NCBI GenBank assembly: GCA_014871385.1
Contig: CM026424.1
Span: forward strand, 18,199,357 to 18,263,356
Direction of reading: 5' to 3'
Origin: Ceratodon purpureus
Lineage: Eukaryota; Streptophyta; Bryopsida; Pseudoditrichales; Ditrichaceae
DNA: 64,000 nucleotides
Shown piece by piece: positions 1 through 64,000 of the stretch (the first letter of the stretch is position 1; every line of letters begins with the position of its first letter). The position numbers and the translations under genes were made by a program. The notes below the pieces were generated by a model. The model ran no database searches, was not told the origin of the DNA, and worked only from the letters and a program-made list of their open reading frames with translations.

Positions 1-1286
1 GCGTAACATTGGAGCTGCTTCTTGTGACATTGCCCAAATGGAAATACTACCTAAGCTGCGAAACAATACTTCAACGAACAACCTTTTCGGAAACTTGCAA
101 TGACCTTTGGGGAACTTTGCAATGTCTTCTGGTGTCGGAGACGGAGTTCGGGTTGTTTTGGATTCGGTGGACGATCTGGTGTACTCGGATTCATCCTTAG
201 AGTAGGAAAGTATCTGAAGGCTTTTCTTGTCAGCAATTCTCTTATGCAGCCCACTCCTTCGAGGTGTAGCCACAGTCGTATCTAATTGGGATGATGTGTG
301 TGCTTCAAAAAGTGGAAGACAAGAAAATTACCTTCGTGCGATTTGGGGGAGAAGGCAGAGTCCTCCACTGAACTTCAATTCCGGTCAAAGGTGTTCACTC
401 GCGCCTCCAACTTTGAACCACTACCGCTAGCGCTTCAGTCGGGGTCTGGAACAATAACCATTCCGGTGATCGGACCCACTGTGATGGGATCCACTTGTGT
501 TGGGGTGACATTGACCTTGCCCACCTGTACAAACACTATAGGAGGGGATTCGGGAGCAGTAGGAACGACTATCAGGATGATGGGTCCGAGAAGACTTGCA
601 ACGTGTTCATCTTGCTGAGGATCTCTCTCTCTCTTTATTCAACTTTACTATGATAGAATTACCTTCGCTGCCAAGACATGTCCATTTGTCTTGATGTTAT
701 TGTCAAACAGACGAGCTTTGTTCACAATGTCACCCAAATGCCCACTCGGATCCGGATCCGATCGGGGACTGCTTGCTGTTCAACATGGAAATACCGGATC
801 TAGTCCCTCTTGTGCGCAAATTCCTTTGTCAGCTCCTTCACCTGGATTGCCAATTGATCTTCTTCCTCTATCACTTGGAATTGCGTGGGGAGATCTTCTA
901 GCTTCCGGGATCAAGTTCCAACTTCGCAATTGTCTACTATCCGGGAGATCTCCATCTTAGGATTTCCAATTGCTCGTTCTGATTATGCAACTCCTGGACT
1001 CCCTTCTGGAGAAGGATTAATCGGAATAGATCTTCCAAAAAATTGGAACAAAGAAGTGGCCGTTTTGCGAGGCTAAAAGGCTCAAGTGGGTTGGTGTAGG
1101 CTTTTCCCAATGCGAGACGGTGTTCTTCAACTGCGACTTCCGCGATGTAGCCTGGTATTGCAACTCCTCGATTGCGTTGTTGCTCAAAGATTCCTTATCT
1201 CCTCTTCCGGTTAGCCCGCCAACGTAACATCATCCGAGTCTATTCCGAACTCTAGCATGTTCTAGTCGATGACTGGGCTCGCTTCT
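1..1286. other. Unclassified repeat-like DNA, no gene recognised
   Basis: Only short frames occur on both strands and none resembles a known protein. The minus strand around 950-1080 gives short stretches rich in Gln, Glu and Leu that could be the remains of a coiled-coil reading frame, but stops interrupt it. A CT microsatellite lies at about 621-636. The stretch directly abuts the LTR that begins at 1287, so it may be older element debris. Confidence 0.3.
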
Positions 1287-2007
1287 GTTACCGGCCAAGG
1301 TAACATGGGAGTCAGGGGGACAGTAAGTAGCGATCATGGTAGCCACGCATTAGAATCAACGGCGGCACTGCTAGTAGACTGTAGTAAAATGGTAGATAGC
1401 CTTAGTATAAAAGGGGTAGGGGAAAGTGACTCTCGCTCTCTGAATTTTGTATTAGGACTGGACTCAAGCTCTCGAGCTGAACTCAGTCCATCTCCTCTTT
1501 GGCTAATACAGACTTGATCTATGCTAAGTACTTTCCTTGTAATGCTTGGCTGGCTCTTGGTGTTCTTTATTCCCTTGCTGCTCCTTGGTGTTCCCACTTT
1601 ACTTTCCTAGTCTTGTATCGTCTCTCCCTTGTCTGTACTCGGTTGCCACTCCTCTTGCTGCCCTAAACTCCTCATCTCTGATAGTTGTGCACTCTTAGGC
1701 ATTGCTCAGAATTCTCCTCTGACCCCTCTTACGTGTAGTCTGAAGGCTCTAAAAAGGATACGTGGAACCGGGGTTGCTACTGCCCCGAAGCCCCACGGCA
1801 TTTCTTTAGGACCGACCTTGGCTGCCTAGGACCCTGGGGTTACTATAATATTACTGAGTAAGGTTGCAAACCTCCCCTGACCTTACTAAACCTCACTCCA
1901 AGTACCACTTAGTCTGTTGTGAGTCCCCTGTACCGTGAGTAATCCTCGGTTCCCTAGGAACTACATTGGGCTATTTCACTTCTCCATGCTTAAGACCCAG
2001 CTTAACA
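1287..2007 (+). repeat. 5' long terminal repeat of a Gypsy element
   Basis: The segment starts TGTTA and ends TAACA, the usual TG...CA form with matching inverted ends, and is about 720 bp long. A TATA box (TATAAAAG) lies at 1406-1413. It is followed at 2011 by TGGCGACCATGCTGGGGA, which has the form and position of a plant Gypsy primer-binding site. No matching 3' LTR was seen in the window. LTR identity is inferred from these features and from the gag and pol that follow. Confidence 0.7.
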
Positions 2008-4975
2008 TTTTGGCGACCATGCTGGGGATGGAATGTTGAGATAAACCCAAGCTTCCCTGTCTTTTTTAGTAGAACACCATGCCACCCAGAAAAGTCACCT
2101 CAGAAAGAAATTCCGAGGCAGAAGAAACTGCCCAACAAGATGACCCAGATGTCACAAAAGAATTCCTACAATGGATGAAACAGCAAATGACTGACCTAGT
2201 CGCCAAAAATGACGAAACCAATGCTAAGATTGAACTGCTTAGCAATCAGTACCAGACCTTACAAGACAGCCGAACTCTGGGAGCCAACCAAGTATACCCC
2301 CAGACCTCCGAGGCTCCGGTAGAACCGCTTCGGTCAGCCTCTCTACCCAGGGGAAACCTCACTGCAACCACCACTGGCAGCGACCATGAAGACAAGCCAA
2401 GTTGCCCAAAATTCCCTACCCTGTTTTTGATGAATCGGGAGATCCCGATTGGCATATACGCCGATTCAAGGTTATTGCACGCACCAATGGGATTAATAAC
2501 CCGGCAGACTTGCAAAACATTTTTGGGACCACTCTTCAAGGGAATCACATTAACTGGTACATTGATTTTGAAACCGATCACATGAATGCAACCTAGGACG
2601 ATGGAGCGTAGTTTTTTACAAAAATTTAGAAAACTCAAAACAAGCTCTGAAATATTGCGTGCCTTAGGCAGTATATCCCAAGAAAGAAACGAGCCCGTAG
2701 ATAAATTCTATGACAGGTTCAAACAATTGCAGATAAACTAAGCCAACGACCTGAGGAGGATTATTTGTGTGAATGGTTCAAAAAAGGATTGCTACCATGG
2801 ATTCAACAAGGGATCGTCATCCGAGGTGTCAAGACACTCCAAGATATTCTCACAGCCGCGAATGATATCAGCAGGGAACTTGGAGCCTTACAAAAATCGA
2901 GGCACCCTTGTTACCTTTGCCTAATTTTTGCCCCGAGGCTCGATCCATCTTAACACCGTGCGCTACCTGTGGAAAAACCCACAGTGGACGATGTTGGTTC
3001 GCTTCCGGAAATAGCCGCCCAGAAGACACTAGGCGACCAAGGCCAATTGCGGCTGCCATGTTTCCCGAGGAGATAAATGTAGATGCTTTCAAACCAGGCA
3101 GAAGCGACGCCTGTTGGGAATGTGGCTCACTGCAACACCGAAGGAGCCAGTGTCCAGTGCTCAGACAAAGATGGGCCCAAAACCACAACACCCAGGGTAA
3201 CCATGGAACGCCACCATCCGACTCTCAGAAACATAACCCTGGTCTACGTCGTGGAGGAGTAACTCTGACGGAGGTACATGGCCCGGAAACCAACGTGGCC
3301 ACCATCAGTACCGCCGTGGTCACCACAAGGTCAAAAATACAGACCCGGAACATGTAACCGAGCATCGAAAGCCCTTCCGAGACCATCATTGGGAAAGACT
3401 CCACACGATACGAAAAGAAATCCAGCAAGACCTAGAAACACCCGTGGTTGACCTGGGCATGCAAAAATCCTAGATAACACCAATGTCACCATCACCCTGG
3501 CCAAATTATTAAAACTAAGCCCTGAACTCCAAAAGTATCTACAACAGGCCTCTATGCCAGAAACCATTAATGACCAAACAGTCATTGAGGTTAATTCTAC
3601 CACTCTGGACCCAGACGCTGCTGTCATTCATCTGCAGCTGGGAAACCATGAACTTGGCAATGTGCTGGTGGATGGTGGCTCCGGCGTTAACGTAATGAGT
3701 AACCATCTCCGGGAGTACTTGGGATTGCCCCCACCTAAGCAGGCTGAGTTCATACTGCGCATGGCAAATGATGCTCCAGTAACCCCGCTGGGCATACTAA
3801 GTGCAGTACCAATTACTACCCATGGAGTGTCCACCCCGGCCACATTTGTAGTGATTGATATGCCAGACAGCAGTAGCTTCCCTATCATCCTTGGACGCCC
3901 TTGGCTTCGTGACATGAGCGCCATCCATGATTGGTCCAGGAACCAAATTCGGATACAACGCCAAAACCAGACCGTGGTCATCCCAGTTGACAGCTGCATC
4001 ACAAGGGCAAAAGCCGATCAAATTAGACATAAAGCAGGAATAAATTGGATTAAAGGTCTCTCCCCGGAACAAGAAGCCTTGGTATTTCAAGCTCACCCCG
4101 ATCTAATCCCACTAGCTGAGATACATCTGGCTAGCCTTGTAGCCGAACAAGACAAAATGGATATCCCAGAACACTTCTCCAAGGAAGTCAGGGAAAATGT
4201 CACCATTAATGCCATCCCTGCATCCCAAGCACTACAGAAAGAAGTCATCACTGGATGGACCCACGGCGCCAAGGAACGAGTGGAGCTAGTAAATTTGGGA
4301 ACCCCAGAAAAACCACAATACATCAAAATTAACGCAGACGCCCTTAGTCCTGTGAAACAGGACGCTATTGCACTCTTCCATGAATACCATGATATTTTTG
4401 CATGGGGACATGAAGATTTACAAGGAATTCCACGCACTATAGCTGAACACACTATTGACTTGGTTCCAGGTGCAACCCCGGTACAACAGAGAAGGTACAG
4501 GATGAACCTCAACTATGCTATCCGAGTGAAAGCAGAATTGGACAAATTATTACAGGCAAAATTTATATCACCTGTCGATTCAGCACCTTGGTTGTCACCC
4601 ATGGTAATCATTCCTAAGAAAAATGGCACACTTAGAATTTGTGTGGATTTCCGAAAACTCAATGCCGCCACCAAGAAAGATCACTACCCCTTACCCTACA
4701 TGGAAGAAATCATAGACGAGGTAGCTGGCCATGAGATGTATTCATTCCTGGATTGTTTTTCGGGATACTACCAGGTAGCCATGGGCGAGCAAGATAAGGG
4801 TAAAACCGCATTTTCCACGGAATGGGGCCCATATCAATTCGAAAGAATGCTTTTTGGTGCCAAAAATGCCCCATGACATTCCAAAGAGTTATGGAACTAA
4901 TTTTCAGACCGTACCTCAAAAGGTTTTTTCGCATATATTTGGATGATGGAACAGTCTATGGTCGCATGGAAGAAC
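1287..4975 (+). mobile_element. Gypsy LTR retrotransposon, 5' part, decayed
   Basis: Order of parts: LTR (1287-2007), primer-binding site (2011), gag-like frames (about 2079-3357) with a CCHC zinc knuckle (CWECGSLQHRRSQC) near 3110-3150, an aspartic protease region (DGGSGVNV, near 3670), and a reverse transcriptase (about 4530-4975) with LRICVDFRKLNAATKKDHYP, SFLDCFSGYYQV and the start of the YLDD region. The copy is a fossil: a handful of breaks separate the frames, and the giant element begins inside the reverse transcriptase. RNase H, integrase and the 3' LTR are absent from the window. Only one LTR is visible, so the age cannot be estimated from LTR divergence. Confidence 0.85.
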
Positions 4976-5103
4976 CAGGGTTGTCACGGTCGTCCGGGAC
5001 GCTCGGGACGTGGGGACGTCCGCGGACGTCCGCCAGCGCCAGGGGACGTCCTGTGACTTAGAAAAAAAAATCACCCGCATAGGTTTCACCCCGGGGTGAA
5101 ACC
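4976..5103. repeat. Left terminal and subterminal region of giant element
   Basis: After the CAGGGTTGT end, the palindromic motif GGACGTCC occurs three times within about 70 bp (5013-5049), with related GGGACG forms beside it. A 22-bp perfect palindrome with arms GGTTTCACCCC and its complement occupies 5082-5103. hAT transposases are known to bind short subterminal repeats, and these motifs are candidates. The right end has a similar cluster. Confidence 0.5.
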
Positions 5104-5127
5104 ACATCTGAAACCACATCTTTACGC

Positions 5128-5580
5128 GGCGAGGGTTGCGGGGGGGGTGCGCCGTCGCCGCGGAGCGGGGGGGCCGTCGGACGCGTCGGGAAGGGGCCGT
5201 CCCCGGCGACGCCCCTTGCCGTCGCCGCGTGGGGGGGGGGCCGTCCCCTGGGGACGCCCCTTGCCGTCGCCGCGGTGGGGGGGGGGCCCGTCCCCGGCGA
5301 CGGCCCCTTGCCGTCGCCGCGGTTGGGGGGGGGGGCCGTCCCCCGGCGACGGCCCCGTTGCCGTCGCCGCGTTGGGGGGGGGGGGGCCCGTCCTCGGCGA
5401 CGGCCCCGTTGCCGTCGCCAGGGCGGTGGGGGGGGGGGGGCCGTCCCCGCGACGGCCCCTTGCCGTCGCCGCGGTGGGGGGGGGGGGCCGTCCCCGGCGA
5501 CGGCCCCTTGCCGTCGCCGCGGTGGTGGGGGGGGGGGGCCGTCCCCAGGCGACGGCCCCTTCGACGGCCGTGACAGTCCA
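5128..5580. repeat. GC block A: G-run tandem repeat upstream of transposase
   Basis: About eight units of 47-53 bp start near 5192, 5239, 5286, 5334, 5387, 5440, 5488 and 5538. Each has GGCCGTCCCC, then GGCGACGGCCCC, then TTGCCGTCGCCGCG, and ends in a run of roughly 7 to 13 G. The regular G runs are potential G-quadruplex formers. All six frames stay open because of composition, so the apparent ORFs here are not genes. Confidence 0.8.
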
Positions 5581-5652
5581 TGATCGGACGGCCCCCTCGT
5601 GGACTTACGGCCTCGACGGCCGTCCTCCGTTGATTTTTAGGGCTTACCCCTT

Positions 5653-5697
5653 GGCATTTCAGGGAATGAGTATAAAAGACCCCTCCTGAAAGTTGCC
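5653..5697 (+). promoter_or_regulatory. TATA box in inverted repeat, transposase promoter
   Basis: TATAAAAG (5671-5678) lies between arms TTTCAGG (5657-5663) and CCTGAAA (5685-5691). Outer GGCA (5653) and TGCC (5694) extend the stem with a two-base bulge. It sits just downstream of GC block A and upstream of the transposase start. This is the least perfect of the four TATA-hairpin units in the element. Confidence 0.6.
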
Positions 5698-5881
5698 ATT
5701 ACACTTCTGAATTGTACTCCATGTGCTACTAGTTCCACTAATATACGTGTGTATCTGTTGCATGGTGAACGGCGGCGTTCAGAAGTGTGTTGAATTGGAG
5801 CTTCTTCGAGGCTCTAGTTCTCTTGAGGACGTGGTACCCCGATTTTTTGAAGTTTTTCCGGGCGATCTATCAAGTGCACCA

Positions 5882-8866
5882 ATGGCGTCTAAAAGTTACT
5901 CCCCATGGTATACCGAAGTCCATATGAGCGATACGGAGAAGAAGAAGACTGAGATGGTTCAATGTATGCTATGCAAGAACACTTTCGCAAAGAGGATTGA
6001 GCGGATGCTCAGTCATTTGGGCTATGACAAAGTTCTAGGGGTACGGACTAGTGGAGTAGGTCGTTGCACTAATTTGTCACCCGCTATACTGTCCTTGTTC
6101 AAGAATTGCGGTGGCAAATTCCCTAACGACTCCAGAATATTCATGTCGGAGCAGAGTACTTCCCCGGTGACTCGTGGCAATATATCCCCGAGAGTGAATA
6201 CTCCCATGGATGTGGACTCATGCGCTGGATCCCGGGTTTCTACTCCGAAGAATGAACCCGTTTTAATTGGTGAGGGTGTACCTTTCATTTCCACTTTTCC
6301 GGGGGAAGGTAGTGGACCGTTTCCTCCTTTGAAGGCAAAGAGGCAATCTACCCTTCAAGAGGGCTTCGAAGAGACTCAGAGGCGGGAATGCGACAAAGCA
6401 TGGGCCACATTTTTTTACGAGAACAGTATCTCGTTTAACGTGGCTCAGAGTGCCTCTTTCAAGGACGCGGTGTTGAAGACGTCCAACATGAAGAGATCAT
6501 ACACACCTCCATCTTACCACCATCTCCGAACAAATTTACTAGCCCAAGCAAGGACTGATTTGGAGACTTCCTTGAATGATAGGATTTTTTCAAGTGTTAG
6601 GAAGTACGGGGGAACGTTGGCCCTGGATGGGTGGACTTCTGTAAGCAGTCGCCCTCTAATAAACGCAATGCTGGTATCTCCAGCTGGTGAGTTATTCTTG
6701 GGAGCCGTTGACACGAGTGGGAAAGAGAAGGATGCTGTTTTCGTAGCAATCGTCATTGAGAAGTTTATCCAACAAGTTGGAGAACAGAACATCATTCAAG
6801 TATGCTACGATAATGCTCCGGTGATGCTTAATGCCGGAAAGTTGGTCCAAGCACTCTATCCATCCATATTTGTCCAAGGATGTGCTGCCCATGCGATAGA
6901 CCTTTTGTTGGAGGATTGGAGTAAGATGAAGTGGGTGAAGGAGCTCCTAGATCGGGCTAAGAACTTGGTTAAGTTCATAAAGATAAGGCAAATGCCACTC
7001 TCGGTATTTCGAAAGCACGAGGCAAAACTTAGCTTGCTGATGCCTGGTCAGACTAGGTTTGCATCGCACTACATTATGATTTCGCGTCTACTGAAGGTTC
7101 GAGGAGCATTGGAGCAGAGCGTTGTGGATCCTGACTGGAGAAACTACGAAACGAAGAAGACCTTATCTGCCCGTGACAAAGCGAAGATCTCACGCGATGT
7201 TAAGAGGGTTGTCTTGGATGACGTTTTCTGGGAGCAATGTGCAAACTTCAAGTGGATGACGAGTCCCGTTGTATATGCCCTACGAGAGTTTGATGCGAAG
7301 GAATCGGCATTGGGTAAAGCCTACGTTGTTCTCCGCAACCTTGAGAAGCATGTTCTCTCTTTACGCCATGAGCCCTTCAAACTAGACTCAGACAATGCTG
7401 ATTACTGCGAGGACTCATTTTACGAGCGTAAAGCCATGATTAAATCACCCTTACAGTGTGCTGCTGCGCTTCTAAACCCTTATCTTATTGACGATGAGGA
7501 CCTTCGCAATGATACTGATGCAATGGCATCGGCGAAGGAGGTCTTGTTGTCGATGGCTCCTCCGACACTGAAGGAAGTGGTCATAGAAGAGTTCTTTGCA
7601 TTTCGTGAAGCTTATCCTCCGTTTCGTGACGTACGTGAATCCTCTAAGTCACAACTGCCGCCTTCTGGTTGGTGGGATATATACGGATCCGCTGGTAAAT
7701 TCATTTCCCCAATTGCAAAAAGGATTTTAGCTCAGCCCTTGTCTTCTTCTTCATGCGAGCGGAATTGGAGTAGCTACTCCTTTGTCCACGACAGGAAGCG
7801 AAACCGTTTACTTCCGGAGAGGGCTAATGACCTCGTGTTTGTGTATACAAATTCCAAGATAATTTCCCAGTCCAAGTTGAGTGCCTTAGGCAGGTTCTAC
7901 GGGGAGTTGGAGGGGAAGGAGGATCCGAAGGCCGTGGAAACCGAGGATGTTGACTACTCTAGTGAGTCTGATGTTGATCTACCCTTCGATGATCTATCAA
8001 TTGACCCCCCCATCGAGGCCCCAGTCGACGACCTTGAGGTGTCTCCGAAAGGAAAATCCCGTTGTTCTCCTGCGCCAATGGAGCGTGCTTTCGAGTATGA
8101 TGATGTCGAAGAAGAAGGTACCAACGAGGAGGATACGATTCCTCTTTCCTCTTTTTTGAATGGAGACGGTTTATTAAACAGTGATAAGATTCTCCGGGGA
8201 GGATCCTCTCATACTACCGTGGATTTGGTCATACCAAAGAAAGAGGGAGACCCCACCATTGATACTTCTAAGGTTGTTTCTCCAAACTTCAACCGCCTGA
8301 AGGACGATATGGTTCCACCCACTACAAAGGAGGATGTGCCCGTACCCGTATCGGGTGCATCTCGCACATTGTTTGGAACTGCAAAGACTAGGGTCCAAGT
8401 TGGTGGGTTCGAATCGTCCACGAGGTTGGTTGAGTTGTCTAAAAAAATGAAGGCAGATGCTAAGGCTGCTGAAGTAGCGGAGAAATGTAGGAAGAGATTG
8501 GTCATAACCCGACAAGCGGACCCGGGCCTCCTCTCTACTGATGACGGACTTCCAATTGGGAATCTCTTTGGGCCGAAGTTGGCTTTGGGAAAACCGGACA
8601 TATTTCCTGAGAAACCCCCTGCTAGAGCCACGTCCAAGCGAAAGGCTGTAGACAAGACTCAGAAGGTGTTGGCTTTCAATCCTGGTAGGCCAAAAACTCC
8701 TTTGGATGACCCGAATGGCCCAAAGAAATTCCTGAACCCATTCGAGTCAAAGAAGAAGAGTAAGGCGAGGGTGAAGAAGGTACGCGAGAGCGATGGCGAT
8801 GACGAATACGATTCTTCCGGTCCTAGTGGGGCCGAAGTGAAGGACGACAGCGATTATGTGGCCTAA
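5882..8866 (+). CDS. hAT-family transposase (BED, DUF659-like and hAT dimerisation regions)
   Basis: This is the likely mobility protein of the giant element, 994 aa from ATG 5882. The frame is open to an ATG at 5723, but 5882 has the better plant context (CCAATGGC) and begins just before the BED-like zinc finger (CMLCKNTF, with a downstream His). A hAT RNase-H-like core follows. Candidate acidic residues are Asp249 (LALDGWT), Asp310 (CYDNAPVM) and Glu626 (SCERNWS), with spacing normal for hAT. SGWWDIYGSAG to NDLVFVYTN is the C-terminal dimerisation region. About 300 further residues are acidic and then lysine-rich, ending in a likely nuclear signal (KKKSKARVKKVR), an unusual extension for hAT. 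It is intronless with no internal stop, so it may be recent or functional. Its 3' end converges on the RING gene with a 462-bp gap. Confidence 0.88.
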   Translation: MASKSYSPWYTEVHMSDTEKKKTEMVQCMLCKNTFAKRIERMLSHLGYDKVLGVRTSGVGRCTNLSPAILSLFKNCGGKFPNDSRIFMSEQSTSPVTRGNISPRVNTPMDVDSCAGSRVSTPKNEPVLIGEGVPFISTFPGEGSGPFPPLKAKRQSTLQEGFEETQRRECDKAWATFFYENSISFNVAQSASFKDAVLKTSNMKRSYTPPSYHHLRTNLLAQARTDLETSLNDRIFSSVRKYGGTLALDGWTSVSSRPLINAMLVSPAGELFLGAVDTSGKEKDAVFVAIVIEKFIQQVGEQNIIQVCYDNAPVMLNAGKLVQALYPSIFVQGCAAHAIDLLLEDWSKMKWVKELLDRAKNLVKFIKIRQMPLSVFRKHEAKLSLLMPGQTRFASHYIMISRLLKVRGALEQSVVDPDWRNYETKKTLSARDKAKISRDVKRVVLDDVFWEQCANFKWMTSPVVYALREFDAKESALGKAYVVLRNLEKHVLSLRHEPFKLDSDNADYCEDSFYERKAMIKSPLQCAAALLNPYLIDDEDLRNDTDAMASAKEVLLSMAPPTLKEVVIEEFFAFREAYPPFRDVRESSKSQLPPSGWWDIYGSAGKFISPIAKRILAQPLSSSSCERNWSSYSFVHDRKRNRLLPERANDLVFVYTNSKIISQSKLSALGRFYGELEGKEDPKAVETEDVDYSSESDVDLPFDDLSIDPPIEAPVDDLEVSPKGKSRCSPAPMERAFEYDDVEEEGTNEEDTIPLSSFLNGDGLLNSDKILRGGSSHTTVDLVIPKKEGDPTIDTSKVVSPNFNRLKDDMVPPTTKEDVPVPVSGASRTLFGTAKTRVQVGGFESSTRLVELSKKMKADAKAAEVAEKCRKRLVITRQADPGLLSTDDGLPIGNLFGPKLALGKPDIFPEKPPARATSKRKAVDKTQKVLAFNPGRPKTPLDDPNGPKKFLNPFESKKKSKARVKKVRESDGDDEYDSSGPSGAEVKDDSDYVA

Positions 8867-9328
8867 TTGGGCACGATAGTTAGAAGGCGGCATTTCCAGT
8901 GCACCACCCTAGAATGCCACTCTTTTATGAATGTCCATTTCTAGAAACCATTATCATATTATATCTCATTTAAGCGGTGGTGCTTGCCTCTTCAATATTG
9001 TCCTCCACATTGTGTACTTATTTTTACTTTGATTGTACTTCTCGCAATTTCTTTCTCGTAATGAATGTACACAATCTACATATGAAGTTCGATGCATCTA
9101 AGTACTAACAATTCTTTCAACACAAATGCAACTCCAATAAAACATAAATGAAATTGTATTAAAACCAGAGGTAATTTTTGCAAGTACATATAGAAGTAGT
9201 GTAAAGTCCATACACCGGGCTCCGCAACCAATATATATATATATACTGCTCTAAATACGACTATCACCCAGTGTATTGTCACATTAACCGTAGTAATGCG
9301 GGTACCATGTCCAACGTAAATACTCTAC
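8867..9328. other. Convergent spacer between transposase and RING gene
   Basis: AT-rich, with a TA microsatellite near 9228-9243. Both flanking genes end here, so it should hold two 3' UTRs and poly(A) sites. No gene is seen. Confidence 0.5.
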
Positions 9329-12300
9329 TCAACGTCCATTGTTTGCATTTGACCTCCGAGTCTGGCGTCGCTGGCTTGGATGTGTAATCGTACCCCCCGA
9401 TCGATATTCTTCTTCCACGCGATCCAAAGAACGACGATTATCTTCCCCCCATTCGGGATCGTCTTCATAAGGGTTGTCTCGATTGCGCTTCTTGGAATTC
9501 TTCCCGTTCCACAACTCCTTTGCCTTGTCAATCTTGGCTACTGTTTCTTGCACAATCTTCTCAATCCTATTGCGTGACCAACGAGAGGAATTATCCTCCG
9601 CACGAAGTGCCCTCCTCCAGTCGTTAACTATTTTATGAAGAGCATCGTCAAACTTCTTAGTGATCACCCAGTAGTCTAGGTCCGAATATTTGAAGGATTC
9701 CTCTGTAAAAGTGCGACGATGCTGAATGGCTTCTTCTAGTTTGGCCAATACAAGTGCCCTACCAACCGGGGTTCTGTCATACATCTTGTACTCATCAAGT
9801 TGGCCATAGTCCCGTTCTACTTCTCTTCTCTTACCGTCGGCATCTACCACAACTTCCGGTTTTGGAAACCGGAAGAAGCGATTGCGATGTATACTCCAAT
9901 GTCCACCGAAGTTCCTACAAAAAAATTCTCGGTCCTTGGCATCCGGAATTTCACTTGCCCTCATCTCCACCTCATGGTCGTGTGTCATCCATGAAAAATC
10001 GTCCATTCCGGCATCGTTAGCCGTAGATAGTTGGTGAGTCATTGTCTCCGGGTTCCAAGCCAGTGATTTGCCCCAATCATAATAATTCAGCTCTTTCTTA
10101 GGTAGTTGGTCTAGTGGTAAATTCCACCGATCAAACTCATGCCCAGGCGGCATCACGTGTTGTAGTCCCAGCATCTCGTAAAAACGTGAACTAATTGGGG
10201 AGCGACACATAACACACTGTTTGTTGTTTAAAGCAGCCTTCGCGATGCAGGTTATGTGGAACTTGTGATTACAATTTCCCATCTCAAAGGCCCCTTCCGG
10301 CCCAAAATATTGTTGACAGATGGGACACGTTTCCTTCGAATATTCCTCCGACGGTTTGCGGGTATGGATAACCACACGTTTCGATTCATCCAAATGAGAT
10401 GATAGTACATCGTACGGCATCCACCCCTCCTCGACCTCTAGCGCCCAGTCAATGACCCCTTCTTTATTTTTGGAACTATGTAATGTGCGCTCCATCATTT
10501 CTCCTACATCGCGCCATATCGTGATTTTTGTAGCATCCTCGCCGCCCTTGGCTGCTGCCTCGTTATACTTCTGTAAAGATGATTGGATAGCTTCTTCGAC
10601 ATCCATAGAAGTAATTGCACATTTCTTCATATCCTGTTGTGCTCTAGAGACTATTGTCTCCTTATCTCGTAGTTTGTGGACCCAACCAAGCCATGATAAT
10701 GCCCTTATGGAAGATGGTGTATCATCTACCATCCTTATGGTGGTCTTCAGCCTTTCCAGTTCCGTACGGGCCTCGTCTCTTTCCCTTCTAGCCACCTCCA
10801 AATCCCGTAAAAGAATGTCTAATTCTATTGAATCATCCATTGGCCCTTTTCCTCTATCCTCATGTCCTGGTGTTGCTTGGCTAGAGCCAATGTCCAATGG
10901 AACTGGACCAGATGTCATTTTAGACTTCTGAGATGCCATCCCTTGTGTGGCCCCATCTCCACTTTTATTTGAAAATTTAGAAAGGCCAAGGTCATCGGAA
11001 TCCTCACCATCGCTCAGTACTTCAATGATACGATCCTTTCCTTCCACCTTCACCACTTCCTTCTTCACCGTAGGCTTCACTTCTTTTGTTTTGTTTTTCT
11101 CCTTCTCTACCGGGTGGTAGATTTTGCACTCTTCCAATTGTGCAAAAAAACTCATCTTCACATGGTCCAACCTTCTTGTCAAACTCTTGATTTGTTCCGT
11201 TGCATCCATTAAATCCTTACTCAGAGCCACGTTCTCTTCGCCTAACTTCACACGGTCTTCCAGAAGAGGCTTAATGGAAGATGCCAAAGTGTCAAAGCCA
11301 AGGGCACCCTGTATCATGCCCGGAGTGATACTTCCAAATGCATGAGCCATATTTATGAGATCTGGTGCCATAGCGCCTAATACGGAAGCCCCTTCTTTCA
11401 GGGTGTGTGCAATCTTCAACACATTATGAATTTGTTGCACTTCCTCCGTGGTTCTTGTTGCAGCGTCTCCCTCTGTGGTATTCTCTAAGCCCCCACGCTG
11501 TTCATCAGAGGACACCTCCGTCAATTTGGTGCTAAAATCTAGTAACTCCTTCAATGATTCATTGTTTGGCATCGACTTCACCAGCTCCATAATCTCCGAA
11601 ATGGAATGAACTGCATCCTTTGTGCTATCCTCTTCGGTAGGCACTTGTACTATTGCCAAGGAACTTGGACCATCATCCACTGAACGAGGGTTGGAGCATC
11701 CGGCTTCCGCAGCCGTAAGATGTGTTGAGCAGTCATTGTCCACCTCCACTTCCACCTCATCTACGGCTGCCTTGCCCTTTGTATCGTTGGAAGATTTCAC
11801 CGTGATTTCCAGGTCTGCTCTAGGAATAGTAGGGGCATTAGTTTCTGTGGCAACGGGGAACATCGTAGCGATCACATTGGCAATGGCAACGGGCTTCTTT
11901 TCCTCTGGACGATGCGGAGTTTCATTCTGTACTTTTTTTACTTCATTCTTCGGAAAGCTCTTTAGATGTGGCCACTGCCGCTTTCGGAACTCCGCTACAA
12001 CCTTCTGTGCTTGCAAAGGATCGATCAGATATAAATCCGGAATGTCTGTTACCATCCATCCAATTTGCAACGGCCTGTCTTTCGTAGTGGGGTACGTACA
12101 CCAACTAATCTTCCGCTTCAATATTAGCTCCGCATATACCATACTACAAATGGTATAATTGAAATGGCCTTTGCTGGGCTTCCGTTGCCCAAACATAGTA
12201 GTCCAGACTTCATATGCCCGATGCAAGAAATGGTCATCCATGCATAACCAGGGCTTGCAACTAAAAGTCCGTGTGTTCATCTCGTGTTCTTCTCGGGGCC

Positions 12301-12499
12301 ATAACTTGTCAATGTGATACATCTTCACATACTTCTTGCACTCCTTGAAAGTCCAGAAAATCTCCCCTACAGATTCCCAGCCTTCTTCTGCTACAATGTT
12401 TTTGTTGTCTAGGATCTCCCAAGAAAAGTTGTGGCACATTCCCTTCGGCCTGTTCCTCTTCCCGGTTCCTCCAATCTCATCATGTTCCGGATCCGCCAT
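9329..12499 (-). CDS. RING-H2 finger protein, giant-element cargo
   Basis: A 1056-aa intronless protein starting MADPEHDE in good context (CTATGGCGG). Residues about 38-150 form a domain (GWES, CKKYVKM, YAELILKRKISW) that is also found at the start of the protein at 16583-18085. The middle is acidic and Ser/Thr-rich with two probable coiled coils (LGEENVALSKDLMDATEQIK; LLRDLEVARRERDEARTE). A RING-H2 finger lies near residues 724-770: CPIC, then NCNHKFHITC, then QCVMC, giving the C3H2C3 order. RING-H2 proteins are usually E3 ubiquitin ligases, so that is the expected activity, but substrate and role are unknown. About 280 residues after the RING are unrecognised and end in a basic tail. Its promoter is GC block B with the TATA hairpin at 12732-12757. 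Confidence 0.72.
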   Translation of the reverse strand: MADPEHDEIGGTGKRNRPKGMCHNFSWEILDNKNIVAEEGWESVGEIFWTFKECKKYVKMYHIDKLWPREEHEMNTRTFSCKPWLCMDDHFLHRAYEVWTTMFGQRKPSKGHFNYTICSMVYAELILKRKISWCTYPTTKDRPLQIGWMVTDIPDLYLIDPLQAQKVVAEFRKRQWPHLKSFPKNEVKKVQNETPHRPEEKKPVAIANVIATMFPVATETNAPTIPRADLEITVKSSNDTKGKAAVDEVEVEVDNDCSTHLTAAEAGCSNPRSVDDGPSSLAIVQVPTEEDSTKDAVHSISEIMELVKSMPNNESLKELLDFSTKLTEVSSDEQRGGLENTTEGDAATRTTEEVQQIHNVLKIAHTLKEGASVLGAMAPDLINMAHAFGSITPGMIQGALGFDTLASSIKPLLEDRVKLGEENVALSKDLMDATEQIKSLTRRLDHVKMSFFAQLEECKIYHPVEKEKNKTKEVKPTVKKEVVKVEGKDRIIEVLSDGEDSDDLGLSKFSNKSGDGATQGMASQKSKMTSGPVPLDIGSSQATPGHEDRGKGPMDDSIELDILLRDLEVARRERDEARTELERLKTTIRMVDDTPSSIRALSWLGWVHKLRDKETIVSRAQQDMKKCAITSMDVEEAIQSSLQKYNEAAAKGGEDATKITIWRDVGEMMERTLHSSKNKEGVIDWALEVEEGWMPYDVLSSHLDESKRVVIHTRKPSEEYSKETCPICQQYFGPEGAFEMGNCNHKFHITCIAKAALNNKQCVMCRSPISSRFYEMLGLQHVMPPGHEFDRWNLPLDQLPKKELNYYDWGKSLAWNPETMTHQLSTANDAGMDDFSWMTHDHEVEMRASEIPDAKDREFFCRNFGGHWSIHRNRFFRFPKPEVVVDADGKRREVERDYGQLDEYKMYDRTPVGRALVLAKLEEAIQHRRTFTEESFKYSDLDYWVITKKFDDALHKIVNDWRRALRAEDNSSRWSRNRIEKIVQETVAKIDKAKELWNGKNSKKRNRDNPYEDDPEWGEDNRRSLDRVEEEYRSGGTITHPSQRRQTRRSNANNGR

Positions 12500-12599
12500 A
12501 GTAACCTCGTTTTAAACAAAAACGATTTGGTTTTGTTTTAAAGAAAACAAGGAGTTGATAAATGACGTTTACAAAATAACGAATACAGAAAATTCAAAA

Positions 12600-12655
12600 A
12601 CTCCCCCCCCCACAATAAAAAGGGACCCCCATCTCCTCACCCCCACGTACCAACA
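12600..12655 (-). promoter_or_regulatory. C-run leader motif shared with the kinase-like gene
   Basis: The untranslated leader of the RING gene contains AATTCAAAAACT, a C run, CAATAAAAAGGGACCCCC and TCTCCTC on the plus strand. The leader of the kinase-like gene (about 20633-20690) has the same order: AATTCGAAAAGT, a longer C run, CAAATGAAGGACCCC and TCCTCCC. The similarity suggests the two promoter-leader units share ancestry. Confidence 0.5.
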
Positions 12656-12728
12656 AGCCCCCAAGTGAATTGGGAAACTGTAGCAATATGAGAGGGACTA
12701 TTGAGGAGAGTGAAGTGAGGAAGTGGGG

Positions 12729-13275
12729 GACGGCCGTCGCCATATATGGCGACGGCCCCCAACCCTACGGCCGTCCCCCCGAGCCTAGTGCCGTCGCCCC
12801 CCGATCCTACGGCCGCGGCCAATGGCCGTCGTCCCGAACCTGACGACGGCCGTTGGGGGACGTCGGGTCGGGGGCCACGGCGACGGCCGCGGAGGCCCGT
12901 GCCTCCGCGGCCGTCCGATCGGGCCGTGTCCTCGGCGACGGCCGTCCGATGAAGGCCGTCGCCGAGGGGACGGCCTTCGAGACGGCCCCCGAGGGGGCGG
13001 CTTGCGGCCCTCCGATCGCGGCCGTCCCCGCGGCCGTCGCCGTCCGATGGCGGCCGACCGCACGGGGACGGCCGCGTAGACGGCCTTGGAGACGGCCGCG
13101 GGGACGGCACTGTCGGCGACAGCCCGCGGCCGTCCGATCGGGGCCGTCTCCAAGGCGACGGCCGTTCGATCACGGCCGCGATCGAAGGGCCGTCCCCGCG
13201 GACGGGCCCTCGCGGAGACGGCCCACGGCCGTGGAAACGGCCCCCGACCGTGGGGACGAGGCCGTCGCGGCCGCG
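12729..13275. repeat. GC block B (GGCCGT/ACGGCC-rich)
   Basis: Nearly pure G+C, built from irregularly repeated GGCCGT, ACGGCC and CGATCG-type words, so it is strongly self-complementary and dense in CpG. It abruptly borders AT-rich DNA at about 13276. The long ORFs across it on both strands are compositional artefacts. Confidence 0.75.
12732..12757 (-). promoter_or_regulatory. TATA-like core in perfect inverted repeat, RING gene promoter
   Basis: The sequence ATATAT (12742-12747) lies between perfect 10-bp arms GGCCGTCGCC (12732-12741) and GGCGACGGCC (12748-12757). It marks the edge of GC block B facing the RING gene, about 240 bp upstream of its ATG. Confidence 0.6.
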
Positions 13276-15483
13276 GGAAATTTCCCTCCCCCCCTTTTTT
13301 AAAATACAAATGAAAAAAACATATAATGCTACATCTTCCGACCACATATTACACTAAACCTGTTAATTTCTTTCACCAATTAAAATGAGAACAGCAGTTA
13401 CTGTAAACACGAATTAAAATACTTCATGGTATGCAAAGCATCTAAATTCTTCAACGAGTCATTATTCCGTACACTCCACTGAAGTTAATGTATGTGTCAT
13501 TTATTCGAATCATTATTTCTGTTGTTTCTATCGTACGCATTTCAAGGTGGTCTATCATCGCACTCCAAAAGTTCCTTGCAGAAATCGAAGTCATCTAAAC
13601 TTGTTTCAGAAATTGTAATCTAAATAGTTCTCCGTGGACCGTCTTCTTATTCTCCGCTTTGAATTTTTGTTTTTTTAAATACATAAGTGCTTCTATTATA
13701 CTTTCATTAAACGGCTTCATATTATCAATTTAATTCGAGTTACCATCTCTTTATGTACTTTTAACGTTCCTCCCTCTATACAATTTCCACTTTCGAATAT
13801 TGTTTTCATTTACCTCTTCTTTATTTTACTCTATGTTTAAACTTTATTCCCCTCTAGTTTATGCCCTTTTTTTAACGTCTAATTTGTCTAATTTAGAACT
13901 TCAACCCTCGAAGCTCCATAAATGTCATTTCGTGAATTTCTTCCTTTCATATCGTTTTGAACGTTCGTATTTCGATTTATTTCCTCCATGACCCATGTTA
14001 AAGTATATTTTACTAATTCGACCACTATTCCACCATTTTACTTGTTAAATTCTCTCATTCGTGCTTGTTAAATTCTCTCATTGTGTCATTAGTAAGTGTT
14101 TACTTTTGTACATATGTACTATACATTGTACAAGTTAGAATCCCATTCCATATTTATATTTACGTTAAAGTGTATATGAATAAACATATATTTGTATAGA
14201 GTATAATGTAAATGTGTTACCTAATTTATTTATTTTATTTCATATAAGTTGCAAGGTACAACTCAATTCTGGGCGTTGGAAACTAGAATTGTTTGTAAAA
14301 ACAATGATTTCAATTATAGTCGTTCACAAATTGGCAATATTCAGTGACGGTTGAATGTTTTCTGTTTTAATTTTGTTTTTTACTATTATCCCTTCCTCAT
14401 CTCATAATGTGAGCTAGTGATTTTTTATTTTATTTTTAATGATAACACAGTACTACGGTATGGAAGTTTGTAAAATAAAAGACATTAAAGAGGAAGGAGA
14501 GTCTTTATATTTCAAATAACTCTAAACCAGCCATGAGAAATTAGAATTGGACCATTTGTTATGAAAACAATGATTTGAGTTTTATTCCTCCCATGAATTG
14601 CATAATCCCAAGGGAATTGAATGTTTGTTTTGGTTTATTTCACTTTATTATTATCTCCAGTTTCTCTCATAATCTAAACTACTATTTATGTTTTTATTTT
14701 TGATTCTACCATAATACTAAAGAACGAGAGTATGTAAAATTAAAGAAATAAAACTAGGGTAAATCATTCCATTAAAAATTAGAGTCAAAGAATCTATATA
14801 AATATTTTCATTGTATACCACTAATCGAGAAGAAATTGGATCTATATTTCTAAGAGATTACCCTAAACCGTAAACCGGTGAAATATAAATGCAAATCTCT
14901 TAACCATTTAAACGTAAGGTGCACCGCATCCAAAACCAAGTGTGTACATCAATTAATGCGTTGAATTACTTCTAGTGCATTCTCTCCGCGATGTTCCTCT
15001 TATCATATTGTTGTTGACATTTACTCTTTTGATTCGTTAGTATAAAATGTTAATTCATTACCGTATGCTAAAACATGAGTACCTTCGTTTCTTTAAATGA
15101 CAATTGGTAAAAACTGTTTTAGTGTACCCACAATGTCTACGGTTCTTTCCATTCAATAGGATATATATTCTTCTTCATAAACGTGTTCACATTATTTGTA
15201 GATCCTAGGGGGTTATCCACCCCCAAAGAACCAAAATATCACATAGTTCATTGGATCCCAATTTCAAACGTCGACCCCACCTCCCCGATCACAGGATCTT
15301 CAGGACATTCCCCACAATATCCGGGATATGTCTGAATTTTCCATTTGTAGGAGATATGCTGTCCAAACAATCCCAAGTGGGATTGTTTGGAACAAGAAGG
15401 AGGGGGGAGAGTAGGGGAGGAGAGGGGGGAGGAGAGGAGAGAAAACACAAGGGGAGGGGAGTTCCTTCGACCCCCCCCCCCAC
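13276..15483. other. AT-rich gene-free core of giant element
   Basis: About 2.2 kb with no coding frame, lying between the two divergently facing GC blocks. It contains two diverged tandem copies of a unit of about 258 bp (near 14279-14500 and 14537-14760; shared words include AAAACAATGATTT and TTGAATGTTT), and an 18-bp tandem TTGTTAAATTCTCTCATT at about 14041-14081. A perfect hairpin with 14-bp arms (TCCAAACAATCCCA, 2-base spacer) lies at 15362-15391, followed by a G/A-rich tract up to block C. Confidence 0.5.
15362..15391. repeat. Perfect 14-bp inverted repeat
   Basis: Arms TCCAAACAATCCCA (15362-15375) and TGGGATTGTTTGGA (15378-15391) are separated by AG. It lies just outside GC block C. 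It is too symmetric to be chance, but its function is unknown. Confidence 0.7.
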
Positions 15484-16196
15484 ACGGCCGTCCCCGGGGA
15501 CGGCCACGGCCGACCCCGCGTGGACGGCCGTCGGCCACGGCCGTCGGATCTTCTCCGACGAGAAGATCCTACGGCTGCGGACGACGGCCGTCCACGCGGG
15601 GACGGCCTTGTCCGACCCCGCGTGGACGGCCTTGGCCGACTCCGCGGTCGCAGCCCCCCGACCCCGGGGTCGGCCGCGGCCGTCCCCGCGGGGTCGGACA
15701 AGGCCGTCCCCGCGTGGACGGCCGTCGCCGACCCCGCGGTCGGAAGGTCCGTCCGCGTGGACGGCCCTCGCCGACCGCGTGGACGGCCGTGGCCGACCGC
15801 GGGGTGGAGCACGGCCGTCCCCGCGGGGTCGGCCGCGGCCGTCCCCGCGGGGTCAGACAAGGCCGTCCCCGGGGACGGCCACGGCCCACCCCGCGGTCGG
15901 AAGGGCCGTCGGCGTGGTCGGCCGTGGCCGACCACGCCGCTGCAGCCTCCGACCGCGGGGTGGAGCACGGCCGTCCCCGCGGTGGGCCGCGGCCGACCCC
16001 GGGGACGCCCGTCGACGTGGTCGGTCGTCCCGACCGCGGGGCGGCGGTCCACCGACGCACCCTTTGGGGAGCGGTCGCGGCCGCACGACCGGTCGCGTCC
16101 GCGATCGTGGACGGCCGCGACCGCTCCCGCGACGGACCAGTTACGGCCGTTGGATTCTCCATTCCCCGAGATCCAACGGCCGTAGGGGGGCCGTCG
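15484..16196. repeat. GC block C (GGCCGT/ACGGCC-rich, hairpin-rich)
   Basis: Same composition and words as blocks B and D. It contains clear inverted repeats: GGATCTTCT/AGAAGATCC near 15546-15570, and a perfect 13-bp pair ACGGCCGTTGGAT (16143-16155) and ATCCAACGGCCGT (16171-16183). It precedes the plus-strand gene at 16583. Open frames on both strands are compositional. Confidence 0.75.
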
Positions 16197-16224
16197 TTTG
16201 ACCTAACTGGCTGCCTAGGGGTTT

Positions 16225-16247
16225 GGGCCAGCATAAATGGCTGGCCC
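16225..16247 (+). promoter_or_regulatory. TATA-like core in perfect inverted repeat, cargo gene C promoter
   Basis: The loop ATAAATG (16233-16239) is flanked by perfect 8-bp arms GGGCCAGC (16225-16232) and GCTGGCCC (16240-16247). It lies just downstream of GC block C and about 340 bp upstream of the ATG at 16583. Confidence 0.55.
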
Positions 16248-16582
16248 TTCTTCCTTTTTCTTCACTTGGGTGCTCGTGCTACATGTGCTGGATTTACTTC
16301 AGCTCAGTTGCGTTCCTCCAAGCTTTTACTACTTCCCCAGGGGTTATCGTGGGATTGTGTTTAGGGTTGTCCGCACCGTTTGTTGGTTATTATGAAACCA
16401 ACAGTATAGTGCTTCATACGTACGGTTTTTTGGCTGGAGTTCTGGGTTTTGTTTTAGTCCTTATGCACTAGATATATACGAGATTAAATCAACTTTTATA
16501 CGGTGGGGAGAAGTTACAGGCATTGTTACGAGGTTGGTACGATACACGGTATTCACAGCTACTCGCTTACCGGACTTTCGCC

Positions 16583-18085
16583 ATGCCTCGTAACGACCGG
16601 GGAGGACCCTCCACTCCTAAAAGGAAACACCCCTTGGATCCATACGCTACGAATGACCCTGATTGTGTAGCAGAGATTGGATGGGAGGGGGAACCATCAC
16701 CATGGCGGATGGTAACTTGCAAGGAATATGTCAAGATGAAGCACCTCATGAAGTTGATCCCAGTACATCTACGTACCGAGGCTGCGGAGAAACAAGCAAC
16801 ACGGGGAGAAATCAGGATCGACAATTGTGAAAGTAATCATTTCAAAATTCGATACAACGAGGTTTTTCGAGCAGCACGAATCCAGAACTCCCGACCTCAT
16901 ATCATGTTGTATTCGAATATGGCAATGGTGTGGGCGGAGATAGTCTTACATAAGAGGGTTGACTGGACCACAGTCTCGGGCCTGAGGACAGATAGAATGA
17001 ACAGAGACAGCATGGATCTTGTAACAGACTGGAGTGGACATAGCGATTGTCCCCCATTACATATTTCAAACCGTCGGAGTCCACCGGCACAAGATGCAGG
17101 AATACAAACTCTAGCCATCGAATATAATGATGAGGAACAGGAGAGACGTCGTTTAAGCTATGATGATGAAGACAACTATCGAGGGCGTCGCTCAAACGAA
17201 AATCCAAGGAATCGCAGAGGGCATCGTGCCAGAGAGTCATCACGTACCAACCATGAGGAGTATGGACAAAGCTCTGCCCACGGGGGACACCGTTCGCTAG
17301 ATCGTCAGGACATGGGACCCCACGAACAAGGCTATGGCCACGGGGAACCGGAAGGAGCTGATTTACCCTTTGACTTTGCGGATAGCACGTATGGACCCTA
17401 TGGGGGACGACCGTGGCCAGATTATGCAACGGGATCAAGATACTTTAGTAACTATGACGACGGCTGGTCGGAAATACCGAGTCCTCCAAGGAGTGCTAGT
17501 CCGCGCCATCGAACACCTCCGAGAGAGGTACCTCACGGTTATTCCCCAGATCGCGAAGAAGATACGCAGAGACTGGGACGTGATGATTACGCAACTCCCC
17601 CTCCATACCGCGGATATGGTGGTCATGGTACCCCATCTGCCCTATTTGCAGAAGATGATTACAGATCATCTTCGCGGACTCCGCCTGGAATATTTCCTCC
17701 ACCTCTAGGTTATCACACCGACGGTACTGATCACAATAGCGGGGACAACCGCAACGTACTTCATCGCGATGACAGAGTACCACCTCCTCCTTTTGGATAC
17801 CCTCCCGGTCGAGTTGTAAGAGATAGCTATTTTGAGGAAGAACTAGAGTTGGAGCGAACAAGGCAAAATTACGTACTACAGATGGAGAATCATGCGTTCC
17901 ACCTAAGACGGGATAATCGAAGATTGATGGAGGAGAGAGAGAGACTTCTGAGAGCCTCCACAAATTCTGCAAGGCACGGGCCACAAGAAACGTACGATCG
18001 GGGAGGTCCAAGTGAACTCCCCAATGATGGGAACTATTATCATCCATATGACTACAATGGATTAGGGTGGAGGGGAGACTATTAG
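16583..18085 (+). CDS. Arg/Asp-rich coiled-coil protein, giant-element cargo, paralogous N-terminus to RING protein
   Basis: A 500-aa intronless protein. The frame is open to an ATG at 16523, but MPRNDRGG at 16583 is preferred because it aligns with the start of the RING protein. Residues about 30-140 match that protein: AEIGWE, CKEYVKMKHLMKL, HFKIRYNEVF, MVWAEIVLHKRVDW. The middle is rich in Arg, Asp, Ser, Tyr, Gly and Pro and looks disordered. Residues about 425-470 form a coiled coil (EEELELERTRQNYVLQME). There is no RING finger. The gene is convergent with the kinase-like gene, across a 950-bp spacer. Function is unknown; the shared domain suggests it works with, or binds the same partner as, the RING protein. 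Confidence 0.65.
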   Translation: MPRNDRGGPSTPKRKHPLDPYATNDPDCVAEIGWEGEPSPWRMVTCKEYVKMKHLMKLIPVHLRTEAAEKQATRGEIRIDNCESNHFKIRYNEVFRAARIQNSRPHIMLYSNMAMVWAEIVLHKRVDWTTVSGLRTDRMNRDSMDLVTDWSGHSDCPPLHISNRRSPPAQDAGIQTLAIEYNDEEQERRRLSYDDEDNYRGRRSNENPRNRRGHRARESSRTNHEEYGQSSAHGGHRSLDRQDMGPHEQGYGHGEPEGADLPFDFADSTYGPYGGRPWPDYATGSRYFSNYDDGWSEIPSPPRSASPRHRTPPREVPHGYSPDREEDTQRLGRDDYATPPPYRGYGGHGTPSALFAEDDYRSSSRTPPGIFPPPLGYHTDGTDHNSGDNRNVLHRDDRVPPPPFGYPPGRVVRDSYFEEELELERTRQNYVLQMENHAFHLRRDNRRLMEERERLLRASTNSARHGPQETYDRGGPSELPNDGNYYHPYDYNGLGWRGDY

Positions 18086-19035
18086 AATGGGGTGCATGGT
18101 AGTACTTTCTACAGCATCGGAGCGTACCGAGACTTTAACGTGGACTTCGCATATTACAAATTTACAACGGAAAGTAAAAGATGCAAGCATAGTATGTACG
18201 TAGTTTGCAGTTTTGTAGATGGAGGTTTAAAATGTACGGACTCAAGAATACTGGCACGTGCCACATTTTGCAAGTAGAATAGATATAATTAGTGTTTTAG
18301 AGTGTAGTTGTGTTGTCTTTTATATTGTAGTTGTCTTCACATTTGAAAGGAATTTACCTTTTTAATATTCTTGTAGCCGTATTCGAAGTGCACATTACTA
18401 TCAATATTACTATTTTTAAAATGACAACTTCCTATTGACATGGGTTATGAGTCTACGACTTACGAGCACTAGAATATAATGAATCTCAAGACAAGTATGC
18501 GAAATAATTTTCAATAATTTTTTTGGCTAAATTAATAAGAATATCGTGAATGATATTTTTTGATGGATGCATATTTATATCTAAGGTATTTGTTTGTACA
18601 GGGGATTATGAGCAATCACGTTTTGCGGCCCTTACGCTTTCGTCTTCACGAAAAGAACTTGAGTATACGCTTGCCAATATTTGTAAGAATAAAAATTACA
18701 AAGCATAAATGTTACAATTCACATATCGCATAATTTTCATAATTAGAATTGAGAGTATCGACTTTTAGGTAGATGTGTGGAGCCAATCCGTTTTCCTCAT
18801 AATACAAGGGGTAGAAATAGACCAATCTTAGTACAGAGACCATATTTGAACCAAATGCAAGTAAACTTTATAAACAAAATATTGACCGGTGTACAAAAAT
18901 TGAGATTCCAACATCTCATAATAATATAGAGTGTAAATAGGACTATTCACTACTAAGAGCTATGCCCGCCGTCCGGTAACAAAAAAAACATTATGCTTTT
19001 ATAGGAATACGGAAAGGTAGATATGTAACTCCATA
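18086..19035. other. Convergent AT-rich spacer, cargo genes C and D
   Basis: No coding frame. Both neighbours end here, so it should contain their 3' UTRs. No repeat or RNA gene was recognised. Confidence 0.5.
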
Positions 19036-20511
19036 TCAGTAACCCTCGCGATAGTGCTCGATGGGAGTGGGCCAGTTGTGTGTATCTCTGAAACGGTTAA
19101 TAAGATGTCCGAGTCCACCAATCGTTCCTCTGTTGTTTTGGCAAACTCTCTCAAGGTAACCTTCGAAAACCATTGCGAGTTCTCCGATATTCTGGAAATG
19201 GCGTGTTTCTACTGGCTCGGCTTCGTGGTATGCCGTGCACATGTTGCCCCTGTTGATCTTCGCCGCTATCTTCGCAGCTGCGAAATCCTCCGATGCAACC
19301 GTCAAATCTGGAATGATTTGAATATCTTGGTTTTCCTTGTGTACGTATACCACGCGAGGATCCACCCAGTATCGCCTCCTCATAGTCTCCTCCTTCTGAT
19401 GGACATTCTCAAAAACCCAAGGCGACCTTCTGTTCTCTAGTGTCTTCGTCATCAAGCCCCAATCACAAACCCCGATGTAGATCTTGGACTCATCTTCCGG
19501 AAAGTGAAGTAGGATGTTGTCCGGTGACAAGTCATTGTGGAGGTAACCGTATTTGTGTACGGCATCTATGATGTTATACAATGCCCAAGCAAGCTCTGTA
19601 CGCTTACTTCGGAAAAGTTGGAGACGCTTCCCTAGAATCGGACTGTCGTCTGCATTCTCTCTGAAGATGTAGTCGATGGGGAGGTCACCCGGGGCCTCAT
19701 TGTCTCTCTGTAGCATGGCTCGAAGGGTCCCACCGTTCCACCAGAACATGAATCCCACATGTTCCAACTGATGAATGGCCTGGAAGCGGATGACACCAGG
19801 ATGGGGAATCCTTATCGCAAGAGATTCATTGTTGTGGTCCACACGTGCCAAATCCGGCCTCATAGACCAATTGAGCGGCCGTTTCTCAGCAAACTCCCAG
19901 TACGGTGGGATTTGCGGGTTTCCTTCGATACGAACCCTACGTATGGTAGCATAACCACCTCTCTGGACTTCCTTGTCCAAGTAATAGAAAACTGCAAAGT
20001 CTGCCAAGATAGTCAAATGCCGTTTACGTAAGTCAGCCGCCGTCTCCATCCCAATCGGAGAATTCCACCAAGTAATAGACGCCCGTCGATGCTTTCTTGA
20101 GCTATGGGGCGCCATTAGTCTCGTGAAGCAATCTGCCTTTGCAATAGTATCCTTGAAGGCCTGGACTCCCCCCCTTTGCGCCTTTGCATACTTAGTAATA
20201 ACCTCTTTAGCATTCCATAACGCATCGTGTGCACGTTGTGACACGAAATGATCGTAACCGGGCTTCTGTGTATCCGAATGCCAGCACGGATCCATCAAAC
20301 GATCCCTAATCTTTGTCTCCATCTCTGACTTGAATTTCCTGGGCCCATCTTCCTCATACCGAACATAACGACTATTCAATGAAACAAGGGTATTCTCCTG
20401 GTAAAATTCCACGATGAATGCCACAATATAATCCTTGCAATGTAAGCTCGGCATGTCATCGAATTTGTTCGCCCATTCCCCCACATTCTTCTGCTTCTTA
20501 TTCTTCGGCAT
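19036..20511 (-). CDS. Protein kinase-like protein, giant-element cargo
   Basis: A 491-aa intronless protein starting MPKNKKQK. The C-terminal half has kinase signatures: a glycine-rich stretch near 185-193 (GGYATIRRV), a hinge-like MFWWNGGTLRAML (255-267), a catalytic loop HNDLSPDN (325-332) equivalent to HRDLKPEN with the catalytic Asp and Asn kept, and CDWGL (349-353) in the DFG position with the metal-binding Asp kept. A clear VAIK lysine is not obvious, so it may be an atypical kinase or a pseudokinase. The N-terminal 150 residues are unrecognised. The gene sits at the right end of the element, transcribed inward from GC block D. Its leader resembles that of the RING gene. Substrate is unknown. 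Confidence 0.68.
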   Translation of the reverse strand: MPKNKKQKNVGEWANKFDDMPSLHCKDYIVAFIVEFYQENTLVSLNSRYVRYEEDGPRKFKSEMETKIRDRLMDPCWHSDTQKPGYDHFVSQRAHDALWNAKEVITKYAKAQRGGVQAFKDTIAKADCFTRLMAPHSSRKHRRASITWWNSPIGMETAADLRKRHLTILADFAVFYYLDKEVQRGGYATIRRVRIEGNPQIPPYWEFAEKRPLNWSMRPDLARVDHNNESLAIRIPHPGVIRFQAIHQLEHVGFMFWWNGGTLRAMLQRDNEAPGDLPIDYIFRENADDSPILGKRLQLFRSKRTELAWALYNIIDAVHKYGYLHNDLSPDNILLHFPEDESKIYIGVCDWGLMTKTLENRRSPWVFENVHQKEETMRRRYWVDPRVVYVHKENQDIQIIPDLTVASEDFAAAKIAAKINRGNMCTAYHEAEPVETRHFQNIGELAMVFEGYLERVCQNNRGTIGGLGHLINRFRDTHNWPTPIEHYREGY

Positions 20512-20770
20512 CGTGGAAAGCCTTCAAGGCTTCAAGAAATCGTAACCGCAACTCCAAAGAAACCCTCAATTCCCACAATGATTAATAAGAGCAATACAAA
20601 TCCAAAGGGTTTTAAAAAAAACCGTTTAAAAATTCGAAAAGTCCCCCCCCCCCCCAAATGAAGGACCCCTTTCCTCCCGGTGAGAACGACCAACGGAGAA
20701 GGATCAAGTCCCCCACCAGTAGCAATCAGCCTCACTCGAAAAGAGAGAAAAAAGGTAAAAAATGAAGAGG

Positions 20771-20797
20771 CGGCTTCCCCTTATATAGGGGAAGCCG
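20771..20797 (-). promoter_or_regulatory. TATA box in perfect inverted repeat, kinase-like gene promoter
   Basis: TTATATA (20781-20787; TATATAA in the gene's direction) lies between perfect 10-bp arms CGGCTTCCCC (20771-20780) and GGGGAAGCCG (20788-20797). It borders GC block D and is about 270 bp upstream of the ATG. Confidence 0.65.
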
Positions 20798-21590
20798 ACC
20801 TCGCGGCCGTCCCCACGGCCGTCCCCGCGGCCGTCCCCGCGGCCGTCCCCGCGGCCGTCCCCGCGGCCGTCCGATCTACGCCCCCGCGGCCGTCCAATCG
20901 GGCGCGACTCCGCCCGAAGGCGCCGGCCGTCCGATCGGACGGCCGCGTCGGGCGATGGCGCCGCGTGGCCGTCCGACCGACGCGGCCGTCTCCGCGGTCG
21001 GCCCCGTCTGCACGCGGTCGGCCCCGTCTGCACGCGGTCGGCCACGCGGACGGCCGTGTCTCCCCGCGGTCGCCCACGCGGACGGCCGCGGGATCGGACG
21101 GCCCTCCGCGGCGGCCATGGTCGGCCGCGGAGGGCCGTCCGATCCAGTGGCCGTCCCCGCGGCCGACCGCGGAGACGGCCGCCCGATCGGACGGCCCACC
21201 CAGGCCGACCATGGCTGCCGCGGGCCGTCCGATCCCGCGGCCGTCGCCGTTGCCGACCGCGGGGACGGCCACGGGGACGGCCGCGGGATCGGACGGCCCG
21301 CGGTCGGCCGCGCCGATCGAGCGGTCCCCGATGGCAGGCGTCGGGATCGATCCGGGCCGTCGGATCCCGCGGCCGTCCCCGAGGCCGTCCCCGCGGTCGG
21401 CCGCGGCGACGGCCGTGGGATCCGACGGCCCTGGAGGGCCGCCCACATCCGACGGCCCGCGATGTGCCAGCACGGCCGCATCTTGGCCGTCGGATCGACG
21501 TGCGGCGGTCCGCAACGACCCCGCGGCCGTCCCCGCGAACGGACGGCCGAGATGAGGCGTGGTGGCGGGATCGGCCGATCGGACGGCTGG
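20798..21590. repeat. GC block D (GGCCGT/ACGGCC-rich)
   Basis: Begins with five direct copies of GCGGCCGTCCCC-type words and continues with CCGCGGCCGTCCGATC and similar palindromic words. It is dense in CpG and self-complementary. Long frames on both strands are artefacts of composition. Confidence 0.75.
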
Positions 21591-21736
21591 GGAATGTTTT
21601 TACCCCTCCGGGGTCGCAAAATTATTACCGCGGCGTAATTCTCGAGCGTCGGGGACGCCACGTCCGGGACGGGGGACGTCCGGGTCGGACGTCTTGACGT
21701 CCGGAGCCGGGTCGGACGTCTATTTGAACAACCCTG
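21591..21736. repeat. Right terminal and subterminal region of giant element
   Basis: Carries clustered GACGTCC/GGACGTC motifs (about 21655-21722), an ACCCC/GGGGT near-palindrome at about 21600-21612, and ends with ACAACCCTG, the inverted copy of the left end. Outside the short terminal match the two ends share motif types rather than a long inverted repeat, as is common in hAT elements. Confidence 0.5.
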
Positions 21737-23216
21737 GTCCCTATCAAAAAAACCTGCAGTTGCTTCGCAGTCTTTTTCTCTCTCTTTTCGCGTAGACTCT
21801 AAGAATGTTGTTTTACTTCCTAAATCTATGTATCGACTGCAAGATATTACCTATTTTCTTCTATGTTACATTCTAACTTAAGGTACATAATCACTTCGAT
21901 TATTATATTAAGAGTACCCTGAACCGTATTACGCATTTTGTGCTATGTTACATTTTAACTGAAGCCACATAATCATTTAATTTATTACATTCTTTTCTTT
22001 CTTTCATGCTTATTCTTTTTCCCCTTCTTCGTACATGTTATTAAACTTATTCCAGTTCTTTCTGAAATTGTTTTTCCCTTCATGCTTATTTGATTTTTAT
22101 TTTAATTCCCTTTCTTTTTTATTTTGAATGGTATACGACTTATTTGTTGTTTTTTTTTTGGGAGACGAAACCCACTAAGCCATATCCTAAGTTCGAATCA
22201 CAAAATGTCCATTCTCACAGGCCTGCCCTTTAATTTAAGTTCGTTCTCTAAGATGAAGTTGGTCAATTATATCCAAGCAGTCTTGACATCAAGTAATCTT
22301 ATTTGCAAGCACAGTAATTTTTTAAATTTTTAACCCATGCAGTCACACTAACTAATGCAGTCACAGTAATTATTTATATTTTTAACCCATGCAGTCACAC
22401 TAATTAATGCAATCACAATAATTTCTGCTTCAAGTACTCAGCACTTATCCGGCTGTCAAGACCGCAGCACTTCAAACTGTTTTGACGGAAATAATAACCA
22501 CATTATCAACTCCCAAACCACATTATCAACTCGCAAAGCAAAGCACATTATCCCATAAGCATTGTAAACCCTGGATTTCACTTCGATATAACCGAACCTG
22601 CAACATTATAATTTCGTCACTTGGGCAGTGGCTTCGGTGTGTTATACTTCCCGAGAGAAAACAATGGACGTCGTACCTCGCAAAGGATAATTGCCGGGGC
22701 CATTCCCAAACTGACATAAACAAATTCAAATTGGATAAAACAAAAAATCTGAAAAAAGAAAATCTGCAGTTGCTGAGCAGTCTTTTTATCTCTCTTTCTA
22801 CCTAGACCTTATAATTATAATAGACTCAACGACTAAATTAAAAACCATTCTATTAATGGAGACAATTCCAAGTAGTCTAATAGTGATCAAGAATTTATCC
22901 TTTGTCTCTCTTACATGGCTATACTTTATATTGATATTAGACTTACTTTATATTGATAATAGACTTAGATACTAAGCAAAGGATAAGACTGTATTCATAA
23001 AAAATTCCTGAATAATCTGATAGTCTTCATTACCTAAATCTGTATCCATGCATGCACGGGAATAGGCACGCACGGTGATAGGTGTTTTTAAGGTCATACT
23101 TTTTGAAAATAAAAATAAAAATAAAACCAACATGCTGCAGTTATAGAGTGTGAGAAACTTCACCAAAAACATCAAAATATCCGCAAAGTTACCGCTCACC
23201 GCTCTCCGCTCACCGC
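21737..23216. other. Intergenic DNA with a 1-kb-spaced direct repeat
   Basis: A 48-bp segment beginning AACCTGCAGTTGC at 21751-21798 recurs diverged at 22761-22807 (TCTGCAGTTGCTGAGCAGTC). A 52-bp tandem pair (TAACCCATGCAGTCACACTA) occupies about 22310-22413. No gene recognised. Confidence 0.5.
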
Positions 23217-23711
23217 TCAAGGCTCGCAGAATAGCATTTCCCGTGAAGCCCCCTGGCAAAGTTTGAAAAGGGTGCAAGCCACCCTGACAATTGGTGGAAT
23301 CGCAAGCCGGTAATGGGTGTTTTGCCTTTCAATGTGCGGCCTTAACACATTTGTCAAGCTGAAGACACTTGCCTTCGTCATCCTGAAGTTTTCTAACCAT
23401 CGACTGTCGTCATATTCTTGCAGGACGAAACGCGAGAACCAGGAAGTCGACCTCGGCATCACCCACCACCCCAGCTCTTGGTCGAGCAGAGTGGTGGCGT
23501 GTACAATGCGGAAATCGTGCAAGACAGAAGCTATGATTGAGTTCATATTAACCAAGGTATCATGGACATGGCTTATCTCTACAGACGCGTCCGGCTCATC
23601 GGGTGGAATGGTATCCTCCGGACGGAACATCGTATCGACCACGTTTTGCAACAATAACACCAACGACGGTAGGAAAAAGGCTACGTTCCGAGGGTCGACC
23701 CTATTATCCAT
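23217..23711 (-). pseudogene. PIF/Harbinger transposase, N-terminal fragment
   Basis: A 164-aa frame from MDNRVDPR. Residues about 85-155 (RSTSWFSRFV, WLENFRMTKASVFSL, LRPHIERQNT, VACTLFKLCQGAS) match the N-terminal helix-turn-helix region of PIF/Harbinger nucleases, which normally runs WxExFRMS, then LRPYIERQxT, then LYxLAxG. The DDE catalytic part is missing: the frame ends shortly after this motif and no continuation was found. It is most likely a truncated transposon copy; a domesticated host gene is less likely. Confidence 0.6.
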
Positions 23712-26235
23712 GACTACGACTCAGACGTAATGAGACAGACCACTGACTCCGAACTGTGGACACAACGTTTACCCAGCGAACACTACAAAACGACTGACGA
23801 TGTAGCAATGGAATGTTGCCCTGCCCCGACCCTAAGCACACGCTAACTGGGCAGAGAACGAAACTTCAACTGGATTGTACGACGCGCAATTAAACACAAA
23901 GTCCGCAGAATCCACTTACCTTGCTGCATGAAACCTTAGCGGCCAGGACGTAACCCTAATTTACGACGTCTACAGCGAGGCGATGAGGAGAAGGTGCTTA
24001 ACAGTTGAATCAACCTGCATGCAATCCATCTCACACTGTCAGCGCCATAACACATAAAAAAATATATATATACATCAACTGAGCAAGCATTCATAGGATT
24101 GAAGGTGCCCCGAACGCTTACTGGATTGAAGCGAATACCGCAGCAGATGCAACGCCACCCCCCCCCCCCCGGTGCCGACTGAATCCGCGCAAACACAAAA
24201 CTGGAGCGAGAGTGACCCTCCCCCCAACTCTACCGAGGTCGCCCCCAATCACACCAATCTCCGAAGCAGTAACTCACAATGCGAAGCAACGGAGAATACC
24301 AGAGAAGAAATTTGAACCAAAAACGCAGAAGACGAGGAGCGACAATTGGATCACAAACAAGCACTGCGAGGGAGAAACAATGGAGCGCGGGAGACAAGAG
24401 TGCCAAATGGAGTCTGCGGGTTCGGGGTGAAAGTTGAGTTGGGGGAGGTAACTGCCCGTTTCTAAAACCTCTCTGCCCGTCGACATTCGAGTGACTGCCC
24501 CTACTGCCCGGGAAGTCACAACTGAAGTGACGCGAAGAAATTGCCAATCCACTACCACTGGAGTGGACATCATGGGCAAGGCAGTGTTCCGTGTCTACTC
24601 CAGTGTGAAAGGCATAGTCCGTACCATCATTGCTCCATACCACCCCCCCCCAGAATAACCAGTTCCACTTTTCTGAAATGTGAACACTTTCTGGGTTTTA
24701 TGGAGTGGGCGTAGTTAACCCCCCAACCACCGTAGTTTCCAAAGTACTGGTGGGAAGGGGGCATATGGATCTTAAAAGGAGTGACCAGGTATTCTGGTGC
24801 AGAGGTATGGGTTGATTTTAACATTTCTTAACCCTTACAAGGACAATTCCTTGCGTTATACCACACTCAGAATCTCTTCTAAATTCCATTTAAAGCAGAA
24901 TTCTATTTTTATTTTGCTTTGGCTCTATTCTGCAGAAGTATAGATCTATTCAAGGTGCTCGGTTTGGCATTCTAAAAACCCCATTTGGTTATGTTATGAG
25001 CATAATTCTCCCAAAATAAAAACAAGTCTGAGGGGCTGGGGTTGACTATTAAGGGTTAAGTTTGTTTTATTTTTATTTTTTTAGGATTTAAATAATGGAC
25101 ATCAATGGCCGCATTACGATAGTTTAGGGTATTTTGAGAGGTTTCGAAATAGGATTTCAGAAGGATTGGGAAAAAATGCAACAAGAAATATCCATTTTTC
25201 AATTTTCTACTAAACTCCTAAGTTCAAAGTAACATGTGACTGAATTCCGATGACATGCTTTAATGTACATATGAGGTACATCTGTTTTTCACAATCTAGT
25301 AATTAGGCCTGATCAGTTTTGGGGAATCTACTGATCGGTTTTGGGGCAATGGTTGGTATTAGGACAACCAAGCATATTATCTGGGTAGCTTGAGCTCAGT
25401 GGTTCAGAAATGGTTAAATTACAAAAGATCTAATGCCCTACACTTTGATGGCCTTGGAAAAGCGGAACCATTCATATAGTTGTAACCAACATTCAAACTC
25501 ACTACTCGCACAATGGAACCCTAACCTACTGGGTGAAAATGCAGGTAAGTTTACGAATAACTCAATATGTTATTTATGTTGTCTGGAGAGCACCACAATA
25601 ACTGCAAGCAGTGCGCCCCATCGTGTGTTGTTAAAATCAGCAAAGACGATCAGTAATGATCCATAGCCCTAGAGTGAATCATATGCACGACTTCAATTGA
25701 TTTTAGGAACTTGTAAAGTTGTACAGTAGCAACTTTCAACAAGGTTCAATACCAATAAATTTAGTACAAAACAGGAGGAAGTAGGAAACGTAACAGCATG
25801 CTTCTCCGACCTCCATTGGTCAGTGAATGTCAACTTGACCGACATCATTAAATAAACATTTTTTTCCGGAACACAGGGGCTGAACTTACTAGGGGCTTCT
25901 CCTGTCTTTCATGGGGCATACGACTTAAATACAAGACTGAGATGGTGGAATACCTCTGCAGCGAGATTCGTCTAGGACCAGGTTTGTCCAATAGGCAATT
26001 GCTCCACAAGAATCTATTACAGGATGACTACAATGGAGCACTAGCATCAGCACTCGCATGTAACGAGAACGGGAACCAGGAAAAATACTGTACTAGTTGA
26101 AGCAGACTGGCTCTCCTCAAAGAAGTCACCTAGATACCAACTCTGCCAATAACCTGAGAACCCAGGCCAGGTTGTCAGGTAGCAACAAACGTCATCTTGC
26201 CAGACTACAAACATACCCATGTCCAAACTTTAGTA
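23712..26235. other. Intergenic, no gene recognised
   Basis: Contains C runs near 24158 and 24641 and a TA run near 24062. The minus-strand frame 24230-24643 has no recognisable domain. Nothing else can be supported. Confidence 0.4.
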
Positions 26236-28993
26236 TCATAAAGATTCTCCACCTCCGCCTTGTTGTTGCGCAAGATAACTTTCTCGACGTTGTTTCTGCA
26301 ATTCAGACAATATTGCCCAGAGACATAAACCATGGATGAATTATTGGAAAAAGCTTGACTGTATTAAAAATCTCACATTCAGAAGCAATGTGCAGACATC
26401 AACAACCTTACTTCCAAATGCAACTTACGCCCAATAACATTGGGATCAGCGATGAGCAAGTAACAAATCGATGCTTAAAAACAAAAATAACTTCCGGCCC
26501 AAGACAAGTAGTCCAAATTAGTATACTTAAATGTTGAGTGAAACTATCTGAGAAAACAAAAGCAAGATCGTATTACGTGTCCAATATTGTCTGTAAACAC
26601 TTTGTTAAAATTGACCAAATTGAAAATCCACGAAACTGGACAGTGCTATTAAGATGCCTCCCCACAGTCGTAAAAGGGCAACTTCAATTTCACAGGATAG
26701 ACTTGACTTACCCATTCATCGATCACAAGACCATCCACAACCATGGTCCCCTTGGGAATCGTTTCTGCTGCGGGTTTTTTACGAGCTGCTTCAGCTGCTT
26801 CAGCTTCTGCGAGGCGCCTTTGCAACCTATTCAATTCCTCCTTTTCCACAAGTTGATAATAAAGAGATCACTTAGTCGATAGTCTTATCAATAATGTTAA
26901 TGGTGCCAGCACCTCTTATGACCCTAAGCTCAATCCAAGATACTGGCTCTTTTCGAATCGTCTCAGTACTGAGTACATTATTTACTCACCACTAATAATA
27001 AAGCGTTGCCTCGAAGAAACCTCCAAATACAACGAATGCAGAGCTACAATCATGAGACATTCTTCAAGGCCTAGAATGACAGAATATAAGTGGCATAAAA
27101 TTTGATAAATCCCCTAACTACATATTAACTTCCAGAAAAAATTGGCTGGAAAATACTCACTGGAGATGCTTTTTGTGGATCAATGAAGCAAACTTGAAGG
27201 ATGCGCTCGACAGTGACCATCTCCTTTTGATCCTCAAACTGCAACCAGTGAGTAGAACATCACCAATCCGTTGCTATCAAGGAATCCCAAGACTCTTACA
27301 ATCTTGTCAATTCTTGCACCTCACAAGCAGTTCACAGACTAAATAAATCCTAACGAACAGTACTTCCGGCAGATCAATTGTTGGGACCCCGCCCGCATAG
27401 TAGATGCAAATTTACAATAAAAGGTGTGCAATATAACGTAAACACTCATCGACTCTGTGCCCTCACTCAGGTCGACAGTCTGAACAAATCAATTAAACTC
27501 GACTCAACCTGGTAAACTCAAAATTAGATTCTCACCAGTTCTGGGGTGAACTCGACTCCTGGCTGCACTGACAAGCTGACAATCTTGAACTTATCTTTGG
27601 TCTTTTTCTCCTGTCGGTCATTCTCAGGCGGTTCCAAGAATTTCACAACTGCAGTGTCAATTTTCAACGCGTTACTATTATGACCCACGTCCAGTATGTA
27701 CCGCTAGAAACTATATATTCCCCGATTTCACACATCAAATCTTCAAGAAAATAGTCATCGCCCAGGATAACCACTATACCTGTGGCAATAATGGTCGTAT
27801 TCGGTGCGAGCACACCACTAGGTGGACGCATGAAGCAGCTCTTCGGAGCTGTAGTTTGAAACTGCAACAAAATTACCAAACAGGCCCAACTTCTCTTCAT
27901 GGTCAGAACCAAAATTTGGTTTCCCATATTATACACCAAAAATCTATGAGACATGTACGGTTTCAATACTTTCTGCCTGATATGCCTGGAGTTATCATGT
28001 ATTCCCTGTCAAGACCTTTGACAACATTAACCAGGAATATGGTTGTACTTAGCTCCCAATAGGACTTGGTCGGGATGCATTGTCTAAGATTTTTGCAATT
28101 CTAAGAAGTTCCATGGTTGCAGATGAAGCCTCTCTCGGGCCAGTATATAGACGCATACCCTCTCCTATTCTAACAAGGTAAGCTCCAATGACAAGTGCAG
28201 AAGGTTCAGCTCACCTTAAAGGCAACATGTGAGCGGCTGACATTCTTGATCTTAATAGCACTTGAAACCTGTTTCCCCGGTTCGTCTGTAGAAAACACCC
28301 CAAGCATAAAACTCCCGTTCAAAACTGGGCTAAAACGAGAGCCAAAATGTCTTCTCATACATGCCATTGCCCATCACTCACCTCTTCAAGCCCGTAAAGA
28401 ATTCTCTTAGGTCAAAATTCTCTCAAACCTCTCATGCTAATCACAACAAACCAAACTAGCATCCATCAACAGATATCTACCCCCACAGCATCCTCAAACC
28501 CTCCCGCTAACCCAAAAACAACGATCTCTTAAACATCACCATATCGTCCAAGAAACTAGCCCTCCCTCTCTAACGCACCGCGCAGGTTACTAATCCAACC
28601 GACAACCCCCATCCTCAATTCCCACTCATCCACCATAAAAATCCAAACCCACCCTCACGGCCGAAAACTTACCCAAATGAAACGACCAGGGCAAAACTTA
28701 CCCAAATCCACCAGAAAAACAAACTCCACAACACAAAGAGAACTAGAAACAACGAGGGAGGGCTAACACATACATAGGAAGTGCAATTTCTTATCCGGCT
28801 CAAGCCTGAGGCGACGCCGGCTGATCATAAACGCGCGCGCAATGATGGAAACGGAGGAAGTGCTGGCCCGGGCCTGCTCCTGGCTCTGGATGAACGCGCT
28901 CCGCTGTATCTCCGCCTGCTTCTGCTGCTCCCACGGCAACCTCAGCTTCCACGCTTGCGGCGACCCCTTCTTCTCCCCCGCCTCCACATCCAT
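26236..28993 (-). CDS. VAP/MSP-domain protein, MAMI-like (7 exons)
   Basis: The exons I trace are 28774-28993, 28215-28285, 27780-27861, 27536-27648, 27161-27238, 26712-26840 and 26236-26295. All have GT-AG borders and consistent phases, giving 250 aa. The start MDVEAGEKKG is the first ATG. An MSP (VAP) domain runs from RRRLRLEPDKKLHFLYEPGK through SSAIKIKNVSRSHVAFK, FQTTAPKSCFMRPPSGVLAP and VKFLEPPEND to QVCFIDPQKAS. A basic coiled coil follows (EELNRLQRRLAEAEAAEAARKK), then GLVIDEWKQRRESYLAQQQ. The layout follows plant MAMI (membrane-associated mannitol-induced) proteins. VAP proteins tether the ER to other membranes by binding FFAT-type motifs. No C-terminal membrane anchor is evident. The acceptor of exon 6 is uncertain by a codon. 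Confidence 0.85.
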
Positions 28994-30750
28994 CTCCACC
29001 AAAATCCTCCCACCCTAACCCCAAAACTCCAATCTCTCTAACCCTTGCTCCAAATCCTCACATACCGCTCCTCTCAATCACCATCTCCTCACATGATAAT
29101 GTGCTCCTCCTCCTCCTCCTCCGGATAGTACCACCATCGCTACACATCCTCTCCGCCATGCTCCCTGCCTACGACGCTCTATGAGATCATAATCATGGCC
29201 TCCTCATCTATCGATACAAAACCACTGCAATGTTAACCCACATGGAGGGCATGAATCCTGGCAGCCGGAAGACGATACCAACATCATCATCATCATCAGG
29301 ATCAGGATCATGAGTGCGAGCGAGGTGCCGAATATGCTTCGGCGATGGTGGCCATGGCGGGTTGTTTGTTTGGGAAGTGTATTGTGTTGGCGCAGGTTTT
29401 CCAAGTTTTGTTGGTGTTTGAAGCTCCTTTTGTGAGCTCCGTTTCTGTTTGTTTTTTTCCTTTTCTTTGGCAGCTGAGTGTGCAGGCAAAGTGTTTGCGT
29501 CTTCCTTGTCTTGGGATGGAATTCCGGATGGGAATAAACATCTCTGAAAATTACTCCATTTCATATGAGTTTCGGAAATTTGTTGATTGAGTTTCTTTCG
29601 TTTGCATTTTTTTTAAATGATTTTCTTGAGAATCGGAATTTGTTTCCGAAAAATGTTGCAAAGTGGGTCCATGGTGGAAGTTGATTTACTGTGCCATTGC
29701 AGAGTCTAAATTAGACGTGTTTGGTGAGATTAGCCTCATTTTGGGACTGAAACGTGGGATTGGAGGCATATTTTTTTTGGTAGCTACAGCCGCTGCTGCA
29801 GTGGGGTTGTGTTTAGTTGCAGCGATGCTTTCTAATATGTTAGATTCCGTTTCTGGTAAGGCACTCATCCGGGGATAATGGGTGGGCAGATCAGGTCTAG
29901 GCTTGATTAGAGAGGTTGATGGTTTGGCAGCAGCTCCAAGTATGATAAAGAGATTGTTGAGGAGTCTGTACTTGGTGGCAGGGAACGACATCATAAGAAT
30001 GATGGAGGCAACGCCTGGATCACTGGTTGCTTGGGAGATCCGTTATGAGAGGATAGCAGGAATTTATCACACCAACCAAGCTGTTCAAAAGAGTAGCACG
30101 GCAGTGGCAATCACAAGCCCTGCGGGAGTGGCGTAACTTGAGAGTGTATCAAGTAGGCCCCAATTGATCCAACTCAAGTGACTTACACCTGACAACGGTT
30201 TTTCGGGTACATGATGATTGAGCTCGAGTCCCTCTCCTCTTAAGCGAGGCCCCTTTTATGGCAGGTGCAGGTCCGGCAGGTCTCCTAGGTCACCATCCTC
30301 AAGAGTAGTCTTGACATTCCTCGACAGAGAGACAAACGAGCTCAGGAGGCGCGAGTATTAATGGGGGTCAATCATTCCGGCCTGCAGAAGTCCTGCATCA
30401 ATCATTAGGTTGTCACAGCGACGACTGATTGATAACCAGGCAATGGTGGCATTGCCAACTATGAAAATAGTAAAGGAAATTAAAGGAGGGGTTCGGTACT
30501 ACGCTGGTCTTTACAAAAGGTGGTTAGATAACCTAGACATCGGTAAATCCTTCTCCCTCCTAGGACTGTTGTGTGGAATTAAAATAGCACTTCCACACTA
30601 ATTCATAGTGGTGCGTAGAGGATATGAACCGTGCAGAGTATTTCAATCCAGGTAACCACATATACGGACTAAATCCTATTAAACTTACTTTTTCTTCTAC
30701 TGCACATGGATTTGGTATGCTACAAAAATCAGGCACTACGCATAAATATT
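28994..30750. other. Intergenic region between MAMI-like and gamma-tubulin genes
   Basis: The first few hundred bases should be promoter and leader of the MAMI-like gene. There is a CTC microsatellite at about 29104-29124 and an ATC run near 29281-29300. Short frames near 29660-29880 and 29880-30136 have no homology I recognise. Nothing else is supported. Confidence 0.4.
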
Positions 30751-33700
30751 TTATGAGGGAGCTACTCTTGAATCCACAGTCCCACTCGTGTTCCCTTCAC
30801 CAGATACCTGCTTTCCTCGATCCTGCAGGGCAACAATTTATAAGTTAACAAAGTTGGCCATTTAAATTTACCGTTTCGTTAGCGGAACGACGAGATGATG
30901 AAGTTAACCCACCTCCATGCCCCATTTGATGTAATCAGCAGATTCGCATGCTTTGTACTCATCCACTAAATTCTGAACTATTTCTCTTGATTCGTCGAAC
31001 TCCGACAGGTCATTATCCTGCAAAAAAATAAATCATATGCTTAAATGCAAGCTCGAAATTATTGCATCGCTCAAAACTGACCTTTCGTAAGATCTCTCCA
31101 AAAGATTGATCACAGAGGCCAGAGATACAAGACAGGCCAGAAACACTGAGCATAAAATATCCTAAATTAGAGATACAACAATTGCATATTAACTTCAGAC
31201 TTACAGCGAACATTGGAAATTTACGATAGTTGTCCAAAAACGCCTGCTTCTTTCTCAGCTTCTCATATTGACTGATACACTTGCTGAAAAGATGGCGAAT
31301 ACTGGTGTGGCTCGCTAACATAAGTCCACTAACCTGCAACCCCCACCATAATCCATGTATCCACAGTTTAATGCACCAGAAAAAGTATATTTCGACAGCA
31401 TCCATAGTTCTTTAAGCTTTCGTAAAAAACAGTTACGCATACATTTGTAACCTCGTGCCAACATAATGCTGCAAAGAGAGAAATCCAACTCACCCTGTGT
31501 GCAGTTTGAACATACGGCGACTTCCGTGATAAAGCCACCTGGAGAAAATTAGAGAGCACCATAGTAATTCAGAGACATTGAGATATTGATGTTTCCCCGG
31601 TATCGCAACAGCTGAACATGACGGATAGTGTCCCGCATATGTGTTGCAATTTCCATCCTCTAATATGCAGCGAGCTTAGCAATATACAAAAGAAGAAGGA
31701 AGATGTATAATTCTGCTCACCTGAATGCTTGCAGGTCCCCATTCGATGAAGTTAGCTAGCTTTCTCTCTCGTATTCTTTGTAGACTTTTGTGAACCTGTT
31801 CTCGACAGGACAGTTCAATATTGCAGATAAATTAATGTTTCCTTGGTTCTTGTGCAGCAAATTAATGCAATTCAATCACGGGCTTTCAGAGAGACAGCAA
31901 TGAACAATTAGGATGTGATACAAGGAACCACATGATTTCCCAGACTTTGATCTTTGCTTCCTGAGAATCAAAGAAGGGCCGAAATAATAGACATCAATTG
32001 GTACTAACCTGAGTTGGATCAATATTGTGCGAAATAATTCACACAATTGGTACTAACCTGAGTTGGATCAACTTCGCCCTGAATAATGTTGAGTATGGAG
32101 ATGTACTTCGCCTGACTTGCTTCCTTAGTTCTTGCGTATGATGAAACCATGATGTTTTTGGCCTGGTGTAAACACCGTCAGTGAGAAACTCCGTAACAAA
32201 ACAACTACTACAAAATTTATAGAGTAGATGCAAAATAACATTATCCAAAGGAGCAACCAGTAGCATAAATCTCAGACAAGAGAAACTGCCGAAGAAGGCA
32301 AGTGACCAAAAGCAAACCAAAACAATAAAATATGTAAAAAATAAGTAGGGAGAATCTCAACCCAGAGATACTGATCCCCAGGTGTGCAGAGGGGTAAACT
32401 TAAAAAAGATGATACCAAATAAGAAAAGAATGCTCGTTATATGCTATAAACGAACTTGCCTGCAAGAGCCGTCGCATGACATCTAGAACAGTTGTTTTTC
32501 GAATAGCATTGGCCTGCATGTAACATCATTCAAGACTTCAATTTACAGAAGTGTGGTTGTAAGAGTCATGGTGAGAGGACAATGCTAAACTATTATACTC
32601 CGGCGGAAGAACTTCTGCTCCTGAATCTACACGACAAAGAACTGAGTTGACAAATGAGACTCTCACAAGTTTGGAAGAGATTACCTGCCGCTCGACAGTC
32701 AGTGGAGTGTACCCTGTCATCAAAAAGTGACAGCGCGGAGTCGGTATCAAGGACGCCACCAATCCAACCAAATCATTGTTCATGTATCCTGGGTAACGGA
32801 GAGTTGTGGTACTAGCAGACATAACGGTGGACACCAGGGAATTAGTCTGAGCAAACGTAGGATTGGGGATGTGAAGACGGTCCACAGCTATACGATTCAA
32901 GGCCGTGTTGTCCAATACCACAACACAGTCCGCATTCAACGTCAAGCGCTTCAACGTAAGCAAAGAATTATAGGGTTGGACAACCACATCACTAGTCTCC
33001 ATCTGATTCGGAAAGACACTGTAAGTTTGAACCAGCTTCTTGCTATATCGGTCATTGAGCGCTTCAAGAAGGTACGAGCCCATTCCTGCAAGTAAAACAC
33101 CGGGGGCACCCTAATCAGTACATGTCAATATATCATAAACCTCTGCAAAGCATCAACTCTCCTACGCTGTACTTCCAATGAAAGAAAATCACCTGAACCC
33201 GTCCCTCCTGCAATAGAATGACAAAGAACAAAGCCCTCCAGGCTGTCACTTCCATCGGCCTCCCTGTCTATCATGTCCATAATATCTTCCTCCACTTGTT
33301 CTCCCTGCCAAAAATCCCAAAACAAAAGAAACGCTTCAATACCCAACACATGTCCTCGATTCCAAGTTGCTGACTACGCCAGTGCAACAGCTCAAAATCA
33401 ACACTAGTGTATCAATCAAGCATATAACTAAACAACATCACCAGGCTGAGCCCAAATACATTCACATTACAACCATAACCTGTAACATACTTTAAAAATC
33501 CTCAACTTAAGAGTACTCAACTGGCTGCTAGTAAACACAAAGAGAAATTCAAAACTACACTTCTGTATCAATCGACGCATCATAAATGTTACAACCATTG
33601 ACATACCAAACCACATGATCGCACATGAAAAACCTCCAGCTAGACAAAGCCCTAACGACGAACCTGATGGTACCCACTCGCCCAGTTGTTTCCAGCTCCG

Positions 33701-34108
33701 CCACCATGATCAGCAACAAACACATTCTCATGATTATACAGATTCCGGTACTCACTGTTCTGAATACTGTTAATCACCCGCGGCTCCAAGTCAATCAGCA
33801 ACGCTCTGGGAATGTAATGCTCATCGTCCGCCTGGTAGAAGAACACATCCTTGCGATCGCCACCCTAATCCCCACCCCAAACCACCATCATCAACACCCT
33901 AAACCCCATAACCCCAAAAAACCACAAAACCTTCCCTTCCCAAAAACCTTCCCTTCCCAAAAACCTCCCCCCCACATACCTGGGTGGCGAAATCTTCCAG
34001 AATGCCGTCCTTGCTGATGCCGTGCTCCAAGCACAGCTGCTTCCAGAACTCCATCCCTATCTGGTTCCCGCATTGCCCCACCTGTAGGGTTATGATCTCG
34101 CGAGGCAT
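30751..34108 (-). CDS. TUBG: Gamma-tubulin (11 exons)
   Basis: Gamma-tubulin nucleates microtubules within gamma-tubulin ring complexes. Exons: 33980-34108, 33664-33864, 33193-33304, 32685-33085, 32460-32513, 32058-32162, 31721-31795, 31494-31538, 31205-31333, 30913-31017 and 30751-30822. They join in frame to 475 aa, the usual plant length. Key parts are the start [18 protein letters not shown], the tubulin signature [13 protein letters not shown] across an intron, [14 protein letters not shown], and the plant-type tail ending [16 protein letters not shown]. All introns are GT-AG except the one after 32460, whose donor reads GCAAGT (a GC-AG intron). Next to exon 6 the exon end and its 5' splice site are duplicated in the following intron. 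The gene looks intact. Confidence 0.96.
31995..32071 (-). repeat. 28-bp direct duplication carrying a 5' splice site
   Basis: Copies at 31995-32022 and 32044-32071 both contain the exon 6 end and GTTAGT donor of gamma-tubulin (minus strand). The upstream copy (32044-32071) keeps the reading frame, so the second is a potential decoy or alternative donor. Confidence 0.75.
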
Positions 34109-35357
34109 CTTGCTCCCTCTTCTGTGAACTGTAAACTATGAGGTTTGTGCCAGTCGATTCACAACTAAGTGGTGCTCTTTCACAGAATCATGAAACTGGG
34201 TCGCCGTTTGCGAAGCTGCAGCTCCGGGGCGACGTCGGATCGCTCCTCCTCACACCGACAGAGTGTTTTTCGAATGCTCGGAGTGAGCTCACATCGAGGT
34301 TGATCATTTCCTATCATACCCGGGCGGGTATTTCTATGGTATCGTAGGGGTATTTCGGCGGGCCTGGGAGGTGTGTTACTTGAATATTGAGAGGATATCA
34401 TGTGCGTTTCCTGGGTATCGTCAGGGTATAGTCGTGGTGTCTTCGGGGTGTCGTCATGGTATTGTCCTGGTATCAGTTCGAAATCCAAGTCGTTGCGGTG
34501 TTTGTTTATGAAAATTTCAAGGGGTGGTTTGTTGATGATGAAAGGGAAAGCTTCTTGGAGGCTTGATGAGTTTTATTGTTGTGGAGTTGGATATGTTTTC
34601 TTTGTGTTTGTTGTCATGTGTAAATATTATTACAGTAGATTAATAATACAAGAATTGTTTTTAGTACATGTAATTGTTTGAATGTTGAAGGATATAATAA
34701 TCTGAGTAGTTTTTAGAAGAGAGCAGAGAGGGGTTATGAATTGAGTTGAGTATTATAAAAGAGAGCCAAATTCAAGAAACTAAATAAAAATCACAAAATC
34801 GAATGGAAAGTGCTGGATAGTATTTGTTTTAGTAAGAGGTTAGATCAATATCCTGAATCATGATTTGTTGAAGAATGAGAAAAAATAAATTAGTATGGAA
34901 CAGCATCAATTTAAGGTTTGGACGAGGTATTATGAGAGAAGGTGATGAAGCAACAACCACCTTATTTGCACTTTACCTGTTACATCACAAAGACATAACT
35001 CTTTAAAAGAAACACACAAACTTCAAAATGTTGGATATGGAATATAAAATAAAACCGAAAGTATAACATGGCTGCAAGCAATATTTAGAGTTTGGTATTC
35101 TGAGTTTGTACAGAATACAGCAGTCTTCGGTTCAGTAAAATACAGACGTGATTTTCTTAATCATAAGAAATCGTTCCAACTAGAGTTTGTAAAATGAATC
35201 TCTACAAGTAATTGAAATCTGCCTGGGTGTCCCAGAGGGAGTCTTCATTCAAGGAGTGCGTTAATCTCCTCCTTGGTAACACTTCAGGGTGTCTTCATTC
35301 AAAGGGTACGTTAATCTCCTTGGTAACACTGAGGGGTGTCGTCATTCAAAGGGTACG
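34109..35357. other. Gamma-tubulin promoter side and intergenic DNA
   Basis: Contains the upstream region of gamma-tubulin, with a degenerate GGTATCGT-like repetitive stretch at about 34330-34480. No gene was recognised. Confidence 0.4.
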
Positions 35358-35413
35358 TTAATCTCCTTGGTAACACTGAGGGGTGTCGTCATTCAAAGGG
35401 TACGTTAATCTCC
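35241..35413. repeat. 47-bp tandem repeat overlapping the WD40 gene's 3' end
   Basis: Units start near 35241 (50 bp, diverged), 35291, 35338 and 35385 (partial). Each carries GTCATTCAAAGGGTACGTTA and TCTCCTTGGTAACACTGAGG. The inferred stop codon of the WD40 gene (35358-35360) lies inside a unit. Confidence 0.8.
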
Positions 35414-38400
35414 ACCTAGGAGACCTCTCCTGCTCGAGAACATTCTGATACAGAACCTGCATAAAGCATCGAACTCGAGTCATTTACGACCTTACCTTGC
35501 CAAACAATCCAATCAGAGACAATCACGGACACTGCCACACAGCACCAGAATTAACAGTTGGGTGTACACTAAGCACATCACAAACTCACCACTTTTTGAT
35601 CATCACCGCCTGTACAAATATATTGGTCTTTAGGTGACAAAGCGACCTGCATTCAATAAAATAAAAAATAAAAACAGAACAATGAGTACGACAAGGAGTA
35701 CGACGAGGTCCGCTTCTCTGCGCCAGGCAACCAATTCATTGCATCCAATACCAAGCAGCAGCTCCTGATTGAATCAGCTCATTGCCAAAACAACTTTAGA
35801 TGTAGATGCAAAGACCAACTTTAGATGTAGATGTAGATCTTACGTACCGTATTCACACAACGTGTGTGACTATAGAAATGTTGGACACAGGGCTTCCCAA
35901 GAGTGGGATCCCACATTGTCACGCTGCAAGTTAAGTCAATGAAGTCAGAATTAGAAACACAAAGAACACAAAAAAAGGTAAACTTTAACACTGTCGCGCT
36001 AACAAAGGACTATACTTCAACAAAACATCAATTTTCATTTGGTCTACACATTTAAGACAAGTAAAATCTCGGGCAAATTGGCAGGGTAAAGAAGCAACTG
36101 CAGAAACTCCAATAGAAAGCTCCCTTGCCAAAGATATCTAGAATCTATTTTTTTCCTTATCAAAGGAATAAGTAATGCGAATCGCCCACCTTCCGGACCC
36201 ACTTGCAGTGACAAGAATGGGTTCACCTTGAAACCATTTGGCATCGTTCACACCCTGATCTCCAACGTCAACAACCCTGACCACATTTGACGCCTCTTCC
36301 AGCATTAGTCCTCAACATAGGGACATCCGAAAGATGACAGATGTTAATTTATCAGGAAACAAATGGATCCAGCTCCAAATGGATCCAGATTACGCTATCA
36401 TAACCTCTAATCACAAGGATATTACAAAGCGTGTATCAGACTCCTACAACCAGCAAGTTAAGAAGATCATGTATTGCAAGTTGTGAAACATTGCAATAAG
36501 AAACAGATCGTTCAAGAAGATAGGCAAAGTTTTAAGCCTGTGGTACATAACAAATCTTATGTAAGAATTAATCATTGGCAACTCTTTATGAGCAAGGCTA
36601 TAAACAGACAAATCAATAGTTTTTTCCGAGTACCCAGGCACTTGAAACGAATTCTCTGAAGTCGGCAATGGATTGCCATGACTAAGCTGGTGAAGGGCTT
36701 TGAATGCCCTGCGTTGAGTCATCGGCGGAGGACGTTCCACACATCTTGGCCCAGTCTCCAAGGGCATCATCCGTGTATCCCAAACGAAGGTACAATTACC
36801 ATTGCACGACGCTTGCAAATAGGTTTCACAAGAACTAAATGAAACCGATGTAACCTGCCAAATAATAAATGTCAACTCAGATGACAATAGGCATTAAAGG
36901 AAATTATAACCGCAGGCACATAAGTCAGCACCAACTGCAAAAGTTAGAGAGCTCGAATCGAACTTCAAACGTAGCAGATAAGGAAACAGAGCTTACCTCC
37001 CAAGCTGAGCTAAGAGGCAGTCGAGCAATGGCACCACTGGTTCTGATGTCAAACAAACCAACGCTTCCATCTCCGGAGCCTGTCGCAAAATATCACGTAT
37101 TCACTAAAAAAAACTTGAATAATTGAATGAAGGCTCACGTTCTATATTTAAAATTGTATTCAGGAGACCTGAAACTCTCAGAATACTCAATTTTACAAGC
37201 AAATCTATTCAAAAAACACCTTCCAAATGTACGCATTGAACCATACGAAGGTACACTTGACGATGGCTGCAGCTGATGTATTTAGATCCCATTTTTTCAT
37301 GAAAGCTAACAAGTCTAAAGATCGGAAACAATCAGAATAACCTGTACTTATGGTAGATCCAGAACTGTTGACGTCCAAGCACGTGATGAACTGCAGGATC
37401 ATACTTTTTAATCAATTGTCGAATATAAAAAACTCATTCAGTATCCAAAACGATGACCAGTCACCCGATGTCGCCTCACACACATGGAATTTGACATACT
37501 TCGTACAACTGCATAGTGTAAGATATTATAAATACGGTAGACGATTCTAAAAACCAACACGGCTAAAACATTTAACAAGGATTCAAAATGAACAACATAA
37601 TACTCACTGTGTCATGAGCAGGGTAAGTTGAAACATTCACACCAGCATCTATATCCCAAATCTGAACAATCGCCGGTTTACCACCAGGAGAGTCACTCCC
37701 ACAGATCAGAAGTTTGTCGCTGCCAAACTTCAAAGCGTCGATTGCTAAGGGATGCGATTCCTGCTGCCTGTCGCACAAGTACACCGTTGAAGGTAAATTT
37801 AATGATAGGCAAATGGCATTTAAATTACTAACGATAGTCTAGTAACAACATGAAAACAATGCCTTTGCGTGGAGACACAAATGCTGTAGCAGGTATAGCC
37901 TCAATATGAAATTGGACAGACAGTGTTTAATTTAAGACAAAGAAGACTGCATGTGGAGACCAACCTGTAACTAGCATTGAGATCGGATGCCATTTGTCCG
38001 GTACGCACGTTCCAAAGCAAAACTTGACAGTCACCATCCCCGCCAGTAGTTGCAACGAGATCTACCGTGACAGCCTTCATTTAGAATTGATTGAATAGAG
38101 CTCAGACCCACAATTGAAATTTCAAAAGCTGACAACAACCTAAAATATATTTGTGGCCTAAGATTGGTGTCACCTAGTCCGTCTGATACAAATGTACACC
38201 TTGGAGCACCATTAGTGATGGAGAGTTAACACTTCAGATACAAAAGTACACCATGGAGCACCATTAGTAATGGAGAGTTGACACTTCAGTTCCCTACTTT
38301 TGATCTATTATGCAAGGAATTTTGCAAGGATATCCATATCAACGGAACAAAATCTTACATGGTAGAAATTGGTTGACACTCATAGCATTAATTTTCTTTT

Positions 38401-41400
38401 TGTGACCAGGAGTGCCATCCTCTAATCCAGGCCCAAGTGTATGTAAGCATGCACCTGATGCTGTATCCCACACCTGTAGAGGAGGAAATCACATTGGTTC
38501 AACAAGCTCAGTCTCATACCAAAGAAACTTTCAGGTGCTATGACTCTTGCTTTAATACCTAGCAACTGCTAAAACCTATGTCAACTTGAAAATTCCGTTC
38601 CTGAAGCTTATGCTTTTAAGCGCTGGAGTTGTACCTTAACAATACTGCTAGCACAAGCGACGGCGCTTGCACCATGTGAAGCAAACTCAACTGCCTGGAT
38701 CTGGAAAAATCAAAGGACATACTTAGATGCCAAGAATCAAACGTGTCCCGAGAGAGACATTCAATATAATGAAGTGGAAGAAGTACAGTGCGTACAGAGA
38801 GAAAAAGAACCCTAGCTTGTGACCAGCAAGGAGACTCCTTTTTATACTACGATCACGTACTTCCTTTCAGGGGTCTCCCTTTATAACTGAAGTTGAGCAC
38901 AGATAATACTTAGCTATCAAAATATGTAGAAAGGGGAAGACAATTCAGCTAAAAACCTGAGTATTGAGACCAGTCAACGGTTTTCCACGCCCACTCTCAA
39001 GATCATATAGCAATAACTCATTTGGTGGCTGCATGATCAAAAGTGCTCATTAATATTAAGATACAGGAACATACCAAAGGAACGCACAGAAGTAGAGCCG
39101 CTATATAATTCACTCACATAACGCATTCAAAGTTTATCCGAAGCAGAACACAACTCAGTGTCCAGAATAGAGAAACAAATGGGCTTGCAAACAAGATAGT
39201 CTTTTCAGGTCTTAGAACAGGATTGATAGAAATCCTAAAGTTAATGTTTAAGACATACCTCATTGCAGCTAACAACCAACAGTGGATCTCCACCAGGATG
39301 GAATCTCACATCAAGAACTTTTTGAACCCCTTGCTGAAAATATACAGTACAATCAATCCAGAAAGGTGCTGTGAGAAGCTGCAAAATTCCTAATGTGCTC
39401 AGAGCCTCTATAGTCTAACTTCAGCCGGAAAAGATTCCCTCCTAAAAACATGCAAAACCCGATAAGAAATTATAAAATACTCAAATCAACAGAGTTATAA
39501 AGATGAGACCATCGTTTACAATCATCCTTAAAAACCGTACAGCGGAATGAAGCAGAAATCATGGCGTATGCAACATCTGCCGGTTGGAAACATTCTAAAT
39601 TAATCTATGCAACTACCATCTCAATCTCTACAACCAAGGGATAGCTAGCTCACATCCAATCTCTCGCCCCCCATAGGATGTGCTACGTCACTGCTTGAAG
39701 TGAAGGCACACCAAGTAGTCGTCCAAGATGAATACACTCGCTTTTGTATCCAATTCATAGGCCCCAATTTTTGTGTTTGAAGCGAATCCCAACCTACAAA
39801 GAACCAATGAAATTTAGCCTCACCACAATTAGTACCAAGAAGAAATACAAATATAATAAACTAGAACAAACATGTTAAATAATTCCATATGCACAATGTT
39901 CAGACATAAAGCTTCTCTTCTAAAACCCAAAGAGATCTACATAATTTCTTACCATTGAGCATGGTTTTCCAACTCTTTCCACGGTGTCCAACTTCTATAG
40001 ACCTAAAGAAGTTGGGTCTTGTTCCACTATGTTCTCGTTCAATCAAAAAATCAACCAAACTTGTTCTTGCATCTTCCTTCCCTGCAGTCAAGTCTTTGTA
40101 CGAATGGACATTAAAAAAGAGACGCTTCTCATAATATAAGAATTAACTCACCAAATTGCAGAAGCTGTTTCACTAAAGAGAAATATATGCTTGATTTCAA
40201 AGTACTTGGTCAGCCAATAAAACAAGATTCATGTAGGTTTCAAGTTCAGAGTAGTACCTGTTGACGCCTCAGAATAAGCCCATGCATTTGTTGTGTCTAA
40301 TCCTCCTCGTTTCATCCTTCCAAACCTGACTCCTTTGTTGAGGACATTGGAGTCGAAAGATTGTCTCTTGGAAATTGTATCTTTCAACTCCATTTCTAGT
40401 TTCAACATCCTGTAGCAAATCATAAACCACTAGAATTCTTATTGCAACACAACCTTAACAGTGAGATAATGTCACCAATTCAAAAAAAGACATCCAATTT
40501 ACAATTTCACCGAGTTAGATAAGCTTTGTGCGAAAGTACAGACCAAAGTTCCATAATATATTGAAGGCCATCCATAACTACAAAAGATCAAGAGAAGCTC
40601 GAGTACAAATTTGCATAAACTAGGATCCTCAGGTTACTCTGACTACCACTCTGAAATGCGATTAGTGAGAGTGACCTCACAATATTACAGCGCAGATAAA
40701 AAGGGCCAAACAAACATAGACGTTCAGGCAATATGTTCACACGTGCACGTTCGGCTAATAAATCATACAAAGTCAATTCATACATAGTTTCAATTCGGTA
40801 CGTCATGCATGGCACTTCTGAGCATTGACTTCAAAGTTGATTCCAAAGTGACTTCATACACAGTGCTTCTGAAATTACTGCATTCTGACTTGGAACATGA
40901 AGGCACATATGGCCAATCAGTTATTTCATGCATAGTGCTCCTGACAAACATTCTGAAGATATGCCAGTAATACCACATCAAATAAGGATGTGAAAAATCC
41001 CCCAAAGTACAGTTATGAGCCATAGAGTAGTACAACAACGGATGTCCAAAAAGTATTTACTCGCATTCCAAACATACAGTACAGTTCTGAAAACCTACAA
41101 TTCAAATTTGGTGAGAGTGTCCATTTTTTCCAATGGCTCCACATATGGCTCCACATATGGCTCCACATATGGCTCTTTTTCTTTCTCAGTCTGTCTTTCA
41201 CGCTTGTCTGGGTCATCTGGACACTCAAAACACCCAAGCACCAAATGAGAGGCTTCAGGGACAAATGAAGACAGGTCTAAAGCATTTAGTTCAAACAAGT
41301 GCAACCTTGAACCATTAAATCCCTCGAAACATGGTCAATGCTCTCAACATATTATTTGCTGTCTTTCAAAATGCAATTATTTTCTCTAATTTTAACAATT

Positions 41401-43139
41401 ACATCAATGACCTTCCTAGGATTCACGACTGTATTGAGATTAAAAATCACCAGCGGACACCCATCCCAAAGCTCTTCTTCATGGATGGAAAACAGAATAG
41501 TGGGGATGAGCTTCTTGCCTGGAGTATAAAATTCCCGTTGTCGCTTCGTTCTCGTAGGATACGGACTAGTACTATGCCGTTGCCCAGAATTCACTTTTGC
41601 ATTGATACCTGTCTGATGCAAAAGTCACATCCACCAGATTATCAGTCGGTGAAAAGAACCTGGATACATTCAATTAGTGCATCAGAGAAGACTTGGATGA
41701 TTGAATCAGAAAATAGATGTAGGACGAACAACTGCCAGATAATAGATCTCGTCTTTGCAGCAACATGTAGTTTTCACATGATTGAAACAGTGATTGACCT
41801 CAGAGTCCTTCTTGACATCTAGTTTCTCGCGCCAAATTTCCCTCCATGTTACTGGATCAAGGACACTCGCCTCCTCTGTACCACAATAAATATAAATCAA
41901 TCAAGATATTAAAGAAACGCAATGATTCTCATGTTGGCATATAAATCTCTCCTGCTCACTAAGTTCTCGCCAAAAATTCAACTCATCATGTGATCAAGTT
42001 AGAATGATGTCTAAAAATTCATGATAAAGAGTATCTCCTTGACTCCTATACCCAAATTGAACCTTGAAAGAGTTAGTGCAGCTTGGTTCCCAAGACAGAA
42101 TTGTTTGCGGGTGTCTCAAAGTAAGACCGACCTTCCAGTGAAGATCAGCTGACAGCAAAATACATAATAAGGTTCTTACCTTCTCCATGTTCAAACTGGG
42201 AGCTTCCTGGTACAACATTTTGTGCCAGTTGTTGGTTCCGTTGAAGCCCCTTTTTGTAAAGATCTTGGTTCCCCTTTTGTGAACTCTCTGCATGGGCTTT
42301 GGAGCCATATTGCCCGCTTGAATTCTCTGAGTCGTCGGTAAGACGGGGAGGTCGCATGGGCCTGGACACCCGATTCTGAAACAAAAACCTTGTTTATTAT
42401 GACTTCCGTCTATGATAATTGACTATAAGACATGTCTTGATCTATATATCGTGACAAAACAAATAAAAGTTAAATTGTTATTAATATTTTTTATTAATGA
42501 TTATCTTTAAATGACATCAAAAATCAAAAAACTGACAACCTGAAGTGTGACTGGGGCTTTCGAGAGGCTACGAACTAATCTGGTCCCTTCCACAAGAACT
42601 ATGGCCTCAAAAGAACATGGTCTGCTAAGCAAATCAGTTGATCTTTCAGGGGCACAGCACACAAAAACATGAACTTAAAGTCGTACATGTACGGATAAAC
42701 TACTGGTTATAATTCACTCAGTTCAACCTCTTCAGGCATCAGACGAGTTCTACAAGTCTCGAACTATATTATAGCCCAAATTTTTAAGAAATAAAGAATA
42801 CAATATGTTAATATGAAAGCACACCTTCTTAGTCTCCACTTTGCTGGTGTGGTACTGGCCAGTTATCAATCTCTGATGGCACTTCTGGGCATAGGCGACG
42901 AAAACACCATTGGTGTGATGCTGCCGGATCTCCGCAGCATATTCTGGATTACTATCTAGCCACGCAATGACCTCCGACGGCTCCACAACTTCTGTTCGCT
43001 GCAACGATTGCAGCCACAACCACACAGGTTTCCATTTCTTGGACACTGGCTTTCCACGGCTAGGCTCCCCACTGCGGTCCCTTCTACGCTTTTTCTTACC
43101 ACCACCGAGATACAACGGAGTTGACATATCGCCGCTCAT
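35358..43139 (-). CDS. WD40-repeat (transducin superfamily) protein, many exons
   Basis: First coding exon 42825-43139 (MSGDMSTPLYLGGG, basic, then WKPVWLWLQSLQRTE), second 42180-42375. Middle exons are recognisable near 41830-41880, 41350-41605, 41095-41300 (with a YVEP repeat), 40255-40408, 39955-40085 and 39650-39795, but some splice sites are unsure. WD-type exons follow: DVRFHPGGDPLLVVS (39255-39335), LVATTGGDGDCQVLLWNVRTG (about 38000), KFGSDKLLICGSD to VQIWDIDAG (37600-37770), GSGDGSVGLFDIRTSG (about 37050), QASCNGNCTFVWDTR (36850), VTASGSGS/VTMWDPTLGK (36190 and 35848-35923), VALSPKDQYICTGGDDQKV (35590-35646). The last exon is 35358-35456. WD40 propellers are protein-interaction scaffolds, and I cannot name the orthologue. 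A two-gene reading is possible but less likely, because strand and spacing are continuous. The 5' leader probably contains an intron (about 43153-44232). Confidence 0.7.
38184..38288. repeat. 52-bp tandem pair in a WD40-gene intron
   Basis: Two copies beginning GATACAAA(T/A)GTACACC and ending GAGAGTT(A/G)ACACTTCA lie side by side at 38184-38235 and 38236-38288. Confidence 0.7.
41136..41174. repeat. 12-bp coding repeat (YVEP)
   Basis: Three copies of CCACATATGGCT in tandem, in frame on the minus strand, encode YVEPYVEPYVEP within a probable WD40-gene exon. Confidence 0.75.
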
Positions 43140-43152
43140 TGCAGCTGTGACT

Positions 43153-44079
43153 CTGTATTACATTCAAATCCTGGTCAACTAAAAGTCAATCAAGGTCTCT
43201 ACCCAAGAGTAACACCAGAAAACTTCCAAAGACAAGACGCATGACATTAAAACACCTCAAACCCAGAGAGCAACATTTTTACGAAGGCCACTCCAGATGC
43301 CTAAACTAGACGTAACTGCTGCTTTCCTTCATGACACATCGACAATGCCAATGTACTCCAAAACATGACTGGAATACGCACACTTACTGCCTTCGACTGA
43401 AGACTAACCGCTTAACAACGAAGACACTTAACTAGTGTAAATAAAGGTCCAATTACATCAACCTGTTCCTGCTCCTAGTGAGCTATATACATGCTTCTCA
43501 AACAAGCCTCACTTTCACTTTCAAGCATGTCGTTCGCACGTTATCAACACAAGTACTACAACGTGTCTCAAACATTCAAAACCAAACAAAAAGTCCAAAA
43601 TCTACAAGCCTTGTAACTGGACAAACCACCTCAACCTGATGCAAACGACTACCTCAAGAGAAGTACCGTCCCCTTCGAGCTCTACAACAACCACAACAGA
43701 GCCACAAACACAGCGGAAACTGAAAAAAAACACCAAAAAAGCAACAGAAACAAACAGCATGACCAAACCCCGCAACAGCACCTTCTAATTCCCCAACGCT
43801 TACTCCACAATTCCTCAATGCAAACCTGCACTCTAAAAACCACCAGCACACCCGACACACGCTTACTCCTCCACAATCCGGCCAAAAAATTACACCCCGT
43901 CGCCTTCTAACACAACTCTCCAAAAAAAAATTTAAAAAATCATCTCAGCAATCTGCACTCCTCTTCGTCCCCCCTCACAACAAATCTAAAACACATAAAA
44001 AAAACAATAACAGAAACAATTCCATAAAACACCTCTCAAAAACAGCATCCACATCCTCCTCACATTAAATATAAAAACC
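43153..44079 (-). other. Probable 5'-leader intron of WD40 gene (unique part)
   Basis: An acceptor AATACAG lies 13 bases before the WD40 ATG, and a GTGAGTTCG donor lies at 44232 within the duplicated leader. Between them there is no convincing coding frame. The splicing is inferred from these signals. Confidence 0.45.
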
Positions 44080-45169
44080 ACATCCCATACCGCCACCACA
44101 ACACATCCTCCACATGACAATCCATGTTCCAAGCCTAGAAACACACCACCATTCACTCACACATACATACACATCTCACATCCGCAACCAATCCACATTA
44201 AAAATAAATGACAACAGAAGAGACGAACTCACCACCACCACGAGCGCCCCAAACCGTGTGCTCGCCCTAGATGGAGCCAATTGCAACGACGTAGAACGAC
44301 GGAGAGAAGCTTAGAAACGGGAGAATATAGAAATGCGGGCGGTGCGGGGGAGAGGGCGAGGAATATGCAGGGCGTGGAGAGCGCTTCCTCAGCGGAGGGG
44401 CAGGTGCTCATGGGCGATGGTGAGCATGGCGAGATCGGTCGCCATGGATGCTCCCTCTCTGCAAAATTTCTTCCCAGCTCTTCGTCTCCGCACTCTGCCT
44501 TTGTATTGCTTCATCCCTCTCAGCTTGAGAGAGACGAAGTTCCCCACTGTTCCCCAAAGTTCCTCGATGTTCCCCTACGTTCCTTATGGTTCCCCTGAGT
44601 TTGTACTGAGAAGTAGTTCTCTTGCGTTCTCTTGAGTTCGTTTACGGTTCTTTAAGTTCTCTTGACGTTCCCTAAGTGGGATTACGTTTTCATTTCGTTC
44701 CTTTGAGGGAAGTACTTTACAGTTAAGTCTTTCAAATCAGGTTATTTTCAAGTAATTATGTTAAGAATAGGACCTATGATTGCTGGTAGGTTTTTTTGAT
44801 TTTGGGATTAAGTTACTGTTATTGGAGGTTTTTTTCCTTGTTGGTTTTTCTTGATGGGTTTTGATGAGTTTTAGAATATATTGGTTGGACTTGGTGTAAA
44901 TGAGTTGCGAAATTTTTAAAATTTTCCTTTAAAGGTTGTCTTGTTAATTAGTAGTTTTATGGGTTCTAAAATTAAAGTGTTGGTTGTAATGTGAAGTTTT
45001 GTGTTGATATTGGAAAATTGTTTTGATAATTATTAGATCATTGAATTGCATATGTTGTATTCCATGGCCTATGTATATGCAAGCATGGTGATTGTAGGCA
45101 TGTATCTCCAACGTCAATATAGTATGGAAGGATTGGGTTTATTAGATCCTAAGAAGTGGATAGATGTGA

Positions 45170-45660
45170 TGATATGATAATATGACAGCTGGTGAGGGTA
45201 TAGATCAGAAAGTCGGGGAGATCTATAAGGTGGAATTTTCACATCTACAATGTGAGGAGTGTGACAATGTCCGGATTTATGGACACAGATTGTGACGCTT
45301 AAGATTAGAATCTCCAGCCAACTCTTGAAAAGATGGACAAAATTGATTATAGTATAATGTGACAGCGGGTGCTACAGATAAAGACTATGACAGTTAAGAT
45401 TGGAATCTTCAACAGCTCTTGAAAAGGAACTGGATAGAATTGATTATTTGATAATGTGACAGGAGGATCTATAGACAAAGACTGTGACAGCTAAAATAGG
45501 AATCTCCACAAGCTCTTAAAAAGGTGTCCATACAAATGATTATTTGATGATATGACAGTTGCTCAAAATGTACATCAACGGGATTTCAGGACAAAGATCG
45601 TGACATTTAAGCTTTGAATCTATAGCCAGCTCTTGAAAAGGTGGATAGAATTGGTGACTT
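45170..45660. repeat. Diverged tandem repeat, about 75-100 bp unit, copy 1
   Basis: Repeated words are GGAATCTCCA, AGCTCTTGAAAAGGTGGATA, GAATTGATTATTTGATAATG and GTGACAG, at least four units. The same family is present in copy 2 at about 51620-51990. Non-coding. Confidence 0.7.
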
Positions 45661-45743
45661 ATTTTGGCCTGGACCTTGTTCGAGGAGGGTCTGTAATCCA
45701 TTTCATGTAATCAATTTTCTTTTATTGTTTTTTTAAAAAAAAT
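45654..45743 (+). mobile_element. Short A-tailed retroposed insert with 13-bp target duplication
   Basis: A 90-bp sequence ending in an A-rich tail is flanked by perfect direct repeats GTGGATAGAATTG at 45641-45653 and 45744-45756. The corresponding site in copy 2 (near 51970-51990) has one copy of this 13-mer and no insert, so copy 2 is the empty site. The body (GGCCTGGACCTTGTTCGAGG, TGTAATCCATTT) looks like a 5'-truncated LINE tail or a SINE-like piece. Confidence 0.75.
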
Positions 45744-45893
45744 GTGGATAGAATTGATTATTTGATAATGTGACAACTATGGAGAATATACAATAGAGGA
45801 ATTACTGTTAATAATGCAACAGTCTAGGGATCATTCTACTTATTATCAATAATATACAAGTCTTGAGGTCATTTTCTTTATGGTCAAAGAATG

Positions 45894-48800
45894 TGACAAT
45901 CGTGGGGGCCTTTCTATTATTTTCAAAGAATGTGACTATCCTCAAAACATTCTAGTAATTATTAATTACAATGTTTGAGAATTTTTAGATCTTGACAGAT
46001 GATACTGATTTTATTTTATTTTATTTTTGAAGCAAGTAAAAGAAGATTCATCGATGATATTGACTTTCACATAACTATTAAGTTGGACTTTTTATAGATG
46101 ATCATTTGAGAATGATAAATTCAACATAAATGATCATATAAATTTCATCATTCTAAAGTGTGATTGGTCATGGGCCCAAATATTTAGCACGTGATGTTTG
46201 AAAGTATGATAGTTTGTAAGTAAGGAAATTTCAAACTTGATTTCATTTGAGTATACCTAAAAACTCTATTGAAATTTTTATAATTGACAAAAAAAATATA
46301 TAGTCTGTAAATAAAAAAATTTAACAATGAAAACATTTCAATGAAATAAGCTTACAATTATAAATCATTAGCAAAACACAATCTTTTTTCAAATTGATCA
46401 TTTTTTACTAATTGAATTATAAACTTCTGGTAAAAATATCGAATATAGTTTAATCTCCAAAGGTTTCTGTGAGAATTTGGGATAATTACAACAATATCAA
46501 TTATGAAAGTAATCTAATCTAAATTTAGATGTAAGGAATTACAAAACACTTGGTGAAATACTATTATCCTATAAACTAACAACATGTATCACCAATGTTT
46601 TGCACTCACATCCATTTGAATATTGATGTCAATATACTCTACTTGTTGTCTATACACTATAATTGTCTCTTTAAACCTATTCAACTGATCCAACTATAAA
46701 TTTATAACCATTTTACTAAAGTCTTGCCCAAAGTACTACAGTGCTCATAAACTAAATAAAACAATTTGATATTTCAAATCGTGTAAACAGAATTTCCTGG
46801 ATCATTCAAACTAGGCTAATAAATACTGCATCAGATTTCCAACATAAATGATGGAACATATATGTTGCTTTCAAAATTTTAAATAAAAAGTTAGCTTCAC
46901 AAAATCAAATCCACTGTGGAAAATAAGCCATTACAAATTGAAGCTCGAAGGCAGAAACAGCCAAAATCGAAAACCACATTTCCCTGCTCACAAAGTTCTT
47001 GTAATCTGTACCAATAAGAAGCTCCCCAATCGAAGTGGATGGAAAAAGCAATCAGATGAGAATTTGCCATCGTTACTATTAGAACGGATGAATGAAGCAA
47101 CCGCGCGCAGCACCAGGATGGATCCATGCTAGAAGAATCCATGCATGCGATATGATGCTGGGAGAGGGGAGAAGGGGATAGAGATGAGCTGCAGCCCACG
47201 CACGTTGTAAGGCGCTGCGGCTCCTGCCCATCGCCATCGCCATTGAACTCATGCTACCTCATTGCACCGCCCAACCCAGCAGGGACCAGCTCCCTTCACA
47301 CACGGCATGCACCTAATTGCAACTTGCATCTTGCTAATATCTCTGAATTGACGTCGTCGACAATACCTGCAGGCCACGTACCAGTGCGAGTTGGTGAGCC
47401 AGCTGAGACTGACTGCAACCAACCAGTACATTAGCACTTCGTCAAGACGTTTCCCTGGTGTGGAATGGGTCCCTCGGTTGAAGCTGATGTGAGCTCGATC
47501 TGATCCTGGCTCTGCAGCGCCGGTGGTCACAATTATGCCAGCTGCAGGCTCGACTTTGTAAGCTCCGCCCGTCCACGTCTGTGTCTGTTGGTGCACTAAT
47601 TTGGAGTTGTGGCGGGCTCTAGACTGCAAATGCTTATGAACCTGTCTTTTCAACTTTCAATGGGTAGTTGTACAGTACTGGTAGGTAATTGAGAAGTAGA
47701 ACTGTACAGTTGCTCTTACTTCTCTACAGTACTGGTAGGCTCTTACTTCTCATTTGTTTTGTTCTCATATATGTCTCAGTTAGAGAAGTAAGAGCAAATA
47801 AATGCTGCATGTTCAGGTAATGAATGGAAAACTAGCTTTGTGGTTCCATGCATGTGGCTTGCAAGTATAGGAGAGTGATAATGCTTGTGGTTTAGAGAGG
47901 GGCTGTTAGAAAACCCGATAGTTAGGGCGCCGTTCTTTGATGTTGAAATAACTAGATGTAAGCGCTAATGAGTAAGTATACAGTCATCGACTTTTTACAC
48001 CACTAATTGTACGAGTTTTTGATTTCATCTGACTTTAGATGTACGACGTCGTTATTTGTGGCATGCGCGGATATGTGTTTGGTCTGTAACTTTTGAATAT
48101 GTGATTGCAGTTCCTCACGGTCACGAAGATCTGCCTAGAGAGTGTATCAGAAAAACCAGCCTGTGAGTGTACTACTCCACTGCCTGCCAACTAAATCCCA
48201 CAATGCCACCGTGCCCCCGTCAACAATGACAAACTCCAGTCACTAAGATTAATGGAGCCATATCGAGCTCAAGATACAGATGTCTCAAATATCGTCCATT
48301 TTCTGCAACATGATCGTCTGGAGTTCCATATACTCGACCATGCATTCGTTCATTATAATATTTCCCGGGTGTGCTCAAAGACCATCACGTTACGGTGACA
48401 AAGAATATGATCTTAAAAACAACTAGAATATGATCTTAAAAACAACAAAGAATCAACTCAAAACTGTTCGGCCCAACAGCAGTCCAATCTCTCAGTTGAT
48501 TCCGGGGAAGGGTATTGAAAGACCATAGTCACGGATTCTTTGTAAGCTCCGCCCGTCCACGTCTGTGTCTGTTGGTGCACTAATTTGGACTTGTGGTGGG
48601 CTTTAGAGTTGCAAATGCATGGAACTATAGAGAGCTTTAGAGGTGTGAACGCAAGCTTTAGAGGTGTAGGAGAGTGATAATGCTTGTGCTTTAGAGAGGG
48701 GCGGCGAGAAATTAACCGTAAGAAATTTGATATAGAATTAAGTAGTAGTAGGCGGTTACCAGTGAGTCAAGCCATCGACTATGCTGAGCTACCGAACAAC

Positions 48801-49215
48801 GCACTGCATACATAGAAATACAGTATCACTTTTGATACCTAGGAGCAAGAAGAACCATCACAAAACACACGACTTATATAGCCCGCTTAGGTTTGACACG
48901 TATCTTATATATAGGCCTGCACCAAATCTCTTCCAATTCAAATCTCAAACGAGATGAGCTAAGGTTCTGATGTGCTGTTGTACAGTACAGTACATATACC
49001 GCTATACACAAACAAAATCGATATTTGAACATTGTTCTGTACTAGTATAGTTGCAACTTGCAAGTATATGCCATAAGATGCAAGAAACGTATTCTAAACA
49101 CCCAACCGATTCCCAAGCAATCCAAAATCGACTCCAGGTCATCATCCCTAGTTGACACATCCCTCCGCACAAACATGGCACATATTTGATATGTGATCGA
49201 CCGGCCTGAGCTGCT
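45894..49215. other. AT-rich intergenic DNA with a spaced direct duplication
   Basis: A segment of about 80 bp (TTTGTAAGCTCCGCCCGTCC...) occurs at 47555-47633 and 48539-48618. A second shared piece (AGGAGAGTGATAATGCTTGTG) lies near 47873 and 48668 in the same order, so an older tandem duplication of about 1 kb has drifted. No gene recognised. Confidence 0.5.
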
Positions 49216-50532
49216 TCAGGGGACAGCATCCCATTTGAGCTCGCATAGTCGGGGTTGTGCCAGTTGAATTGCCCGAGTTGTCCCGGTTGTGAAGCCAGCT
49301 TGGAAATGCCATCCTTCACCATCGACACTTGTGCCCAAGCCTTCAACCTCGTGCCAATCACCAGTACTCCAGTTGCACAGCCGCGCAGCAACGAGCGAAA
49401 CAGTAAACCTAGATTCTATTATCGCCTGAGGTGATCTCATGCCAGTTACCAGCATAAAGCCTTTGCATACCCAAAGTCTTACACAAAATTGTTCAAGCAG
49501 GTCAGTTGGGATCTCATGATGATCATCTAACTTCAAGAAGCTGACTTTACCTTCTTGAAGTTGGATTTGGTACTGGGAGAGCCTGCAGCTTTGCCCATGA
49601 CGAGCCCCCTCGTCTTCACGGTCTAACATCAAGAGACGGTCATGAAGACATGCGGCATCTAGATGTGGACGGTCATCAAAACATGCAGCATCTAGAAATG
49701 GTTCGCTAAGTCTGTGAGTGCGCCAAAGGACGTACCGGTCAAGGGAATAGAATTTCTCTGCAGCACAATCATATGCACAAGGACCCACATCCTTCAAGGT
49801 GTCCCATATTCCTCCAAGAAAACAATATCGTGTTCCATAAAAGAGCCTTGGGAGTCCTCTTGCGTTGGTCCACACACCAGTCCCCGCATCATAGAGCATT
49901 GCCTCCGTTTCTCCACGAGCTCCAGCCTGACCACTTTTGAGACCCGCCAGAATCACCTGATAGAGTTTTGTTTCCCGGTCCACAACCAGCTCCAACATCA
50001 TGAGCTGAACTGGACTCAAACCATGTGCAGGGAGTTCCTTACATTCTCCAGTCAACGGATTCATCACAACAATGACCACGATGGGCTCTTCATTCTCAGG
50101 AGACTTAGACCTGAGAGCAAAGCACAGCAGCCCTCCATCTGCCGAACTAATGAGGTACGACCTCTCACAATACAAATCAGCATGTTCCGGACTAGGAAGG
50201 TTGAGCTTGGTCCAAAAAACTGGCTCTCCCCTACTCACTTCCAAGTTGTACACTCCCATGGAGCCTAACGTTGGAACCATCATTGCACACATACTGGTAT
50301 GCGTCTCAGCACACATCTGCCGAAATTCAGAATCATGCAAATCTATCCTCCAGTTCTCCTCCATGACTGAACACTGCACGCTAAGTAGTTTAGGCAGTGG
50401 CAGACGTGCACACACACATCGGATGAGCTCCTTCGGCAACTTTCCCCACAGAGCACCCTTCATCACTACGTCCCTCTGACCTACTCCAATATCGACCGTG
50501 CTGCGTGCCAATGCACCCTCCGGTGTCTCCAT
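49216..50532 (-). CDS. F-box protein, plant kelch-associated type
   Basis: 438 aa from METPEGALARSTV at 50532. The frame is open upstream to 50610, but a CAG acceptor (50566-50568) suggests the coding exon begins at 50565 after a leader intron, which makes 50532 the first ATG. An F-box lies near residues 28-70 (LWGKLPKELIRCVCARLPLPKLLSVQCS). The rest has the kelch-like features of plant F-box proteins: GGLLCFALRS, VVMNPLTGECKELPA, MLYDAGTGVWTNARGLP, LWVCKGFMLVTG, LCNWSTGDWHEVEGLG. Such proteins recruit substrates to SCF ubiquitin ligases through SKP1; the target is unknown. Intact, with the promoter/leader in the duplicated segment just upstream. Confidence 0.8.
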   Translation of the reverse strand: METPEGALARSTVDIGVGQRDVVMKGALWGKLPKELIRCVCARLPLPKLLSVQCSVMEENWRIDLHDSEFRQMCAETHTSMCAMMVPTLGSMGVYNLEVSRGEPVFWTKLNLPSPEHADLYCERSYLISSADGGLLCFALRSKSPENEEPIVVIVVMNPLTGECKELPAHGLSPVQLMMLELVVDRETKLYQVILAGLKSGQAGARGETEAMLYDAGTGVWTNARGLPRLFYGTRYCFLGGIWDTLKDVGPCAYDCAAEKFYSLDRYVLWRTHRLSEPFLDAACFDDRPHLDAACLHDRLLMLDREDEGARHGQSCRLSQYQIQLQEGKVSFLKLDDHHEIPTDLLEQFCVRLWVCKGFMLVTGMRSPQAIIESRFTVSLVAARLCNWSTGDWHEVEGLGTSVDGEGWHFQAGFTTGTTRAIQLAQPRLCELKWDAVP

Positions 50533-50569
50533 CTCCAAACAAGTTATAACCTCAAAGCTGGTGCTCTGT

Positions 50570-52125
50570 ACATCCCATACCGACACCTTGTCAAGACATG
50601 TCCTCCACATGACAATCTATGTTCCAAGCCTAGAAACACACACCATCCACACATACATACACATCTCACATCCGCATCCAATTCACAGTAAAAATACCAA
50701 ACCACGAATGACAACAGAAGAGACGAACTCACCACCACCACGAGCGCCCCAAACAGTGTGCTCGCCCTGGATGGAACTGCCAATTGAAACGACGTAGAAC
50801 GGCGGAGAGGAGCTTAGAAACGGGAGAATATAGAAATGCGGGCGGTGCGGGGTGAGGGGCGAGGAACATGCAGGGCGTGGAGAGCGCTTCCTCAGCGGAG
50901 GCGCAGGTGCTCATGGGCGATGGTGAGCATGGCGAGATCGTTCGCCATGGATGCTCCCTCTCTGCAAAATTTCTTCCCAGCTCTTCGTCTCCGCACTCTG
51001 CCTTTGCAATGCTTCATCCCTCTCAGCTTGAGAGAGACGAAGTTCCCCACTGTTCCCAAATGTTCCCCACTGTTACCTTACGTTCCTTACGGTTCCCCTG
51101 AGTTTGTACTGAGAAAATGTTCCTTGGAGTTCCCCTGGAGTTCTCTTGAGTTTGTTCACAGTACTTTAAGTTCCCTTGACGTTCCCTGAGTGGGAGTCCT
51201 TTGAGGGAAGTACTTTACAGAGGAGTTAAGTCTTTCAAATCAGGTTATTTTCAAGTAATTATGTTCAGAATAGGACCTATGATTGCTGGTAGGTTCTTTT
51301 TGATTTTGGGACTAAGTTACTGTTATTGGATTTTTTTTTCTAGTTGTTTTAAAAAATTAGTTGAATTGTTAATTTGAAGGTTGCGGTACTTGCAGTATTA
51401 TGTCATGTGTATGAGTTGGAAGAGTTCTAATATAAAAGCGTTGGTTGAAATTTGGAAACTGGTGTTGTTATTGAAAGATTGTTTTGAAAGTTATTGAACC
51501 GCATGTGTTGGTTTGTATTTCTTGGCCTTTGTATCTACATGCATGGTGATCGTAGGTGCCTTGTACGTGCAACTTAAATGCAATTTGAAAGAATTGGATT
51601 TATCAGCTTCTGAAAAATATGATTTGATAATATGATATTTTTTGAGGGTATACATCAGAAAGTTAAAAAGGTCTATAATCTAAAGATTCTAGAGATTTTA
51701 TGATTTAAGACTGTGACAGTAGGATCTATTGACAAAGATTGTCAGAATTAAGCATAGAATTTCTAGTCAACTCTTGAAAAGATGGATAGAAATGATTATT
51801 TGATATTGCGACAACGGAATTTACAAACAAAGATTGTGATAGTTAAGAGTGGAATCTCCAGGCAGCTCTTGAAAAAGTGGATAGAATTGATTATTTGATA
51901 ATGCGACAGCAGGATTTGCAAACAGTGATCGTGAGAGTTAAGATTGGAATCTCCAACGAGCTCTTCGAAAGGTGGATAGAATTGATTATTTGATAATGTG
52001 ACTCTTGCAGAGAATATACATCACAGGATTTATTATCAATGATGTAATAATCTTCGGATCATTCCACTCATTGTCAATAATATAATAGCCTTGAGGTCAT
52101 TTCTTGTGTGGTTATAAAATGTGAG
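50570..52125. repeat. Promoter/leader segmental duplication, copy 2 (F-box side)
   Basis: Homologous to 44080-45893. Homology begins at CATCCCATACC, only a few bases inside the 3' end of the F-box leader intron (inferred 50566-50732), covers the leader exon with the MSTCASAEEALSTPC frame (50914 to 50729), the promoter, and AT-rich DNA with the same tandem family, and breaks off near 52125. Confidence 0.8.
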
Positions 52126-52482
52126 TAGAAACGGGATTTTTTTGGGGTGGCTCAATGGGCCACTCAGAAATTATGATGACATATTTGAGATGGTCTTTTA
52201 GATTACGAGATAATAGCTAATTGGAAGCAGACTCGGGGAGTGCACCTTTAATTAAAACCTAGAAGGCTAGAATCATGTGTGTGCGCAGCCTACTTTTAAA
52301 ACCCCATATATACAAAATTTTTTTGGTGAAATGAGGTAATATACATACAATCAGAACAATAAATATACAAGTGACAATATGTATACACAGAAAAAAATCC
52401 TTTCATATATAGTCATTAACATAAGTATACAAATATACTTTTGCACAAAAATCAACCCTTACAATATGTATAAGAAAATATT
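52126..52482. other. AT-rich stretch beyond the duplication
   Basis: No gene. Homology with copy 1 stops just before GTAGAAACGGGATTTTTT (52133), so an insertion boundary may lie here. Confidence 0.4.
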
Positions 52483-54363
52483 CTAACTTTCACGAACAAA
52501 GTCGTTGAAATTTTTTTCATCACCTGGATGTAACTCATAAACATTTAATTCAGCAATATATGTCATTGTAGCCAATGCAATTATTGTCTCTAAGTCTACC
52601 ATCAAATGATCAGTAAGATCATATGTCCACTTGTTGTTAGTCCCTTTTTGATACCAACATAAACCAATCTCCACATTTGATGAACGGTCCATCAGGTCAA
52701 TTGGATCCCTATACTCCACCCAACGATTACCAAACTTTCTCCGCATCCTGTAAACCCTTCCAAGAAACCAAACCTTCAAACACACACCACAGTCACAACC
52801 AAGCTTCAGCAAAGTATCATGGCTTCCGGGACTAAGGAGTTTAGGCTTTATATACAATATGCCAGCCTTGATTCGAGTCAACCGATCTTTAGACAAAGAA
52901 GGATTGCCATTCAATTGACTAACAAGTGTACTTTTAAAAATTCTAGAATCCCCTACCATTACATAAGCCATAGTTGACTTTACATTTGATAGAGAGGAAA
53001 TTTCAGCACCTTCATGTTCATCAACAAGAGCATCCAAAGTATGTCGAAGTTGACTCTCCAACTCAACATCTTCATTTATGTGATCTTCAGCCAATAACTC
53101 CAGCCCTTCAACCTCTGTGGAAGCATCTGTGCATGAATTTGAATTGCCTTCTTCAACACCACAATTCCCCTTTTCACCACCTTGTGTTATAGAATCATCA
53201 AGCAATATGTGATCACAATCAGATTCATCTTCCTCCATACTTCCAAACAAATGAGCTTCAATTTTTTTTTCATGTATCCATGGTTCTACCCACCAACTAC
53301 CATCTCTCACAACACCGGGTTTCATACCCAATTCAGCACACATTTCTTGAGCCTCTTCAAATCCCAACTTCAAAGCTAAGACAATGAGATCGTCATTTTC
53401 CACACAAGAATAATCTCCCAAATCAGCAGCTCCTGCTGTAGAATTCTTCTCCAACTCAGACCATATGTGAGTTTGTTTCTTTTGAGCTCTTCCAAAACGT
53501 GGATCACATGGATCAGCCTCAAACTCTGCAATGCGTGCTAATGCTCCTGCACTTTCAACAAGATTAATTCCATCATAGCTCCTCTCCTTTGAAATCATAC
53601 CACCAACTTTACTGAAAAAAAATTCACAAACATCGGATCCAAGCAAGCCAAATGGAACTTCTAAGTGGTTGTACTTATCTTTGAACAACTTAATAAGCAA
53701 CACAATATAATGGCACGAAATCTGCATAACTAAATAAGCTTGACGACTAATAAAATTTGTCTTCAAAGAATAAGTGTGTGTTCCCGAATGCAACCACAGT
53801 TTCCACAAACGGAGAAAAAATGATACTTTTGATGCAGCTTTACATTTATCAAACAAAGACAAGTGAGTAGAAAGAAAGATATCTACATAGGTAGATACAA
53901 CCTTTAAGTAGTATTGTGTACCCTTTGTCCTCGCCTTTCGATGCTGTGCTCATTCTCGAAGTTCTAATAAACAATTTTGAACTTTTGTGGATGCAAGGCG
54001 TTGAACGGCAGTCCAATTGTGTCGGTCCTCTCTCTTAATGTCTCCTTCCTGCAACCCATGCTGATCAACAGAAAAAGAAGCATATACAAGATAGATGTGG
54101 TTAAGGGATGCATGTTTGTTGCTTAAAATCAAATGACGTGTAGGTGAGTCCAAGGGATTTACAAGCTTCTTCCCATTGTGCACAAAGCATTGGAATTTCC
54201 TAACACCTTGGCACTAAATAACCATCCATCCCATGGAATTGTAAATCTAATACCATCAGTTGCCCCAAAATCCTCAAGCATCAGCTTTCTCCTACGAGCA
54301 TCTCCATCTGATGCATGACCTATCAAGGGACCAACAACATTCAACAAATGGATAGACCACAAT
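52483..54363 (-). pseudogene. 3' part of a large unnamed-family gene, disrupted
   Basis: Continues the gene that starts at 63864. Pieces: 54159-54362 (VVGPLIGHASDGDARRRKLM, TIPWDGWLFSA), 53950-54183 (NGKKLVNPLDSPTRHLIL, DIKREDRHNWTAVQRLAS) and 52483-53950 (QISCHYIVLLIKLF, LGSDVCEFFFSKVGGM, STLVSQLNGNPSLSKDRLTR, ending NDFVRES). A one-base frame change separates the first two pieces near 54.17 kb. From memory, unverified, similar uncharacterised proteins occur in cnidarians and other eukaryotes. No function is established. A transposon-encoded protein is possible. The CACTA element separates this from its 5' half. Confidence 0.55.
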
Positions 54364-55187
54364 CACTAGTAGAAAACTGTCCGATTCGACACGGTTTCCA
54401 CGACGTTCAGCTTACTGTGCGTCGTCAGTCAGAACCCTGCGGGCCAATCAAAAAGTCCGACCAATGAGAATGCTCGGGGAGGTGCTCTCAGATCATCCAG
54501 CATGTTAACCGCTGTGTGGATGGCCGGGTCGGGATTTTTTTCGCGGGTTCTTGACTCCTTCTCCGCGGGTGACCCATCAAGAGCTCTGCCCGGTTTGAAT
54601 AAAAAGGAATGACAAAAATTTCATGAACGGAACCCTAGTCTTCGGCAGTTTTTCATCATCACTGGATTTCTGTTCGCCTAGACACCAATTTTTCACCTTG
54701 TCAGGGGAACAAGCCGTAACTTCGTTGTCATTACTGCGCTGGGTTATTGGTGTGTACAGGTGTTTCCAATCATTCATCCTTGAGGTGTCCTGATTTCAGA
54801 AATTGAATGCGGTTGGAGTTAGATCAAGAAAATTCAATCCTGTTTAGGTTCACCGTCCGTCTTCATAGAAACATCCTCTCCTTGTACACTTAGAGAACTG
54901 GTCATAACAAAATATTTTGGATTTCCTTAAGACGTACAAGGTATTCAGCATCCAACAAGGTGGTGCAATTTCAAACATCTACTGTAATATGGAGAGTCCG
55001 TCTAGAAGCGTTACACCTAGTGACACCGAATACAAGGATGTCTAAATGTTGTCGATGTCGGTCGAGATTCGAAGATGACCACGCATGCCGCCACACAACA
55101 CTCTTGTTGCTTAAAATTGAGGGATTCCGTACGTTTTAGGATCCATGAATACTGATTACTCGGTGTAGACATGGTATAGTTGCGCCA
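54364..55187. other. CACTA left subterminal region
   Basis: Non-coding, with short GC-rich words near the end (CCGATTCGACACGG, GGCCGGGTCGGG), the usual place for TnpA-type binding sites. Confidence 0.5.
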
Positions 55188-57474
55188 TTAAATGTTGGGG
55201 AGGTCACACTCAGGATCATCCTCATATTCGTTATCATCAAAGTGTGAATCATCTTCCACTCTTGTCAAATGCTCATCGACTTCCTGGACGCGAGCTACTG
55301 GCACTTGTGTGACCTGGTCGAGTTGATCAGCACTACTCTGTGAGGTCGTATTCGGAACCACATGTTCCAGTCCGATGTGAGTGGGCGTGTAGCTCAAAGC
55401 ATTATCCAAGTTCCCGACAATACGCCTGGATCTAGGCTCGTGTCTTAAGACAATTTTCCTGTCCGGAGAGAGAACGTCCTCTATGAAGAATACCTGCTCT
55501 ACATTCAGGGGAAGTATGAAGGGATTAATGCGGGTACGGTCTTCTCGAATGTCCAGTCTACAAGACCAAAACCCCATGCGATCTTTTCTGAGCATGTCCT
55601 GCTTGGCCCAGTCCACTTTCAAAATTATGACGTTCCATCCGGCAAAGCTGACACGAAATATCCCCTTCAGAATGCCCACCTCAATGCGATCCACTGCACG
55701 CTCGCTAACAGATGTACAGATTCCAGAGTCGAAAGTAGTATGTGTCTTCGCGGATTCGTCCTCCATGCATCGCAGCAGCGCCCCATATGCCCACATGAAT
55801 TTGTAAGACTCAGCCACTGCAGATGGAGGGGTGGAAAGTTGAATTAGTTTCTCGTCCATGGGGAACTCTGCAGCCCGTAAATTCGATACGTGTTGTCTCA
55901 GCCACGTCGTAAAGGGAGGCATCATTCCTAGTTCCTGTGGGTATGACACTGCACGACCCGGGTGTCTACGATGATGCTGACCTCTGTATATTTGGCGGCT
56001 TGCATTGCGCTCGACCTTCTGTGACTCATACTCCCTGCAGACAACCAGGGCAGAGTTAGTCTCCATGAGCACATGCATGGTCGCGTTCATCAGCCTGGAT
56101 TCTCTGTATGCAAGGTCTCGGTAAGCCAACAGATTTGCAAAACAAGTATATGATTCGGTGGCTCACTCAAGCAATTCGGCGGTGTACTCCGAATGTGCAA
56201 TTGTGTATTCGTGGATTTGGCGAATATCATCTTCAGACAATGTAATGGATTTCACTTTACCCATTACGAGCTCTCCTGAGTCTCGCAACTCTTCTTCTGC
56301 ATCCCAGATTCGGCGACGAGAGTGAGGGAAATCTGCAAAATACTCTGTTGCAAAACCCAATGCCACGTCGTCCTGGTACCCCGATGCCATGCTGGCTTCA
56401 GGCCGCGCCATGTTCCGCACGTAATCAGCTAGTACGCCCATGTAGCGTTCAACTGGATAACACCAGCGTGAATGTACGGGCCCGCATTGCTCTAGTTCTT
56501 CAATGATGTGGACAGTGAGGTGAGTCATGATATCAAAGAACAAAGGGGGGAAATGGAGCTCAAAGAGGCATAAGGTTTCTGCAGCATAGTCCATCATATC
56601 CGGAATCTCCAGAGGGTCAATGACCTTGGAACAAACCCTCTGGAATAAGTGCCCCATTCTGATAACTGCAGTTCTTGGCCCTGGCTGTAAGCTACCTCGT
56701 AATGCGGCTGGCATTATCTGTTGCAGGAGGACGTGGTGGTCGTGGGACTTCATCCCAGCAAGTCGATCCTTACCAGCAAGTTTCTGTAGCGTTGAGGACA
56801 ACCCGGTTGGTGTGCTGGTCTGCGCCACTACGCGCAAGAATGATCTCCGTTCAAACTCCGAGAGTACGTAGGGCGCTCTTGGCATAATGTAACTGTCCGT
56901 TCCAAGTCGGGGCCGTAGCCACAGGTGAGACATTACGTTAGCTTGTTCCATATCTCTCCTAACCTCTTCGTTGTCGTTATCTCCGAATATATGTTTCACT
57001 ATGTTGGCAGAGATGTTTCGTTCGGTATGCATGACGTCCACTAGGTGACGTATGGGCAGTTCCTGCTCGGATCAATTGATACGACAAGTAAGCATTCTGT
57101 AAATACAGAGCGTGGTTACGACGTCTCTTAAGAAGACATACAGTGCAGAAAACAAAAAAAAAAAAAAAAACGACATGATATTTTTCATGTAAGTACAACT
57201 TCGAGAATGTCATTAGTTACCTTCCAATACGGTAACTGGAACAAAGATGACACCCGATTGACTCCATACTTACGTGCCGGGTCCGCATTCTTGGGTGTGC
57301 CACCATTATATAGAAAAGTTTATCACCACAACGTTCTTTAGAGGCTATTTGCCATTGCAGGACCCCATGTAACAAACCCCAAATCCAGGTTTCTACTATT
57401 CTCGGAAGATACATCGACGTAGGTCTCTTACTGAGGATTTGGACAGATTTCCCGTGATCCCGAATTCTCGTCAT
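55188..57474 (-). pseudogene. TNP2-type CACTA transposase, C-terminal half (DUF4218 and DUF4216 regions)
   Basis: From about 57290, reading VNRVSSLFQLPYWK, then after an intron ELPIRHLVDVMHTERNIS, the family's conserved LDVMHIEKN motif. The DUF4218-like region follows: MKSHDHHVLLQQIMPAALRG, FPPLFFDIMTHLTVHIIEEL, RWCYPVERYMGVLADYVRN. Then, in the 55188-56129 frame, a DUF4216-like region: ILKGIFRVSFAGWNVIILKV, NPFILPLNVEQVFFIEDV. An in-frame TGA separates the two frames near 56163 unless it lies in an intron. The N-terminal TNP2 domain with the catalytic residues is absent: upstream sequence runs straight into the divergent TnpA-like gene. Transposition would need a transposase supplied by another copy. 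Confidence 0.8.
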
Positions 57475-60400
57475 GGCGAGCTCATTCTCTGAATGCGATA
57501 GTTGTTCCGGCGATTCTGACCCTGAAGATTACGCACTCATCAAATTAGGGTTCCCTCTTGGAGCCCGATTAGCTCTGTCTCCTCTCTGCTTCAAGTCGCT
57601 GCGCAACTCCGTGATGTCGTCTTCATTTCCCAGCTCAAGCGGCGTCGCTGCACGCACGGCACCCTCGGGCTCGAACCAGGTAAGATTTGATCGACTTCTC
57701 CAATTCCAAAAAAACTGATTAGGGTTACAAATATATTTTGCACAATCAACACTTGCAGTATACGCTAGCCCATTGTCACGCAGGATACTGTGTTTATAAA
57801 ATTTCTGATGTCGAAAAGAAACTGTCGATGTTGGGTCTCTTCAGATACATCTCCGAAATAGCAGATGTGTAGGTCCTGAATCCTAAACCCCGGAAATATG
57901 TCAACCACTTTGAGAAGCAACGTAAATCACACCCCTTGCTTGTTCTTACACATAGTGCTACAAACCCATTTTCTTTTAGCACTCACGAATCACATTACAA
58001 TGTTTATCAGAGCGCCCTTGCCTGCATCACCGATGTTGGGATTAACTTTGTGAAATCTGATTGTATCACAGCCCGATACCAGGAGAGGATCATGGTCGCA
58101 GCAGTTACCGCATCAGGATGCATCCTTACCCGACTGGGCCCCTGAACTAACGCAACGACCTTATGCAGATCCTCGCAACAGCCAGGATATCAGAAATTCA
58201 GAGTCTTCGCCATATCTACGGAGAATCCCGTACCTGGCTCCGAGACCTACACACACAGCTCCGCCCACGATTAATAATCATGTTGAAGGCTCCATGGAGG
58301 CTGCCATTAATACGCAGCAGCATCGTAGGCGCCCAAGGAGTCCAGGCACAAAAGAGCGTGAGGCAATGGCGAAACGAAGATCTCGTACCCTACAGAAAGA
58401 AGCCTACGCCATGCAAAGAATTGCTCATGCCGAAGGTCGACAGATCAGGTATCCAATATTGACAAACCCTGATGGTGAGATTATTGGAAATCGAGGTAAA
58501 TGGCAAGCAGCAGTTAGGTCAATTGTTGACATTACCGTTGACAGATCAATTAGAGAGTATCGAAAGAACCCACAAGAATGGAAATGGTTGTTGAAAACCA
58601 TACAAAGGGAGCTTGATCTTCGATTCTCTTTTGTGTATCCTGTTAAGCCAGAGATCTTGTCCACATACCTGTCGATGATCTTGAGCAACGACAGGTATAA
58701 ATGGCACAAGCATTATGTTTTAACCGAAGGTGGACAGCATGAAGATTGCCCGGATGATGCTTTCGCAGCACTTAGACAATTCTGGGAGAGTCCCGAAGGA
58801 AAGGCCAAAACTGAGACCATGAAAGGTATCCGCTCTAAGGTGGGGAAAACTGTTTCGTGGTGCAGTGAGCAAGGTCTCGAGCGCACTCCAAGTCGACCTC
58901 TAAGGAGCACATCTTTCTCCGATGGTTTTCACACCCCAGGATCTGATCAGGTGAAGGTAAGGATCTCCATAGCACTCGCATTGTTGCTAATCGAACGTGC
59001 TGCATTTATTTTGAGTATACCTAATATGCATGATATGCTTATTAATTATTGCTTTCTGCTGAGGTAGTCCAAATACTTAGTAATCTTGCATCATCCGGAA
59101 ATTCCTTTCTAACAGAAATGTACGGTGCCTCGCAGTATGCAAATGCATACGACACTCCGATTTTATCCGACTGGATAATGGATGCTCCCACAGAATATGG
59201 TGCAACAGAAACCTACGGGTCACACGCCCACTCCCCGGAAGTAGTGAATTCAACCTCACTACGCCAGGTACGATTATCAAAACCCCCTCTGTTTATCGCT
59301 CTTGTCCTTGATAGAACAAATATGATTCGTGGAAGCCAGTTCATGAAATCCTAAATATATACTAAACCGATATATCTTTTACAGGGAACCAACAGTCAGA
59401 TGCAGTCTACCCCCCCGGACAAATTAACAGACGCCTGGAAGGAGGGCATGGAATCCCGAATGGACTTCTTACAAACGAATCTTACTGAATTACTACAACT
59501 GATCAAGGACGGAGCTACGCGCGCACCCGAACGCTCTCAAGTTGTACTGCCCACCGTCACGTCACCAAGCATGCCCACTCCATTACCCGAACATATAGAA
59601 TCCACGCCTACCGCGGAACCACTGAACGCAGCGAAGTCCTTAGGAGTCACGGAAAACTCCACACCGTGGAGCCGACAAGGTACGAACATCCTAAAACAAC
59701 TCCGAAGTTGTCACCGAACACCATGTCATAACGTCATTCATGCTGCACCAATTAACGTATCCACCGCTCCTTACCTCGTCTTGTCATTTTAACTATGCAG
59801 ATTCTCGTTGCGAGACTGAACCGTTGCTTCTAGTTTCTCCAGCGACACAATCGCCAGTAAGTGGCGACACAGTCCTCTTGAACTCGGACTCCCCCAACCA
59901 GGAAGAGCACACCACCTCAGAATGTGCACCTGCTCAGACGTCACCAGAGACCAGCCGAGGCACAAGTATCTCTCATCCGGCAACAACCGTGACAAATTCA
60001 CGACCAGTTTTAACAGCGTCAACTAATATCTCTGATGACGCAGGAAACACAAGTGCATCTCCCCCAATCTGCGCGAGGGAGGGCATTGTTACCAGAGGAG
60101 GTCGTGGACGCAAAACTGGAGCATGTTCGAAGGTCCCTCCGGAGTTCCAACCGGCCAAGGAGAACGACACTGCGGTTCCTGCAAAAAAACCGGTCTGGAT
60201 CATTCATCCAGACCACGGAGAGACGGTTGTCGCGGCTGGGAGAACAGGGCCTGGCCCAAAATCTAAATTACTGAAAGATGGTCCACCGTGTCCCAATGGA
60301 TCTCAATGGGTACACGTGCTGCGCATCTTCAAGAATTCGGTGAAAGTGTTGTACCCGTCTTTGGTAGACGAGCGCCACTCTTTAGATTGCGCACTGCCTC

Positions 60401-60489
60401 CCAAACGTGGGAAACACGCCTTATTGATGTGGGACTCACGGTACCTTATTCCATACAAGGTGGAGGAGTCGACGTCGGCTTCTCATTGA
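57473..60489 (+). CDS. TnpA-like CACTA accessory protein (about 5 exons)
   Basis: Exons inferred: 57473-57679 (MASSFSECDSCSGDSDPEDY), 58072-58956, about 59068-59267, 59385-59679 and 59801-60489, with GT-AG borders and compatible phases. The core SIREYRKNPQEWKWLLKTIQ, RFSFVYPVKPEILSTYLSMI and KTETMKGIRSKVGKTVSW is the plant transposase (Ptta/En/Spm) type region. A Pro/Ser/Thr-rich linker and a C-terminal region with MWDSRYLIPYKVEES follow. TnpA-class proteins bind subterminal repeats and assist transposition. No internal stops are seen in the exons, so this partner gene may still be functional. Exon 3 acceptor and exon 2 donor each have an alternative a few bases away. Confidence 0.7.
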
Positions 60490-61478
60490 CCTCAGGGGGG
60501 GCATGGATTAGATCTTCAGAATTAAACGGTATCCTTCTAGTCCTCGTAGGATCTACAGCAATCCAGAGCTCTCGAATCTGTATTCACTTTTTGCACATGC
60601 AATGGAAATCGGATTACAAATTGAAGAGAACGTTGGTGCGAGATGATTAATGTGCTCCTATGATTAGTGCGCTCCAATGATTAGTGTGCTCCAGTTATAG
60701 CTCCAATGGGTAGCATGATCAATTCAGATTCAGGCACCGAAAATACAGATGAACTGTGTCTATACTAAGATGTCTGTAAATATGGCATAACCTAAAACAA
60801 GAACGCGTAATTCACACAGGCGACAAAATGCAACCGACTAAGTGGGGTCCAGTGATGACTAAAAGGGATTGTAACCTTCGAGTAAATGGGGCCCACCGAC
60901 ACGTAAAGGGGGATCGAATATTCGACATATATGATGAATTTATACCCGGCAAACTTCCGGGCATGAACAACCCCCGTCCTTTAAGCGGTCCTCTTCCTCT
61001 GATCCGGACATCTATACCCTAAACTCCGGGTACAAGCCGTTTACCGGGTATGGCATAACTCGAGAATCCGGACATGTAAACACTCCCCGACATCAACCCG
61101 GGCATAATGTCGCCGGATAACTGCGCGCCCGATACCCCTCACTGAACATCAATAGGTACATCTCGTAACATTCGAAATTACGATCCCAGTTGAGTAAGTT
61201 CACAGCGGATGACGATAGTTGACGAAGCGCGCACTCTCAGATCATCCAGGCCATATTCTTGCAAACCACGGGCAGAAAAAAGAATTCCAGGACATTGCCC
61301 GAGGGCTGAACACGGCGGACCCGGCGACAGCGAGAGATAATGGGAGGGACCGGAACCGGCTCTGACACGAGGCCACTTCGACGCGTCCCGACGCCCCCAC
61401 GACGCGCCTCGGTCGACGAGCCAGCACTCGTTCCCTCCCTCGCTTTGGGCGTAGTTTCCTCCTCGTTTTCCAGTAGTG
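60490..61478. other. CACTA right subterminal region
   Basis: Non-coding. From about 60900 to 61130, short GC-rich words related to CCGGGCAT, ATACCCGG and CCGGACAT recur many times in both orientations, as expected for CACTA subterminal binding repeats. Confidence 0.6.
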
Positions 61479-63864
61479 AATGCCCTTACCTTTTCCCACT
61501 GTTTACGAACAAACACATCATCAAAATGGTTGCAAGTAAGTTGAATTAGTATGACTAACCTAGGCAATCTAGGATGCAAAGGATTCAATATCAACACTAG
61601 GGCATAATGAGCTTTAACATTCAATTTAAACGCTTGCACAATATTTTCATATCCCTCAAATTCAGACCCTACATTCACAACAAAATTAGAAACACAATGA
61701 TGATTTTCACCAACACCACAAAATACAACCAAAGTATTATCCCTAGCTATCCATCTCACAGCCTTTTTAACAACGGTTTCATCTTCAGCCAACATAGAAG
61801 GTACCGTTCCAAGGGGGATATTTGCCATTTCCATAAGAGATTTGTACACACCGGCAATGTGGCAGAAAACTTCTTCACAAGGCTCCAACTTTGTATTTCA
61901 ATCCATTTCGAAGTCCTCGTTTGGTGGTATCCAAAGAGGGACCAGCCATGTTAAGTGACAAGAAATGATGGAGTCTAGGACCACCCCATAATTTGATGGT
62001 CTCAAACATTGCTTTGGTTGTCTTGTTGTATCTTTTTGCCTTATCATCCTTTCCTATATTCTTGCCTATATCAGTAAGAAAATCCCATAATGACTCCTTA
62101 CCTTCAAACTTACCATGGTTATGTGCCACAATGATATTGTGACAAAAAGCCTTCACATCACCTCTACCATGATACTCAGCTGAAGATTCGCGCAATGATC
62201 TGACCTTCACAGAAAGAGTTGCAACTCGAACTCTTGCTCGCCACAGATTAGACCGTAAAGACCTAGCTTCTTTCCCAGACGATTGAGCAAGTTTAATAAT
62301 TTCAAGCCTACCGTAATATCCCAACTGGACACCTCTGCTGAAATTTTGTTTACCTCTTTGAGTCTTGTTCTTTTTAGAACAATAAACCCTCATTCTAAAA
62401 TCGTTTTCAGCAGGGATTGAAGAACATTCAGAGCATCGAAGTTCAACAAAACCTTCACCTCTACTCAAAGAAACGCGAGCACAATTTATATGACGAAAAG
62501 TCCCATTGATAACATATTCATTGCTACCATTTTGAATTTGAGCACAAGTGAAAGGTTCAGCATACCAGTTCTTTCCTTTCTTAAGGTCGTCCAAGAATGG
62601 CTTTAAATCAGCTGTCACACCATTATAGTCCCAACTGTCATCCCACAAACCCCAACACATGGACAAAAGATGGGAATATTTGTTTGATTGCTATAAAGCA
62701 TCAACCCCATCGTTAGTAGAAGAGTCATCAACACTTGGAACACTTACATTCACCAAAAATGAACTTAAATCTGTTTGCCTAGGATCCTGTGATGATGAAG
62801 ATTTAGAAGGACAACCTTTAGGTTTGGGATCTGATTTGGTAGAGCAACCACTAGAGATGTCTGAGACTGCATCATGATGGGACTTTCCAATGACATGCTC
62901 ATTGCTCACGCAAGTTAACCTCTAAAGATCCAGTTTTTAGAAACAAATTCATCCACTTGTTATCAAAAGTACAACGAATTTTCACTGCCCCAAGTCTAAA
63001 ATAATTGCCAACAGTGGCATCAACAAGTTCAAGTTTACTTGTAGGAAACTCAACTTCAAAGAGTTTAATTCTTTGAAGTGCTTCTTCAACCCTAGACTTG
63101 TTCTCAGCCAAGGTTTCTTCGTTGTCATTTTTATAATCTGTTTTTGCATGCTTTAAGTTCTTTAGCAACCCGTGTCTACCTTCGTAATTCTTCAAATGTC
63201 CATCAGAATTTATGTGTGACCGTAAATAGTTAGCACAAGCATCCCACGGCTTGTTGCTACCTGATCGATGATATCTCTCTTGACATTCATGACAGAAAAG
63301 CTGGAAAAATATATTTTTTCCTTGATCCCTTGTTTCCAACTCCAAAGCATCATGTCGCCCAAGTTTCTTAATTTCCCTTCTTGTATTGAGAATCTCACGA
63401 TGCCACTTCTGAACATCTTTAGTAGATGCCAACTTCCTGTATAAACGACTTCCATGTCCAAGTACAACCCCATCAAGCTCTGGATTGATCACTTCAATTG
63501 AAGGTTCTTCAATTGGTTGGTTATTCATGTTATCATTTAACCCATTTACACAATCATCACCCTCTGAGGATGTAGTGGATGCCATCGATGACATTAGACG
63601 CTTGCTAATACCTCCATCTGGAGTAACTATCAATCGGATGTGGACAACATCCCCTTTTATTTTCATTTTCTCTTCTTGTTTAGATGAAAAAACACTCCCT
63701 CCAATGCTCAACATCTGAAATTCAGATGTGGTAATTTCATCCTCTTTGATTGCCAACTTTACATCACTGTAAGTGGCACCCAAAGAAGAGAAGACAAAAC
63801 CCAATTGGGTATGTTCGTCATCACAATTTACAGAAACAACCTTCACTTCTAACTCTTCAGCCAT
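61479..63864 (-). pseudogene. 5' part of a large unnamed-family gene, disrupted
   Basis: Starts at ATG 63864 (MAEELEVKVVSVNCDDEHTQ). A Cys/His region (FCHEC...HINSDGH, near 63190-63310) resembles a BED-type finger. An intron or frame change near 62.69-62.91 kb leads to NKYSHLLSMCWGLWDDSW, a second Cys pair (LRCSECSSIPAEND), RGDVKAFCHNIIVAH and LHHFLSLNMAGPS. Another frame change lies near 61.88 kb. Then MLAEDETVVKKAVRW, LVVFCGVGENHHC and HFDDVFVRKQWEKV reach the CACTA insertion. With one AAT copy and the element removed, the flanking codons read VRALWSIH, so the insertion is exonic. It is now a broken copy. Family function unknown. Confidence 0.6.
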
Positions 63865-64000
63865 TGCTCTAGATGATAGAGATGTTTAGTTTTTGTACTA
63901 GAAAATGAAGGTCTTTAAAAGTTACCTCTTCGAATATCAATCAGTGCTCCGTATGGCTTTACTGTTTGCACCGTTCCCTCCCCAACTGAACCACTTCTGA

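Follow-up and report, generated by a model that had tools for sequence, protein, structure and literature searches.

A four-gene hAT-type transposon of about 16.8 kb in the moss Ceratodon purpureus

Four genes between short inverted ends

Between two exact copies of the 9-mer CAGGGTTGT in opposite orientation, the window (the whole stretch of 64,000 nucleotides analysed here) contains 16,761 bp with four long unbroken open reading frames. In order they encode a hAT transposase (+), a RING-H2 protein (-), a 500-aa protein (+) and a protein kinase (-), making two convergent pairs. A preliminary description of this DNA had proposed short inverted ends around a hAT transposase and three long cargo genes paired in this way, and the reading frames, the ends and the other copies in the genome all agree with it. 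All four genes are predicted to be intronless, as judged from their uninterrupted reading frames. The features of the locus are as follows.

3554..4975 (+), left flank formed by part of a Ty3-type retrotransposon and almost identical to the sequence left of the copy at C5:19425728
4976..4984 (+), left terminal inverted repeat, an exact CAGGGTTGT at which homology between copies ends
4976..5100, left subterminal region with GACGTCC repeats, from a repeat count
5193..5561, GC-rich tandem repeat block with GGCCGTCC upstream of the transposase gene, from repeat and motif counts
5882..8866 (+), hAT transposase with 994 aa when read from its probable start, based on the reading frame, Pfam and comparison of copies
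9329..12499 (-), RING-H2 protein, 1056 aa, from the reading frame and Pfam
12727..13276 (approximate), GC-rich repeat block with GGCCGTCC upstream of the RING gene, from repeat and motif counts
13351..15350, AT-rich spacer (31% GC) flanked by the upstream regions of the divergent RING and 500-aa genes
15480..16200 (approximate), GC-rich repeat block with GGCCGTCC upstream of the 500-aa gene, from repeat and motif counts
16583..18085 (+), 500-aa partner protein, from the reading frame and the shared N-terminal domain
19036..20511 (-), protein kinase, 491 aa, with an N-terminal helical domain and a kinase domain, from the reading frame, Pfam and a structure model
20794..21640 (approximate), GC-rich repeat block with GGCCGTCC upstream of the kinase gene, from repeat and motif counts
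21728..21736 (-), right terminal inverted repeat, an exact CAGGGTTGT at which homology between copies ends
21737..21744, right flank of 8 bp, identical to the 8 bp immediately to the left of a further left end, C4:18166912, 54 kb away

The transposase reading frame of the window copy runs uninterrupted from 5762 to 8866 (+), and the true start of the protein is probably at 5882. The frame opens as early as 5762 because a one-base difference at 5807, present in the window copy but in none of L010, L011 and L018, the copies with which it was compared, joins an upstream short reading frame to that of the transposase. Pfam matches to DUF659 (E 1e-35) and to the C-terminal hAT dimerisation domain (E 6e-10) bear out the assignment to the hAT type; a sequence search of the PDB with the transposase gave no match at the thresholds used.

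The RING-H2 assignment of the second gene was likewise upheld by Pfam (E 2e-7), and the zinc ligands of the RING are invariant across 12 aligned sequences. The RING protein and the 500-aa protein have an N-terminal domain in common (hhalign probability 99.6, E 6e-25). Beyond this domain the 500-aa protein is, by eye, charged and polar, and a Pfam scan of it gave no match. Its profile matched no solved structure in a sequence search of the PDB at the thresholds used, and the structure model of the RING protein is unusable (mean pLDDT 37.9), so that DNA binding by these proteins is a guess.

The fourth gene had been described as kinase-like, and this description held. Its Pfam kinase match is weak (E 6e-5, below Pfam's cut-off), and its structure model is confident (mean pLDDT 86.9) and matches PDB kinases at 10-14% identity, supporting a predicted kinase fold. 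The catalytic kinase residues are conserved at 90% or above over 62 sequences and are retained in homologues of about 40-60% identity, which argues that the gene is old. Comparison of the kinase profile with the RING and 500-aa profiles found no relation, and a kinase search of viral contigs and genome contigs found no relatives. Homologues of the three accessory genes occur at parallel identities (kinase 78%, RING 81%, 500-aa 78 and 76%), as would be expected if the genes travel together; a lower tier comprises kinase (62%) and RING (66%) homologues, with no clear 500-aa counterpart.

The motif GGCCGTCC occurs at 58 sites in the element, all of them upstream of the four genes (8, 9, 17 and 24). 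With the window serving as the comparison background, it is absent from the spacer, from the two convergent intergenic regions and from the other 47 kb. The GC-rich repeats that carry it may be no more than promoters or tandem repeats that have expanded.

The unit recurs with precise ends and 8-bp duplications

Taken alone, the 9-mer CAGGGTTGT is weak proof of the ends. A third exact match lies at 36271, and when one mismatch is allowed the window holds 13 matches against 15.8 expected; the terminal inverted repeats are perfect over 9 bp and have 12 of their first 24 bases equal. Comparison with other copies settles the matter. In 38 loci, counted where the ends were covered and not N, homology to the window starts at or a few bases from 4976 and stops at or a few bases from 21736, the one exception being a C5 copy (L018) whose left flank is also common with the window. 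A larger element reaching the CAGGGTTGT at 36271 was rejected because the copies cease to be homologous at 21736. With up to two mismatches allowed, the extended left end, CAGGGTTGTCACGGTCGTCC, was found 314 times in the genome, against 3 for the reversed control, and the two 250-bp ends together contain 11 GACGTCC repeats, both strands counted.

A complete second copy on another chromosome, C11, read from end to end, measures 16,783 bp, has four intact reading frames and is bordered on both sides by a perfect 8-bp target-site duplication (TSD), AAAAAAAT. A copy on C6 was read over the transposase, the RING gene and part of the 500-aa gene. Of the 44 transposase copies scored, 27 have a kinase gene in facing orientation 14.3-15.4 kb away. 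The same genes therefore lie between the same ends elsewhere, all four on C11 and in part in the other copies. No kinase was present among the kinase matches listed for 14 of the 44; one of these 14, on C5, was followed to its right end, and no transposase-only copy between these ends was met, although such copies may exist. Copies without a transposase are also present in the genome, as expected of non-autonomous relatives, and one non-autonomous copy has an exact 8-bp TSD.

An exact 8-bp TSD was found in 12 of the 14 copies with both flanks readable, and a thirteenth agrees at 7 of 8 bases; the window copy, with agreement at 2 of 8 flank bases, has none. The 8-bp duplications that the preliminary description proposed to look for thus exist in other copies. 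At the window copy the 8 bp of the right flank differ from the left flank, a stretch of N adjoins the copy, and the left flank is probably a mis-joined contig end. From position 5600 the window copy and a neighbouring copy differ by a single substitution in 4,764 positions. Overall, four genes lie between precise ends, and the unit that they form recurs at many places with 8-bp duplications.

Substitution patterns and the place of the accessory genes

Substitutions in the kinase gene, compared over 16 sequences in which the window sequence counts three times (window, L001 and L002), differ according to whether they are shared or private. Shared substitutions comprise 10 nonsynonymous and 13 synonymous changes, 0.28 of the neutral ratio, and singletons 59 and 22, or 0.97 of neutral (Fisher p 0.012). 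In an earlier comparison of 9 sequences the figures were 1 to 3 (0.14) for shared substitutions and 8 to 5 (0.67) for singletons. The transposase (30 sequences; 0.40 shared versus 0.70 singleton, p 0.10) and the C-terminal part of the RING gene (30 sequences; 0.31 versus 0.55, p 0.40) gave values that are not significant on their own, and the counts are small for all three regions covered. The kinase gene is accordingly under selection in spreading lineages and not after landing, and it seems to be maintained in working order because it helps the element to spread.

The locus is best read as a hAT transposon of Ceratodon purpureus, about 16.6-16.8 kb long, that is autonomous, has been active recently and includes the three accessory genes as permanent parts. 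We put at roughly 85% the probability that this is a genuine multi-gene hAT unit whose accessory genes would serve the element itself. An ordinary hAT element carrying captured copies of host genes, which would have no role in transposition and would persist because the captures are recent, we consider improbable. Gene capture is common among plant DNA transposons, according to the review PMC13317346; the scored copies, which are best matches, are mostly at least 95% identical, leaving little time for decay; the kinase singletons are near neutral; and a host source gene is possible, as the genome searches score the best candidates only. Against mere passengers stand the depletion of amino-acid changes among shared substitutions (0.28 to 0.40 of neutral), the age of the kinase and the occurrence of the same upstream motif at all four genes. 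A genome search with a 47%-identical kinase relative (P0015), in which 86 of 1,149 candidates were scored, likewise speaks against capture: it found one place at 56%, and the other 85 at 45-48%, the level of the element's own kinase.

Unrelated genes or elements might instead have inserted into a small hAT element and been copied with it by chance or by segmental duplication. The window region is itself nested and rearranged, and some copies have flanks in common (L036 with L037, and the window with L018), as this account would have it. The exact outer TSDs of 12 copies with different flanks, however, show that the whole unit transposed and refute nesting for the unit as a whole, the transposase-kinase spacing is nearly constant in the 27 copies, and the copies read show no separate termini around the cargo genes. 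Of all the accounts considered this is the one we credit least, and the view that the genes belong together rather than being nested junk has stood, nested junk being rejected by the outer TSDs and the near-constant spacing. A single founding capture is the only form of nested insertion still possible.

It is very unlikely that the accessory genes work for the host or distort transmission, for instance on the sex chromosome, rather than act in transposition. C6, read as the V chromosome from its VG locus tag, accounts for 30% of the genome by length and carries 52 of the 87 scored kinase copies (binomial p 3e-8), a count from the matches listed that may be biased, as may the corresponding transposase count, 18 of 44, in which enrichment is not significant (p 0.14). 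The excess on C6 is explicable by slow removal on a non-recombining chromosome, and the near-neutral private substitutions of the kinase argue against a benefit to the host from individual copies.

On the reading of a multi-gene hAT unit, the transposase would bind the ends through the GACGTCC subterminal repeats and cut and paste the unit, and the accessory proteins would act for the element. Most likely they would maintain expression of the element in the face of host silencing, or would regulate the proteins that the element encodes; a role specifically in anti-silencing or self-activation is a tentative proposal that we hold at rather less than even odds. The RING and 500-aa proteins may meet at the same target through their common N-terminal domain, be it the upstream DNA repeats or each other, the RING protein may tag a bound factor, of host or element origin, for removal, and the kinase may tune the transposase or a host factor. 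More speculative again is a hAT element with a self-contained control circuit, in which the RING-H2 ligase and its partner would remove host silencing factors at the GGCCGTCC arrays and the kinase would license transposition, a second and independent invention of VANC-type anti-silencing that would use ubiquitin and phosphorylation.

Comparison with known transposons

Autonomous hAT elements are the textbook one-gene transposon, and typical autonomous plant members carry a transposase gene alone. The case of a hAT element in which a kinase, and probably also the RING and partner proteins, are held under selection for the element's own spread shows that cut-and-paste transposons of plants can develop into small systems of several genes. 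Should the accessory genes act on silencing, the haploid moss offers a tractable, gene-by-gene test of the arms race between transposon and host, and the abundance of copies on the V sex chromosome links the element to the question of that chromosome's large size. No description of a hAT element with these cargo genes was found in the titles and opening lines of abstracts surveyed in the open-licence literature, and a Repbase entry for it is possible. Lanisha, whose authors Maumus, McDaniel and Carey reportedly work on Ceratodon, was considered as its identity and rejected. As PMC12730594 summarises it, Lanisha (Maumus, McDaniel and Carey 2020) is EnSpm-like and falls in a group with TSDs of 2-5 bp, in contrast to the hAT domains and 8-bp TSDs found here.

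With the hAT superfamily (Ac, Tam3 and relatives) the moss element has in common DUF659 and the hAT dimerisation domain, short terminal inverted repeats, 8-bp TSDs and subterminal repeats; it differs in its length of about 16.8 kb and its three further conserved genes. The 9-bp perfect terminal repeats fall within the hAT range of 5-27 bp given in PMC12506042. ToxhAT/ToxTA and the Starships resemble it as eukaryotic transposons with multi-gene cargo. According to the same paper, however, ToxhAT is bordered by TA duplications and is regarded as probably a non-autonomous element of the Tc1/mariner type, unlike an element with 8-bp TSDs, and Starships use a tyrosine recombinase (DUF3435) encoded first, where the moss element has a hAT transposase first and Pfam detected no DUF3435 in the four proteins. 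TET+ hAT7 of rust fungi, as outlined in PMC12730594, is likewise a hAT element with an extra gene, for a TET/JBP dioxygenase, that may act against silencing, but it is fungal and has a 7-bp TSD rather than 8 bp, and no TET/JBP domain was found by Pfam in the four moss proteins. According to PMC5735166, the VANC protein of VANDAL elements (Arabidopsis, MULE type) binds arrayed short motifs and causes loss of methylation. VANDAL and the moss element are alike in joining an extra gene in a DNA transposon to dense short motifs in non-coding regions, here the GGCCGTCC sites confined to the regions upstream of the genes. They differ in their motifs and in the transposase, of MULE type there and with hAT domains here, and demethylation by the proteins of the moss element, by analogy with VANC, would be a guess.

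Ends and gene content of the element

The element is bounded in the window by an exactly matching inverted repeat, at the following positions.

4976, forward strand: terminal repeat CAGGGTTGT
21736, reverse strand: the same terminal repeat, inverted

When 38 loci, fetched through their transposase or kinase gene and including the window's own two, were aligned to the window, homology stopped at 4976 and 21736, or no more than a few bases away, wherever the end was covered and readable, with the exception of one locus (L018) that also has its left flank in common with the window. Eighteen end pairs were examined. Four were left out (three with N at the end or next to it, and one with an end beyond the fetched stretch), and both flanks were readable in 14. 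Exact 8-bp duplications, each of a different sequence, were found in 12 of these 14 copies; 7 of 8 bases agree in another and 2 of 8 in the window copy. One copy, at C5:19425728, has a Ty3-type retrotransposon as its insertion site, and the duplication flanks it on either side. Genome-wide (362.5 Mb in 151 contigs), the 20-bp left end was found 314 times with up to two mismatches, against 3 times for a reversed control. That the hAT transposase would move the element is well supported by the ends and duplications.

The four ORFs encode a transposase of 994 aa (inferred start), a RING protein of 1056, a 500-aa protein, and a kinase of 491. A copy on contig C11 (16,783 bp, no N, perfect duplication) carries all four at full length, and its proteins are 99.2-99.7% identical to those of the window; in a copy on contig C6, the stretch read comprised the transposase and RING genes as well as 323 residues of the 500-aa protein. 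A facing kinase lies at 14.3-15.4 kb in 27 of the 44 scored transposase copies and at 25-32 kb in 3, and for 14 no kinase was found among the best 87 of 1,135 kinase candidates. One of these 14, C5:19425728, was followed to its right end and measures 16,629 bp. Among those best 87 candidates, 57 kinase copies are free of stops. By eye, an 18-codon upstream ORF (window 5762-5881) precedes the transposase start in three other copies, and translational control of the transposase is possible.

Proteins and selection

The transposase carries hAT domains, and the eight zinc ligands of the RING protein are invariant in 12 aligned sequences. The RING and 500-aa proteins have an N-terminal domain in common, about 140 residues long (BLAST E 9e-10; hhalign probability 99.6, E 6e-25); comparison of the kinase profile with the profiles of these two proteins showed no relation to this domain. 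In an alignment of 62 kinase sequences, the lysine, glutamate, and aspartates of the catalytic site are each conserved at 90% or more, and the predicted structure of the kinase (pLDDT 86.9) matches protein kinases, with an extra N-terminal helical domain in the model. There is also a second kinase family, represented by a protein (P0015) 47% identical, from C. purpureus record M758_3G001500, whose best match in this genome (C3:9421637-9423121) is 56% identical with one stop. Another relative (P0022), on a 2.9-kb contig of a metagenome-assembled genome assigned to Bacilli, is probably moss contamination.

Substitutions shared by at least two copies and those private to one copy (singletons) were compared with neutral expectation. 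Nonsynonymous/synonymous ratios relative to neutral were 0.40 shared and 0.70 singleton for the transposase (30 sequences), 0.31 and 0.55 for the C-terminal 336 residues of the RING protein (30 sequences), and 0.28 and 0.97 for the kinase (16 sequences); a smaller kinase set of 9 sequences, with few counts, gave 0.14 and 0.67. Stops numbered 1 shared (expected 1.9) and 7 singleton (expected 3.9) in the transposase, zero in the RING segment (expected 0.8 shared and 1.8 singleton), and 0 shared (expected 0.9) and 3 singleton (expected 3.4) in the 16 kinase sequences. The ratios of the two classes differed significantly in the kinase (p 0.012) and in kinase and RING combined (p 0.009), and not in the transposase (p 0.10) or RING alone (p 0.40), each with 30 sequences. 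The sets include near-identical loci (the window with L001 and L002; L036 with L037), which shift some private changes to the shared class and should therefore weaken the contrast. According to this pattern, the kinase gene is needed in the lineages that spread, and copies drift once they have landed. For RING, the singleton ratio is not neutral.

Among proteins, KC19_VG055000 of C. purpureus is nearest to the kinase gene; its contig has the length of C6 (110,524,308 bases), which is taken to be the V sex chromosome from the VG locus tag. Kinase copies are in excess on C6 (52 of the 87 scored, the best of 1,135 candidates; p 3e-8); the excess of transposase copies there (18 of 44 scored) is not significant (p 0.14).

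Non-autonomous relatives and the surroundings of the window copy

Among the first 100 listed of the 314 left ends, a scored transposase lies no further than 6 kb from 28, and a scored kinase no further than 40 kb from 35 (at 15.1-16.5 kb for 23 of the 35); 55 have neither within these distances. The sequence behind eight left ends that lack a listed transposase was examined. A single family, with an interior unlike that of the element, accounts for four of them (copies include L054, L063, and L068), C2:654449 has yet another interior, and one is an interrupted copy at C4:18166912, on the window's own contig. In the other two, L057 (C6:7612591) and L058 (C6:17410756), the left GC-rich block is fused to the block upstream of the RING gene, and transposase and RING are missing at that junction. 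One copy of the family of four was followed to its right end.

C1:10171579-10176079: non-autonomous copy of 4,501 bp, CCACCAGC duplicated on either side

None of the four element proteins matched this copy, the interior of which holds an inverted repeat of about 0.8 kb with arms 94-95% identical. The 4.5-kb family has the ends and GC blocks of the element. Judging from these relatives, the outer 0.6 kb or so on either side would seem to suffice for movement in trans.

The window adjoins on its left a stretch of N (assembly gap or withheld sequence). Its left flank is 99.5% identical to that at C5:19425728 over 5,009 aligned bases (2 mismatches, 21 gaps); positions 1-4975 differ from the latter almost wholly by indels, and they look like a mis-joined copy of it. 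Beyond the N stretch, the copy at C4:18172659 differs from the window copy by 1 substitution in 4,764 positions (5600-10363) and by none over 17539-20627, with larger differences in the GC-rich blocks. The right flank of the window copy, GTCCCTAT, matches the 8-bp left flank of the end at C4:18166912; in the copy there, 4 kb of other DNA intervene at window-equivalent 6676, and C4:18172659 starts beside this DNA. These surroundings may possibly reflect a real duplication, or recombination between copies; a single nested cluster, appearing twice around the N stretch and with a mis-joined left flank, is the likely reading. Elsewhere in the window, two ORFs at 55188-57032 match DUF4218 and, below cut-off, DUF4216, domains typical of EnSpm-type transposons, and two tandem arrays of 95-97-bp units (45299-45558 and 51732-52002) have consensus sequences alike by eye.

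Motif arrays and a putative accessory function

All 58 sites of the motif GGCCGTCC in the element lie upstream of its genes: 8 for the transposase, 9 for RING, 17 for the 500-aa gene, and 24 for the kinase. The motif is absent from the AT-rich spacer, the convergent intergenic regions, and the remaining 47 kb of the window. GACGTCC has 11 sites in the two terminal 250-bp stretches, and in a simple scan all but one of the four genes had a TATA-like string upstream. CpG observed/expected is 1.06 for the element, 0.77-0.90 for its four genes, and 0.68 for the rest of the window, values that fit young age or absent methylation, with the GC-rich blocks as part of the effect.

From selection, the shared N-terminal domain, the motif arrays, and a likeness to VANC, the anti-silencing gene of Arabidopsis VANDAL elements (MULE type), we infer that the cargo genes may serve an accessory function. 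According to PMC5735166, the targets of VANC are dense motif arrays in non-coding DNA. The likeness is that the element, too, has motif arrays upstream of its genes.
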